Shown here piece by piece: positions 1 to 64,000 of a stretch of DNA of 64,000 nucleotides. Origin of the DNA: Gymnopus androsaceus JB14 (Eukaryota; Basidiomycota; Agaricomycetes; Agaricales; Omphalotaceae); assembly GCA_009733575.1 (NCBI GenBank), contig ML769392.1, positions 496,001 to 560,000 on the forward strand. The letters are read 5' to 3'. The notes below the pieces were generated by a model, which saw only the letters and a program-made list of their open reading frames with translations, did no database searches and was not told the origin of the DNA. The position numbers and the translations under genes were made by a program. Position 1 is the first letter of the stretch, and each line of letters opens with the position of its first letter.

Positions 1-2
1 TA

Positions 3-1303
3 AGACCTCGTTCTCCCCTCGCGTCAGCTTCCCCTTCTGCAGCACCGGGTGTATCCATCTTACGACCGCTGAAAGGGTTGGATGCCAATCTCTACGAAAA
101 TTTAGAATCCACCTTTACTCAGGAATATCCAAACTATGAGATTATACTCTGCGTCGTGGACGAAGACGATCAGGCTCTTCCAGTGGTCAGGGATTTGGTC
201 TCCAAATACCCTCATGTTCGTGCAAAAATATCTATTGGTGAGTAGGTGGTTCTGCTATGCCTGACCCATCTGGAACCATCTTCATCTTTCTAGGCGAAGA
301 CGATGTCGGAGTTAACCCCAAAGTGAACAACCTCATGAGCGGATATCGCTCCGCTGTGAATGACATCCTATGGGTTCTAGATTCCAACGTTATGGTCGAC
401 CCCGGCACCCTTGCTCGCGCAGTAGATGCGCTCCAAACACCTACCAAATCTGGCAAGCGTGTTGCCCTTGTTCACCACGTTCCCTTTGCGTTTTCGGCAG
501 GGTCCAGAGTCGGCTCAAGGATAGACGAGGCGTTTTTGAACACGAACCACGCCAAGATGTATCTGGCCATCAACACAGTGGCTATTGAATCCTGTGTGGT
601 GGGCAAGTCCAACCTATACCGGCGTTCTGACCTTGAACGCGTCAACGGCTCCTTGAAGCCTATCACGTCGTCAGAGCCGAATGCGAAACAGGAAGGACTC
701 TGCGGACTTCCTGCTTTTGGTCGATTCCTTGCGGAAGATAATATGATCGCCAGCGCTCTGTGGCATGAACTAGGCCTCCGTCATGATCTTTCGTGCGATG
801 TTGCCCGCAATGTCGTCGGTAACATGTCATTATACGACTATGTCCAGAGACGTATCCGCTGGATACGTGTTCGGAAACGTATGGTCTTCACTGCGACTAT
901 GCTCGAACCGCTCACAGAATCGATCGTGCTCGTTGCGATAGGTAGTTCGAGTCTCAAATATCTCTTTGGGCTCCGCGTCTGGCTTTATGTCCTTGTCCAT
1001 TTCTTCATGTTGTTGATAGTGGATCTGGACGTGTACGCTTCATTAGCGGGGCATCCATTACCGCGGTCTATCAGGTGGGAGTTTTTGGCAGGATGGGTAG
1101 CTAGAGAGGCACTGGCCTTGCCAATATTCTTATTTGCTGTCTTCGGCAACGCAGTAGAGTGGAGGGGGCGTACGTACGAAGTACTCAACAACGGCGAAAT
1201 GCGCCAGATTGGTCGTCAGCGGTCTTACTTTAACCTATTCCGACGTTGGGATCACCAACCAAAAGACTATCAAGATTTGGAAACAGAGCCAGTTTCACCT
1301 TGA
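3..1303 (+). CDS. GCS1: Ceramide glucosyltransferase (glucosylceramide synthase), 5'-truncated by window edge
   Basis: Transfers glucose from UDP-glucose to ceramide at Golgi/ER membranes, the first step of fungal glucosylceramide synthesis (GT21 family). The first exon is already open at the window start and ends at 237; a 56-nt GT-AG intron (238-293) joins it to the main exon. Visible motifs are the D1 region (VVDEDD), the D2 region (LDSNVMVDPG), the D3 region (LAEDNMIA) and the family QxxRW-like motif, here RRIRW, followed by a basic patch. After it come two hydrophobic stretches, near SLKYLFGLRVWLYVLVHF and ALALPIFLFAVFG, matching the C-terminal membrane anchor of the family. The stop is TGA at 1301-1303. 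The start codon and N-terminal membrane segment lie outside the window. The frame is intact throughout, unlike several genes further along. Confidence 0.93.
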
Positions 1304-1531
1304 CACTACGCCGCCACTGATATGTACATTAGCACAGTTATATTACAGGATTCTGCACACCAGTCCCTAAGAAAAACTAATACGAAAAGTAATGAGACAC
1401 CTAGAAATACATTATACAACAATAAGCTTGAGTAAGTTTCAGTAAGTATTAAACGAGAGGATAAGGTAGTCGTGGATCAAGATGTAAAGACGGGAAGCAT
1501 TGCGATACAAAGCAAAAAAGAGCGAAGCAAA

Positions 1532-2162
1532 TTAATCCACCCAGTGCAAAAGCCTGTGTGCTTTGAAGTTGTACACCATCACAACATCCTCGAAAAACTC
1601 ATCGGACCAGTTTTCGCATAGTTCAACAGCTAGTGGCCTGACTCGCAACTTTTCGCCTAGCTCGTTGATCCAGTCAATCGTTTCACCAGATTTGTTCTTC
1701 TGGCGTTCATTGGAGAACCAGTGCTTAACCTGAGCGAAAGATCTGTTCAAGCGAGATTAATCAGTCAGTCATAGACGTGTAAAGCGCAGCGCGACATACC
1801 GATGAATGACTACGGCTATAATAGCGATCCAGTGGTCCTTGGGATACTTGGTGATCTCGTCATACACCATCCGCCTGCGCACGAGAGAAATAATCAGAAA
1901 CGGGATCACTAACAGCAATGAGGGAAACAACATACAGGACACGTAGCTGTTGTTCATTCACAGGCGAATTTTCAACAGTTTTTATAAGGAGCGCTCGGGC
2001 TAGGACTTCTTTTCTGCGAGGTTCCTTAGCAGCTCGAGCGCACTTTTGAGCTTCGGAGACCTTTGGTGACCGATGACAGGCTTTTCTGTCTTTCCACGAC
2101 GAAACGGGCGAGCCAGCAGAGCTGGCATCGCTGCGATCTACAAGCGTGGGTGTGGGTGACAT
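1532..2162 (-). CDS. Homeodomain transcription factor, small
   Basis: Three exons on the minus strand (2162-1936, 1874-1800, 1742-1532) with introns of 61 and 56 nt. Joined, they give a complete homeodomain whose third helix reads VKHWFSNERQKNK, with the invariant W48, F49, N51 and R53 present. Helix 2 lies in the middle exon (YPKDHWIAIIAVVIHR). The C-terminal tail contains an acidic/aromatic patch (ELCENWSDEFFEDVVMVYNF). The start is uncertain. ATG at 2162 is the first in-frame methionine I can find, giving about 170 residues, but the same frame stays open without an ATG to about 2520 and encodes protein-like sequence (SDDENPLQLLACVAAEA). A further 5' exon is therefore likely. Family knowledge: mushroom homeodomain proteins regulate mating or fruiting; this one's target is unknown. 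Confidence 0.8.
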
Positions 2163-2522
2163 AGAGGAGCGTGATGATGCACTAGAGGAATCTGATGGAG
2201 ATAGAGAGGCGTATCTTGTGCGCCCGCTAAGACGACTGAAAGAGCGAGCGGGGGTGGAAGGAGAAGATGTGGAAACTACAAGGGTGAAAGGAGTGTCGAG
2301 AGGTCGGGCTTCAGCAGCTACGCAAGCTAAAAGCTGCAGAGGGTTTTCATCATCGCTTGGACGACTGAGCTGGAGGAAAGGACTGTGATGACATGAGAGT
2401 GAAGAAGAATTATTCGTGAAAGTATAGGGTAGGTCGTGGATAGGTATACAGCGTCTGGCGCCTGGAACGTAAGAAGGGAAGAGAGTTGGAGAGAGTCAAG
2501 GTAAACGAAACTGAATAAATAC

Positions 2523-4272
2523 TCAAATCAGCAAAATGCTGATTCAATACCGGCAGTCTCCGTAATTGTCTTGTTTGGGACCTACATCAATCTTTTTGTC
2601 TTTGTAGAAGAAGAAGACACATAGCTAGCGAGAAAACAAGGATTGATTCTTGAAAGAGAATAAAGGGAAGATCTGGCAGCTGCAGGGTCGACTCCACACA
2701 CAAGCGCCTTACTTCCGTATATGGCTTCCTGCCTTGTAACCGTTCGTAGCTGCCTTCTACTTGTCTTCCGTAGGCACACTCTCGCATGAACTTTCTCCTG
2801 GTAAGTACGATCTCAGTCCTCACTATCCAAACCTTCGCAAGAGAGTCTCCTGTGGCTCAACTGGATCGCGCTCAAACCTTCCAATATATATTCATTTCAA
2901 CTTGTCAAGGCGCGAGATTTGAGCAGACATTACCAAAAACCCGTCAAGGAGGTATCGGAAATGTTGAAAACTTCAAAATGCGCGCGGATTGGATGACAAT
3001 GATGTTCCGGACTCCAGAACCCCGTCAAGCACGATAAATTATGTGGAAATGCTTCGAAGGCATTCACTGTAAGTCGTTCCAAACCGTTTGGACAAGGCAC
3101 GCAATGTTTTTTTTGGTATGTTCTTGTCAGTGCAATAATGACGAAGAAGTCAAGACGGCCAGAAGGACTCGATGATGCTTCACCACACCCTCTACTTTCT
3201 CGAACCCCAATAAAACAGGACCAGGACACGGCACAGCGGGACAATATCATTTCCACTGTCTCCTAATCCTCACCAACAGTGATTTAGCCGGCCTCATGTG
3301 CGATAAACTCGCAACCTTTGCTGATCTCGCTGCTATGCTTTATTACAGGGTACAAATCGAAAACTCTATTCGTCAACTTCTCCCAAGGATTGAGCGGACG
3401 GCCTATCTAAATGCATTCAATTCATCCTTGATGCTCACTGGCACTGCGAAATCTCGTCACAAAACTGGGGATCCAGTGGGCGACATAAGGGAAAGCCCCT
3501 GACTCTCTGGGATAGGCAGTGTTATCTGAGACGCGATCCTCAAGGTGTCGGATCTCGGTATACTAGAGAAGGAGCTAAAGGCTTTAGTAAAGGCAGGTGT
3601 AGATTTACAGTAAAGCTTACTAATTAAAATGAAGTAGTGTTGAAAAGGAGGCAGACTCCAATAGACATCACTCGAAAGCATTGAGACTGAGTGTAAATGG
3701 ATACTACACGAACGCCATGGATCCAACATGGATTTTAAGGGGTTTCCTCTTCCTTCCGGTACGTATGCTGCCTGAGATAAGTTAGGCCTCTTCTGGTGAG
3801 CGATGTCAACTTAAATACGGTCTGAAGTCAAGAGGTATTTCACAAGTAAGTAGCCAGAAGTAGCCTGAGGAGGTCTTCGGGAAGTCTTCGAAGGGAAAAA
3901 ATACCAAGTACGTTTGTAAATTGCCTGGAAGTTGCAGCTCCGGGAGTTTGTCCACCACCCGCAAAGTATTAGCGTCCCCAAAAAAGTATAGCAATTTAGT
4001 ACTTTAGTTTGACTTTAGTACTTACACTGAGTTACAGACAATTACAGTTGACTGCGCAAACTAGCGCCCATGAGCGCCAAATCTTCGCAGCCTCTTGCTC
4101 TCACCGCCCTTGTGGATATTGTCCTGTATGTCGCGCTCTGGACTTTGGTCTCACATATAGCTGGTGGATCTTCCCACCTGTAGACCAGTCCCACCTATCT
4201 CTCTTTCCTCCGCTGTACTAACGTTCTATCTAACTTAGCACGGTCCTATTCATCCTGGGCTGACCACATGAA
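2523..4272 (+). other. 1.75-kb stretch without a supported gene
   Basis: Short open frames occur on both strands but none shows a recognisable domain, a convincing exon chain or conserved-looking composition. The left end must hold the 5' region of the minus-strand homeodomain gene, and the right end the promoter of SEC3. At 2852-2863 there is a match to a tRNA A-box (TGGCTCAACTGG) with no B-box or cloverleaf downstream. Confidence 0.5.
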
Positions 4273-7200
4273 ATGGATACGAAAAATCGAATCATAGAGT
4301 CAGTTTTCTCGAGGAGAAATGCGGCAGGTTCTCTGGAAGAGAGCTATGTATCGCATGTCAAGATCTGGGAGGATGCTGGTCCTGAAGGAGGGGGCAGGAA
4401 GCCCAGATACATCCTATTATCTCGTGCGTCGAGTCCAGATTTTCTCTTTTTCTCTCTTGTAATTGTCTTTATAGAGGCAAACAACGGATCAGGATTCATA
4501 CACAAGTCTAAACTGAATACGAATGGTACATTTTCTGTTGGCAAAACTTGGAGGCTTGCAGAACTTCGAGGATTATCTGTGATTGGTGTACGTTTACCAA
4601 TTTTGGTTTGGTAGCTTGGCGCTTAACAGATAGAGCAGCCGCTTGCTTTCAATATTACCCTCTCCAGGACCTATCGATGGCAGACCGAAAGCCAACCAGA
4701 ACAGGATGAATTCATCAAAGCCACGATTCAACTGTTCCAATCTGTGACCGGTGGATCCGCACCATTACGATTGGAAGGAATCGGGGACGCTGCCTGTGAG
4801 TTTCTCTGCTCAATCATACTCTAGAATTTCTGTTGCCAACTTCGACCGTAGCAGGAAGGCAGCGAATCCAAAGCGACTATTTGAACTAGTGCTTCAACGC
4901 CAAACGGTGGACTCTCTGCATCATATTCTCCAATGAGAACTCCTCAGTCTCGTCTAGACCCTCAGCGTATTCCTTCACCTGCACCTACCTCAAGAAATGG
5001 AATTCCTTCCCGTCCGTCTTCGCCTGCTAATTCTACTCGTAGTTATGGCGCATCCCCTGCCCGCCCTACTCGAACGCGTCCTTCATCACCAGCCCAATCA
5101 GTCACCGGACGTACTCCTCGTCCTTCGAACTCAGATTCCAATCGTACAGTCAGTGGCCTGGGCTCCCGTACCCCTGCTGGTGACTCTAGTCGTTCACTGA
5201 ACGGAAATTCGCGACCTTCCAACGAATACAGCCAGCCCCCGATATCAAGAACGGTAACCGAGGACTCTTCCCGAAGTCAACGATCGTTCGACGAAAATTT
5301 GTCGATACCTCCACCTTCATCTCGGACAGGTCAACAACCATCGCCGACACCTTCTGTACGTTCTCGGAAGCAACCGACACGGACAGCTACCGTAATGACG
5401 GACACAACTCGACGTGAGCAGAACGCCCGCATATCTTTCTTCGATCCTACCAACCAGGTTCTCATCGATCGCCTCATCGCTACCTCGGGTGAAATCGATG
5501 GAGAAGAGGAGAATAATCAAGCGACAATGTCAAATTTCGAGGAAATGCTGGAGGGTTATGAGATGGCGAGTGATGACATTATTGGGAGGAAAACTGCTCG
5601 GGGTGCAGCAGACCTAATGGAAGCCCGGCTATTGGACGAGCTTATGGCTCTGGAAAAGGTTCAAGAGTTTAGTCTGTGTACGATGTTTTACTCATACATC
5701 CTACTCAGGCAAATATCCATTCTTTTTTGGAATCTGACGACCGCATAGCTCTTGTCCTTCAGTATATGGACGGGGCTATTGCTGAACTGGACAACATTGG
5801 CACCCTCGTATCTTCGTACAAGATCCATTTGAACGTAAGAATACACTTTGGATTCTGGGGTTTCAGACTAAATTTTGGAATACAGGCTGTCAGTGATGAT
5901 ATTTCCTACATTCAATCTCAGAACCGTGGTCTGCAGGTTCAGACTCAGAATCAGCGTGCTCTTCTCGCTGAGTTGGAGAATCTACTGGTGCGTGATCTTT
6001 AGTCCCTGCGGTCTTTCATGACTAACTTTCTGTAACAGCAAACAGTGCAGGTTGATACTGAAACCCTCCTGGTGCTTACCCAAGGATCATTGGAAAAACC
6101 AGAAAAGATAGCGGACTTGGAAGAGGCAGCTTCACATTTGTACAGAGCCCTGCTTGCGGGTCGTGATACAGGTACACTGTTTTCTCTGAGCCTCTTGTAC
6201 CTGTCTGATTTTTTTTCTTGCTAGATATGGCGGCCACCATGGAGCGCTTGCAAGAGTACAGGACCCACAATGCGCAATTCTGCAAGCGTGTATATGATTA
6301 CCTGTCAATCATGTTCACAGCGCAATCGAAGATGTTGCTCGGAGACTCCGATGGGGTAAAGAAGGATCGGAATGGCAGGCTCACGATCATTCCTCATACC
6401 GAGTTTGAAGACTATGCCGGCCGTTATTCAGGCTTGATGTTGTATCTCAAGGAGATGGACGAAGCTATTTATGGGAAGCTATGCGCGGTGGGTGCTTTGC
6501 TCCAAGTCCCCACCCTAGTAAACTAAACGGCTCAAAGGCCTATTTTTCAGCTGCAAGCTCCTTGCATGGCGCACAGATCAAAGCGATCCTTGCGGCGTAC
6601 CTCACGTACGTTAAGAAAACTGAGGATGCTTCAGAACCAAGTATGCATCCATCTTGAATTGGTAATAAAAAAAACCTAATGTCCATCTAGGTTTGGCTAC
6701 TGCCGCGACTCCTACAAATGCTAAACCATCTGGAATGCGAAGAGCAGGGACAATCATTCGATCTCCTCTGGATGCCCGGAACAAGGACAAGGATAAGAAT
6801 ACCAGCGGTGACCTTGCCGCACCTGAGGTATGCTTTCGCTAAGTCATAATTTTTTTTCTGACTGAATTCACGGAACAGGTGTTTGAGCTAGTGCTAGAGC
6901 AGATAGCGCCATTAATATACCACGAAGACGAGTTCCTCATAGACTTTCTTCAAACCAACCATGCTGCCTTGACCTACGCGGATTACATGAATCTGGACAA
7001 TTATTTCCGGAGACAGGCAACGCGAAGCAATGGACTGAGTGCTTCTACGATGAAGTTGCTTCGAGGAGCTATGGATCTTATTTTTGGATTTTTACCGGCC
7101 GAGTTAAAGTCGTGGTTGGATGTGGCATTGGCCAAAGATAGCATGTAGGTTTCATCTATATGTTCTCCGCAGTGCGCTCATTTTTTTCGACAAGGCAACT

Positions 7201-8291
7201 CGTAGGAATGATAGTGACTTTGGAACGATTCCTGGTCGATGCGAACGAGCGAAGTGACAATATACTTGTCAGTGTCCTTGGGAAGCAGCATACTCGTCTG
7301 AAAGCGCAATTTGATCGCCATATCGTGAGTTTCGTTCCATTCCCTATGCCGACTGACGAGATATTCACCAGTCCTTTTTTTAGAACGAGCAAATCCGAAC
7401 TGTTGAGCAGACCAAAGATCACTAGTAAGAAGCGAAAGGGGGTTGCACCGTTTGTCAAGCGCTTCCCTGTGTATATTGCGCGCATCGAGGCTCAGCTTAT
7501 CGGTCGCTGACTGGTCTCGAGATCCGTATGATTGTTGACGCAGCCTACGAGAATGTTGTCAACACCATGTTTGAATCTTTAAAGCAGATGGCGAAAATGG
7601 AAGGTGAAGGAGAGGATAAAGGGCAACTCAATTATCATGTTATTCTCATCGGTGCGATTCGTCAAAGTTTATTTTTTGTCTTCGTGTACTGATTTTGACC
7701 TTTACAGAAAACATGCATCACTTCGTCGCGGAAACTTCCCAAATGGAGATTGGCTCTGTATCTGTATTTGTCAAGAAGGCGGAAGCGATCTACGACGAAA
7801 ACTTGAGTGCATATGTCAAGATCATCCTCCGCCGACCGTTTGCGAAGATCATTGTAGGTTTATCTCTCACGTTTGACCTTGAGGTTGTCTGACAAGCTCT
7901 GAAAGGATTACTTTGAGGGTGTGGAGCGTCTCCTCAAAACCACCGCTCCCAGCGAAGTTTCCACCAATAGCAACTATAATCGATCATCACTCAAGAAGGT
8001 TGTGAAAGAGTTCAATGCAAAGGATATTCGGAAAATCGTTGATACTCTGTTCAAGCGCGTTGAGAAGCATTTCACTGAGGCTTCCGATCTGCAAACACCC
8101 GGCACCGAACAAGCTGGGGGTATCCTCCGGGAACGGTCATGGTGGGAGTATGGAAAGCGTGCGAGGAGGAACTCTTGAGAATAACAGAGTTGTTCATGAA
8201 GAGGATGTCACAGTGCTACGCTGATACTGCAGTTTCGCTAGAGTATGGGCCTGCCGATGTCGAGGCGGCGTTCAGGAGACACCGAGCTTGA
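4273..8291 (+). CDS. SEC3: Exocyst complex subunit Sec3 (frame disrupted at several points)
   Basis: Subunit of the octameric exocyst that tethers secretory vesicles to the plasma membrane at hyphal tips; Sec3 marks the site through a PIP2-binding PH domain. The N-terminal PH domain is clear (IIESVFSRRNAAGS, then FIHKSKLNTNGTFSVGKTW and QPLAFNITLSRTYRWQ), split by at least two ~50-nt introns. A Ser/Pro-rich linker follows (4933-5330), then the helical Sec3 core over about ten more exons, including GQLNYHVILIENMHHFVAE and a C-terminus with VGVWKACEEELLR ending at TGA 8289-8291. The reading frame does not close as written: the exon junction around 4796-4930 is unresolved, an A-run at 7414-7416 needs one base fewer, and shifts are needed near 7501-7511 and within 8060-8115. 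Conserved family sequence continues in another frame each time, so I annotate one gene with probable indel errors and not a set of fragments. Confidence 0.85.
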
Positions 8292-8451
8292 TATCATTGG
8301 GACAATCATTTTGCTATAATTTATGCATTTAATTCGGACACGTTGGCTTGTACTGTATGTATACAAATAGGATTCGAGACCTTGTCGATATTAAGTTAAC
8401 GATAAAGAAGGGTCTGTGATTGTATACATATGGAGCAGCGAGCGCGCGCGT

Positions 8452-9293
8452 TTACATGTGCACGGGCTCGGGAAAGGGCGGAGGAGGTACCTCGTTCTGG
8501 GGAGTTCTAGATTGAACGGAAGACATGGTGGAAACCGACGAACTGGAGGCCTTCGGAGTCCAAGAAGGAGGTGTGGGCGCGGAGGAACCACTGGAGGCAG
8601 CAGCAGGCTTCAATGAGTTCAGAAGAGATGGACCATAGGTCTTGAACAATCCCATAGCAGCATCAAGGGAAATGGCAGGTTGCTGGGGTGCTGCGGATTG
8701 CTGGCCATTGCCTTGGCTAGGGGGTTGTCCAGCGGCAGGTGTCTTGTTCAAGACACTCCAAAGAAGCTCCCATAGGGCGTAGAGTCGAGTCTGAGCGAAT
8801 AAAAGAACGTTGGATTGAGTAGAGACGATTCCAGCATCAATATCTTTCTCGTTCTTGGCGAAAAACGGTTGCAGGTAGGAAGTATAAACAAAAGTAGAGC
8901 CCTAGAGAAAAAGTAAGATCATGGATGCCTGTGAATTGATTGTGATTACCTGAATCTGGGGGAGTGATAGGAAGATGAAAAAGAGTGTCTTGGCCTCCCA
9001 ATAGAATGGAATGAAACTGTTCTCGTGAGCGCAAGACCACCAATGGAGAGATAAGAGCATACTAGGAGAGCCAGGGGACGAGGTACTCCACACCTACGAA
9101 TAGACCCACGCACGACCAGTACATCAGGGTCCTTTCTACATCCGCCTCTACAATTGGGCGCTGTGAAAGCGTCTTGTAGGTCGAAAAACATGGCAAGAAG
9201 AAAGCGAACCAAGCGCTTGAAGATGGTAAGTTTGTAGAACGTATTATTGAGAGAGAATAATTACCAGAGCGCTGAAAAGAAGATGGCAAACAT
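8452..9293 (-). CDS. TB2/DP1/HVA22 (REEP/Yop1-like) ER-shaping membrane protein
   Basis: Small membrane protein that curves tubular ER. Four exons: start ATG at 9293, exon 1 of 29 nt to 9265, intron 9264-9216, then exons carrying the domain. The family signature is present in order: FSTYKTLSQRPIVEADVERTLMYW, a hydrophobic hairpin (CVGLFVGVEYLVPWL), then IPFYWEAKTLFFIFLSLPQIQG and YTSYLQPFFAKNEKDIDAG. The stop is TAA at 8454-8452. A C-terminal amphipathic stretch (LYALWELLWSVL) precedes a Pro/Ser/Gln-rich tail of about 95 residues. It differs from short yeast Yop1 by this long tail and resembles other basidiomycete HVA22-type proteins. The gene is convergent with SEC3, whose stop lies about 160 bp away. 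Confidence 0.87.
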
Positions 9294-9681
9294 ATTGGAT
9301 TCTGTTTAGTAGTTGGAAGCGAAGAAGAAAGATAGATAGACAGCGCTTAATCGACGCGCGCGCGGCGTTCGATCGCGCTCATTCAACGCTTCTGATTGTT
9401 CAGTACTCAGTACAGACAAGTACATATATGGCCATGATTAGTATTAGAATACAAGGTTCAATCTTTTGGCCCTTTTTTGTCGCCGAAAATGTCGATCCAA
9501 GGGGTCAGATAATAGATTGCTTCCATTAGTACCCCGGATTCCCAGCTGTCGTTAGAGCGGTTAAAAAAAAGTTGTGGCATATGAATGTTGATGGATTCGA
9601 AAAGCGAAAAGACAGCCGGGCTGTTTGTCTGATCTTGCTTTGCTTCTTACCTCCATCTTCTCCCCTTCCGACTATCCACAA

Positions 9682-12600
9682 ATGAATCCGGGCACTTCAA
9701 TGATACAGAAACAAGAGGATGGGGGCGAAGATAGAACTGTAAAGCGCGACATCAAGCCCGTTGTGAAGACCTTGAATAGAGTTCCACGTATGTCCCTCCT
9801 TTTTTCCAAAGAAATTCACCACATTTCTCCAACTGGGATACTATTTAGGTGCCTGCGTAAGTAACTTGGCTGAATATTTTGAGCCTTGTTGAATATGTCT
9901 ACAGAATGCCTGCAGAAAACAGAAGATGCGCTGCGAGGGTGCTGATAACCCTCCCTGTAAACGATGCCGCAACGCCGGCTTGGAATGTCTATTTGAAAAG
10001 CCTTCCAGGGAAGCTACTTTGACCGGTGAAGCTGGCTTGGAGTGAGTCTGACTCTCGGGACTTGCCATACAAAGAACTGACCCCATTTTCATCAGGCGAA
10101 TCCGCAGTCTCGAAGCTCATGTCGCGGATATCCGCCATTCCCAAGCTTCTATTCTGAATGTTCTAGCTGACATTCAGGCTTCCTTACGGGGTGGTTCTTT
10201 CCAGAACCGTTCGCCTTCTGCGTACCCTTCTTTTCACCATCAATCTCCCAGCGTCAACTCTCCATCGATATCCACGCCTCCCACTGCTCATCCTCATGTG
10301 TCCGACGCTTCCACTCCTTCAGGAGCCAATCCTTATGCTGCTCATCCCATGAACCAGCCATCTTCATCGAGGCAGTCTCGACCTCCGATAAGTACCTATC
10401 CTTCTCAAACCGCCCAAACATCCCCTGTGGAATATCATCAAGGCGGAGTTCAATACCCCCAACAATACCCTCAAAATGGCAACTACCAGCAGCAGCAGCA
10501 TCCTCCAGCACCACAGCAAGGAGGTCCTGTTTTACCTCCCTTCTCGACCTTGCAAAGTATGAGCCATCATCCCCAATCCTCGGTCCGCTTTCAGGGACCT
10601 TCGGAGGAACATGCTAGAGCTGCACGACAACCAGGCTCTAACAAAAGACAAGCACCGACGTCTTCAAACGTCACTTCTGCAAATTCTTCGGACTTGGATG
10701 ACGACGACGAAACAGGTGAACTCCCGGCTTCCGGTCTAGTCGCGCCTTGGGAGGTTCTTAGGGGATTAGCGGATGTAGCTTCTGAGAGAGCCGCCAAGGT
10801 ACGAAATCCGGAGCGTTCCAATTCCAGGCATATCTGATATTGCGCAGGAAAATGGAGATAGCAGCGAACCGCACAGTCGAGCTCGTACTCCGACACCTGA
10901 ACGTCAATCTCGGCCATCCAAGCGAAGGAAGCTGCGTCACAGGACCCCGCGTGTCTTAACTTTCCCTGACGGTGCGTCTTGCTTGCAAAATCTTCCCCTC
11001 AAATTTCTAAACCATCGAGTAGTTGTTACCAAGAATATCATAACTGAAGCGGTTGCTCGGGACTTGTTCCGAACGTGAGTTGGCATATGATACTGATAAA
11101 GCCCCAATTAAATCTATCTCTAGATTCTACAATGGCTGTTCTGTCTTTTTGTGAGTGTTTCTTATTGTTTCAAGTAGGTTTTAGAACACTAATTCTCGTT
11201 AGACCTGTTTTCGATTACAATGTCGATACCTACGAGGCACTTCACGAACGTTCACCGTTTGCAGTGAACTGTATTTGTATGGTCGCTGCACGGGTGCTTG
11301 ATGGTGGAGGTGAGTGCTCCCGTAGATTGCTATACGGGGTCTTGATCTTAGCGTCGCATAGGCAAACATAGCGAGATACACAAATTATGTCTGGAGGAAG
11401 TTCAAACGATATCCTGCGCCACATTGTTCGCTCCGGTTAACCGAGTCGAGGCGGTTCAAGCTATGAGTGGGTATCTATCTTTTGAAGACACATAGACTAG
11501 GGCTAATTTCTGTTGTCAGTCCTAGTCTCGGGATGGTCGGATAACGGTTGGCTCACTGGAGGCCATGCCGTACGTATGGCCATGGAACTTTGTAAGTTTG
11601 TGCCTATCGAATGATACGCGTTCTCATTCATATTTCCAGCTCTACACAAAGCTTGGCCTCGGCTCCTCCGCCGTATGAATGCGAACAAGGCTAGTCGGGA
11701 CGAGGACCGAGATCTGGTTGTAGCTTCGCGAACGTGGTTCTGCCTCTATCTCTTTGAACATCAGTGAGTTTGCGATCCTGTCAAGATAAGTTTTTAAAGT
11801 TTCATGGCTAACGGACATAAACGTAGGATGTCTTATGGCACCGGTCGACCTGCCGTACTCAAAGAGGACGACAGTATCCATCAATGCCGCCTACTCCTCC
11901 AGCATCCACTTGCTATCGAAGATGATATGAGGCTTGTGTCCACCGTTGAACTGCTTGCGCTGCGTGAAAGGATTCATAACACAGTTTCATCTTTCGATGA
12001 ACCGGTCAAAGATTCAGACTTTGAAGAGTTGAAAAAAGCCGATGCTTCGTTCCGGACGTGGTATGCGACTTGGGATCAAGCGTTTTCGCAAAAGTATGCA
12101 AATGCTGGTGAGAGACTTTCACACGGCACTGTTTGCAAGGCTAACTCGTTTTAGCCTTCTACCGACAAAGTCTTCAGATACAGCATATTCACGCTGAATT
12201 GTTTCACAACGCTATAGCTCTACGCAACATCAATGGTCCAGAGGATGTTGAGAGGATGCCACAAGTACAAAGAGACTTGGCTGTGCGATCGATACATATT
12301 GCTCGACAAGGCTTGGATATCACTGTCAACTCGCCTTCCTACAGGGAAGGTATGAAATATGGTTAGTCTCTCGCTTATTCGTTCTAAACTCCTCGCTAAT
12401 GTTTTTGGTAGCTGTCCGTAAGTAGTTCTTCTGTGTGTTTTAGGGTGGACAGCGCTGACATTTCCCAGATTATACCCAGGTAGTGGCTGTCTTCGTTGCT
12501 AGTCTCCTCCTCCGTCTCAGTCGTTTATTGTAAGTCTTCACAGAGATCCACACTTTATCCTTCTTCTGATATGCTTTTAGTCCCAACGACTGTGACATGT

Positions 12601-13146
12601 ATGATATCAAAAGCCAAGTCGAACACTTGGCGGATCTCATGAGCGAATGTGAGTTCCTTGATTCAAAGTCCATCTTCTCATCTGACATGTCTCCTAGTAC
12701 CCGGAAAACGATATGCCTTGACCCTTCAAGTCATGCTGAAGAGGTTCAAAGGCCGGAAATCTGCTTCTGTTTCACGTTCACCGAAAACAACACGAGAACC
12801 TCATCGCCCCGCGAATGTTACGGACAACAATCCGAGCAGCTCTATGCAAGCTGCTCCAGTTCCTTATTCCCCTGTATACGAAACTAACTTTGGAGCACAC
12901 CCTGAGAATGTGCTCGTTGGCAATCACCCTCAAATGCCACCTCAGCAGCATGTTCAGCATCACCAACAATACCTTCAACATACAGATGCTGAGAACATTT
13001 GGCGTGGATTCGCGATGACTTCGAATGAGCAACTTCCTGTTTGGATTTCTGACCAAACATTGGGTGGAAATACCTTCTCCCAAAACGGAATGGACGCATT
13101 TTTACTTCCAGCTGATTATCTGCCAGTGCCAGCGCAAATTTGGTAG
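9682..13146 (+). CDS. Zn(II)2Cys6 fungal transcription factor
   Basis: Nuclear DNA-binding regulator of the Gal4 type. The zinc cluster CxxCx6CxnCxxCx6C is visible as RACNACRKQKMRCEG followed by CKRCRNAGLEC. It is followed by a coiled-coil dimerisation stretch (RIRSLEAHVADIRHSQ), a long Ser/Pro/Gln-rich linker, and the middle homology region with the family motif FDYNVDTYEALHERSPF and the later YAVHYTQVVAVFVASLLLRLSRL. About 13 exons. Two are micro-exons: 9849-9856 (8 nt), which supplies the first zinc-binding Cys, and 12412-12417 (6 nt), which completes the AVHYTQ motif. The start ATG at 9682 is in frame with an upstream ATG at 9625; I prefer 9682 because the upstream residues look like leader. 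The stop is TAG at 13144-13146. Target genes cannot be told from sequence. Confidence 0.9.
9849..9856 (+). other. 8-nt micro-exon in the zinc-cluster gene
   Basis: Exon GTGCCTGC lies between an intron ending ctatttag and one starting gtaagt. Joining ..CCAC + GTGCCTGC + AATGCC.. restores R-A-C-N-A-C, the start of the Zn2Cys6 cluster. Skipping it shifts the frame and deletes the first zinc ligand. Confidence 0.85.
12412..12417 (+). other. 6-nt micro-exon in the zinc-cluster gene
   Basis: Exon CTGTCC is bounded by introns 12362-12411 and 12418-12468. It joins KY and YTQVV into KYAVHYTQVV, a conserved stretch of the fungal transcription-factor middle region. Skipping it would remove two residues and keep the frame. 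Confidence 0.75.
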
Positions 13147-13299
13147 TGGACTTTATGTTGTACTGTATTTGTTGTGCTCTTTTAGTTACCCGAGTTTGTG
13201 TATGTTCTTGATCTTGTACGTAAGAAACTGTAAGTATAAATTGTTTTGACATGCTATAATTCGCTTTGGCTTCCCTTTTGATCTTAACCTTGAACGACG

Positions 13300-15643
13300 A
13301 TGAGCCAACGAAAACGACAGTCTTTATCTCGCCCGCCTTCTATTCAACCGAAACATTCTCAACTTGACAGAAATATCGATTACTCTACTGCGTCTTCCGT
13401 CAACTCGGCCGCGTCGTTTCATACAGCAAACTCCAATCTAAACAATCCCTTCACTGAAACGAATGAACCGCCTCTATTTCGGCGAGCTGACAGTGACCTT
13501 GAAGGTGGAGACCAAAGATCAGACTCAACTAAACTCGGCGCATTTTCGAAGCTCACTTCAATCCTATCGCCCAACTCGCTCATTCCCGAAAACATTTCTC
13601 CTCGCAAACAATCTGACGCTACTCTCGTTGAAGAAGAAGATGACGACAAATACACTTCTTTCAAAAGTCGAAGTCGCACTTTGAAACGACTCTCTCAGGT
13701 CAGCTCAGGTCTGAAGCCCGCTGCGGTGCCGATTTTGTCTGTGCTTCAGCGTACACGTCGCCCTTCTGAAATCACGCGTAATGTCGAAGGTATTCCTCCT
13801 GTGTGCATGTTCGTGGCGTGAACTCATCAATTCCAAATTTCCAATAGATATCGTGGCGAGGCAAAAGTTCATTCTCAAGCTCTCCAAAGCTTTACTTTCA
13901 TTCGGGGCGCCATCTCACAGAATCACTTCACAACTCGCCGCGGCGGCTGAGATTCTCGGGGCTGAAGCTGGTACGTGCGACTGTAAATATTCCAACCATT
14001 AGCCAACTAATGCGATCCAGAATTTGTTCATCTGCCTAATATCATCATCGTTTCAATCAAAAGCGGCCCCGATTCTCCTTCTTCAAGAACCTACTTTGTA
14101 CGCGCCACGGGACGCGTAGCCCTTACATCACTTCATCAAGTACACTTGATTTATCGCGATGTCCTGCACGACAAGATTGGCACAGAAGCAGGTACCCAGG
14201 CTCTCCGAAAACTTCTTCGAGAACATCCCATATATCCACTCTACTTTCGTTGCATCTTGGCTTTTTTCGCAGCATCTGTCATCTGCGTTGTATCGTTCGG
14301 AGGATCGTTTCTTGACATGTGGTTTAGCGGGGTGTGCGCTTGTGTATTGCAATACTTGGGCTTGAATGCTGCTCATAAAAGTGCCATGTATGCAAATGTT
14401 TACGAGTACGCTACTGATTACTTCTCCTTCATTGCCAGGAACTCACTTTACCGTAGAATCTCTGTCTCTATCATCGTTGCATTCGTTGCAAGAGCTTTGA
14501 GCAACATTCCTGGTAACTTGTTCTGTTATAGCGCTATTTCTTCTGCAGGCGTCGTCCTCATTCTACCGGGGTTCACTGTTTGTGAGTGCCAGAATCTCCA
14601 GTTTTTACTGCCACGGTGGTCAGGCTAATAAATGTCCAGTGGTCAGCGCCTTGGAACTCATGTCAAGAAACATATTCTGTGGCTCCGTCAGGATTGTATA
14701 TGCTGTTATATACACGTTGTTTTTAGTAAGTTACTAGATATTCTTGTTTGGTACTAGTCACTAATTTATCGTAGGGATTCGGCTTAACAATCGGCTCTGA
14801 TTTCTATCTAGTTGTCGATCGTCGGGCTAGAAAATCTTACTATTCCAGCAACGTTCCCAGCAACCTGACTTACACTCATGGGCGGTTTGTATTGGCCAAT
14901 GGAAGCTCCCCTTTCATCCCTATTCAAGGAGTCCTTGGTCAAGCCAACGCTTTGAATTACGAACAGCAGCATCTTGTCAAAGGTATGGCTTTGTTCAACC
15001 TTTACCGAAAGAAAGCTCGCTCATGCAATCCTGTAGGTTGCTTTAGAGACTCGTCTTGGCACTGGATGAAGCAGCCGTTTCCGTGGTGGACATTGCTCTT
15101 TCTAGTTCCACTATACTCTACCCTTTCCTCTCTGGGCAACCTCCAACGATTTCGAAGCGTGCAGTTGCCGGTCATGGTTTTGTTCTCTTGCTGTTCCTAT
15201 GCGGCCAACAGAAGTACCAGTATAGTACTGCCTGGACGAACAGATATTGTGGCGGCTGCCGGTGCGTTTGTGATTGGATTGCTCGGAAACATTTATTCTC
15301 GGGTGATTGGAGGTACTGCTTTCACATCGATGGTGACTGGCGTACTGTTCTTGGTCCCGGTATGTAGTATATTCGAATATTCGAACCAAAATCTGAACTC
15401 TGTCTAGTCTGGTATCGCTCAGGGAGGAGGAGTCACTCAAACTTATCAGTCATCTGCGGAACAATACTCGACTGGGTTTTCGCTTGCGCTTCGTATGATT
15501 TCTGTAGCTTCTGGTGTTACGATTGGGCTCTTTGTGAGTCAAGTTCTAGGTGAGCTATACAATACGTCCGCAAAGTTCAAACTGACGATATTCCAGTTTA
15601 TTTGTTTGGAACACGAAAGAACGCCGCTCACTTTGCGTTCTGA
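13300..15643 (+). CDS. PRM10: PRM10-like / ThrE-family multispanning membrane protein
   Basis: Homologue of yeast pheromone-regulated membrane protein 10, a family related to bacterial threonine/serine exporters (ThrE, DUF1212). The N-terminal ~165 residues are soluble, Ser- and charge-rich (MSQRKRQSLSRPPSIQ..). The conserved cytosolic start of the ThrE fold follows (RQKFILKLSKALLSFGAPSHRITSQL), with about ten hydrophobic helices through two half-domains, the second including DIVAAAGAFVIGLLGNIYSR and a Gly-rich GIAQGGG loop. About eight exons; one intron runs from GTATGGCTTTG to a TGTAG near 15040. The stop is TGA at 15641-15643. No frame breaks. Start ATG 13300 follows about 150 bp of intergenic sequence after the Zn2Cys6 gene on the same strand. 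The natural substrate of fungal members is unknown. Confidence 0.88.
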
Positions 15644-15809
15644 ATGATACCTTTAGCATTGGGTAGAGCAAGATTATGATACGGTTAAGTATAGAATACA
15701 ACAAGTTATGTATAGGAATACCCTTAGAGATAGCAAGAAGGGATGTATGATAAAGGATGTATGATACGAATAATTCTACTGGTACTCTAACGATTAGCCC
15801 AAGTGATTC

Positions 15810-18800
15810 TCAGTTGAAAAGTTCTTCGAGCTCTTCCATACGACGAGCTGTCATGTCCGCCTTACTCATGGGCTGACCCAAAGTCATGTTTGCTAAGGCA
15901 GTCTTCTTCCTTTGAACAGCCAAAAGACGATCTTCAATGGAATTTTCGATAATGAGTTTGACCGTGACAACAGGTCGGGTTTGTCCAAGTCGATGCTACA
16001 GATTGATGAGCAAAGCGGCGAACTAATGATACCAAGATACTCACAATCCGGTCGACAGCTTGATTTTCGACCGCAGGGTTCCTAGTTTTCACATCAATAC
16101 AACAGCCAGAACAGTATCAAAAAATCGCACCAATAAGGGTCCATGAGATAGACTCTTTGAGCGGCCGTAAGATTTAGCCCTACACCACCTGCCTTCAAGC
16201 TGACAAGTAAGACTTCGCAACTAGGTTCGTGTTTGAGGGCATCCATCGCTCGTGTACGATCATCTCGCTTCATCGTACCGTCTAGACGGTCATAACGGAT
16301 TCCTGCAGCTTCTAGAGCGTCTTCAATTCTTCAGAAGGCGAATAGCTTGTTAGTACAAACGATGTAAAACGAGATAACCTTACTTGTCAAGCATGGACGT
16401 CCACTGAGAGCTACATCAAACGTTAGTGAGATATCTGGGAGAAGCACGAAAGAGCTTACAAAACTACTGTTTTCACTACACCATCGTCTAATTGATTCCC
16501 CTTCTCGTCGGTCATTTGTATATCAATTGATTCAGGGTCATAATTAGCAGAGTATGGATTCGCTTTTGAGAATTGGACGAGATCTCCCAAGAGCGCTCGG
16601 ACTTTGGTTGAAGGGGTAAAAGGCAGCGCTTGGCCCTTCTGGCGCTTTTCGCGTTTGGCTGGCTTCTTCTTTGTCGTGAGGTTGTTCTCCAGGTAGTCCG
16701 ATTTCACTTCGAGCGCATCGCTGGGTTGTAGAGGTGTTTGGCATGCCGGACAAGGGGCGGCGGAATATGTGGAATGCTGGAAAACCTCGGGCCACTCTGG
16801 ATGAACGCACTGACGATAGCAGCCAATACAAAACAGATGTTGACACCGGGTGAGGATGGCTTTCGGATGCGTAGGGCTACTCGCGCGAGTGGAAGCTCTA
16901 GAGGAAGAATTCTTCAACTTCTTCGGTCGCTTAGGCGCGCTCTGGATGTCGTCCTCGCCCATATTCTCACTACCGGCGCAAAGCTCTGCGCTGCATTCGA
17001 CGCATTGGGTCATACCGGCTTCGCGAAGGAAACCAAAGATAACGTTTGCATGAGGTGGCGTGAGACCGTCCCTCTCGATCGCAGCTACCGTCTCCTTCAT
17101 TGAAGCAAGTGTCTGGTCTCCTGCATTCAGCCCCTTGCCCTCAACCAGTTCAAAATGATCACAGAATCTGACGAAGACGCAGGATTTTCTGCAAGATACC
17201 GACATAGTTCTTCATAACCTCGTTGTTGTTCGACATCTCTGCAAACTCCGCCTTGGACTCGTTGAAGAAACTGGTCATAGATGCCTTGTTCTTGCGAGTC
17301 GAATTTGAGTAAACGGAGTTCGTCATGTCGAGGAGGAAGGGTGAGAATTCGCTTGCCGTCCTCAGTCGTCGATTCCTTGGTTCGACGAAGTGTGATACAC
17401 TTCATAACCATCTGAAGACGATCAACACCTATCTGCTGTGCGAATTTGACTGGGGAACCTATCCACTCGGTCCAGACATTCTTGTCGTCCAACGGACTCA
17501 AACGGAGGAATTTGATGAGAGCGAATACATCATCGAGCTTGTTCTGAACAGGTGTACCAGTCAGACACAGTCTCCGGTCTGCTACGAGGTCGCAACATGC
17601 GCGACTTGCAACGGTCCCGGTTTCTTTGATGCAGCTAGATACAAAACGTGAGTATACCGGGAGTGAGGGCGGCAGACCATGCTTACTGTGCTTCATCAAG
17701 TACTACCCTAAACCAGTGAATACTCTGTAAGGCACTGGTGGCTTCATTGGCATGGAGGATAGTCGCCTTTTTCCTCTTTGTCCCTTTCTTCGGCTTCGGC
17801 AACCTTAATATTTGGTTGCCATATTCATCCATGTCTACTCCACCTGCACCGTCTGGGTCGCTCTCGTCCTCCTCTCCAGCTTCTGCACTGGCAATGCTAC
17901 GACTCTGCTTTGAATATTCCGACGCAAGTGTCGCATAAGTCGTAATGACCGCATCGAAATCGGCCAGGAACGCCGGATCTGGTCGACGTGCATTCCCGTG
18001 GTAGACGTACACTCGCAAAGGTGTACCATCTCGTGAGCGACCAGCCTTTGTATTCAGCTTCACGTCGCCAATAAGAGCCATTGGTTGAGACGAAGATGAA
18101 GATGCCGTGCATGCTGCCGAGGACGACGCTGAAGTACTTGATGTACCTCCCGCACCACCGAAAACGAAAACTTCACCCTTCCAATGCTCCTTAAACTGGT
18201 CTTCCCAATTGGCAACCGTCGAGAGGGGGCATATAATGAGCGTAGCACGGCTTTTGACCTTGATACGGGACGCACGAACATACTCGGAGGCCATCCTTTC
18301 CTGCATCCTCTGGGCTTTAGCCTTAGCTTTGGCCGAAGATGCAACTGGATCAGGCATTCCCCACACGCTGCCTGAAAAGGAAAAGGGGTCTGGCTGTTCT
18401 GCTTCTGGACTGGGAGGGAATGCAGGCTCGACCTGCTCCACGGGACCAGAAGCAAAAGCCTTTGCGGATTGCAAGGTAGCTGCGATAAGAGATACGCAGG
18501 TGATGGTTTTACCTAGACCCATCTACAAGGACAGATTACTATTAGTGGATATGGAACATGGAAAAATACAACAACATACATCGTCCGCGAGAATTGCGCC
18601 TTTTGTTTCTTGCGGTTCCTCGAAGGACTCTTTCTCTGTGATAGCATGCAACCAAAAGTCCTGCCCAGTCATCCCCTTCTGGTGTCGCTGCCAAAGCGAA
18701 GAAGAATTGCCATCGGAGTCTGATGTTTCTCGTTCGCGTTCCAGCAGGAACGTGAGAGCCTTCTTCTGATGTGGGTACAGATTAGTAGCTATTTCAGGGG

Positions 18801-20074
18801 CTGAAATAAAGTTGGTGAGCGAATGGAGAACATATAGGTTAATAGTATTCGTACCAGCTTCGGTCTCTTGCAATTGATCACCCCCTAAATCAGCTTTTTT
18901 GAACACTTCGTCGACCCTGTGCACTTCGACACTTTTTGAAGAGACTTGAGAATTAGTCCAGCGTGATGCATTGTTGGGGAGATAACCCATTCTGTTGTTG
19001 GCGTGTAAAACTTGATTGTGACCGCCGGGTGGAGGATTGTGGGGATTAAAATAATAGAAAGGATTGTACTTTCGTAGATCGTACGGAGGTGAAGGATGAT
19101 CTAACAATAGCCCGTTTTGAAGCATAAATGGGCCAACGACGGGTATATTCCCTTTGGGGGTGTAAATCATCATTTGGAGAGGTAAGATGGGAAGCTAACA
19201 AGGACCAGATTAATTTTTGAGAAAAAAGAGAACAGGTAGAACGTACATTGGGTGGCCCTTTCCGGACTTTAGCTTCTACTTTGATCAAACCTTTGCCCAA
19301 CATTCCCCCAATATTTGTAGCGACCTTCTGCTCGACCACCCCAAACGAGTCACAAACACCATTTCCAGGAACATTGCTCGGTATCTTGATGTGAATCGTT
19401 TCGGTGCCCTCAACTTTTGTCGGGGTATGCTCGTATTGCAGCCTGACTGGAACCCAAACAGGTTCCGTGACGCTAGGGTCCTGTATGATATAAGGGACAG
19501 GATAGAGCACGAGAGCAGTCGCTGTAAGTTGGCCAATACATATAGGTGTCCTGGCATCCAAGTCGGGAGGCAGTGTGTTCCCATTTTGGAAATGGTACTG
19601 CTGTGGAGGAGGAGAGGGAGATCCCGTAAGATCTATGACGTTGCTGGTCGAAGACCGGGATAGAGGAGGATATGTCGAGGGTTGAGGGGGCACTGACACT
19701 GGTACGGACGCGGGAGCGCGAGGCGCTTTGTGAGGGAAAAAAGCTGCTGAAGTTGAAGGACCAGCAAATGGAGGTCTATACATATCTGGAGCAGGTGCAG
19801 GAGCAATCCTGGGATGCTGAGAATTTGTAAAGATGCTGGGATTCACAAATGGATTTTCCGAATGAATTGGATTGGGTGAAGAAAACGAAGCGGAGCGCGA
19901 CGCGAAAAGGGCAGTAGCCGAGCCATTTCGCGACGGAATTCCGTCTACGCGCATCCGTTTATGCATTCTAGGGTTAATATACTGGTCAAGATCATCATCG
20001 TCCTCCCCCGTCAAGTCAATTAGATCATTGGAAAGAGAGGAAGTTGGAGTTGGAGGTAGCTGCTGAGAAGCCAT
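15810..20074 (-). CDS. HLTF/Rad5-like SNF2 ATPase with HIRAN and RING domains
   Basis: DNA-damage-tolerance translocase/ubiquitin ligase of the Rad5/HLTF group. Order from the N-terminus: a hydrophobic-acidic motif NDLIDLTGEDDDD, repeated in form as NVIDLTGSPS (both look like SUMO-interacting motifs); a HIRAN-type region (CIGQLTATALVLYPVPYI to KGLIKVEAKVRKGP); SNF2 motor with ADDMGLGKT (Walker A), a long Ser-rich insertion, motif II DEAQ, and LTGTPVQNKLDD; a C3HC4 RING (CVECSAELC .. CQHLFCIGCYRQC .. CPACQ); and helicase C-terminal lobe ending GQPMSKADMTARRMEELEELFN. The stop is TGA at 15812-15810. About ten exons. I chose ATG 20074 (MASQQLPPTP); an in-frame ATG at 20188 would add 38 residues that look like untranslated leader. 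DEAQ in place of DEAH/DEAA is within family variation. Confidence 0.88.
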
Positions 20075-20370
20075 CGAGCTGCGATGCTGATCGCTGGTCG
20101 TCGAGGACAAGAGACCCCAGTCAAGAAAAGATGATTTATCGTCGAGTGACAGCTGAAAGAAACAACAACCGTATATCCGCTCTCTCATGTGATGACTAAT
20201 CGGAAAACCATCCTCGGGCGGGCGAACGCTGCTTACTCAGTAGTTGCGGAAAACGTCGGCCTTGAGCTCATACTCACTTACAAAGAGATAACACGAGCTC
20301 GGGATATGGGACAGACAGATCCTTAGTACTTATTAATAATAAAAGTATCTTTAAATTCACATCCCAATAT

Positions 20371-20422
20371 TGTACCATTTTGATCAGTTCATTCATCCTG
20401 ACGAGCTGATCAAAATGGTACA
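20371..20422 (-). repeat. Perfect 17-bp inverted repeat (hairpin) just 3' of the RNase III-like ORF
   Basis: Left arm 20371-20387 and right arm 20406-20422 are exact reverse complements (TGTACCATTTTGATCAG / CTGATCAAAATGGTACA) with an 18-nt loop, and G-T pairs extend the stem slightly. On the minus strand the stem begins four bases after the TAG stop of the RNase III-like gene, so it should lie in that mRNA's 3' UTR. It could be a structured 3'-UTR element, a processing signal or a tiny palindromic element. No target-site duplication is visible. Confidence 0.85.
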
Positions 20423-20426
20423 GCAT

Positions 20427-21620
20427 CTAAGACCACCCTAGATTATACCAAGCTTGCTTCGCAGCCTCCTCTTTAGCAACCTGCTTCGAGCCTCCAGTAC
20501 CAACTCCCTTGATGATGCCATTGACTGTATAATAAAGAACAAGTCAATGATAGAACTGCAACAGAATATACACAAGGCTCACCACAACATCGAACTGTCC
20601 ACTTCCCTGCATGCGAAGGTCCCATGAAGTCACTGGGATATTCTACTTTCACGCGCCGCTGCGAAGCCGTCTGGTTAAACAGAGGCAGAAATGCAAGGTT
20701 GGGTTGAGCAGGCGTCAGGGGATTTGCAAAAGTATTGTATTGAGTTTGATTATAACCGGATGGATAAACAGTCGGAGGAGTAAATGGCATAGAAGAGACA
20801 GACGGGCCAGGCTGAGCAGCGCAGAATACCGCAACCGGATCCGACTTGATTTTCTTCTGAGGTGGTGGTCGATTCGGAGCATTGTTAACGTACGGCGGAG
20901 GGCCAGCAGAGGTTTGGGGTTCACCGGTGTTCATAGACGTCGGTGGACTGGTTTCAGCAGTGGCTCTAGTAGAGTGAATGGGAGTATTGTCACTGATTAA
21001 ATTTTCGAGCCATTGTTGCACCTGTTCAAGTGCTCCAGAGTCTCTATATAGGCCGCCGATATATGCATGGAATAACGTTTGGGTTTCCTGGTGGCGCATT
21101 ACGAGAACCAAAGAATAAATATTACGCTTGATATAAAAAGTCGATAATTCACCTCGGGTGTCATTAGAGATGGAACGACTTCTGCAGTACATCGTACTTT
21201 TTTTCTTAGTCCATACATTGAAACCCACCCATCGAGGTTCTCTTCAGAGAGAATACTCTTCCGTTGCTCCTATAAACCTAGTAGTGAATATCGAATATTG
21301 AGTCAGAACAGGTAGCTGACCAGCATTTCCAATCCCGACAACACGGGAGTTCGATTGAATAAAGCAGCAGTAATCGCAGTGTCCAGTACTTGTTTTCCTA
21401 ACTCAGCCAGTCGCTCGTTGTCAAAGTCTTCAGAACCTCCATCGGATCTGCGCAAAGATCTATGCGTTAGCACCTGTAAGAGAATTTCTCCGCTGATTTT
21501 TGGTAAGGGAGGAATGCCAGAGCGGGACGATGAGTCGTCGGTTTGTCGGTTGCTGTTTGTTGCTCCAGACCAGGTGCGTTTCAGGCTAATACTGCTGGCG
21601 GTAGTGAAAGTCGAGTTCAT
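20427..21620 (-). CDS. RNase III-like domain + dsRNA-binding domain protein, probably catalytically inactive
   Basis: The N-terminal exon carries a RNase III fold: ISGEILLQVLTHRSLRR, then NERLAELGKQVLDTAITAAL at the position of the family signature (normally NERLEFLGDSVL). The second signature lies downstream (ETQTLFHAYIGGLYRDSG). By this alignment the four metal-binding acids are lost: the E41 and D45 equivalents are A and K, and the D114 and E117 equivalents are T and H. After a Pro/Ser-rich linker of about 90 residues comes a dsRBD (LPLFNQTASQRRVKVEY .. GKWTVRC .. GVGTGGSKQVAKEEAAKQAW). Four exons or so; stop TAG 20429-20427. Start ATG 21620 chosen; ATG 21683 is also in frame. Known relatives with dead RNase III folds are mitoribosomal mL44-type proteins. 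The long disordered linker argues for another role, so function is open. Confidence 0.8.
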
Positions 21621-21847
21621 TCCAAGGTGAGAGTAGGATAATAAGTAACGAAAAGCACGAGAACAACTTGAACTGAGTTTCAAATTTCACAATTGTTGTC
21701 AAAGGGTAGCGCTTACTGGGCGCTTACTAGCATGTACATATGTGATTCATTATCTATATAGGTAGCTAGATACTGTTTGTAGAATTAATCTACAGCGAAC
21801 AAGATAATAAGTGCAGGAAATAATAATAGTGATCATGAAGGTCTAGT

Positions 21848-24800
21848 CTACGTTCTCTCGAGCTGTGATCTACGAGCGTGATGTCTGTGGAGCGTCTCTG
21901 CCACCTGTCCCATCTGAGGAATTGTGCTCAGCCGGTTAGCTGCTCTGAGAAGACCATCTACAATGGCAGTTTGAGAATAAATTTGAGAGAGAGAGCAATA
22001 GATGTACCTAAAGGCCCATTGAGGACCCCACAATCTTTGAGTTTGTGTAGAGGCCCATCGCAAACAGCACACGTCTCTTCAGGGATAATTTGCTGTTTCG
22101 GTTTCTTCGAGGAAGGCTCGGAAGATGACGGAGACGAAGGACGTTTTCCAGCTCCGGTAGGGTTGACTCCGTTGCGATGAACAGTAGAAAGACCAACCAA
22201 CGCGGAGGTTCCAGAGGGGCCTGCGTCGGGGGCAACTTGCCTCGAAGGCCCGGCGGGGGCTGTTTGCCTCGAAGATCCTGCATTATTGCTCACAGCAGGG
22301 CTAACATGTACAAACTTCGCCACCGTCGGTCCTTGTTTCTTGGTCACAGCCGGGGTTTGTGTCTTTGGTACTGCTTGCCGGGGGGCTCTGACGGGATACA
22401 GCGGCTGTCCATAGATCATCCTTTCGTGCCCACGTCTGCGAAGGACTTCGTCAATTGAATTCACAGCAGCGCACTGTATAGACTTGATTAGAGGAATTAT
22501 GGATTACTACGAGAAGGATAACGCACTCTGTGTTCGTATGATTCATCTTCTGTATGCATTATCAGCATTTCGCGGTACTCGACCAGATTCTCAGATGATT
22601 CTGTCATTGGACAATTCCCAGGACCGTGACGTTGACCGCACAAACCACATAGACCAGGAGGAACGTTCGTCGCAGGGAACGGACTCGAAAGCGTTGCTTT
22701 GGATTTTCCCTTCTTGTTCTTTTCGGGCGCTAGGTCTTCGACCTCCACCGCATCTACCTCGCTTTCAGAGGATCCGCTAGCATCAGAAATGTGTTCAGAG
22801 CCACCATACACCGATTCGCCATCCGAATTCCTATTGCGGGATTTCTTGGGCGTATCGAAGTCAATAGCATACTGCAATTAAACAATTAGCGGAAGAACAA
22901 AGAACAAAAATATAACCCTACGTTGATAGCAGCTGCAGCTTTACGGCGTACATTACGTCGGCTTCCTCTTCCAGACTCCTCCTCTTCCTGTGCTTGCTTT
23001 TTAGCTCTCTCTTCGTTGATTTTCTGAAGGGTCTGAGCCCAAGAGTCGACTTCAAATTGATCGTCATCAGCAACTTCCTCAAGCTCATCTTTGTCTGCCG
23101 TCCAAATCTTTGCAAAAGAGAACGCAGCGCCCTCCTTGGGAGCAGTCTCTTCATCTCCTTCTTTCTCGGTCTTGGCGATAAGATTGTCGATATCCAACTC
23201 GGAGTCTGAGCTTGAATTAAGGCAAAATGAAGTGTTATGTTTCGCTTGACTTACAGACGATATCCTTGGAATTATCCGAAGTTCCATCGAACAAGTCGTT
23301 GAGCTCCGTATGTCAAGATAGATTGGACGTTTTCTCCAGCCGAATCATCGTCATCCATTTTTTGCACGATAAGATGGTCCAAGACAAGTTTCTTCTTGCC
23401 AATTTGCATAATGCGTTCTGCTAAATAGTATGATCAGTAAAAAAATATGCAAAAGCCAGCAATAGACAAGAATAACCTTCAGCTGAGTCTTTCACAACTA
23501 ACTTGAACACTAGACAAGTTTTCTTCTGCCCGAAACGATGCGCTCGCGCAATAGCCTGCATTGTAAGTTTAGTACAACAACTGTTGAGGCTAATGTAATC
23601 CAACCTGCAAATCCTGGTGAGGATTGAAGTCGGGATCAAATATAATGACAGTGTCTGCTGTCTGAAATAATAGTTAGCAATTGTTGAATCATTCATAGAT
23701 AACCATTCTTACGAAAAGGTTAATTCCAACGCTCTGATTTTTGCTTCATTAACCAATGTAAAAAATAATTCGACGTTTCTACTCACCCCTGCCCGGGTAG
23801 TTAAAAGATAAATGAAGATATCGGAATTAGGTCGGTTGAATTCATCCATCCCTTTTTGCCTGTCAGTTCCTTTTGTGTTGCCATCCTGTTGAGAGTGAAC
23901 AAAGACACAGAATGTTGAAGGAATAGCGTCTTACCAAGCGCAAGAACTTGTGTCCTTCGCCCGTCAAAAAGTCTTCGATGATATTGAGGGCGATCACAAA
24001 CTGAGGGATGTTAGTCTCGATGCACGAGCCAGCCAGAAACAAAAATAACTACCTGACTGAATATTAGAACTCGATGTCCTCGTGCTTTCAGCTTTGGAAG
24101 AAGGTCTCTGAGCAGCCGCAATTTAGCGCTAGCACTAATGAGTTTTTCATGAGTTTCTTCAGTTGACAGGTGGCGTGGCTCGATGTCTTCGTCGTATAGG
24201 TAGGGGTGCTGTAGGCATCTACACAGACCCAGATCAATAAAAACAAGAGAATTGACGATTGCTCTAAACATACTTGCGCAGCTGCATTAACATATTGTTA
24301 ATATTGGCCTTGCGCGTAGTGGGATTCGGGCCAGTTGGTTGCAATAGACCTTGTAGTAACTCGACATTGTGGCCTACAATGGTCCTCAGTAGATATCGAG
24401 ATTGAGGAAGAAGGTACATACTAAGAATTGAGCGATAGACTTCCTTCTGAAGAGAAGACATTGAGAGTGGTACAATAACCTCATTCTACAGAAGATGATG
24501 AGTGAGTTGTGAGAAGAGAAGGGAACCGAAATAGAGACCTTGGGAGGTAAATCAAGTACTTCGCTTTTGATGCGACGAAGAAAATAAGGTCTTAAGAGAT
24601 TATGCAGTTGTTTGACAAGATCCTCGTCGAGGTCAGCATACTCTCTTTCGAGAGCGGGTAGATCATTCCAATTAGCAGGGTCCAAGAAGTTCATGAGATT
24701 GAAAAGTTCGCGCATGTTGTTGTTAAGAGGAGTCTATGGAAGGCGTCAATAAGTACAGTGTATGAGAAAAGATATAACACACCCCAGTCATAATAATACG

Positions 24801-27800
24801 TTGTCCAGTTGTCAATTCATTCAGTTTCCTGAAAAGGAGGCTGCTGTCGCTTTTCACTGTATGAACTTTGTCAGGCAACAAAAGAAAAAATGAAGCAGTT
24901 TGTTCTTACATCTCTGCCCCTCGTCAATGACCAATACCTTGATAGATAAATTAGGAAAGATATGGCGATACGGAAAAGCAGCATACCTCCCAACGCGGCT
25001 GACTCTTGAAAACTGAGCCAAAGTCTTTCGGGTTAATGAGCGACTCATAAGTGGTCACCAAGACGTGAAACTTAGAACCGGTCGTGCCTGATGCGACCTC
25101 CGAATGGCGTAGTTCAAATTTCTTCACAACATCGCGGGCCTTCGACTCGCCATAGAAAGGAACAACGCGAAGTTTGGGTGCCCATCGTTCGAACTCTCTG
25201 TGTAATCATAAATGAAATTCCATCAGTATGTTTATAAGTAAGATTGATTAGACCGTCACCTAATCCAGTTAGTGATCGTGGAGTTGGGTACGACGACCAA
25301 AGCGGGTCCTGTATTGTCGAACTGCTGCACGATGTGCCCGATGAAGGAAGTAATCTGTACCGTTTTGCCCTATGTCGAAGGATTAAGAGATGGATTCGAT
25401 GAACCGAAACGCAAACTTACGAGGCCCATTTCATCGGCCAAGATACAGGTTTGTTTATTCCACCAGTTTTTGCATAACCAGTTGAATCCATCCACCTTTG
25501 AGTTTTGTTAATGTGGACTTCGATTAAAACATAAAGAGACAGACCTGAAATGGCATCAGCCGTAATTTGGGGTCTTGGCCTAAATCCAGTTGGTCGGCGG
25601 TTTTGATCAGAAGGTTTTTGGGAACTTATCCTTCGGCCGATTTTCAATAACCGCGATCTCTTTCGCGCTGTATTTGGGTATTTGTACTTTCCTAGCCACG
25701 GAAAAACGTATCAGTGCTTCCTGGAAGGCGGGGTACGTTGCATCCATGGGTCTTGGAGGTGCGTCCCAGGTTGCTATCATATTTGTCAAAAAAAAAGTTG
25801 GAGAAACGAGATGTTCAAGTTGCACTTACACTCTTCGTATCCCAGATCCGACCATTTAAAGAAGGCCCAAATCACCAAGCCAATGTGCTTGTGCGGGTCA
25901 AAGTCCTCACCAGTGCGCACCTCGAAGTCATCGACAGACTCGACAAATCCTACTGGCTCTTCCCCTTCGTCGAACGCTGCTCTAACCGCCTCCGTAAGGT
26001 CTTCCGAATCAGATTCATCAGATTCATCATCCTCTGATTGAACCATCAGTCGTTTTTGACGACCTCCTTTGCGCTTCTGTTTAGATTTGGGTTGCGCACG
26101 GGAGGGGTTGAGGCGGAGCTGAACGTCCAGAACTCGGTCAACAGTCTTCCAGCTGATAGGAATTCTGTCTTCGGCATCAACCAAAGCAGATAGCGATGAG
26201 CCCGAGTCGACATCAGGTTTGGAAGGCTTGGCAGAAGAATCGTCCGGAATATCGAAAATACTACTTGGTTCCTCTTCTCTGCGAAGATTGTCATCTGGAA
26301 CTCCACCCAAGAGCTCAACCTTTGTGCCATTCATGGTGAAGTTCTTCAGCTTGGAAAAATTTGTCGAAACTAGCCACATGTGAGGGACCCATTCCGTTCG
26401 TCTATACCCTCTTTCCTGCCACTTGACAAGGTATTCTCTGGGCAAAGGCTCCTTGATATTGAGTGTCAGTACGTTAGACTGGGTGGACCTCGATGGCAGT
26501 CGAAGGATAAGGTCGCCAAGCAAGAATCTTATCGAGACTCCACTGGTAAGAACTGCAATCGCCACAGAACCAATTCGATTGGTAACGGGATGCGAGCGTC
26601 GTTAAATCGTCCTCTATGTCGTCCTGTATGTGTTGATAGTGGGCTAGACGTTTGCACGCGAAACAGCGAAAGAGCAGCTGCACGACCTCTGCAGTGGTGT
26701 TAGGCACTCCAGAAGATGCTGCTTCCATCTGGACGTCGCCTTCCGCATCTTTAGCATGTTCGATCGACGTCGACAGCTCGTTCAATTGGGCAGATTGCCC
26801 GGGCACCATTTCTAAACAACCCATGCAAACACCGCCCTTGGTGCAATAACCTAAGGTAGCAATACATGAGGAAGGGTAAAGATCGATCAACGAATACCCA
26901 CTCACTACATATGAAGTCTGTCATCTCGTTGATGTCTAGGCCAGGCCGCTTTCGGGGACCATCTTTTTCTACGCTGAGCTCTTCTCCCTCGTGCTCCTTC
27001 AGCCATTCAACTCGGTCACGCTCTCGTGCTGCCTTTAGTATTTCTTCTTGGTCGACCCGTGAGAGACAGGACCAGTGTACGGACACCGGACATTTCAAAC
27101 TTGGGAGGATTTCTGTGAATAAGAATACCTAGCAGAAAGATGTAATATCACCCACCAACGGACCCAACCTCCCTTGGACTTTATACGCTCGACTTCATCG
27201 TCCTCCTCTTCTTCTTCATCCGAATTCCTTTTTCGTCGCTTTCCCTTTTTCGCTCGTTTTGTCTCTTTTTGAAGTAACATATGTGCAGGGTTCTCATGAC
27301 ACTTTCCACATCTCAACCAATGCTCTCTGAGCTCTCTCGTGTTCGGATCGGGATCTTCGTCGAATTCATCGACAGAGCGAAAACATCCGTACTCCGGCTT
27401 AGTCCCCGTGTAAGCTTTCTTACCACCGCGACCCTTGCTTTTCCCATTCTCTCTGCCCTTCGAGGCCTTGCCGCGTGTGCTAACACTATATTCATCACTT
27501 TCACTAAGAGCCGACTGCGAAAAGTCTTCATCGTCCAGCCGGATCTTGGTTGGCTTGAGTCGCTGAGAACGACGTCGAGTTCGGGGACCATTCGACTCGT
27601 CATCTTCCGAATCCGAAACAGGATATACCGTCCTACTTCGAGTCTTCCTCGGGCTGAAAGGCAGAGTGGACGACTGCGTTTTGTGGCGCAAGCTCCTTCG
27701 CGTAGCAGGTCTCTCGGATTCCTCTCCACTGTACGGATCTTCTTCGGACTCTGGAACCTCAGATTCGTCGCTGTACTGGCTTCCATGAGCAGAAGACGCG

Positions 27801-28409
27801 CTTATCGAAGCACGCCGTTTGTTGATAGTGAGCCTGAACTGTATACGCCATTTGGGATGAACCTGAGCGCTTGAGGGATCGAATGGCTCGAGATTCCCAT
27901 CTTCCTTTTTTGCGTCTAAAAATCAGAGTGAGAATGCACTTAGGTTATACAAAGAAAAGCACTCACCATAGGCCGCGATGAGATCAGGATATGTTTGAAC
28001 GAATTCTTGGGCTGGAAACTAGCGATTTCACGCGTTAATCATCAGGGAACGCGTCCATTTAAGAGCACTCACGCCGCGAATTGATTCCTTTTTCAAAGCG
28101 ACCATAGTACAAAGGCCCCATGAGATCATCGACAGCTTCTCCAACAACCTCGTCTACTTTGATTGACTTGTCCAATGGAGGAACAAGACTTTCATATAGA
28201 GCCTTGTTTGTTTCAGGAAGACGAGGAAGAGAAACGTAAGGAAGGAGTCGTGGTTTGGTATTTTTGGTAGATTTTTCGTCGGAGCTAGAGGCAATTTCGA
28301 ACCTATTTTCAGGAGGGGAGACAGAAACCATTTCTGGCTCTGATTCAGCCATGACAGTGGACGTTGAAAAGAGCTGAAGAGCAGAAGCGTCAGCAATGAG
28401 TCCGGCCAT
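21848..28409 (-). CDS. Mit1/CHD-like SNF2 chromatin remodeler with PHD-type zinc finger and chromodomain
   Basis: Large nucleosome remodeler resembling S. pombe Mit1 (SHREC heterochromatin complex). From the N-terminus: a Pro/acid region, Cys-rich PHD-type segments (CGKCHENPAH; CPVSVHWSC; GVCMGC .. CFACKRLAHYQHI), a chromodomain-like block (PREYLVKWQERGYRRTEWVP), the SNF2 motor with ILADEMGLGKTVQ, motif II DEGQ, TGTPLNNNMRELFNLMNFL, and a helicase C lobe ending IARAHRFGQKKTCLVFKL. The C-terminus has two short zinc-knuckle-like motifs (CGLCGQRHGPGNC and CAVCDGPLHKLKDC). About 25 exons. Start ATG 28409 (MAGLIADAS); stop TAG 21850-21848. The penultimate intron (22007-21958) is nearly identical to an intron in SF3A2. 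No obvious frame breaks despite the length. It lies head-to-tail with the RNase III-like and HLTF-like genes. Confidence 0.86.
21958..22007 (-). repeat. Introner-like element, copy 1 (50-nt intron)
   Basis: Intron GTACATCTATTG..TGCCATTGTAG separates ..CTTTAG from ATGGTC in the last part of the Mit1-like gene and restores GPLDGLLRAAN. It matches the intron at 47900-47950 base for base apart from about four changes including one indel. The host genes are unrelated and the flanking exons do not match. Confidence 0.88.
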
Positions 28410-28943
28410 CGGCCGGCCACAGCCGTAAAGTGCCGGTAACCCCTTTGGTCACCTATTTTAACATTAATCTACAGTAATGCACTGTACAATTACAAACTCT
28501 TCAATGAAATTAATTCATAGATTCAAATAAATGATCCTGCCACAGTATCATATCTATCTGTCAGTGAGAGCTTTCATATACTTATCGGTTATAATTTTTC
28601 TCGGACTTGTAACCTGTAAGAGACAGGAGTTGAATATACTTTCCAAGTATGGGGTCCAAGTGAAGTGAAGGAGACTACCAAATTCTGCCCCGCTTGATTT
28701 ATTTTTGGGACAGACTTGGGACCTTGGGTGCACCGACAGTCCTTCTGAATTATCGGGTGAGGCATCGGCATACACCCACAGCCTGGTTTTGTCCATCCTT
28801 CAAGGCAGTGATACGGGACGGAGCCAACGGTCACTTAGTTCAGGTTCAGATACGCAAAATGAATCGACTTTTGTTGCGAAAGTCGCGAGTTAACTGGTCC
28901 AACAAAGTCGCCTCCGTTAAAGGACAGCTTGAGGCTAGCTGGA
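28410..28943 (+). other. Intergenic stretch, no supported gene
   Basis: It lies between the start of the Mit1-like gene and the stop of the next minus-strand gene. Open frames of 60-87 codons exist on both strands (for example 28694-28957), but they overlap each other, lack splice support and show no family motif. Confidence 0.5.
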
Positions 28944-29943
28944 TTATAAGAGCATAGTTGTTTTTCTTTGGATTACAAGTATTGATATTAGAATATGTTC
29001 GAAAAATTCATCACGAAACCCGTCAGGAAATATTGTCAGAATTGCGTCTGGTAATGGCGGTGGAGCGAGCACTGGAGGAGGAATAAATGTGGCAAGCTGA
29101 ACGGATAAGCCATCTAGGCCATAACACTACACAGTGTGAATCGAGGACAGCGAACTAAGAAAAAAAACAACTGACAATACACATCGGAGAGCCGTCTTCC
29201 AGTCTTGTTCGACAATCCCATCGCAATCGTACATCACCATGTGTCCAAAACCAGTCTCCCTTGATGAAAGAGCAGAGTTAAGAATAGGCCAAGGATAGTT
29301 GGGCTGCACTCAACTCTGGATGCACTTGAAACCACATTTGAAAGTCGAATGGGTGGCTCACTGACCATGCTGAGCACACCACGGGTATGATGTAAGGATA
29401 CCCTGTTTGCAAGCACAGATGAATTGAGAAGGAAGTCAAGTTTTGGTCAACTCGACTTACTCAAATTCTCCAACAAATTGTAATTCCTCTAGGTTGGTTT
29501 CGGATAAGATCATTTCAACCTTGGTGACAGTCGAGATTGGAAGAAAAGGATTCAAGTTGAGCGAAGCAGAGATTTTATATGAAGGTGATGCATTGGAAGG
29601 AGGTACAAGCAGCATGAAATTCTCTCCCCAGTCTGTGAACGAATAGCTTATCGGATGATTAGGACGATTATGACGCGCGTACCTATGATCAAAACAAACG
29701 AGCTGAGTGTTAATAATCGCGACAATGAGGGGTAACAGTAAATACTGAGGAGGTCGAGCGGCTTCAGAAATATTATAATCAGGAAGTATCGAAGAAACTG
29801 GAGAGGCACTACGGTCAATTTCATCCGTCTCATCAGACGCGTTATGACTGGGCGCAAACAATCAAAAAAGCACCCCGATAATTGCAGGACAAATGCACGC
29901 ACTCTACAGGGGAAACGGTTGGAGTCTCTGCGCCGGAGCTCAT
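28944..29943 (-). CDS. Unrecognised multi-exon protein
   Basis: I do not recognise this protein. ATG at 29943 opens MSSGAETPTVSPV, and a ~50-nt intron leads to DHNASDETDEIDRSASPVSS. A hydrophobic block (YLLLPLIVAIINTQLVCF) follows, then WGENFMLLVPPSNASPSYK and VTKVEMILSETNLEEL. Downstream exons are only partly resolved: one frame gives YPYIIPVVCSAW and another FQVHPELSAAQLSLA. The last exon reads LDGLSVQLATFIPPPVLAPP and DAILTIFPDGFRDEFFEHIL before a TAA near 28946-28944. The consistent composition across the exons and plausible GT-AG junctions support a real gene of about 250-280 residues. It could be a membrane-associated protein. The promoter would be shared with the S-formylglutathione hydrolase gene, only about 95 bp away in divergent orientation. 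Confidence 0.55.
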
Positions 29944-30039
29944 GAGGGTACGAAGAAGAAAGCCACGGTCCGGAAGTCCGGAATAAGATGTTAATCAATC
30001 TATGACGATCCTATCGATTCAACTTGGTTTCAAACAACC

Positions 30040-31376
30040 ATGTCTTCTTCACCCATCCTTGAAAAGGTTTCATCTAATAAGACTTTCGAAGGGGAGCTTA
30101 TCAAGTACAAGTTCAAGGTAAGAAGTCTGCTCGAGAAGCTTTGAACACGCACATACACACAAATACAATCGATAGTCAGCCGCACTCGGTGGTCTTTCAA
30201 CCAACTTCAATCTCTTCCTTCCTTTAAACGCTAGCTCTTCAAACAAGGTAAAAGGCTTCTTTTCTTTCCTTGATAGCATAACCTTACCATTACCGTCCTT
30301 CTCCTCCTCCGCTGCTCCCGCACATCCCTTCACAGGCTCCCGTACTTATTTATCTAGCGGGACTCACATGTACCGAAGAACAAGGGTAAGGGGATAGACT
30401 CTTTCATCTAAAACATGATATGATAGCTGCGTTGCAGAGCTCAGAAGGGTTCATTCATTGGCCCCGCATCGTCTCAAGGGATTGCTTTACTCTTTCCTGA
30501 TACGTCTCCAAGAGGTGCTGGTATCGAGGGCGAAGACGACGATTGGGACTTCGGAACAGGCGCTGGGTCAGTCTTAAGAGCTCGTTATCTTTATTCTCGC
30601 CAACTCTTTTCAGCTTCTACGTGAACGCCACCCACCCAAAGTTTTCGTCTCACTACAACATGTACACTCATGTTATGTTGGAGCTACCTCAAGTCATCGA
30701 AGCGGCTGGGATTCCTATCGTCAGTATTCATTTGGCTCTCTCACACAAGTTCTAATCTTGCTTTGACGTAGGACTGGAAACGACAATCTATCTTTGGGCA
30801 TAGTATGGGTGGGCACGGAGCGTTGACTCTGTACTTATCGTCGCAGAAGCAATATCGCTCGGCATCTGCTTTTGCTCCTATCGCCAACCCCACCAAGTGT
30901 CCCTGGGGAGAAAAGGCCTTTTCAGGTTATCTCCAAGGCGGCATTGAAGAAGCGAAAGAGAAATATGACGCAACTGAACTGATTTCCAAGTCCAAAGAAC
31001 CCGTGCATATCCTCATTGATTTCGTGAGTATAAAATGTTCAATGTCCTCTCACGGCGCTCATCTTTATATTTAGGGTACGGCAGATAACTTTTACAAGCA
31101 AGGACAGCTTTTGCCGGAGAACTTCCTCAAAGCTGCCAGAGATGCAGGCTACGATGAATTCCAAGTACGAGTCCGAAGTCAGGAGGGGTACGATCACAGC
31201 TACTACTTTGTGAGTGTCTGCCATATAGCCATTAATATGTACCACTAGTTGATTAACGACACCGTTCAGATCTCCACTTTTGCCAGCGATCATGTCCACT
31301 GCAAGTAATATTTCGTTGCATTATTACTTTTAACTGACCCTGTTTACTAGTCCACGCCAACTTCCTGAAAGCGTAA
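30040..31376 (+). CDS. S-formylglutathione hydrolase (esterase D family)
   Basis: Hydrolyses S-formylglutathione to formate and glutathione in cytosolic formaldehyde detoxification. ATG at 30040 ([20 protein letters not shown]); about nine exons. Family landmarks: [12 protein letters not shown] (oxyanion-hole region), [20 protein letters not shown], the nucleophile Ser in [11 protein letters not shown], the acid in [11 protein letters not shown] and the catalytic His in YDHSYYF. The last intron, 31301-31350, has a GC donor (GCAAGT) with a normal AG acceptor. Splicing it gives the family C-terminus DHVHFHANFLKA and TAA at 31374-31376. Reading through would instead end at TAA 31306 and lose these residues. 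Length is close to the usual ~280 residues. Confidence 0.92.
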
Positions 31377-32146
31377 CCTCCAAATAGGCAAAAAAAAGAT
31401 TGTATTACAAGTGTTTCGTACTTCTGTAACCTGAGGCATCGTTTCAGGATTGATAACAGTGCAAGTAGTAAAATAATAAATGTATGCGTAAGCAATGAAG
31501 CCACTTCACTTCCCATGATCTTCATATTCGAAAACGTCTCTTTCTTGCGAGGATACATCTTCAGATCGAATACTATATCTTGCTGAAGATACGGTATACG
31601 GTAAGGCCAGGAATGAGTCGAACATACGCATACAGTGTCAAAGCGTCAGTTACAATTGATGCGGATAGTGACTTCTGGCCTGGTATCCCTCTATAACTGG
31701 AGGATGTCGGTATGATCTACTATATCAGCAGTAAAGATATTCTCTTTGGTCACATCTGCGCCTTTCACGATTGGCCTGATACACCGATAAGTTAAGTATT
31801 CGTTCACTGGCCAACTAGTAGAAGTGATGCCAGTCACTTGCCCAAATTCTCCAAAAAATTGTCCTTTAGCTCGGTTTTATATATGCTTGTTGGCAAACGA
31901 GCTTGGAAGACAAAGCATTCAGATTTCGCGACGAATTAGAGATGTGAGACGTGCAAACAAGCTTTGACTGTTCCCGACATCTTCACCTGTCGAATAGTAC
32001 CCTTACAACAACAAAGCGACCAAACTTATGGTGCGCTCACTATTAAAGTCGATCAATAAGTATAGCTCAGTGGATAAAAAAACATATGCAGTAGTACATC
32101 GATGTAACAATGTCCAAGTTTCGATTAGCGTCGGCGGTAAGCAGGC
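31377..32146 (+). other. Intergenic stretch, no supported gene
   Basis: No gene supported. A motif at 31457-31500 (taaaataataaatgtatgcg .. caatgaagc) resembles units of the degenerate repeat at 32147-32335. Confidence 0.5.
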
Positions 32147-32335
32147 AGGGTAGAATAATGAGTAAGAGCAAAGTATGCGAAGCATCCGTAACAGCAGGAG
32201 AAAGACTCGGTAAAATAACACTATCCATGAAGCATCCGGTAATAGCAGAAAGAAGACCCCAGTAGAATAATAATAGCAAATGTATGCGAGTATCAATGAA
32301 GCATCCAGTAACGGCAGAGCAAGGTCCTCAGAAGT
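32147..32335 (+). repeat. Degenerate short tandem repeat containing GAAGCATCC
   Basis: Three imperfect units begin at about 32178, 32229 and 32299, sharing AGCATCC, GTAA-AGCAG and GTAGAATAATA blocks, with spacings of about 50 and 70 bp. A related block occurs at 31457-31500. The GAAGCATCCA core also starts the units of the unrelated-looking 79-bp repeats near 57.5 kb. Confidence 0.6.
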
Positions 32336-32342
32336 TCCACAA

Positions 32343-34448
32343 TTAGATTTTTTCTGCAGGAGAAATAGAAGCGATAATCCGCGATTGGTAGGCGCCCTCG
32401 AGCATTTTGAGATCGCTTGTGATCCAGTAGCTTCGCAAAGCGTCATAGACAGTGGCACGCTGGGAAGGGTGGTGTATCAGCAACGCGCTAACCAAATCCT
32501 TGGCTGAAAACTGAATTTAGTATGGCAATTTTCTGTAGTCTTGCAACGTGAAATACAACCTTCTGGGAGCTCGGACCAAAGAGCTTGATGAAAGTCTACT
32601 TGTCCGCTGACGATCCTTTCTTTGAGTCGGGCTTCGCCTCTTGAATACTGTTCAGAGAATCGAGAATCATCCCGAGAATCAGCCATGTGGCTAAACCAAT
32701 CAGCGCATGAGTTGAATGGAGTGTCGTAATCGAACGGATGTGAGCCACTTGAAATAACGGAAATAGAGTTAGACACCATCGGAAGGAGAGACGAATAGCA
32801 GGCTAGTAGAACAAGTACGCACGAAAGCATAATATACAAGATGATACCGGCGCTCCAACAATCTGAAGGCATCCTGTAGGGTTCGCAGCTACATTAGTAT
32901 CCTTGAACGCTCAATAGGAAGAAGACAAACCCAACGTATCCAAGGTGCTTCTGATCGAGAGCTAGAATACCTTCGGGAGGTAGATACGATACCGTACCGC
33001 AGACGTTGAATGTTTCTTGATAAGATTTTGGTCTGGCGAGCCCAAAGTCTGCGATTTGAATACGAGGATACGGCCCGGGAGCGTGAAGGAGGATGTTTTC
33101 GGGCTAATAGAGTCGTCAATTATCTGGCAAAGTGACTGTGACTAGCGGTCGTTAAAATACCTTCAAGTCTGAGGTAAGGAAGATTGCAATTTAGAATCGA
33201 CGGACAGTTTGGATGGAGAAATCATACCTCGGTGGGATATAGACTTGCCGTGGAGATACGCAAGCCCTTTGAGGAGTTGATACATAATGTACTTTCCTTC
33301 GGGTTCGTGCAAGTTAGACTGGGTATTTGTTTCTGAATAGCTGTTGATGTAGGTAAACAGATCGCCTCCTGTACACAGTTGCAAAAAGATATGACTGCAG
33401 AGTATGAGAAGGAAAATTCTCCAATGCGTTCAAGAGAGTGCATACATGAAGTTTTCGTGTTCTGCCGAATCATATATTCGATTAATATTGGGCTATACGG
33501 AGCGAAATAGCCTATTAGGCAGAGTAAGAGATAGTACGGAGCACTCACATGGTTCAAAGACATTAGTATCCCGACTTCCTTCATGACCTGACGTTCTTGC
33601 CCTTTCCTAGTCTTGATACTCTTGCACGCGACTTGACAGGACCTCGCGGTACTAAACGCTAAATGTACTGTTGCGAATGAACCACTTCCTAGGCACTGTG
33701 AGGTGAGAATGTAGCGACCAATACGCTGAAGAGGACTGAGTAATGACACAAATGGGTACAATATACGTTTTAACTAACCTTTTGAGCTGGTTGTTGAGGA
33801 GGAGTTGATTCGAATACGGTATTTTTTTCCGCGGTATTCTTCCAAACGTGCATACATTTGAATGTCAGGGAGTCTGGGATACGGATTTCGTCTCCATCCA
33901 TGACGATGACCGACGCCTTCCTGACGCGATGATTGTTGATAAATATGCCGTTTTTGGACTGATCCTGTGCGACTCAATCAGAGCGAGTAACCAAGTTTAA
34001 AGAAAGAGCACGTACCTGACAAGACACAACGACTCCACCACTTTGCGAACGAACACTTCAAAACATCCCGAATCAAACTAGAATCTTGTGTACTCGCGAG
34101 AAAAAGGAACATACGCAAAAATAGTGCAATGCAGGCCGGACACTGAACTGTCTGGAATCACATAGGAGCTGGGTAGATATCGTTGAGCGAAGATATTTGA
34201 AATATGCCAGGTATTGCTCACCACCACTCTGGATTTCTTCCGATGGTAATCGGTCTTTTAAGACTCAAGCCAATAACTGAAGATATGTTTAATGTCGATC
34301 ACATCGAAAAAGACAGATATTTACCTTCTTTGCGCCCTTCCTTGACCGTTACAAATTTCGCGCATACATTCGCAATGGAACTTCGAGAGTAGGAAGTTAT
34401 CGTTGGAGGGGATAGGTATGTTTGTGGGCGAGATAGTTGCGTAGCCAT
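32343..34448 (-). CDS. FHA-domain serine/threonine kinase (Cds1/Chk2-like)
   Basis: The N-terminal FHA phosphothreonine-binding domain is assembled from several short exons: ITIGRNPEW, VSGLHCTIFA, then DQSKNGIFINNHRV. A protein kinase domain follows: glycine loop LGSGSFATVHLA, VAIK-type lysine in QVACKSIK, catalytic loop HRDLKPENI, DFGLARPKS, GTVSYLPPEGI, and GMPSDCWSAGIILYIML. This FHA-kinase order matches DNA-damage checkpoint kinases Cds1/Chk2/Rad53. The stop is TAA at 32345-32343. ATG 34448 (MATQLSRPQTYLSPP) is chosen; ATG 34481 is also in frame. The catalytic Asp and Lys of HRDLK are encoded partly by an 8-nt micro-exon at 33161-33168. Other FHA kinases are possible, but the checkpoint group fits best. 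Confidence 0.86.
33161..33168 (-). other. 8-nt micro-exon encoding the kinase catalytic loop
   Basis: Minus-strand exon ACTTGAAG sits between an intron ending ttacctcag and one starting gtatttta. CACCGAG + ACTTGAAG + CCCGAAAAC restores H-R-D-L-K-P-E-N. Skipping it breaks the frame and removes the catalytic Asp. Confidence 0.88.
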
Positions 34449-34677
34449 ATGTCCTGGAAGAGTAATTTCGAGAGCTTTCAAGGAGCAGGAAAGAACTTGG
34501 AAAGAAAGAAACGCGCATCACGTTTTAATAGCCTCTCAGAGTGTCACGTGCAACGTGTTGTGGGCGCTAAACCGACTGAATCCGAGCATACTCGAAGTAA
34601 ACTACATAGCTACATTCGTATACATCGCATAGAACTCGAAAAGAAACGTTGTATCTACTGTCTGGGCGACTACACCG

Positions 34678-37040
34678 TCAATCGTATCCCTTCCCACTTC
34701 TCTGTTTTACTCGCTTGGGCTTTTTGTGCTTTTTACTACTCAAGTCTCGATCGTTGCTAGCCAATACGGATGCCATCCTCGCATATTTCGGTTGAATCAC
34801 GGTCCCGTTATTAGCAACCGAGTTCTGATGTGGAAAAGCAGTGGCCCGAGAAAATTCTTTCCCTCCGTGCACGACCCCATTCGCGTAAACAGCCCCCGCA
34901 GCAGACTTGTCGTCAAAAAATTGTTGATCCAATGCCTGCGATTTCTGTCCTTGACCAAGAGCAGGAAGAATCGATTGCGAAAGAGGAGCTGATGCAACAA
35001 AAGTGTCCGCGTCTTTGCCCACTCGAGTCACTGGAGCCTTCTTTTTGCCAGCCACTCGTCGGATTGAGATCTCATGAGTCTCAGCATTGAAGTCCTTTTC
35101 ATCAACTCCCGGAGTCGGATGACAGAACAGCAGCTTGCCGTTCACGTAGTCCTTTAGGATGTATCGTGCGGCACGGGCTTCGTCCGGATTACCCTGGCCG
35201 GATCGCGTATAACCGCGAGCAACTAAGGGAATACGCGTCAAATTCCGCGAAACAATTCATGAATGCAGCTTACTAGCATAGGCAATCAAGAAATTTTCAG
35301 CTGTAACCTGCCCATTTCCGCCTTCTTCAATTCCTCGTACTTTTATTGAAAGTCCATACGTAGCCTCGAGCACTTCCTTGGGAATTCGTTGCACGACCAA
35401 GGAGACTGGAGCGGTGTACTCTTTCATCTGATCGATAGGAAGCACACCGTCACAGACCAGCGCCGCTTTCGTTGTAGCAAATTGAGGGAACACCAGACCT
35501 GGACAATCGCATAGCACGATCGAGTCAGATAGATGGATTGTCTGAAAATGCTTTGTTTTTCCAGGAGTCGAGGAGACGCTGACTTTCTTTTCGCCCAACA
35601 AGGAATTGATGGTGCTGGATTTTCCGACGTTGGGATAGCCAACAAGACCGACCATCAACTTTGGTGGAGGGTTGCCGGAGGCGTCAGCAAAAGCTAGAGC
35701 TCCTTAGCATAGAGAACAGAGACGAATATAATTGAAATACATACCACTTAAATCGGGAGACTTTTTCACAAAGAGATCCTCTAATTCCAATACCGACAAG
35801 ACACGAGCTCTTGGATCTATATCTTCGACATCCTCTTCATCCGCAGAAAGATAATAATCTTCGTCAGTGGAAACACTCTCCGAATTAGAGTCGTCTCCGG
35901 GAACGTTTGGTTCGTCCTCAGAGCTATCCTCCTCTTCCTCTTCTGCTGCTTCAGGTTCGGTTATACTTTCCTGCGCTTTGAGAGCAGCTTCACGACGCGC
36001 TTCTTGGATTGCGGCTGCATTCGCCGCAGAAAAGAAAGCATACTGGATGCCTTGTGAATCGAAATAATCAGCCCATATCACCCTAGAAGGAGATGTACTG
36101 TTTCAGGCATTATTCGTATATTATCAAAAGACTAGCACTGACCTTTGCCGTCGAGTCAACAAGTCCGCTTTGTTGAATGAGCAGTAAGCTCCGTCGTATC
36201 CCTTTTCCAGTCCCTTTTTCTCCTTCAGGTCCTTCGACATCGCCTATGTAGTCTTCCAGATCTTCACAACGGAATCGCAGAGGATTTCGGGCGTCAACGA
36301 TTTGGACGATTAGATGAGAACGCTCCAGGACACGCCACAGTTGTCGCCAGACTTCCAAATTACGCTCAAATGGTGTAAGTAGAAAGTTTTCCTCTTCCTG
36401 CAGCCTGCAAAGAATAAGGAGACTGAACACAAGAGATTAGAATTAATTTCATACACTGCCAATCCTCTGCGCCAGTCCAAGAACGCAGCCTTTTCCTGCC
36501 TCTCAAGTTCGACAGGAGTCATTGATTTGGTCCAAGGAGGCCTCCTAGGAACCCTCAGTCGCTGCTTATTTTCTTGATGCTTCTTCAAGGTCTTCTTCTC
36601 TTCGACTTCGCTTAGCAAATAAGGATTTTGAGATGTATCTGCCGATTGTTGGATGACCCTAACGTTCCTACGTTCTAAATCAATCAGCCTTAATCATAAC
36701 TAATACTCATTGAAATAATCACCTGCAGTAAAGTCAGTTTCAGCCAATTGAGCCGTAGCTGAGGAATTCATCTAGATCTCGTTCTTGTGTTACAGATTTT
36801 AGTCGGGAAGTTGAATCAACATCTGTGGTATACTAAGCAATAAAGTGAGCGAAATAATTTCGAGGTATAGAAGGCACGGATTGACGCACCATCCCAGATT
36901 CCTGCATTCTCCGTGCATCCTTGACCTTTCTATTGATGATCGCTCGACCGAGGCCACTGGGATTAGGATCTCTTGCTTTGGTAGGCTGTTGAAATATGAA
37001 TGAGTACGAGAGCAGATGAGCCAGGAATATCGCTTGCCAT
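34678..37040 (-). CDS. LSG1: Lsg1-type circularly permuted GTPase, 60S ribosome export/maturation
   Basis: Cytosolic GTPase that releases the Nmd3 export adaptor from pre-60S subunits. The N-terminal conserved block is PTKARDPNPSGLGRAIINRK. The permuted G domain follows, with G4 (NKAD) before G1 (GYPNVGKSS) and G3 (DCPG), an acidic stretch in between, and a Lys-rich C-terminus ending KRVKQRSGKGYD at stop 34678. About seven exons. The frame shifts twice as sequenced: around 36760-36768 (DEF to ATAQLAETDFTA) and at 36175, exactly in front of NKAD, where one base is extra. The start is uncertain. ATG at 37040 followed at once by a GC-AG intron (37037 to about 36986) would give MPTKARDP. The alternative ATG at 37099 reads through that segment. 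Confidence 0.85.
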
Positions 37041-37106
37041 GATCGTTCGGTGCAAGAGTTTGTAATCAAAAAAAGATCAAAGCGTAATTCCCGAGCCATG
37101 TGGGCT

Positions 37107-38367
37107 ATGACATCCTTGTCTTCTCTTTACCGAAACTACCTTCGTCAAGTCAGAAGCCTGCCTCATCATTATCTTCGGTGAGCACAATTCTTTCGACCGC
37201 TACTGCTCTTAACAATCATATCCAGCCAATTTTTTCAAGTCAAAGCTTCCGATGATTTTCGTGCTATTGCGGCCACTCCTCTAAGAAAGCCACACCTCCG
37301 ACAACAGAAGATCAGACGCGTATCAAAGGTTGGCCGTTTAATTATTATAATAGCTACCAAGATAACATGTCTTGCAGGACTTGCGCAGAATCAAACTTGC
37401 CCTTACTGGCCGTCACGATGCGTTTAGTTATATACTGGATCTGGCATACGGCAGAAGAGGAAAACTAAAATGGGAGCTTATGGAGGTACGGTCCAGTCCA
37501 GCTCATTCGTTTGATTCCTTCCTGATCTTTTTTCAGCCTCTTTTGATCCAACCGAATGCTCCACCTCCCGATCCTATAATTCGTTCAGTACCCAAATCAC
37601 GTCCTCCAGTATACTCACCCGAGCTAAAAGCCTTGCTTACCAACTCGGCGTCTCGAGAGAAGCCTCTGGAACTTCATCAACTCAAGTTTCCTCCTACTTT
37701 ATCTCCTCGTGCCAACCCAACTCGGAAGAAGCTCGCCTACTTGGGCCTCTTAGTAAACGCCTGGAGTTCAATACTCGTTGGCGGTACTTTGAGCGAGAGT
37801 GGAAGAAAGTCTACCCACCACTAGAAGTTGCAGTTCAGAAGGAGAAGACGGGACGTTCTCCACAAACGCGACTGATGTCTCCCTCGCAGGAGCGAACGCC
37901 ATCGGTTTCCAGGATCAAGGGCTTATTGACCATATTAATGATATGGTTAGACCTTCTGCTGCCACGTCTCCTATGACGCGGAGGGAACGTCTATCTTCCA
38001 ATGCTCAACTGCCTCCGCCGACGCAGCGCCATCCCTCCCGCTGGCTTCGTCGCCGTTATCAGGATTTGCTGGGAAGACTCCCCATTCTCGTTTTTGGCAC
38101 AGGGTCTAAAGCACCCAGCTTCAACGTGACCCTTCCACTCCATTCGATATCAGTCTTAGGTCGCTCAGCCGCTCACCGAAGGAGCGAACTTGATTCTGTC
38201 AATCTCGCTTGGCTTGAACGTGAAAACACCGTTGAAGCTAACAAGTCCAAGTCTAAAACAAAAGTACGTGCTTCCACGCGAATTGTGACCACTTGGAACA
38301 CTAACAGTCGACGCCAGTCATTGGCGAAGGTTTAGAATGCATACGCTGCCGACCCGAATTGCAGTAG
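37107..38367 (+). CDS. LYR-motif (complex 1 LYR-like) protein, frame disrupted
   Basis: Starts MTSLSSLYRNYLRQ, with the L-Y-R tripeptide used by this family to bind mitochondrial acyl carrier protein or Fe-S assembly factors. Helices follow (QQKIRRVSKDLRRIKLAL, AFSYILDLAYGRRGKLKWEL), then a Pro-rich stretch and a conserved-looking C-terminal block (RLEFNTRWRYFEREWKKVYP .. SRWLRRRYQDLLGRLPIL). Five exons, the last after an intron with donor gtacgt near 38264; stop TAG 38365-38367. Two single-base deletions are needed to keep the frame: one in the C-run 37716-37718 and one near 37839-37845. The upstream ATG at 37098 overlaps base for base with a minus-strand ATG, so this gene and LSG1 share a compact divergent promoter. 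The exact LYR subfamily is not identified. Confidence 0.75.
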
Positions 38368-38496
38368 AAAATGCTTCTTGGCCAGACTCGTGGCCAAATG
38401 ACTCCTTGTAGAAAATGTGGAGCGTAGTAAGTAGGATATACAGAGCATAATAGTCCAAAGATGTAAAAATATAAATATGCATCCAAATTCCCTTTC

Positions 38497-41400
38497 TCAG
38501 TTCTGTTCAATCTCGAGCCCATGCAGATCTATGACATACATACTATAGTTGCGATCTGTTGCCTGGGTCGCCAGAGAGTGTCTAGGATCGGAAGGATTGA
38601 GGTCGACGACACCGCATTGGAGGGCTAGCATAATCTTGATGCGAGCGAAATCAGTGCGAGCACAGTACGTTGACTGAAACTACATACCTGATAGTCGTCA
38701 AAACTGAACTCTTGCTGTTGCTTGATGCTATTGAGCATATCCTAATGCATGAAATCAGCGCGAGCACAGTACGTCGACTGAAAACTACACACCGAAGGCG
38801 TTAAGAAGAACAGCGAAAAGTATCGCTTCGCTCGATCAAAATTCTCGTTGGAGTTGACACTAATCGTTTTTACACTCTGTTGAAGCGCCAGAATGTTACG
38901 CAAAATCTTCCGTATTCCGTAGATATTGGGACGACGAAGATATCGTGCACTGCTGATCAGTACATGCTCCATCAACTGGCCCAATCCCGAAAAGATGAAC
39001 CTTTGATCAAGTCGTCAGTCATTGGCCAATCCTAAAACCAAGCCTCCTTACTGTCGTGCTATTGGTGGTAGATTTGGAGATATGAGGTTGTCGCACTCGC
39101 TCAGATCATTGTTGAGATCGATGATATGAGGATCAGGTTCTCCGGCCTCCCCGTCGAGAAAATAGTTGCCCTGATGAAAAAAAAAAAAGTCAGAATGTGG
39201 AGGTTGAAGGGATGTGAAGACATACCCGCATAGCAAGATCAAGATAATACATGGCTCTACATCGTACATCGACCCGGATGGTATGCAAAATTAGCTCGGA
39301 AAGCTGTTCATACGTCTTCAAAAGAGCATGGAACCGGACTAAATACATAACAAGTAAGTCTTTGATTGTAAGAAGATGGACCTGTACTCACAGAGACATC
39401 TCCTTTGAAAGGACAAGTTTCAGCTGGTCTTGCCCAGACGCAATTGGGACATACGCCATGAGAGGCGTGAAAGGTATTGAAATAGCAGACAACGGCTCTA
39501 GATTTTGTGGTGATAGTGGCCCATCCTCGGGGTGGGCTTTCAAAGCGCTCAACTCTGAGGCAAACCACGTCTGAAATCGGAAATGAGCAAAAAGATACTC
39601 GCGAAGAAAGACAGACGACTGACAATGCTGCGATACATGCTAGCCAGATACGCCAGGTTACGTATCGAAGGGACCTGGTCATCACTAGTCATTTGTCTTT
39701 GGCCTAAAAAGTCCTGCTCCAAGTGCGTCTCTTGACGCCAAAGTTGTTGTTGCTGAGTGAGATTTTCATCCTGCAAAGGTATGAGATTTGAAGCTCGTCG
39801 AGAATAATAACATAGTCACACACCGCTGTATTCTGTAGCTCTGTCAAACAAGGCACCAGCTCCGTACGCTGAGCCCATTGCGCGGCCAAAGCGATCTGTG
39901 AAGAGTCACCGGGAATCGAGACAAGATCTTGAAACTTGTCACTACAGCGCTGGTAGAATTGGATAATAACTCCGAGGATCAAACGAGAGTAACTCTCCCT
40001 ATGAAAAGGTGTTGTTTGAAGCATCGCGCATAACGAATTGATCAACGCCATCAGGTGAGTACTAGCCTAGAGAAAAAAATACTCAGAATAGTCCTACAGA
40101 ACAGGGTAAAACTCCTACTTTGATTAATGGCTCAAGCGATATTCGTTTGGATAGAGGGTCAGGCTGAAAGGCTTCCGGTCCTGCGCACAGATTTGTGAGT
40201 GTTAGTCATGAAAAGGAAGGAAGACCGGACACACCACCGATGGCTTGATGGAACAAAAATGACACCTTGTCCTCCAACTGAGGTAGATAGATGTTCAAAA
40301 CGAATTCATCGAGAACCGTTCCCGACTCGTGGACAGAATCTATATCGGAAGGAAGTACGGTGCGAACACGGTCGAGAAACGCCAGTGTTGGTTGAAAGAG
40401 CACGCTAACATGGAATGCATTCGGTTTGATCAACAATCGATGATGCTGGCCAGCTCCGAGGAGCCTGTCATCCGTGCCAACCGAAGAAAGAGCAGACTGT
40501 ACGGTGTTTTCTGCAGAGCCTTGTACAAGACCGGGCATCGTTTCTTTGAGAACCTGGGTCAATTCATCCTCATGAGGTCGTAACATTTTGTTGGTGAGCT
40601 TGGCATCAGTATCTGCGAAGCGGAAAACCGACTGCAAAAAAAAATCAGCAGTTGCGGAGTAACGCTCCAGCGGTACAAACCTTTGTCCGGTCTCTGGAAG
40701 AAAATCTGCCCTCTCTCAGAATCTCGTTGATCGATGATATTGGATTTCTCCCTGACATCACACCCTCTTCTTCGTTGGTTAAATAGTCGTAGACTAGGGT
40801 CTTCATCTACAGGGGACGACTAAGCTGATGATGTCCAAAGGTGGATTGCGGAAGCTTACCTCTGCTTGGATGGAAACCCATATTTCCACAAGAGGGAAAA
40901 GCGTACCAGGTTTGGTTCCGGCAGAGTCTTTAAAATCTCTTCGCTGCATCAAAAAAAGTTATTTTAGAGTGCATTGGAAGACTAATCACTTACAGAACCT
41001 ATCCTATTTGCGACTTCGTATATCACTCTCAGGCCCTGAGCAACAGCATCCATCTTTGAGTACAAGGTCCAGAAGAAGTCCCTGAGGATTTCTTGATCGA
41101 CTTGCTGTGCCGAAGATTCGAGAGCAGCAAGTCGCAAAGAAGAGGCAGGAAAATACCCATTCTTATGTTGAATGATCAGCGATGGATCAGAAGAAAATAT
41201 GTACACTCCTTCGGACTTGGTAGTAGAGAATCCAAACATAGAGCTACGTTTGCCATATTCTGCTCTTTCTGACACTTCCTCGACCGTCGTCTCAATTAGC
41301 GAGTATATTTCGCTCGAGAGTCGCTGCGCGACAATGTCAAGTGTGGCTCCTAATCGACCTAGGACAGCTAAAGATTCCAGTACCGTCTCCAGGTAGGCGA

Positions 41401-43103
41401 AGGAATCTGCTTCTGGGTTGAGTAGCGTTTGAGGATGGCGAGAAGACATGTTATAATTGAACGAGGCTGTTGGCGCGGCGCCGTTGGGCTCGTTTACATC
41501 CATAGGCGCATCATTAGGTCTCAGAGTGAGATCCTGCAGGAAACGTGCCAAACGGGTGCTCGGAAACGATGGTGAAGATGGTGACATGTCCGGTAAAACT
41601 GCAGTTGGTTCATCTTCGAATTCAACCTTGGGAACTTGATATATGGTGTCAGACAGCGAAAGAAAGAGCAGTGGAGACTCACAAGTTCGCTGATTTGGAG
41701 TATACGACGCCCATCGAGAGTCGCACCAGAAAGACTTCAGGAACAAGTGACTATGAAGCTCATCCACCAAGATTTCACGTAAAGCCTATGAATAGTTAAA
41801 TGAGAAATCGGATTATCGATTACATCCTGCACCTACAGTTTCTTGGCCTAGTAGATAACTTCTGAGATCTGAGACTGCGCCAATCTCCTGCATGTCAGGC
41901 TTGTTGATGATTTTTAAATTTCGAACGAGAAGGACGGAAGCCTGCAGTAGGCGTTTTTCGGACATTAAAGTTTCAAGGAGATCGGGTATTGTCTTGAGAT
42001 GTTCACTAAATCAAGTCAGTTGGGATTTCATGCATTATGGTCTTGACGACATACATCTGATCCAGCAGGCGCATCATCTCTTCAAGAGTCTGACCTCTTG
42101 ACCACATTTGAACTAAATCAGCTCGTTTGCTTCCCAAAGCTTCCTTGGACTCTTGCAGAGATGACCGAGCTTCATTTCACCTGTGTCTGAGTTTCAGAAA
42201 GATGGTTCAACAGAGACGCGTGGTGAGGCAACGACGCGGCGAACGCCTGATAGTACTCTATGTAAAGTTTGAGCTGAGTGGACCACGCTATAGTAGTATC
42301 TGAAACGCACTATCAACGGTGCCTTTTAAAGCACTGAAGAGTTTGTACTTTGTCTCTTGGAAATCATCGAGGTCTTTGCCTGCAGACTTTTGATCCAAAA
42401 GGTCCACAGCAAGGTCGACTGGATTGAACTTGGGGGTTCGGTCAGAGTAGATTTCGAGTGTGAGGAGGGTGTATCCTACTTCGGGATCAACGACAAATTC
42501 CCATCCATCTTTAACTTCATTCAAGACGGCTGAATCTCCGAGTTAGCCTGGTATTAGCGGATGACCATCTGATCGCATACCATCGATATCTCCTGGCCGA
42601 GGTTTTGCAGTTCTTCTACCTGCCATTCTCTTCTGATATTGCTGCTGCCTAGCCATCTCTGCCGCCTTTTCTTCATCTCGCATCCTCTGATACTCCATAT
42701 CGTCACTTCCATTGGTCATAGCGCGTCGTCTAGTTCCAGCTGATTGAAAGGCAGAAAGCACAGTGCTTAAAGCCGGAGATGTGGCATCATCTTCGCTCTG
42801 CTGTCGCTGAGGCTGCCGGGATCCAGAAGGGGCATTGGGGCTGTTCCGCGCATTCCGTGAGACCGTTGAATTTCCACTTCGGTCTAGCTCGGAATTTCGA
42901 CTTCTCAATTCCGATCTCTGAGGGCGTGAAGGACCATTGCTGGGGCGAGCGGAATCGGAGGTGTATGAGCCGTTACTAGGCGTTGTTGGCCGTGAAATCT
43001 GTAAAGGTCTTGTTGCAATAGAGCCAGGGGGAGAAGTAATATTATTCCTAGAGACTGAAGGCGAACGATTTTGACGAGTAGGGAATGGCGGAGCACGCGA
43101 CAT
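38497..43103 (-). CDS. SEC8: Exocyst complex subunit Sec8
   Basis: Core exocyst subunit (EXOC4). The N-terminus is a Ser/Pro/Arg-rich disordered region (MSRAPPFPTRQNRSPSVSRN..), then the Sec8 domain. Diagnostic stretches are LETLMSEKRLLQASVLLVRN, MQEIGAVSDLRSYLLGQETA and LREILVDELHSHLFLKSFWC; the C-terminus reads ATDRNYSMYVIDLHGLEIEQ. About 15 exons, stop TGA 38499-38497. One frame break is visible: the T-run (minus A-run) 42176-42178 carries one base too many between HLSETQTQV and NEARSSLQESKEALG. The last two introns (38792-38742 and 38687-38635) are near-copies of each other. It is transcribed away from the LDAH-like gene, with about 60 bp between the start codons. Confidence 0.88.
38635..38687 (-). 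repeat. SEC8 intron, copy B of an intron pair
   Basis: 53-nt intron starting GTATGTAGTTTCAGTC and containing CGTACTGTGCTCGC. It differs from the intron at 38742-38792 by a few substitutions and small indels. The intervening exon is 54 nt and encodes DMLNSIKQQQEFSFDDYQ. Confidence 0.85.
38742..38792 (-). repeat. SEC8 intron, copy A of an intron pair
   Basis: 51-nt intron starting GTGTGTAGTTTTCAGTC, sharing the block CGTACTGTGCTCGC and CTGATTTC with the next intron. The flanking exon sequences are not similar. Confidence 0.85.
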
Positions 43104-43163
43104 AGACAGAATAGTCGAGGTTGTAAAGTACAGACCCGAACTATTGGGCGCTAAAGTAATTTG

Positions 43164-44331
43164 ATGGAGTTACCAGCTTTTCTGCAACCGCAGTCTTCCA
43201 GTTCTACTGATTTCATTCATTCAGTCTTTCAACACTCGAAACTTTTAGGATCTTCAAAGACAATCTGGTGGTCTAATGTAAACCCAACAGCCGTTGTACT
43301 CTTCATTCCAGGTATTTTCGTCCTTCAAGATTGTTGTGCTTTCACTCAAGTATTCATATAGGCAATCCTGGGCTTGCCGAATTTTATATACCATTTCTCT
43401 CTGAACTGTACGAACATTCGAGTAACATCTGTATACTGGCCCAATCACATCTGGGTCACACTGAGGAAGCACCTGCTGGCGAAACAAGCCTTTTAGCACA
43501 AATTGATGCTAAAATAGAGGCCCTGGATGCACTCAAGCGAACCTATCCCGACGCGAAAATTATAGTCATTGGTCATTCTGTGGGTTCATATATCGCGTTA
43601 CAAGTAAGTTTACAGCTACACGCGTCCTGTACGTGCTTACCTCTGCCAAGGTATTGAAATCGAGGCCAAACGAGATTGACTCTTTGTTCTTGCTGTTTCC
43701 TACGATTACACACATTCGAGACACCCCAAACGGCCATAGTCTTTCGGTAAGTGAATCTGCAATTTTCTTTCACAACGATTGAACAGAGTCCTAGTGGGCC
43801 TTTCACCCTCCTCTTCCGTACATCATCTCAAAACTATCTCTTCTTCTGCGGCTTCTTCCCTCGATGGTCATATCAAACCTTTTTCACGAATGGCCAGAAC
43901 CACAGCTTCAGGTGCTTTGTAGACTTTTACGTTCACCGTCTAGTATCCACGCTTGCCTGAGCATGGCACACGATGAAATGAACACTATTCGAGAACTCGA
44001 TGTTGATCTCCTTGAAGCACACAAGCATCGTATTCATATGTTCTTTGCGGAGACGGATGGATGGGTAGGCAAGAACAAGGATGTCATCCTCCGCTCTTTT
44101 GACCCAGACCGCGGTGCAATCAAGATTGTTCATCGGGACCATGGAGTCCCTCACGCCTTTTGCATTAGTAGGTTTCTCCTTTATTTACTCGGTTCTGAAA
44201 TTCACCATGAGTTACAGACCACAGCCAGGAACTGGCTGACCAGTGTATCCGATGGTTGTCAGAATTATGATAACTGTAGCTGGATTTTTGGCCTACAACT
44301 TTGTTTTGTGTCGATACTCTGTCGTCTATAA
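43164..44331 (+). CDS. Lipid-droplet-associated hydrolase (LDAH-like alpha/beta hydrolase)
   Basis: Homologue of the LDAH/C2orf43 family that associates with lipid droplets. ATG 43164 (MELPAFLQPQ). The oxyanion block VVLFIPGNPGLAEFYIPFL is created by splicing at 43313. The nucleophile elbow is VIGHSVGSY, the acid region MFFAETDGWVGKNK, and the catalytic His lies in RDHGVPHAF. A conserved helix SMAHDEMNTIRELD lies between. Five exons; stop TAA 44329-44331. In the middle the frame must change at the A-run 43830-43833 (one A missing) to pass from LLFRTSS to LSLLLRLLPSMVISNLFHEW, the family sequence. The substrate of fungal members is not established. Confidence 0.82.
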
Positions 44332-44441
44332 TGCTAATTGATACATAAACTAGTGAAGCTATCGAATATCCGTATCACTAATAATATAGATTGAGTATAG
44401 GTAAATGCGGTGAATAACTATTATAAAGCATGTAACGTCAA

Positions 44442-46648
44442 TCATGAGGAGGATGAGAGGGAAGAGCGAGAGGAGGGGGAGGAACTACGGGAAGTGAGCG
44501 AGGCTAACGAATCGGATACTAGTGATGCCCAGTTGGGAAATATCCCATCAGCTTTCTTTTCCGTTGGGTTCGACTGGATGGTTGAATCACGAACAGGTAT
44601 ATGTTTAGATGCATCTACAGCGACAACCGACTGTCGCTTTGAGGAACTGCGGTCCTTGGGAGGTGGGGTAGGCGGTGGCGGAGTCTTTGATGCAGGATTA
44701 GTAGTGGGCGTGCGTCTGAGAACGACGTTATCGATGACTTCTCCTTCATCAGCGGCGAACCTCATTTCCGTGGGCCCAGACGAAGAGTTTGTAGTCTGAG
44801 CTCGTCCGGTCTGTCTGTATATCGACTTTTGCCTGTGAGTCTCCGGAGGTATCAGGTTGAATATTCGCCCCTTCCCCTACGAGAACGACGTTATCGATAA
44901 CTTCCCCTTCGTCAGCAGCGAACCTCATTTCCGTGGGCCCAGACGAAGAGTTTGTATTCTGAGCTCTCCGGTCCGTCTGTGTATCGACTTTTGCCTGTGA
45001 GTTTCCGGAGGAATCAGGTTGAACATTCGCCCCTTCCCCTGCTTTACTCCCTCCACGATCCTCTGGTTCATCCACGACACCATCAACATCCCGAGCAATC
45101 ATATCCGCTACACCAAGGTAAAATGTGGCAGGACGAAAATTGATTTGTTTCCCCGTCATCTCGGCCCATTTGAACCTAGCAGGATTAATCCACCCTACAA
45201 GGTCAAGATGGTTAACATCTTGAAGGGTGCCCAGATATTTTCCCTACATTGAACCGAATGAGAAACGAGAAGAACTAACAAGGAATCCTACTCACCCACT
45301 TGGCAGACTCTACCGAAACAAGTCCATCGTTGGGCCTTCCTTTTCCAATACGACTGAATGAGGCCATTTCCATGTATCAACGAACCCCGGTTCATAAACA
45401 GAGCCCCAGCTGAAATATTTGACACCCGGTACATCTGGAACCTGCTCGTTAAACTTGCGCATGCTCTCGATGGTGAGACATTCAAAGGCTTTGCCATTGC
45501 CACCGCCGTTGGGAAGGAGGTCAAGAAGGGATAAGAAAGAATCCATGCGCCCTTTGCCAAGGGTAGTGAGGAAATGGTCCGCAAAGGCCGAACCACGATG
45601 CGGAGTTGCTATCGTGGTTATGGATAGCACGGAGAATTTGCGCTTGGTGAGGTGGGTAGTAAGATAGCGACAATCAATGCCTCCCATACTATGTCCTGAG
45701 ATGAAATGAGATCCAAGTCAAAGGAGAAAGGACAATGTTCCTACCTATAAGATGAACACTCCGACCAGGATACACTTCTGAGATCCTCTCTTCTAATACG
45801 CGCGCGCGCTCTACAGGGCTACTGGTTGCTGGTACACGAGTAATGAGAACCTCCGTCCCGTTGGCTTCCAAAACTTCCTTGATGCCCCGCCAATGCATGA
45901 CTTGCATAGGTGCGATGGAAGGTCCAATTGTAACTGAATCAAATCCAAGAAGTCCATGGCAGAATACAACTGGATTCCGGGGCGAATGATCTGCATGAAC
46001 GATTAAGAAAAATCCCAAGTGTTAAAGCTGATAAGACGTACATTTCTTTCTAATGCGCTCTTGCTCTTCCCCGACTGTATCTGCTCTATCCTCCTCCTCA
46101 AGCAAAGTATCAACATTATCCTTGTTTCCAGACTGGAACCACCACCAATTTGTATTTGATTCAGAATCGAGAGCTGATGCAGTGGATGCAGACCTGCTGT
46201 GTGACTGGCGGAAAGCCGAGTCTCGTCGCGACAGAGTGCGAAGAGAATCGAGCGAAGTCCTGGATGGAGGCGAGTGATTAAGATTGATTTCTGTCGAGTC
46301 TAAAGGATCATTAGACCGAGCACTGGAACGAGCTCGGAATGTCGGTGACGTAGGTGAGGAATTATTCGAAACTACAGCTGGAGCTGCTAATGAGGCAGTC
46401 GGAAGGGTACTTCTGGTAAGATTATCGAGGAAAGGTGGTTGTTTGGATAAAGAAAAGTGGGAGAGTTGTGCCGCTTTAGGAGGTCGAGGGAGTGCCAATT
46501 GCTCATTAAGAGCTTCATTAAGGGAAACAAGACTTGGGGATAAATTGGTTGAAGAAGAAGAAGGGCTAGGTTCTCGACTCGAAGGCTTTCCATACGGAGA
46601 CCAAGTCCCCAGCCATCGCAAAATTGGCTCGCTGGTGCTATCGCTCAT
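44442..46648 (-). CDS. Tgl2-like triacylglycerol lipase / alpha-beta hydrolase
   Basis: ATG 46648 starts a ~205-residue Ser-rich N-terminal extension (MSDSTSEPILRWLGTWSPYG..) absent from short lipases. The hydrolase core follows with PVVFCHGLLGFDS, a GHSMGG nucleophile elbow made by an intron within the G codon, and TIATPHRGSAFADHF; it closely follows yeast Tgl2 and bacterial LipA layout. The C-terminal part (KYLGTLQDVNHLDLVGWINP) should carry the catalytic His. The tail contains a tandem duplication of 54 codons (44718-45043) and an acidic/Ser-rich end; stop TGA 44444-44442. The lower-coordinate repeat unit has one extra base (163 against 162), which shifts the frame, so as sequenced the protein would end early or change frame in the tail. 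The fold is intact upstream. Confidence 0.78.
44718..45043 (+). repeat. Tandem duplication, 2 x ~162 bp, within the lipase tail
   Basis: Units 44718-44880 (163 bp) and 44881-45043 both start GAGAACGACGTTATCGAT/A and end CGCCCCTTCCCCT, with around a dozen differences. The translated repeat includes QPD(S/T)SG(N/D)SQAKVD and RFAADEGEVIDNVVL. Unit length is a multiple of three in the second copy only. Confidence 0.88.
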
Positions 46649-46835
46649 TTTGCCGGCGACATGAGGGTGAGAGTTTGAGCATAAAAAGTACTTTGAGCCT
46701 TGACCGTCATGCTTTCGTCAGTTCTTCCCGCTCGTACTGCGCTATCAGACAGTAAATAATTTCATTGCCATTAGTTACAGAGAAACTGATTTCTTTCATA
46801 GCATCCTACTACCCGCGAGCAACTGGAAGCATCCA

Positions 46836-47100
46836 ATGTCCATCGCCAAAGTCACGTCTCCTCAAGAGTAAGTATTCCAAGCTACTTTTCCATTCTCTCA
46901 TCTCACTGAAAACAGAACTGCAATATTCATCTGCGCTCTCCAAGGTATCTCTGCTCTGGAACCACCATTACATTCTCCAATATTTCTGTTTTTAGATTGC
47001 CACAAGCTATTCCCTTCCCGTGATCGTCTCGTAGCACACCGCAAACGAGATCATCAATTCGGACAACGCAGACGACGATATCATCACTTGGAACGACTGA
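46836..47100 (+). CDS. Small C2H2 zinc-finger protein
   Basis: Three short exons (46836-46867, 46916-46944, 46996-47100) joined by GT-AG introns encode a ~55-residue protein with one classical finger, C-x4-C-x12-H-x4-H: FICALQDCHKLF then LVAHRKRDH. A basic tail follows (FGQRRRRYHHLERLT), stop TGA 47098-47100. The finger appears only after splicing. An upstream ATG at 46711 followed by an intron-like segment could add residues in another arrangement, but the frame does not join cleanly, so I start at 46836. It is too short to assign a function and could be the end of a longer gene with an unresolved first exon. It shares the upstream space with the divergent lipase gene. Confidence 0.6.
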
Positions 47101-47145
47101 CATGACAGACGCGCTCTGTAGATGATGTAATACAAGTACAACAAA

Positions 47146-48009
47146 TCAATAGGCTAAACGGAACATGAACTGGAAACTATACTGCTTGGTATCCGGATCC
47201 CAGTGTGACCAGTTCCAGTAGCCAGCATCATCTGCTTCATCTTCAATCTCGCGAGCCGGAATTCGGAAAGCGATGGTCTCATAAGGTTCGGCAGCGACCT
47301 GTAAAGAGTAGAAATCAGTGCTAGAAACGAGAGGCTGAGCAAAGCAGACGCACTATAAGATACTGGTACGCCTTGTTTGGCGGTTCCCTTTTCTGTTCCC
47401 AAGCACTCATAAACCGGCGCCTTGGAACAACTCCTGGCTTTATTTGAGGTAGATGAACCTGCACCATCATACCTTCCTTCCCAGTATCAACATCCCGTAC
47501 TTTTGTAACTCGATATCCTGGTCGTCCAATTTTGAGGAAAACCTTGCGCTGCACGTTGCTCTGGGCCGGCGCAATCATTAACTGCGTGTCCTTGGCATCT
47601 CGTGCAGCACGACGAGCAAGATTGGTTTGATGCTTTTTCCCTTGCGTGTGTGCCAGATATGAACCTTCGTTTGTGTGGAGGGTAAGACATAAACGACATT
47701 CTAGAGAACCAAGATGATTTCGAAGGATGTAAGGGTCCTTTAAAGAGCTTGAGCCAATGAAAATGAGAAAAGAATAAGAACGTACCTTGGCCAAATCAAT
47801 CGTCTCCAATGCCAACTTTCTCAAACGCTCTCTCCGGTCAACATTTGTTTCGGATGCACCTGCGACTCCTCCTCCTCCAAATTTGGACCCGACACGATTC
47901 TACAATGGCAGTTTGAGAATAAATTTGAGAGGAAGAGCAATAAAATGTACCTGGAAATCTTTTCAACAGTTAGTACATTGAGGAACATTGTAATAAACGA
48001 CTTACCCAT
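47146..48009 (-). CDS. PRP11: Splicing factor 3A subunit 2 (SF3a66 / Prp11)
   Basis: U2 snRNP component needed for prespliceosome formation. The mature N-terminus MDFQNRVGSKFGGGG is nearly invariant in the family and is built from three exons: ATGG (48009-48006), an 8-nt micro-exon ATTTCCAG (47958-47951) and the next exon from 47899. The C2H2-type matrin finger reads ECRLCLTLHTNEGSYLAHTQ followed by GKKHQTNLARRAA. The conserved domain continues (KIGRPGYRVTKVRD, GVVPRRRFMSAWEQ) and ends with YWNWSHWDPDTKQYSLQFMF near TGA 47148-47146. Intron 1 has a perfect TACTAAC branch site; intron 2 is the introner-like element. No proline-rich tail, as in other fungi. A splicing factor gene carrying a mobile-like intron is notable. 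Confidence 0.93.
47900..47950 (-). repeat. Introner-like element, copy 2 (51-nt intron)
   Basis: Intron GTACATTTTATTG..TGCCATTGTAG in SF3A2. The 28 bases from CTCAAATTTATTC to the AG acceptor are identical to the intron at 21958-22007, and the rest differs by about four changes. Confidence 0.88.
47951..47958 (-). other. 8-nt micro-exon in SF3A2
   Basis: ATTTCCAG joins ATGG and AATCGT to give M-D-F-Q-N-R, the conserved SF3a66 start. It is bounded by a canonical intron of 47 nt upstream and the introner-like intron downstream. Confidence 0.88.
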
Positions 48010-48096
48010 CGAAGTTTGGACGAAGAAGCGGTATTTGATCCGGGCCGAATCCGGGCATAGATTTTGATCAAATTTTCAAAGTTCTCCTGCGCTGCA

Positions 48097-51000
48097 ATGG
48101 CGCAAAAGCGTACCCTTGAAGACGCGACCTCTACACACAAACCAAAGAAACCCAAAACCACCGAGCATGTTGCACCTACTGCAGCAGCCTCGAATCTTAC
48201 CGCAGATGAGGTCGATTTTCCTCGAGGTGGTGGAACCAGCTTTACTCCATTAGAAGTCAAAGCCATACGCGCAGAAGCAGTAAAAGAGGCCAATGACGAA
48301 TTATTCACTGTATGTTCCTTTTCTACTATCTATTCTGAATCTAATTCCTTTCAGGAATCCGAGCCAGCCTCAAAAAAAGCCAAAAAGTCCAAGCGAAAAT
48401 CTGAAGCTGGTACAGCTAAAAGTTCTACTGAAAAGAGCGACCGTGTTGCACGAATTGAGCATCTCAATTACAAGGTGTGTAACATACTTTAAGAGCATGT
48501 CATTCTATGCTCAAATTCCGTTATAGCGGATGAGCGTCGGAATGAAGATATTCGGTCAAATCGTATCTATACAACCTCTTGCACTTGTTGTGTCCCTACC
48601 GAACCAGCTATTCGGCCATGTTCCAATCACCAACATCTCTTCTCAATTTACTTCTTTACTGGAGAGTATGGACGTTGACGAGGACGACGAGGACGAAGAA
48701 AATTTAGAGGATGAGCAAGCCGAGTCGCGCTCCAAAGTCCCCGAGCTCTCCGACATGTTCCACCCCGGACAGTATGTTCGCGCTACAGTGACGACTATTT
48801 ACGTCCCTGGTACTACCGATGTGACTGGACTCGGGAAATCTCGAGACGAGACAGCTAAAGCTAGCCGGAGGATCGAGTTGAGTTTGAGTCCCGAGAAGGT
48901 CAATGCTGAAATGCAAAAATCCGATCTCAAGGCTGGTTATGTACGTTTACATTTCAATCTTCTAAACATAATGAGTATTGACGCGATCCATAGACTCTAT
49001 CAGTCTCGGTAAAAAGCGTAGAAGACCACGGCTATCTTCTTGATCTTGGTATACCGGATGTATCTGGATTCCTTAGTTTCAAAGATGCCAAATCTAGGCA
49101 AATTACGAGTCGGCCAGCTTCTGGATGCAACTGTTTCCTCTATTTCCAAGAATGGACGGACATGCAATGTTACTCTTGATCCCGAAACATTCAGCTCGTC
49201 CACGGTAAGGACTTGTTGATCATCATACGACGACTTGAAGCTGATTAAAATTTACACACAGCTCACAGAAATTGGCAACGTTTCTTCAGTCCTGCCTGGT
49301 ACTCTGGTGCAGACGTTGATCACAGCTGTGCATCCTACAGGATTCAATCTTCAAGTACTTGGATTCTTTGATGGAACCGTCGATGAGTTTCATTTACCTC
49401 GTAAAATGACTGAAAAGAGTCATAAAGTGGGTAAAAAAGTGAAAGCGAGAGTATTGTATTATCTGCCATCTACGCCGCCGAAACTTGCTTTGAGCTTGAA
49501 TGAGCATGTTGTTGGGTTAACGAACTGCAAGGTCCAGCCGAAGACCTCGAAGACGAGCCTCTTCCATTGCAAGAGGCTTATCCTATAGGAACGTTGGTCA
49601 ACGACGTGAAAGGTCTTGAGGGTTGAAGCAGAGCGTGGATTGACGGTTCGCTTGGATTCAGAGATCGACGGGTTTGTGCACGTACGTTCCTTCTTACTCG
49701 ATTGCTTTACCTGTCCTTAGTATCATTGTAGATCTCTCATATCTCGGACGACCATACACCATCTTTGTCGAATTCAGGTCTGTGGAAGCTTGGGTCTCTG
49801 CACCGAGCAAGGGTTCTGGGTTACTATCCATTCGACGGCCTCCTCCAACTCTCGCTGAAGCCATCTATCCTGGAACAGAAATACCTTCAAGTCGCAGATG
49901 TCCAAGTCGGTGAAATCGTCAAAGGCACTATCAAGAAGCTTGGCGACTCTGGATTATTCGTCTCGTTATCCGGAAACGTTGATGGAGTGGTTTGGCCAAA
50001 TCATTACGCAGATATCGTATTGAAGAACCCATCTAAAAGGTTCAAAGTGGGGGCTACCATCAAGTGTCGCGTAATGTATTTAATTTTTATCTCTCTTCCA
50101 ATTTTGACCAACCAACCCTTGTCGACAGGTACTCGTCGTAGATCCCGAAAAAAACCGCGTCTTCTTGACGGCGAAAAAATCACTTATTGACTCGGATCTG
50201 CCTCGTATCACCAGCTTTGAGGCGGCGAAAGTCGGTTTAGTGACCCATGGAGTGGTCTTCAAAGTGCTCCCCAAGGCTTTGATGATCGAGTTTTATAACA
50301 ACGTGAAGGCGATTATTCCTATCAAGGAAGTCAGGTATGATACATCCAATGAGTTTGGTGTAGTTTCTTACACTTTACTTAGCGAAGAGTCGATAGACAA
50401 TCTCTCTTCCTTATACTCTGCTGGAAAGGTGGTCAAAGTCCGCATCGTAACCTTGAAAACCGAGGAGAACACCATAATAGCCAGTATCCGGAAATCTGGA
50501 GGTGTCTACAAAACGTTCAATACAGATATCTCTGGAGTCGATATTGGGAATATTCTGGAAGGAGTGGTTGCCGAAATCCACAAAGAGAACATTATTTTAT
50601 CTCTGCAGCCTAGTAACGTGCGAGCGCTCATCTCCATAAACAATCTGGCAAATCATCGCGGCCTCTCCCCAGCTCAACTCAAAGTTGTTCTCAAGACGGA
50701 CGACAAACTCGAGGATCTGGTCGTGGTATCACGAAATACGGAGGATAACTTTGTTATAGTAGCTAACAAGCCGAAACCAAAGCCCACACTCGTCAAAACC
50801 ACCATCTCGATGGACACTGTCGAGATAGGCCAGACAGTGGGCGGTAGGGTAGTCCGACATACAGCCCATGGCGCCCTTGTCAAACTTCCTTCCAATATCG
50901 GAGGCATTCTGCACCCTACCGATGTCTCTGACGATTTCGGCTCTGCGTCGGCCTTTCCTGCTGTGGACTCGATATTGAAAGCAGCAGTTGTTTCGGTTGA

Positions 51001-53102
51001 CAAGGACAGAAAACAACTGACCCTTTCAACTCGACGCTCGAGGATGTATCCTGATCAAGCCGGTACGGTTGTGGATCGCGAGATTAGCGAAATTTCGGAT
51101 CTGCATGTTGGGGCTACAGTGCGAGGTTTCATCAAGAGCATTACGGATCATGGGCTGTTTCGTTACTGTCGGATCGGAATATCGATGCTCGAGTCCAAAT
51201 TCGAGAGCTTTTTGACGATGTTAGTGCAAGTTAAACTTCTTTTCGATAGCCGGTACTGACGTTAATGCAGTTCATAAAAGATTGGAAGCCCAACTTCGAG
51301 CTCCATCAACTTGTGCAAAGGCCGTATCCTTAGGTGAGCCACCACTTTATCGGAATAAATTCAATTCTCATAGTAGTGTTCAGCGCGGATGCCAATGCTA
51401 AAAAAGTGGAGATGACTCTTCGGTCAGGCGATCTATCAAAGCCCGTCGCTTTAACTTTGTCAAGCCTTTCTGTCGGACAACATCTGGAAGGATCCGTGAA
51501 GAGGATAGAGGAGTACGGTCTGTTCATACAGATTGATAAGTTCAAAATTAAGTGGTCTTTGTCACAAGTCTGAGGTGAAACAAAAATTTTTCGTATAATC
51601 CTTGCATTCATTCTCTGATACTCTATTGACAGCTTTCCGACAACAAGGAAGCAGATACTGCTATCGCTCTCCGTGGTTTCCGAGAAAACGACCGAGTGAA
51701 AGCTGTCGTCGTTGGCATCAAGGACAAACGACTATCTCTCAGTTTGAAACCTTCCCACTTTTCCGAAGAGGATTTTACTCCAGAAAATGACGGCGACGAG
51801 CACGAGGCCGGTGACCAGTCCATGGAAGCACTCGATGGCGTAGACAGTGAATCGAATGGCGAAGCTTCAGACGAGGAATCTGACGATGAGGAGGTCGCAA
51901 TGCAAGTCGATGTTGACGTTCAAGCCTCGACCCCAACCCAAGCAAACGTCTTCAACGAAAAAACCCTCCAATGGTCCGCTGAAGCTCTCTTCCGGTTTCC
52001 AATGGTTTGGGAACACTGTCAACGTCGATGCCGAGTCCTCCAGCGATTCGGAAGACAGCGATAATGAAGCCCCGTCGAAGAAGAAAAAGAAGAAGCAGCG
52101 CAAAGAGATCGAACAGGATTTGACGGCCCAAATGCATACCAAAGCTCCAGAGTCCAATGCAGATTTCGAGCGATTGCTCCTTGGATCTCCCAACTCATCA
52201 TATCTTTGGATTCAATACATGTCATTCCAGTTGCAGCTTTCTGAGATAGAGAAGGCTCGAGAAATCGGGCGTCGTGCACTGGAGAAGATCAGCTTCAGAG
52301 AAGAGGCAGGAGAAGCTCAATGTTTGGATTGCGCTTCTCAACCTAGAGAACGCGTACGGGACAGAGGAAACCTTGGAGAAGGTCTTCAAAGACGCCGCTC
52401 GAGCAAATGACTCTAAGACAGTTCACTTGCGGCTTGCTTCTATTCTTGACCAGTCAGGCAAGCACAAGGTATGCTGATGATATGCTGTTTATTTAACAAT
52501 GCTAACCCGTCGCCTTAGAAAGCAGAGGAGCAATACAAGCGAACAGGTAAAAAGTTCGGCCTTAGTTCCAAGGTCTGGACTCTCTTTGCAGAGCACTATC
52601 TCCAGAGGGGAGAAATAGAAGAATCAAGAAAACTTCTTTCTCGTGCTTTACAGAGCTTGGAGAAGCGAAAACGTGAGTTGTGTGTTCATAAAAATTCAGT
52701 TGCCAGCTAAGTGAAAGACAGACTTGAAAACCATCTCTCGATTCGCTCAGCTCGAGTATAAGCTCGGTGAACCTGAAAGAGGTAAAACTCTTTTTGAAGG
52801 AATTATAGACTCTCATCCCAAGCGCTGGGATATGTGGTCGGTTTATATGGACATGGAGGCAGGTCAATCCGACATACAGAGCTTAAGGTCAAATATCCTT
52901 GATTCATGTTAAAACCTTGTTCTTACTTTTTTGCAGGAGTCTTTTCGATCGCGTCCTTCAATTGAAACTGACAAGTCACAAAGCAAAATCATTCTTCAAG
53001 AAGTGGTTAGAATTAGAGCGACGTTTAGGTGATGAGGAAGGGGCAGAGATGGTGAAGCAAAAGGCCGTCGAGTGGACCCAGAAATCTAATACTTTGTCAT
53101 GA
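48097..53102 (+). CDS. RRP5: rRNA biogenesis protein Rrp5 (S1 repeats + HAT/TPR), multiple frame breaks
   Basis: Large nucleolar U3-associated factor for 18S and 5.8S/27S pre-rRNA processing. N-terminus [20 protein letters not shown], then a series of S1 RNA-binding repeats (for example [78 protein letters not shown]). An acidic linker follows, then C-terminal HAT repeats ([67 protein letters not shown]). Stop TGA 53100-53102. Family sequence changes frame repeatedly; likely single-base errors are at 49090-49092, 49515-49550, 49612-49613, 51161, 51174, 51317-51319, 51550-51551, about 51900-51965 and 52305-52306. Because the protein is essential in yeast and sequence between breaks is well conserved, indel error is likelier than decay. 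The last 240 bp are duplicated at 60344. Confidence 0.86.
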
Positions 53103-54281
53103 TTATGCATTTCAATCGACATTGCAGCAGCTACAGCTGCGCATAGAATACATATACGGAGATAACAGAAAGCACGAAAGTAAGATAAAGTGATGTGAAT
53201 GGACAGTCGAGATGCTATAACGGTAGATACATTGAGGATGCGGCGAGTTGCCTCTGTCAATCGTCAAGTTCACTTGAGAGGTGTTCGAACGCCAGAGCAT
53301 TTTCTGAGCTCGAGGTGCTTGCGCGTCAGACAGATATAGCGGATACTGGACGCTATCCAAAGGTGGGTTCCCCGAGGAGGAGATTTATCTTGTAAGAAAG
53401 CCGCTCGTTTTCTCGCCGCAACGTAATGTTTTCGTTGCTTAGTTTTTCCAACAGAGTTTCCTCTCGACCTCCTTTAGCGATCATTAACGATGACTGCAGA
53501 CGCTCGACTTCGAGTTGTAGGTCCTCCGCCTGAGTCAGACGATCATCAGACTCTCGCTGTGAAGCAACAGGCTTGTCCCGCAGACTTTCAAGCTCATTCT
53601 CCAAAGGATCAAGCCTTGCATTGACCTCGGTGTTCTCTGTCTGGGTCCGTAGCAGTTGCCGTCGAGTTTCGATGACCTGGGCGCGCATGGCTTCGTTCCC
53701 GTCATCGGATGAGGGAGTGACGCGAGGTTTACCAGCACGTGTGGCATCCAACTCGGCCTGTAGTGCAGTGTTGGCATTTTTTTGTTTCGTCAATTCTTCT
53801 CGCATTCGTCGCATCATTTTTTCAGTACCCATGTGAAATGAGAGCGTCAGATTGTGGTTCAGAGAGACATATTTATGACAACTGCCACTTACTTGACATA
53901 ATGAACTGCGAGCTGGTAATCCTCTTCCATGGTCTGCATCCTCGCTTTGTAGACTCGCTCTGTATCTTCCAGTTTCCGCTCCGCTTCCTCTGCTCGAGCT
54001 TCACTGTCACCCGAAGGCTCCTCGGATGAGGGCTTCGTTGATCTCGCTCGTTCCAGTTGCTTCGAAAGCTGGTCCACCTGGTCCTCGAGCTCACGAGTCC
54101 GAAGAACAGCCTTGGAAAGTTCACGCTCAGTGTTCTCGTGCAAGCGTGTCCGCTCAGCCAGTTTGTTTTCCAACTCTACCAGAGCTACGGGCGAAGCACC
54201 ATCGTGTGACCGTGACCGTGCGGGGAGGTCGAGGTCGTCCTCGTCGACGCTGAGACCATTTTCTGCCATGTAGATACAAAG
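52863..54281 (+). repeat. Segmental duplication, copy 1 (RRP5 3' end + tea1-like 3' part)
   Basis: Matches 60344-61879 at roughly nine bases in ten. The match begins at GTCAATCCGACATACAG within an RRP5 exon and ends just after CTGCCATGTAG inside the tea1-like coiled-coil region. Copy 1 lacks about 110 bp present in copy 2 (around 60690-60815), which removes the tea1 stop codon and last residues. Here RRP5 is intact and tea1 is a fragment. Confidence 0.92.
53195..54269 (-). pseudogene. Truncated tea1-like C-terminal coiled-coil fragment
   Basis: Duplicate of the 3' part of the tea1-like gene. It begins without a 5' exon at [16 protein letters not shown] and follows the same exon-intron-exon layout (54269-53889, then 53832-53353), with the coiled coil [20 protein letters not shown] and [21 protein letters not shown]-to-TAG change stops the frame at 53355-53353, and the original C-terminus is deleted. 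It has no start region or promoter of its own, so it is not expected to make a functional polarity protein. Confidence 0.85.
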
Positions 54282-55695
54282 AAAGTATGTGTAGTTTAGG
54301 ATAGAATGGCTCTTAGGGTGCGTCAGTTCGAAGGTTGTATCGAGGGTTGCAAGTACCTACCAGCCAAGATAAAAGAAATGGAGGAAGAAATAAAAAACGA
54401 GGATGTAGTTCAAGTTTGAGTTGAGGAACTCTTTTAACGTCGACTTGAGTTTCCAAACTGTATACCGCACCTGGAGACCTCGTCAGATATGGGCAGTTTA
54501 GTGAATTCCGATTCCCAAGGCGACTAGATGCAGTTGCAGATTATATACAACTAGCTGACGACGTCGAAAGCAACAAAGTTGGTATCCCATCCGTGAATTA
54601 GGCGAAAGCCAATCTTGAACTTGTAGCAGTGAGCTTCCTTCCTTCCAGATATATATATCGTAGTCTTCACAAGACAATTCGGTCTTCATCCACAAATCAA
54701 CCTTTCCCCGAGAGGTCGAGGTGTCGGAAGGTCGAGACCAGATGATTCCTCCTCTGTAGTTCTAATCAAGGAACCCGCTCTGGCAAATGCAGCTGTGGCA
54801 AGTTGCGATGCCACTACAGATACATAGCAGTTGGGCCAGAGCTAGCAGATCATCAAATTATCGTAGGCACCGCATACCATCATCATTATATCCTTCTCGA
54901 CCAACAAACAAAGAAAAAGCTATGCGCCAGTCGTATAGATGCTGGTCCTTCCCCTCCATTAATTGCCGGCCGTCGAGCACCGCTAGGGTGAGAGCAGAGC
55001 GCAGAGCGTATGCCGTAGGCTCCAGATAATCCCAATTCCTTTGTACCACCTTGCGTGAACTCGATTCGTCTTTCTTTCAATTCCTACTCATCCATCCAAT
55101 CCAATTCCTTCTTGAATCTCTCCTTGGGCTCCGTCCCTGGTTCCGACTCCGATTGCGTAGTATAACCGTCTGCAGGAATTGGGTACTAAGCAGTTGCCAG
55201 TACTAGGAACTAGTGGGAAGCACGCGCAGCGGAGGCTGGAGGAGGAGGGAAGAGGGAAGAGCTAGCGGGATTCGGACCGCTTGTAAGTGTAACTGTCAAT
55301 TGACATGAGCATGAGCAGTGGAGCCTTCGAAGAAAGTCGCGGAGTAGGATGCCAGGCATGTCATTGATTCGAACTCGGAGTGCGGGTAGCGCTCGACTTT
55401 ATCGATATACAACGTGTAGGGTTTTAGGATTCGTGGAAAGAACCACAGCCGAGCTATAGACAGCAAAAAATGGCGCGAACTGCTCATGCCAATGAGCTCC
55501 GATTCCCGAGAGCTTTCGGCTCATTCAAATTGTAAAATCTGGGATCGTCGTTCCATCATAAGGATTCCAATGAATTCGGCAGTGAATAGACGTTGCAATC
55601 GACTCTGAGAACAATGGTAGTGGCAAAGAAATGAAATGAAGATTTCGGCCTATTTCGGCGCGGAGCGCTTATTGCTGTCATGTTCCGCTTCTACG
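54282..55695 (+). other. Left part of the 6-kb inserted block, no supported gene
   Basis: No family motif or exon chain found. Short open frames around 54787-55080 overlap in both strands and look random. The composition is mixed, with no long repeat. This sequence has no counterpart between the two duplicated flanks. Confidence 0.5.
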
Positions 55696-56031
55696 CAAGG
55701 GGCATTCGGCACCAGAACGGCAGACAAAGGGCTCTTAACGTGACTTGTCATGTCGTCATCAAAATACCAATGCCGATCTAGGCGCTTAATGATAATCGCA
55801 CCGAGCTTTTTGCGTCGTAAAGGGCAAGAGCGCTATTACTAAAGTAAGTAGTTGGCTATGGTAGTTACAGCGTATATAAGTGTAGTAGCAAATATTGTAT
55901 GGGTATGCGGGAGTGTGGATGAAAAGTTAAGCGTACTAGTGCTGGGCGCGCTAATTAGAGTCTCGCGTGGTACCTTTCCTAACTAGGCAAGGTAGGTGAC
56001 GGTCTGCCATTCGGATGCCGAATGCCCCTTG
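55696..56031. mobile_element. Non-autonomous DNA transposon (MITE), hAT-type by target-site duplication
   Basis: 336-bp element with ~30-bp terminal inverted repeats starting CAAGGGGCATTCGGCA at 55696 and ending TGCCGAATGCCCCTTG at 56031, with 27 of the first 30 positions matching. It is flanked on both sides by the identical 8-bp direct repeat CTTCTACG (55688-55695 and 56032-56039). An 8-bp duplication and a CA-starting terminus are typical of the hAT superfamily. There is no coding capacity, so mobility would depend on a transposase elsewhere. Confidence 0.9.
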
Positions 56032-56039
56032 CTTCTACG

Positions 56040-56505
56040 ACACCAGCAGCAAGAGTAGAACCACAAAACAAGAAATAATTACGCCGGCTCTAACGTGAGT
56101 AAATACTGTACTTCGAGAAGAGCAAAAAAAACAATAGTGGGACATGAAAAAAGGTCCTGGAAAAGTCGAAGACAATTCCGTGGCCATTGGAGGGACGACG
56201 AGAGGAGTCATCCCAAGCTCGAGATGGCATGTACTTAGTAAATGGGAGTACTAGGTAGGTAAAAACTGGCGCGGTCACATTGAGAGCCGCACTGCCAGAG
56301 AATGTCATGCTGTATCAGGCTGAGCTCAATCCAAGGAATGTTTGGTAAGGGAAGGGAAACAACTGAAGCTGATGTCGATATCAATACCATACCCAAGAAA
56401 TGAAGTACCGATTCGGACGAATTGGAAAATCAATGAGAAAACCACGCTTGTGTGGCGAAGATCTCAAAGAATATCGCAGTGAGGCAAGCGGGAATCACGC
56501 CTGAC
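56040..56505 (+). other. Non-coding segment between MITE and repeats
   Basis: No supported gene, only an unsupported short frame on the minus strand at 56090-56308. Confidence 0.45.
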
Positions 56506-56692
56506 GAAGCATCCACCTTTATCAATACAGAACGGATCTGGTAAGCCTGAGCAGGATCAGCAGGATCTGGTTGCTGTACCATAGAGCGCCAGACGAAGCA
56601 TCCACCTTATTATCAGTACAAAACGGATCTGGTAAGCCTGAGCAGGATCTGGTTGCTGTACCATAGAGTTGTGCAAGACGTCAACCAGGTGG
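56506..56692 (+). repeat. Two units of the 79-bp GAAGCATCC repeat
   Basis: Units start at 56506 and 56595 and share the core ACGGATCTGGTAAGCCTGAG and GGTTGCTGTACCATAGAG with the main array at 57543. The second unit continues into TTGTGCAAGACGTCAACC, exactly as the last unit of the main array does. Confidence 0.88.
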
Positions 56693-57432
56693 TATGACGT
56701 CATTTCTCATCGGAAAAAGAGGCCGCATGACAGTACAATCTACTTGATGTACTCGGTGAATTGTGCTCGTACATCCTACTTGATTAGTGATCAATGTACT
56801 TTGTTTGCTTAATTTATATATAATGTAAGCTGTTAAAGTACTTAGGACACGTTAAACTGTACATTTCAGTTGATTTGGCGGGCCCTTGTGACTGTGAACA
56901 ACCCATTTCAGACCGAAATTTTGCATTTTTGAGGCAATTCTGGGCATGTCACACCAAAAGAGTTCAAAATGTGACCTGTGACCTGGTCAAAATAGTACAG
57001 TATACCTAGTTAAAAGTAGATATAATCACAAGTAAGTTCCAGTAGTGTAGGTGTTGGATTTGATTTTTGACGAGTGCCGTTGTTCGCTAATTGGAATAAT
57101 ATTTACTATATATATTATTCCCTGTAGTGTGTAGATCTCATCCGTTTGCCTCCCGACTCCCACTACGAGGCTCAAACGGAATATATCGTTTGACTCTGCT
57201 CTTCTCGAGTGACGCCGTACCCGTGTATCCAACAGTAGGACATGTACCAGATCCAATGGCCTCAAGTGAAAAATGAAGTAGATAATTCTAGATACAATGT
57301 ACGCAAGAGGAGCATGATCACGATCTCATATACACACACACAGTAGAAATACATGCTCGAAGTACGTCAATCAAGTAGAATCATAATATTTTGATCAACA
57401 TGTACATTAAATGATGAGAACTGACTTCATAA
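56693..57432 (+). other. AT-rich non-coding segment
   Basis: No supported gene. AT-rich, with a short CA run (tacacacacaca) near 57330. The minus-strand frame 57026-57265 shows no recognisable motif. Confidence 0.45.
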
Positions 57433-57542
57433 GGTGGGCCTGTTGAGTCGGGTCCGAAATGAAGTTATTATTGCTTACTTGCCTACATGTGTATGCCACT
57501 GGCACCTATGATCTTAAGTGGTCGGGTGTATTTGTATACGTT
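57433..57542 (+). repeat. ~110-bp direct repeat, left copy, flanking the 79-bp array
   Basis: Starts GGTGGGCCTGTTGAGTCGGG and ends ATTTGTATACGTT. The right copy is at 57957-58063 with few differences. The tandem array starts at the next base. Confidence 0.9.
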
Positions 57543-57956
57543 GAAGCATCCACCTTTATCAATACAAAACGGATCTGGTAAGCCTGAGCAGGATCTGGTA
57601 TCTGGTTGCTGTAACATAGAGCGCCAGACGAAGCATCCACCTTATCAGTACAAAACGGATCTGGTAAGTCTGAGCAGGATCTGGTTGCTGTAACATAGAG
57701 CGCCAGACGAAGCATCCACCTTATCAGTACAAAACGGATCTGGTAAGCCTGAGCAGGATCTGGTTGCGGTAACATAGAGCGCCAGACGAAGCATCCACCC
57801 TATCAGTACAAAACGGATCTGGTAAGTCTGAGCAGGATCTGGTTGCAGTAACATAGAGCGCCAGACGAAGCATCCACCTTATCAGTACAAAACGGATCTG
57901 GTAAGCCTGAGCAGGATCTGGTTGCTGTACCATAGAGTTGTGCAAGACGTCAACCA
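57543..57956 (+). repeat. Tandem array of five ~79-bp units
   Basis: Units start at 57543 (87 bp, with an extra TATCTGGT), 57630, 57709, 57788 and 57867. Each starts GAAGCATCCACC and contains ACGGATCTGGTAAG(C/T)CTGAG; the first four end GAGCGCCAGAC. The fifth diverges into TTGTGCAAGACGTCAACC and runs into the right flanking repeat. Confidence 0.93.
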
Positions 57957-58063
57957 GGTGGGCCTGTTGAGTCGGGTCCGAAATGAAGTTATTATTGCTT
58001 ACTCTACACGTGTATGCCACTGGCACCTATGATCTTAAGCGGTCGGGTGTATTTGTATACGTT
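57957..58063 (+). repeat. ~107-bp direct repeat, right copy
   Basis: Nearly identical to 57433-57542; a 3-bp length difference lies around GCTTACTCTACACGTG. The array therefore sits between two direct copies of the same sequence. Confidence 0.9.
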
Positions 58064-58344
58064 AGCCTTCAGAAGAGGTTGAGTATAGAAGTCTAAGACT
58101 CAGTAAGAGGTCCTACATACCATCTGGGACGTGACCCCAAATATGTTCGAAGTTTATTGCACAAATTTGAATTGAAATCGACGTGCCCGTCCTGGTTCGA
58201 GGACAAAACTGGATCGAACACCAAAATCCAACCAATGTTCCTAATAACATTAATGTGTGTAGTCAACCACATGCTGTAAACTGTAGTCTTTAAAAGAAAC
58301 TCAAGTCCATCGGCATTTTCACCACCCTCTTCTCTCTATTATAG

Positions 58345-59386
58345 ATGCAAGCCCCGACTTTGACCGAACAAGCAACTTGTGCACATTGTGGGAGCTGGTT
58401 GTCGCTATGGTGCATCCGCTGCCAGAGTGCAAGGTATTGCTCTCTTTGACCTATTTGATATATGTTTTAATGCATCTTGAATCGCAGTTCCGACACTAGG
58501 CCAGATCTTTTTCGTCAGCACATTAATCTCTTAGTACCTCTCGAAGGGCAGGAAGAGTAAGCAATGCTTATTTTTATGGATGCACAGAGACCTAAATTTG
58601 CTGCCAGTGGTGATGCCAATTGGATGGTCCGTTCCGACATCACGAATGAAATGCAATTATCCAGTGAATCTACTGAAGAGCTTCAAAAAAACTGGGCTAG
58701 CGACATGAATATCCCCGAACACACATACTTGAAGGGGACACCTAGTCTGGATACCCATCCAGTATCTGTGGACCTGACACCATCCCAGTACGGTCCCACC
58801 CTTTTCCCCGCCTCCAGCCTATTTTTCTCCCAATCCGGACAGCAGTTAGTAAGCCCCCAATGGATGGACCCTTTACAATACGTCCACGCATGCGCCGCGG
58901 CCAGCGCTCCGTCACCATCGCCAGCACCATCGCCGAGTGTATACTTCCCTCCATTAGGATCCCAGTCAGCGCTGTACACATTGAATGGTATACCCTTAGC
59001 ACACTCCCAAACCTTGTCCCTGCTGTCGCCATCGCCGGCACCATCATTCAGTATTCCGTCGCCCAGCGTATACTTCCCTCCTTCAGGATCTCAGTCAGCA
59101 GCGTACACGACGAATGATCTACCCCCACAAGGTGGGGGTTTTTATTGTTCCGCTTGCCAGACAATATTGGCAAGTAAACAAAGTCTAGAAGGTAAGCATG
59201 GGTTTTTTTTTTTTTTGCCTTTATTAATTTATGAATCGAACTGACTAGTTCATACTAGGGCATGTCGAAGCTAAACATAACAAGAGCAAACGATTTAGCT
59301 GTTCATACTGTGGAAAGAAATTCCCATACCCGCAATCTCAGGCTCGTCATGAAAAGTACAATTGTCCTGTCATTCATGCGTCCTGA
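58345..59386 (+). CDS. C2H2 zinc-finger protein within the inserted block
   Basis: Starts MQAPTLTEQATCAHC; a CxxC-x9-CxxC motif (CAHCGSWLSLWCIRC) lies in exon 1. After a ~60-nt intron comes SDTRPDLFRQHINLLVPLEG. A very short intron-like gap near 58558-58590 (33 nt, unusually small) joins the main exon, which is rich in Ser and Pro and contains an internal repeat (two copies of SPSVYFPP.GSQSA.YT). The last exon, after an intron with a T-tract, completes two C2H2 fingers: FYCSACQTILASKQSLEGHV.AKH and FSCSYCGKKFPYPQSQARH. Stop TGA 59384-59386. It is a likely nuclear DNA-binding protein of unknown target, and the only plausible gene in the block between the duplicated flanks. Its 5' junctions are less certain than the finger exons. 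Confidence 0.68.
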
Positions 59387-60164
59387 GCTTGAACGTACCG
59401 TCACCTCAGAGAATATTCCGAATCACTGTGATTTATAGCATTAGATTGACTCTCCGTAATAAAAACTATATCGTCTGAAAAAGTTAGTGAAAGTTGAATA
59501 AAACTCAGGTTATACTCGCACATACAAAAGATCATACAAAAGATCATACAAAAGATCGGACACACCAAAGTAGATATATACTTAAGTAGTAATGGCTTGC
59601 TTGCGAGCCAGAGTCTGTCCAAGTTTTAAAGGGATCCCATATATGACCTAGTCACTGAGTCGAAAAGATTCCAAACTGGCAGAACACTTAACAGAGTAAT
59701 CTTGAATGGATTTATAATTATACTGCGGCCTTTTGCATACCAGCGAAGAGACTAGGATGAGGCAAGGAATTTTTCTGGAGCTCGTAAGCATGAAATTACA
59801 AGAGCGTAGCTTTATGAGTATTGAGGAGATGGATGTATGTGGCAAAGTGCAATCTTGAATTGATCTTGAACTTGAAATGAAAGGCTTTGATCGACTAATC
59901 ATCAAAACTCACAGAAGCTACTGGCACGAGTCTAAACTTGAAGCTTCTCGACTCGGATGATGTCGGAGGTCTCAGTCTTCTCATCATGATTGAAGTACAG
60001 TACATTCCGGGTATAGTTGAAAGAGCGAAAAAGAAATGCCCAGTTCCAAGCAACATTGGAACTTGAAAAAGCTTGATAAAATGGGGCTTCTAGCTTCCCC
60101 CATCCAATGTACTTACATAGAAGGAATGTACCACTGTGCTGAAAGGAATACGTCTTTTTCTCCT
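59387..60164 (+). other. Non-coding segment with a short tandem repeat
   Basis: Contains three copies of the 12-mer CATACAAAAGAT at about 59518-59555. No supported gene: the minus-strand frames 59401-59622 and 59648-59905 lack motifs. Confidence 0.5.
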
Positions 60165-60284
60165 GCTTTTCAGCCTGCTTTTCAGCCTGCTTTTCAGCCT
60201 GCTTTTCAGCCTGCTTTTCAGCCTGCTTTTCAGCCTGCTTTTCAGCCTGCTTTTCAGCCTGCTTTTCAGCCTGCTTTTCAGCCT
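60165..60284 (+). repeat. 12-bp minisatellite, 10 units
   Basis: Ten perfect copies of GCTTTTCAGCCT (in register with codons for Ala-Phe-Gln-Pro on the plus strand). The enclosing open frame 60036-60323 has no other coding signal. It lies 60 bp before the second copy of the segmental duplication. Confidence 0.93.
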
Positions 60285-60343
60285 GAACTTCAAGGCGCTC
60301 ATCCTCTTCTCTTTAATAAATAATAAATCAAGTGCCTACTTAA

Positions 60344-60583
60344 GTCAATCCGACATACAGAGCTTAAGGTCAAATATACTTGATTCATGTTGAAACCTTG
60401 TTCTTACTTTCTTGCAGCAGTCATTTCGATCGCGTCCTTCAATTGAAAATGACAAGTCACAAAACAAAATCATCCTCCAAGAAGTGGTTAGAATTAGAGC
60501 GACGTTTAGGTGATGAGGAAGTGGCAGAGATGGTGAAGCAAAAGGCCGTCGAGTGGACCCAGAAATCTAATACTTTGTCATGA
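60344..60583 (+). pseudogene. RRP5 3'-end fragment (duplicate)
   Basis: Duplicate of the last RRP5 exons, beginning inside the exon at [10 protein letters not shown], retaining the intron and ending at the same stop ([12 protein letters not shown]). Coding differences from the intact copy include S/H, L/M, A/T and G/V changes. It has no upstream gene body. Confidence 0.88.
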
Positions 60584-61879
60584 TTATGCGTTTTAATCGA
60601 CATTGCAGCAGCTACAGCTACTCATAGAATATATACGGAGATAACATCAAAGAAAGCACGAAAGTAAAATAAAGTGATGCGAATGAAAATCCAAGGAATG
60701 TAGACAGTCATGGAGTCAGTCGAAATACTCTGGGTATAGCGGTAGATACAGCGGAGGAAAGTGGAGGATGTCATGAACGGATGGGCTCTGGATCGAAATC
60801 GCTGAGTGGGCGCCGATTGCTCATTGAGGACGCGGCGAGTTGCCTCTGCCAGTCGTCGAGTTCACTTGAGAGGTGCTCAAACGCCAGAGCATTTTCTGAG
60901 CTCGAGGCGCTTGCGCGTCGGCCAGATATAGCGGATATTGGACGCTGTCCAAAGGTAGGCTCCTCGAGGAGGAGATTTATCTTGTGAGAAAGCTGTTCGT
61001 TGTCTCGCCGCAACGTAGTGTTTTCGTTGCTTAGTTTTTCCAAAAGAGTTTCCTCTCGACCTCCTCTAGCGATCATTAACGATGACTGCAAACGCTCGAC
61101 TTCGAGTTGTAGATCTTCTGCCTGAGTAAGGCGATCGTCAGACTCTCGCTGTGAAGCGACGAGGTTGTCCCGCAGACTTTCAAGCTCATTCTCCAAAGAA
61201 TCGAGCCTTGCATTGAGGTCGGTGTTCTCTGCCTGGGTCCGTAGCAGTTGCCTTTGAGCTTCCATGACCTGGGTGCGCATGGCTTCGTTACCGTCATCGG
61301 ATGAGGGGGTGGCGCGACCGTTGACGCGAGGTTTACCAGCACGTACGGCATCCAACTCGGCCTGTAGTGCAGTGTTGGCATTTTTTTGTTTCGTCAATTC
61401 TTCTCGCATTCGTCGCATCATTTTTTCAGTACCCCTGTGAAATGAAAGTGTGAAATTGCGAGGGAGATGTTTTTGACAATTGCCACTTACTTGACATAAT
61501 GAACTGCGAGCTGGTAATCCTCCTCCATGGTCTGCATCCTCGCTTTGTAGACTCGCTCTGTGTCTTCCAGTTTCCGCTCCGCTTCCTCTGCTCGAGCTTC
61601 ACTGTCACCTGAAGACTCCCCGGATAAGGGCCTCGCTGATCTCGCTCGTTCCAGTTGCTTCGAAAGCTGGTCCACCTGGTCCTCAACTTCACGAGTCCGA
61701 CGAACAGCCTTGGACAGTTCACGTTCAGTGTTCTCGTGCAAGCGTGTCCGCTCAGCCAGTTTATTTTCCAACTCTACCAGAGCTACGGGTGAAGCACCAT
61801 TGCGCGACCGTGATCGTGTGGGGAGGTCCAAGTCGTCCTCGTCGACGCTGAGCCCATTTTCTGCCATGTAGTTACGAAG
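60344..61879 (+). repeat. Segmental duplication, copy 2 (RRP5 3' fragment + intact tea1-like 3' part)
   Basis: Counterpart of 52863-54281. Here the tea1-like gene continues uninterrupted beyond the right boundary while RRP5 is only a fragment, the mirror image of copy 1. Confidence 0.92.
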
Positions 61880-64000
61880 CATAGCTAGTTTGACAGTAGT
61901 TTCGGAATGCTCTTTGCCTTTGCTTTGGAGATCAGCATCTCTGTCAGCAAGACTTTTGCGGAGTTCGCCACTATCAGTGATTGCGTTGGACAACTGAGCT
62001 CGCAGAGCGACTATTTGAGACAAAAGTGAAGACTGCTGGTTCTCGTACTCTCGGAGTCTGCGACGTTCCTCCATAGCTTGCGCCTGCGATTCCTCGACGC
62101 GCTGATTGGCATCCTTGAGCAACTGGCGTAAAGAGGCAGATTCCTCTTCAACAGCTTCCATCCGCTCTACATGACCTCTTGTCAACCGATCTTCGTCAGA
62201 ACGAAGGTCCCTATGAGAGTCAAGCAGTTCTCCAAGACTGCCCGTGGTCATGGTCCTCAAAGAATCCGCCTCTTCGCGCGACTTGGCCCACATATTTTCG
62301 ACATCAGTCAGTCTCGCACGAGTAGACTCCACCTCCGATGTCCGAGCTTCAATCTCCCCTCTTAATTCCGCCAAGTCCGCTTCCAAGGTGGTAATTCGTT
62401 CACGAGAGCGTTGGTACTGCTCATCCGCTTCCTCGGAACGAGAAGCGGCTGCTTGAAGAGCGATGCGTGCTTGATCAAGAGCACGAATATGCTGATCCTG
62501 AGAACGAGTGAGATCGTCTACCTGAGCGCGAATGGCGTCTGCTTCAGCTTGGGACTGCTGAAGGGAAGAAGTGGACGCCAGAAGTTTATCTGCATGACTG
62601 CGGAACTGTCCATCCAAAGCTGCATGGCGCTGCTGTAAATCAGAATGCTGCTGGGATATCCGTTCATGGCTTTCGTCCAGCATATCCGCCCGCTTGGAAG
62701 CTTCAGTCGCGCGGGCTTCTGCCTGTTCGTAAAGTGTCGTGTGAAGTGCGACGGAATCACTGAGCTCGGTGAGTTTCCGGTCCTGCGACCAGCGTTCGTT
62801 CATCAACGCGGACATGTCCCTTTCCAAGTCAGCCACACGTTGACGTTCCAAACGAAGAGCCTCCGACTCATTCGAGGACTCCAATGCAGCGATTTTGGCA
62901 CGGTAGTAGGCAGCTTCTTGAGTAGCGCTGACTTTCACGCGTTCTGCATCTGCGACGTGCTCCGAGGCCTGCTTGGCTTGCTCTACCAACGCAACCTAGA
63001 TAACATGTAAGGCATCACCACTGAAATGGAAATACATCAACATACCTGCATCTGCGCTCTAAACTGCTTGAACTTTAGCACCAGTTCGTTGTCAGCTGAG
63101 CTCCCATTCTCGACATCGCTCATATCACGTTCTGTGTATACGAATCCCGCCCTTGTTGCCTTACCCAACGCCTCCTTCATCCAGGCCATTTGCCGTTTCA
63201 ATCCCTCAGCTTCAACTTCCTTGGCCTTGAGATCCCGGACCAAATCAGGCAGTAACGTTGCCTATTGAACCGTTACCTCTAGATCCAGATCGAACATGCC
63301 CATTCACATGGGGTGGATGGGGTGAGTTCGGGTTGTAAAAGGCATCTACGGGAGGTCCTCGATCTGTCAACAGCGGGTGAGGATCGTCCACTAGAACTGA
63401 AGACCGATGCCAGGTTGGGTGCTGGACCAGGACCGGCCACCTCCACGCCATTCGGCGAGACGGCACGTGAAGCAACGGACTGTGGACTCTTTGCTCTGGC
63501 CATCATTGATTGTTCTGGCGACATGGCGCGTTCCCGTATACCGGATATACCGGAATCAGAGGGTGGTGCGGTTTCCATTCCTTCATCGGTTGTTGCGTCG
63601 TCTTCGTCGCGTTTTGAGCGCATGGGAGCTTTGCCTTTGGTGGGACCTGTGGGGAATGGCTGAATGGCGACGCCGTTTACAGGCTTCGTCGAACGAGCGT
63701 TAGGGAGGCGATACTGCTCGGCGCATGTCTTCGGAATCCGAACCCAAAGCAGCAGGAGACATGGAGCGGCTATAGGTCCCGTTCGCAACGGATGGTGATC
63801 CCTGTTGTATTGCGGGAGAACCAGCCGATGATTTTCGGGATACATTTTGCTGCTGTGAGGGGTTACCGTTTACTTGGGCCTTGCTCGCGTCGGGGTACTT
63901 GATATGTTCTTTTGGAGCATTAGCATAACAGTCAGGAGAAGATGGAATAGAGATACGCACTCGTATCCAAGACATGCACATAGTTTGCTTCCTCCGGTTT
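60771..64000 (-). CDS. tea1: Tea1-like cell-end polarity protein, C-terminal coiled-coil part (5' end outside window)
   Basis: Basidiomycete kelch-repeat plus coiled-coil polarity factors of the Tea1 type contain the junction seen here: NYVHVLDT joined by splicing to [12 protein letters not shown], directly after the kelch propeller, which lies beyond the window end. A Ser/Pro-rich linker follows ([20 protein letters not shown]), then about 800 residues of heptad-rich coiled coil ([57 protein letters not shown]), ending DFDPEPIRS at the stop near 60771. Such proteins ride microtubule plus ends to hyphal tips. Frame breaks occur near 63700-63703 and within 63340-63420, resembling the single-base indels in neighbouring genes. 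Its last ~1.1 kb is the source of the truncated copy at 53195-54269. Confidence 0.8.

What the first reader, a model, noticed from the sequence alone, without database searches (positions are those of the whole stretch)
21958..22007. Near-identical introns in unrelated genes: candidate introner-like element family
The 50-nt intron here (Mit1-like gene) and the 51-nt intron at 47900-47950 (SF3A2) share one sequence from GT to AG with about four differences, including 28 identical bases at the 3' half, while the flanking exons are unrelated. Both splicings are demanded by conserved protein sequence, so these are true introns. Unrelated introns should not look alike; this is the hallmark of introner elements, known from prasinophyte algae and Dothideomycete fungi. 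Two in 64 kb suggests many genome-wide.
Basis: partly seen in the sequence, partly recalled or inferred. Interest (0 to 1): 0.88.

Follow-up and report, generated by a model that had tools for sequence, protein, structure and literature searches.

The report
One intron copied between two genes
In a mushroom genome that matches Gymnopus androsaceus, two unrelated neighbouring genes carry almost the same 50-base intron and our searches of the 83-million-base assembly found no third copy, so this is likely a single intron that was copied once into another gene, a rarely caught way of gaining introns, and not a spreading intron family.

Summary
In detail: introns at 21958-22007 (SNF2/Mit1-like gene) and 47900-47950 (SF3A2), both minus strand, differ by three substitutions and one indel, end with 32 identical bases, and are alike only from exon ...AG through the intron to the first exon base. 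Both are true introns by protein evidence: SF3A2 aligns to human SF3A2 across the junction; the deposited protein and Lentinula homologues demand the other splice. Among 384 introns of 190 kb the pair scores 42, the next pair 19, shuffles 18-20. The introner-family interpretation fails: six searches of the 83.27-Mb genome able to show a third copy found only these two; no stable RNA fold; 120 other predicted introns showed no stand-alone copy. The SF3A2 site looks old in Agaricomycetes. Best reading: one recent, seamless duplication of an ordinary spliceosomal intron, probably SF3A2 to Mit1-like, likely through excised intron RNA. Donor and copy are both readable, which is rare; age of the Mit1-like site, direction and RNA step are inferred, since no relative's DNA could be reached.

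The parts
21958..22007 (-). Intron A, 50 nt, GTACAT...TTGTAG, phase 1, last intron of the SNF2/Mit1-like gene; the likely copy
   Evidence: spliced out in deposited protein P0124 and demanded by Lentinula P0126
47900..47950 (-). Intron B, 51 nt, GTACAT...TTGTAG, phase 0, second intron of SF3A2; the likely donor
   Evidence: MDFQ|NRVG junction matches human SF3A2
47951..47958 (-). SF3A2 exon 2, an 8-nt microexon (ATTTCCAG) just upstream of intron B
   Evidence: needed to give MDFQ
47959..48005 (-). SF3A2 intron 1, 47 nt, with TACTAAC branch site, only 8 nt from intron B; its presence argues against B having arrived by recombination with cDNA
47146..48009 (-). SF3A2 (Prp11) gene, five coding exons, 220 aa
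21848..21957 (-). Last coding exon of the Mit1-like gene, (D)GLLRAANRLSTIPQ..., 110 nt with stop
22008..22473 (-). Exon upstream of intron A, 466 nt (its far end predicted), ending ...CDGPLHKLKDCGVLNGPL
21848..28409 (-). SNF2/Mit1-like chromatin remodeller gene (deposited as BT96DRAFT_914203); start approximate, the deposited protein aligns from 28352

Best explanation
Introns A and B are two copies of one ordinary spliceosomal intron, alike from GT to AG and unlike outside, and A is likely a recent copy of SF3A2's intron B, predicted to have been made through the excised intron RNA. Shown: near-identity, seamless boundaries, splicing by protein evidence, a copy number of two in the searches made. 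Inferred, step by step: (1) the SF3A2 pre-mRNA is spliced and releases intron B as a lariat; (2) the RNA is reverse-spliced into the Mit1-like transcript at ...TTTAG|A (or tethered into a DNA break there) and turned into DNA; (3) the copy, carrying its own splice sites, is spliced at once and so tolerated. Direction B to A rests on two inferences: the SF3A2 site looks old in Agaricomycetes, and SF3A2 intron 1 survives only 8 nt from B, which a cDNA-mediated insertion of B should have erased, whereas A is the 3'-most coding intron, with a 466-nt exon on one side and the terminal exon on the other, as reverse transcription from the 3' end would favour. Whether A filled an intron-less site or replaced an older intron is open.
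For: Alignment 47/51, boundaries at the splice sites, unrelated flanks. Pair score 42 against 19 for the next best of all pairs among 384 introns (382 predicted plus A and B), 18-20 as maxima of 5 shuffled sets. Two copies only. Splicing demanded at both sites. B site old: of the 8 metagenome frames that run on into the next SF3A2 intron and hold residues before NRVG, 7 (P0031, P0079, P0082, P0085, P0087, P0088, P0094) have Q or K, the reading of an intron's ..AG, directly before N without the D-[FY]-Q of the exon (P0031, MFQ, is borderline), and 1 (P0080) has DFQ joined; a Pisolithus protein reads DYQ|VRQ (could be CAG|GTACGT) and a Lenzites one LLTRHDQ|NRVG (could be a CTAAC branch site then CAG). 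Age: 92% identity is close to that of paralogous introns in a local duplication (89.9% of 976 and 89.5% of 927 aligned bases). Intron transposition is a recognised route, 14 events counted by 2012, in Mycosphaerella and Oikopleura (PMC3443670 section 6).
Against: No relative's DNA could be reached, so it is not shown that site A is newer than site B. The old age of site B is read from proteins, not DNA, and one unspliced frame (P0080) lacks the intron. A DNA-level copy with short shared letters at the joints (AG at one end, TAGA at the other) leaves the same scar. Reverse splicing had been shown only back into the original position by the 2012 review; a later yeast report is recalled, not read. 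Both genes lie 26 kb apart on one strand, which an RNA in solution need not favour, though the pair was found because both lay in one window.
Confidence: 0.45

Rival explanations
1. DNA-level templated insertion: during repair of a break in the Mit1-like gene, synthesis switched to the nearby SF3A2 gene, copied one intron and switched back using short shared letters (AG, TAGA); only a cut exactly at the splice sites survived selection.
For: Donor is close (26 kb, same strand). Short matches at both joints (AG before; TAG of the exon end and intron end plus A after). Needs no reverse transcriptase or reverse splicing.
Against: Random template switches should rarely stop within 2 nt of both splice sites; nothing recognisable of the neighbouring exons was carried along.
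Confidence: 0.23
2. Both sites held introns long ago and one was overwritten by the other (intron replacement or conversion at an existing exon junction), so no intron position was gained.
For: The SF3A2 site seems occupied in several Agaricomycetes. The 2012 review reports that of 95 introns with homologous sequences only 11-24% may be novel (PMC3443670 section 6).
Against: Exons do not share sequence to guide conversion; no evidence either way on the age of site A.
Confidence: 0.2
3. A two-member remnant or beginning of an introner-like element family.
For: End-to-end similarity in unrelated genes, same orientation to transcription.
Against: No third copy in 83.27 Mb; no stable fold, z -0.03 for both; no terminal inverted repeat (ends no more complementary than in 343 and 353 of 500 shuffles) and only the trivial AG as target repeat.
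Confidence: 0.08
4. Chance likeness or assembly artefact.
For: None beyond the small size.
Against: 0 matches expected; the two introns differ at four places, sit in different genes, and A is spliced out in the deposited protein.
Confidence: 0.02

Closest known systems
Intron transposition (Mycosphaerella, Oikopleura; as reviewed in PMC3443670, section 6 read)
   Same: An intron whose sequence matches another intron in an unrelated gene, seamless at the splice sites
   Different: Here in a mushroom, only one pair, and novelty of the recipient position not shown
Introner-like elements of Dothideomycetes (PMC4457414, part 1 of 4 read; PMC9860276, passages and section 15)
   Same: Near-identical spliceosomal introns in unrelated genes, same orientation, no target-site duplication
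   Different: Those are families (hundreds of near-identical copies reported; survey keeps four or more); here two copies and no stable fold
Sister stwintrons and cropped sister introns of Hypoxylaceae/Xylariaceae (PMC12403724, passages and discussion read)
   Same: Seamless copying of introns into exon sites; model of intron RNA tethered into a double-strand break
   Different: Here a simple intron, no internal intron, no complementary ends
Repeated introns of Cryptococcus gene CNN00420 (PMC2395259, passages)
   Same: Basidiomycete introns with identical sequence, found by searching every intron against the genome
   Different: There within one gene by repeat expansion; here between two unrelated genes

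Membership tests
Introner / introner-like element | Several (four or more) near-identical introns in unrelated genes | tested here: not met
   2 copies found in 83.27 Mb; threshold from PMC9860276 section 15
Introner / introner-like element | Similarity runs to both intron ends, exons unrelated | tested here: met
Introner / introner-like element | Target-site duplication or terminal inverted repeats (DNA-type introners) | tested here: not met
   Flanks share only AG| and |A; ends not complementary beyond chance; fungal introners are said to lack both (PMC9860276 passages)
Introner-like element (fungal) | Stable predicted RNA structure | tested here: not met
   -1.3 kcal/mol, z -0.03 for both
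Intron transposition | Complete seamless copy of another intron, spliced in both genes | tested here: met
   splicing by protein evidence, no RNA-seq
Intron transposition | Recipient position intron-less in relatives | not testable with these tools
   no fungal relative's DNA reached; protein tails of Lentinula and Rhodocollybia do not tell
Intron transposition | RNA intermediate | not testable with these tools
   only the seamless ends and 3'-most position speak for it

The most novel reading that the evidence does not exclude
A natural, recent, seamless RNA-mediated transposition of an ordinary spliceosomal intron between unrelated genes of a mushroom, with donor and copy both still readable, showing that intron gain in intron-rich basidiomycetes can proceed one intron at a time without any introner family, possibly favouring nearby transcribed genes.
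Probability: 0.38. Interest if true: 0.68.

Novelty: new member of a known kind. Interest (0 to 1): 0.45.

Why it matters
Where new introns come from is an old question, and gained introns seldom show their source: a study of a basidiomycete gene rich in gained introns could not identify the donor of any of them and found that intron sequences diverge too fast to align even between closely related species (PMC3584928 passages). Here both ends of one event are still legible, so presence or absence at two exact positions in a handful of Omphalotaceae genomes would give direction and date. Pairs like this fall below the four-intron cut-off of the large introner survey (PMC9860276 section 15), so solitary intron copies may be under-counted.

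Tried and rejected
Introner family: rejected on copy number. Distant members among the 382 predicted introns: best partners of A and B score 14 and 16, within the 12-18 maxima of 20 shuffles made for B. Segmental duplication: flanks unrelated. Dating site A from annotated proteins: tails of Lentinula, Rhodocollybia and Dendrothele are joined and tell nothing; Collybiopsis P0130 looks mis-modelled; Tetrapyrgos P0132 stops at GPER, which would fit a missed donor near the same codon but is only a guess; Lentinula edodes fragment P0121 ends in unalignable residues. For the age of site B I counted only metagenome frames that run on into the next intron; deposited models (for instance P0013, P0024, P0047, P0063, P0070, which have DYQ/DFQ joined and also run on) were left out because a model may splice one intron and not another; 7 more frames that run on (P0038, P0081, P0083, P0086, P0092, P0093, P0114) begin after N and could not be used. 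My automatic gene models are rough: they missed SF3A2 and read into intron A up to its TAG; A and B were added by hand. Genome-wide screening covered 120 predicted introns (47, 31, 27, 15; counts); of these 23 (8, 15) lie within long duplicated copies and match only as parts of them; only 1 of 2 and only 2 of 3 candidates were scored, and the query's own place is missing from both tables; two further queries were not scored at all. A 73% match on C6 covers predicted exon, not an intron. Papers: searches (listings); in these I saw no report of a stand-alone intron pair between unrelated genes in Agaricomycetes, which is no proof of absence since most subscription papers are not held.

Full report
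What is there. Intron A (21958-22007, minus strand, 50 nt) and intron B (47900-47950, minus strand, 51 nt) read GTACATCTATTGCTCTCTCTCTCAAATTTATTCTCAAACTGCCATTGTAG and GTACATTTTATTGCTCTTCCTCTCAAATTTATTCTCAAACTGCCATTGTAG. They differ by three substitutions and one one-base gap, all in the first 19 alignment columns; the last 32 bases are identical. Likeness stops at the splice sites: outwards from the 5' junction only the last two exon bases (AG) agree in an unbroken run, outwards from the 3' junction only the first (A). BLAST of about 1 kb around each against the genome finds, for the intron, only the other intron, 53-54 nt at 93% (one search also shows copies of the neighbouring RRP5-like gene). 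The common 30-mer is expected 0.00 times by chance in the window.

Whose genome. The Mit1-like C-terminus (253 residues, with A spliced out) is 100% identical to P0124, deposited as BT96DRAFT_914203 of Gymnopus androsaceus JB14 on a contig of 586,652 bases, exactly the length of C10, on which the window lies. So the organism is taken to be G. androsaceus (Agaricales, Omphalotaceae). The assembly searched has 83,273,421 bases in 934 contigs.

Both are real introns. SF3A2: exons ATGG | ATTTCCAG | AATCG... give MDFQNRVGSKFGGGGVAG..., which aligns with human SF3A2 from residue 1 to 218; without removal of B the frame ends at the intron's own TAG. Exon 2 is an 8-nt microexon. Mit1-like: the deposited protein has A spliced out, and tblastn with Lentinula edodes P0126 stops at 22009 and resumes at 21961, both at residue 1697; the joined tail DCGVLNGPLDGLLRAANRLST aligns with DCSVVKGDLSNLFKVVNRLST. 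My own rough gene finder preferred to stop inside A, so homology and the deposited model, not my prediction, carry this point. There is no RNA-seq here.

More than chance. I predicted 382 introns in 190,652 contiguous bases of C10 and added A and B. All pairs were aligned: A-B scores 42, the next best pair 19, the best of each of five shuffled sets 18-20. Against the 382 others A and B score at most 14 and 16, within the 12-18 maxima of 20 shuffles for B.

Not a family. In the whole assembly the 30-mer (up to 3 mismatches) and the 3' 23-mer (up to 3) occur twice each, with 0 for the reversed control pattern; the 5' 24-mer of B occurs once, A being too different there; a 63-nt probe at E up to 10 finds two places. 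A 15.6-kb query with 47 predicted introns plus A gives one match in the table, which is B (1 of 2 candidates scored, the query's own place not shown). Queries with 31, 27 and 15 predicted introns give no further stand-alone intron copy; 23 of these introns match only inside long duplicated copies. Two queries could not be scored. So of 122 introns put through scored searches (120 predicted, A and B) two have a stand-alone copy, and they are each other's. The tool warns that repeat counts are lower bounds. Neither intron folds stably (-1.3 kcal/mol, z -0.03), and their ends are not complementary beyond chance.

Age and direction (inferred). The SF3A2 site appears old. Of the 120 listed relatives (of 4,409), 60 have DYQ/DFQ joined to the next exon, 34 lack the stretch, 2 begin at N and 24 have something else before it. 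Eight metagenome frames that run on into the next intron and hold residues before N are informative: seven have Q or K, the reading of an intron's ..AG, directly before N without D-[FY]-Q (P0031, MFQ, borderline), and one (P0080) has DFQ joined, so presence is patchy. P0051 (Pisolithus) reads DYQ|VRQ as CAG|GTACGT would, P0015 (Lenzites) reads LLTRHDQ|NRVG as CTAAC...CAG would. These are readings of proteins, not DNA. The 92% identity of A and B is close to the 89.5-89.9% of introns in RRP5-like duplicates of the same genome, while the Mit1-like tail is only 55% identical to that of Lentinula aciculospora or L. edodes, so the copying is recent on that scale. B as recipient of a cDNA-borne intron is unlikely because SF3A2 intron 1 survives 8 nt away; A is the 3'-most coding intron of its gene, between a 466-nt exon and the terminal exon, where 3'-primed cDNA would act. 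Hence B to A is preferred, not proven.

Mechanism. Three routes leave this scar: reverse splicing of the excised intron into another transcript followed by reverse transcription and recombination (described in PMC3443670 section 6); ligation of intact intron RNA into a double-strand break (PMC12403724 discussion); or DNA template switching using AG and TAGA microhomology. The first two explain exact intron ends without luck; the third explains closeness. I commit to an RNA intermediate at moderate confidence.

Comparison with print. The large introner survey keeps families of at least four introns (PMC9860276 section 15); the passages I saw name Pezizomycotina as the one non-aquatic introner group in its first set. 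Introner-like elements are described as hundreds of near-identical copies (PMC4457414 part 1 of 4). In Cryptococcus, searching every intron against the genome identified one gene with repeated introns (PMC2395259 passages). In a basidiomycete gene rich in gained introns no donor could be identified (PMC3584928 passages). Thus the kind, intron transposition, is known; a legible single pair in a mushroom is unusual, and I saw none in the listings of searches.

Verdict. Observation confirmed; family claim not supported; what remains is a well-bounded single intron duplication whose direction can be settled by a few relative genomes.

Noticed in passing
window 48097-53102: The RRP5-like (S1 domain) gene beside SF3A2 has 92-93% copies on contigs C200 and C340 (part on C263, 91%); the C200 and C340 copies both begin at window 48329, inside predicted intron 1 (48310-48354); on C200 other sequence lies before the break. 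A copy broken within an intron seems to have multiplied.
   Followed up: partly
window 40243-43101: A partial copy of this stretch (two predicted genes, SEC8-like by recall) lies on C412:15119-17652 at 96-97%, missing two internal pieces of about 222 and 100 bases.
   Followed up: partly
window about 25620 and 23290: The Mit1-like gene appears to have two one-base frame breaks against Lentinula homologues (read by eye, frames); the deposited model drops a few residues at the second. Sequencing error or decay not decided.
   Followed up: partly
window 47951-47958: SF3A2 has an 8-nt second exon between two introns; a number of deposited mushroom SF3A2 proteins have odd N-termini, possibly because this microexon was missed.
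   Followed up: partly
window 21958-22007 and 47900-47950: Read as retained introns, both give the same peptide end (IAL-S/P-LKFILKLPL then TAG); probably coincidence of frame.
   Followed up: no
window 56506-58063 and 60130-60316: Tandem 79-nt units and a 12-nt unit array; paralogous pieces 52863-54161 and 60344-61759 at 92-95%.
   Followed up: no
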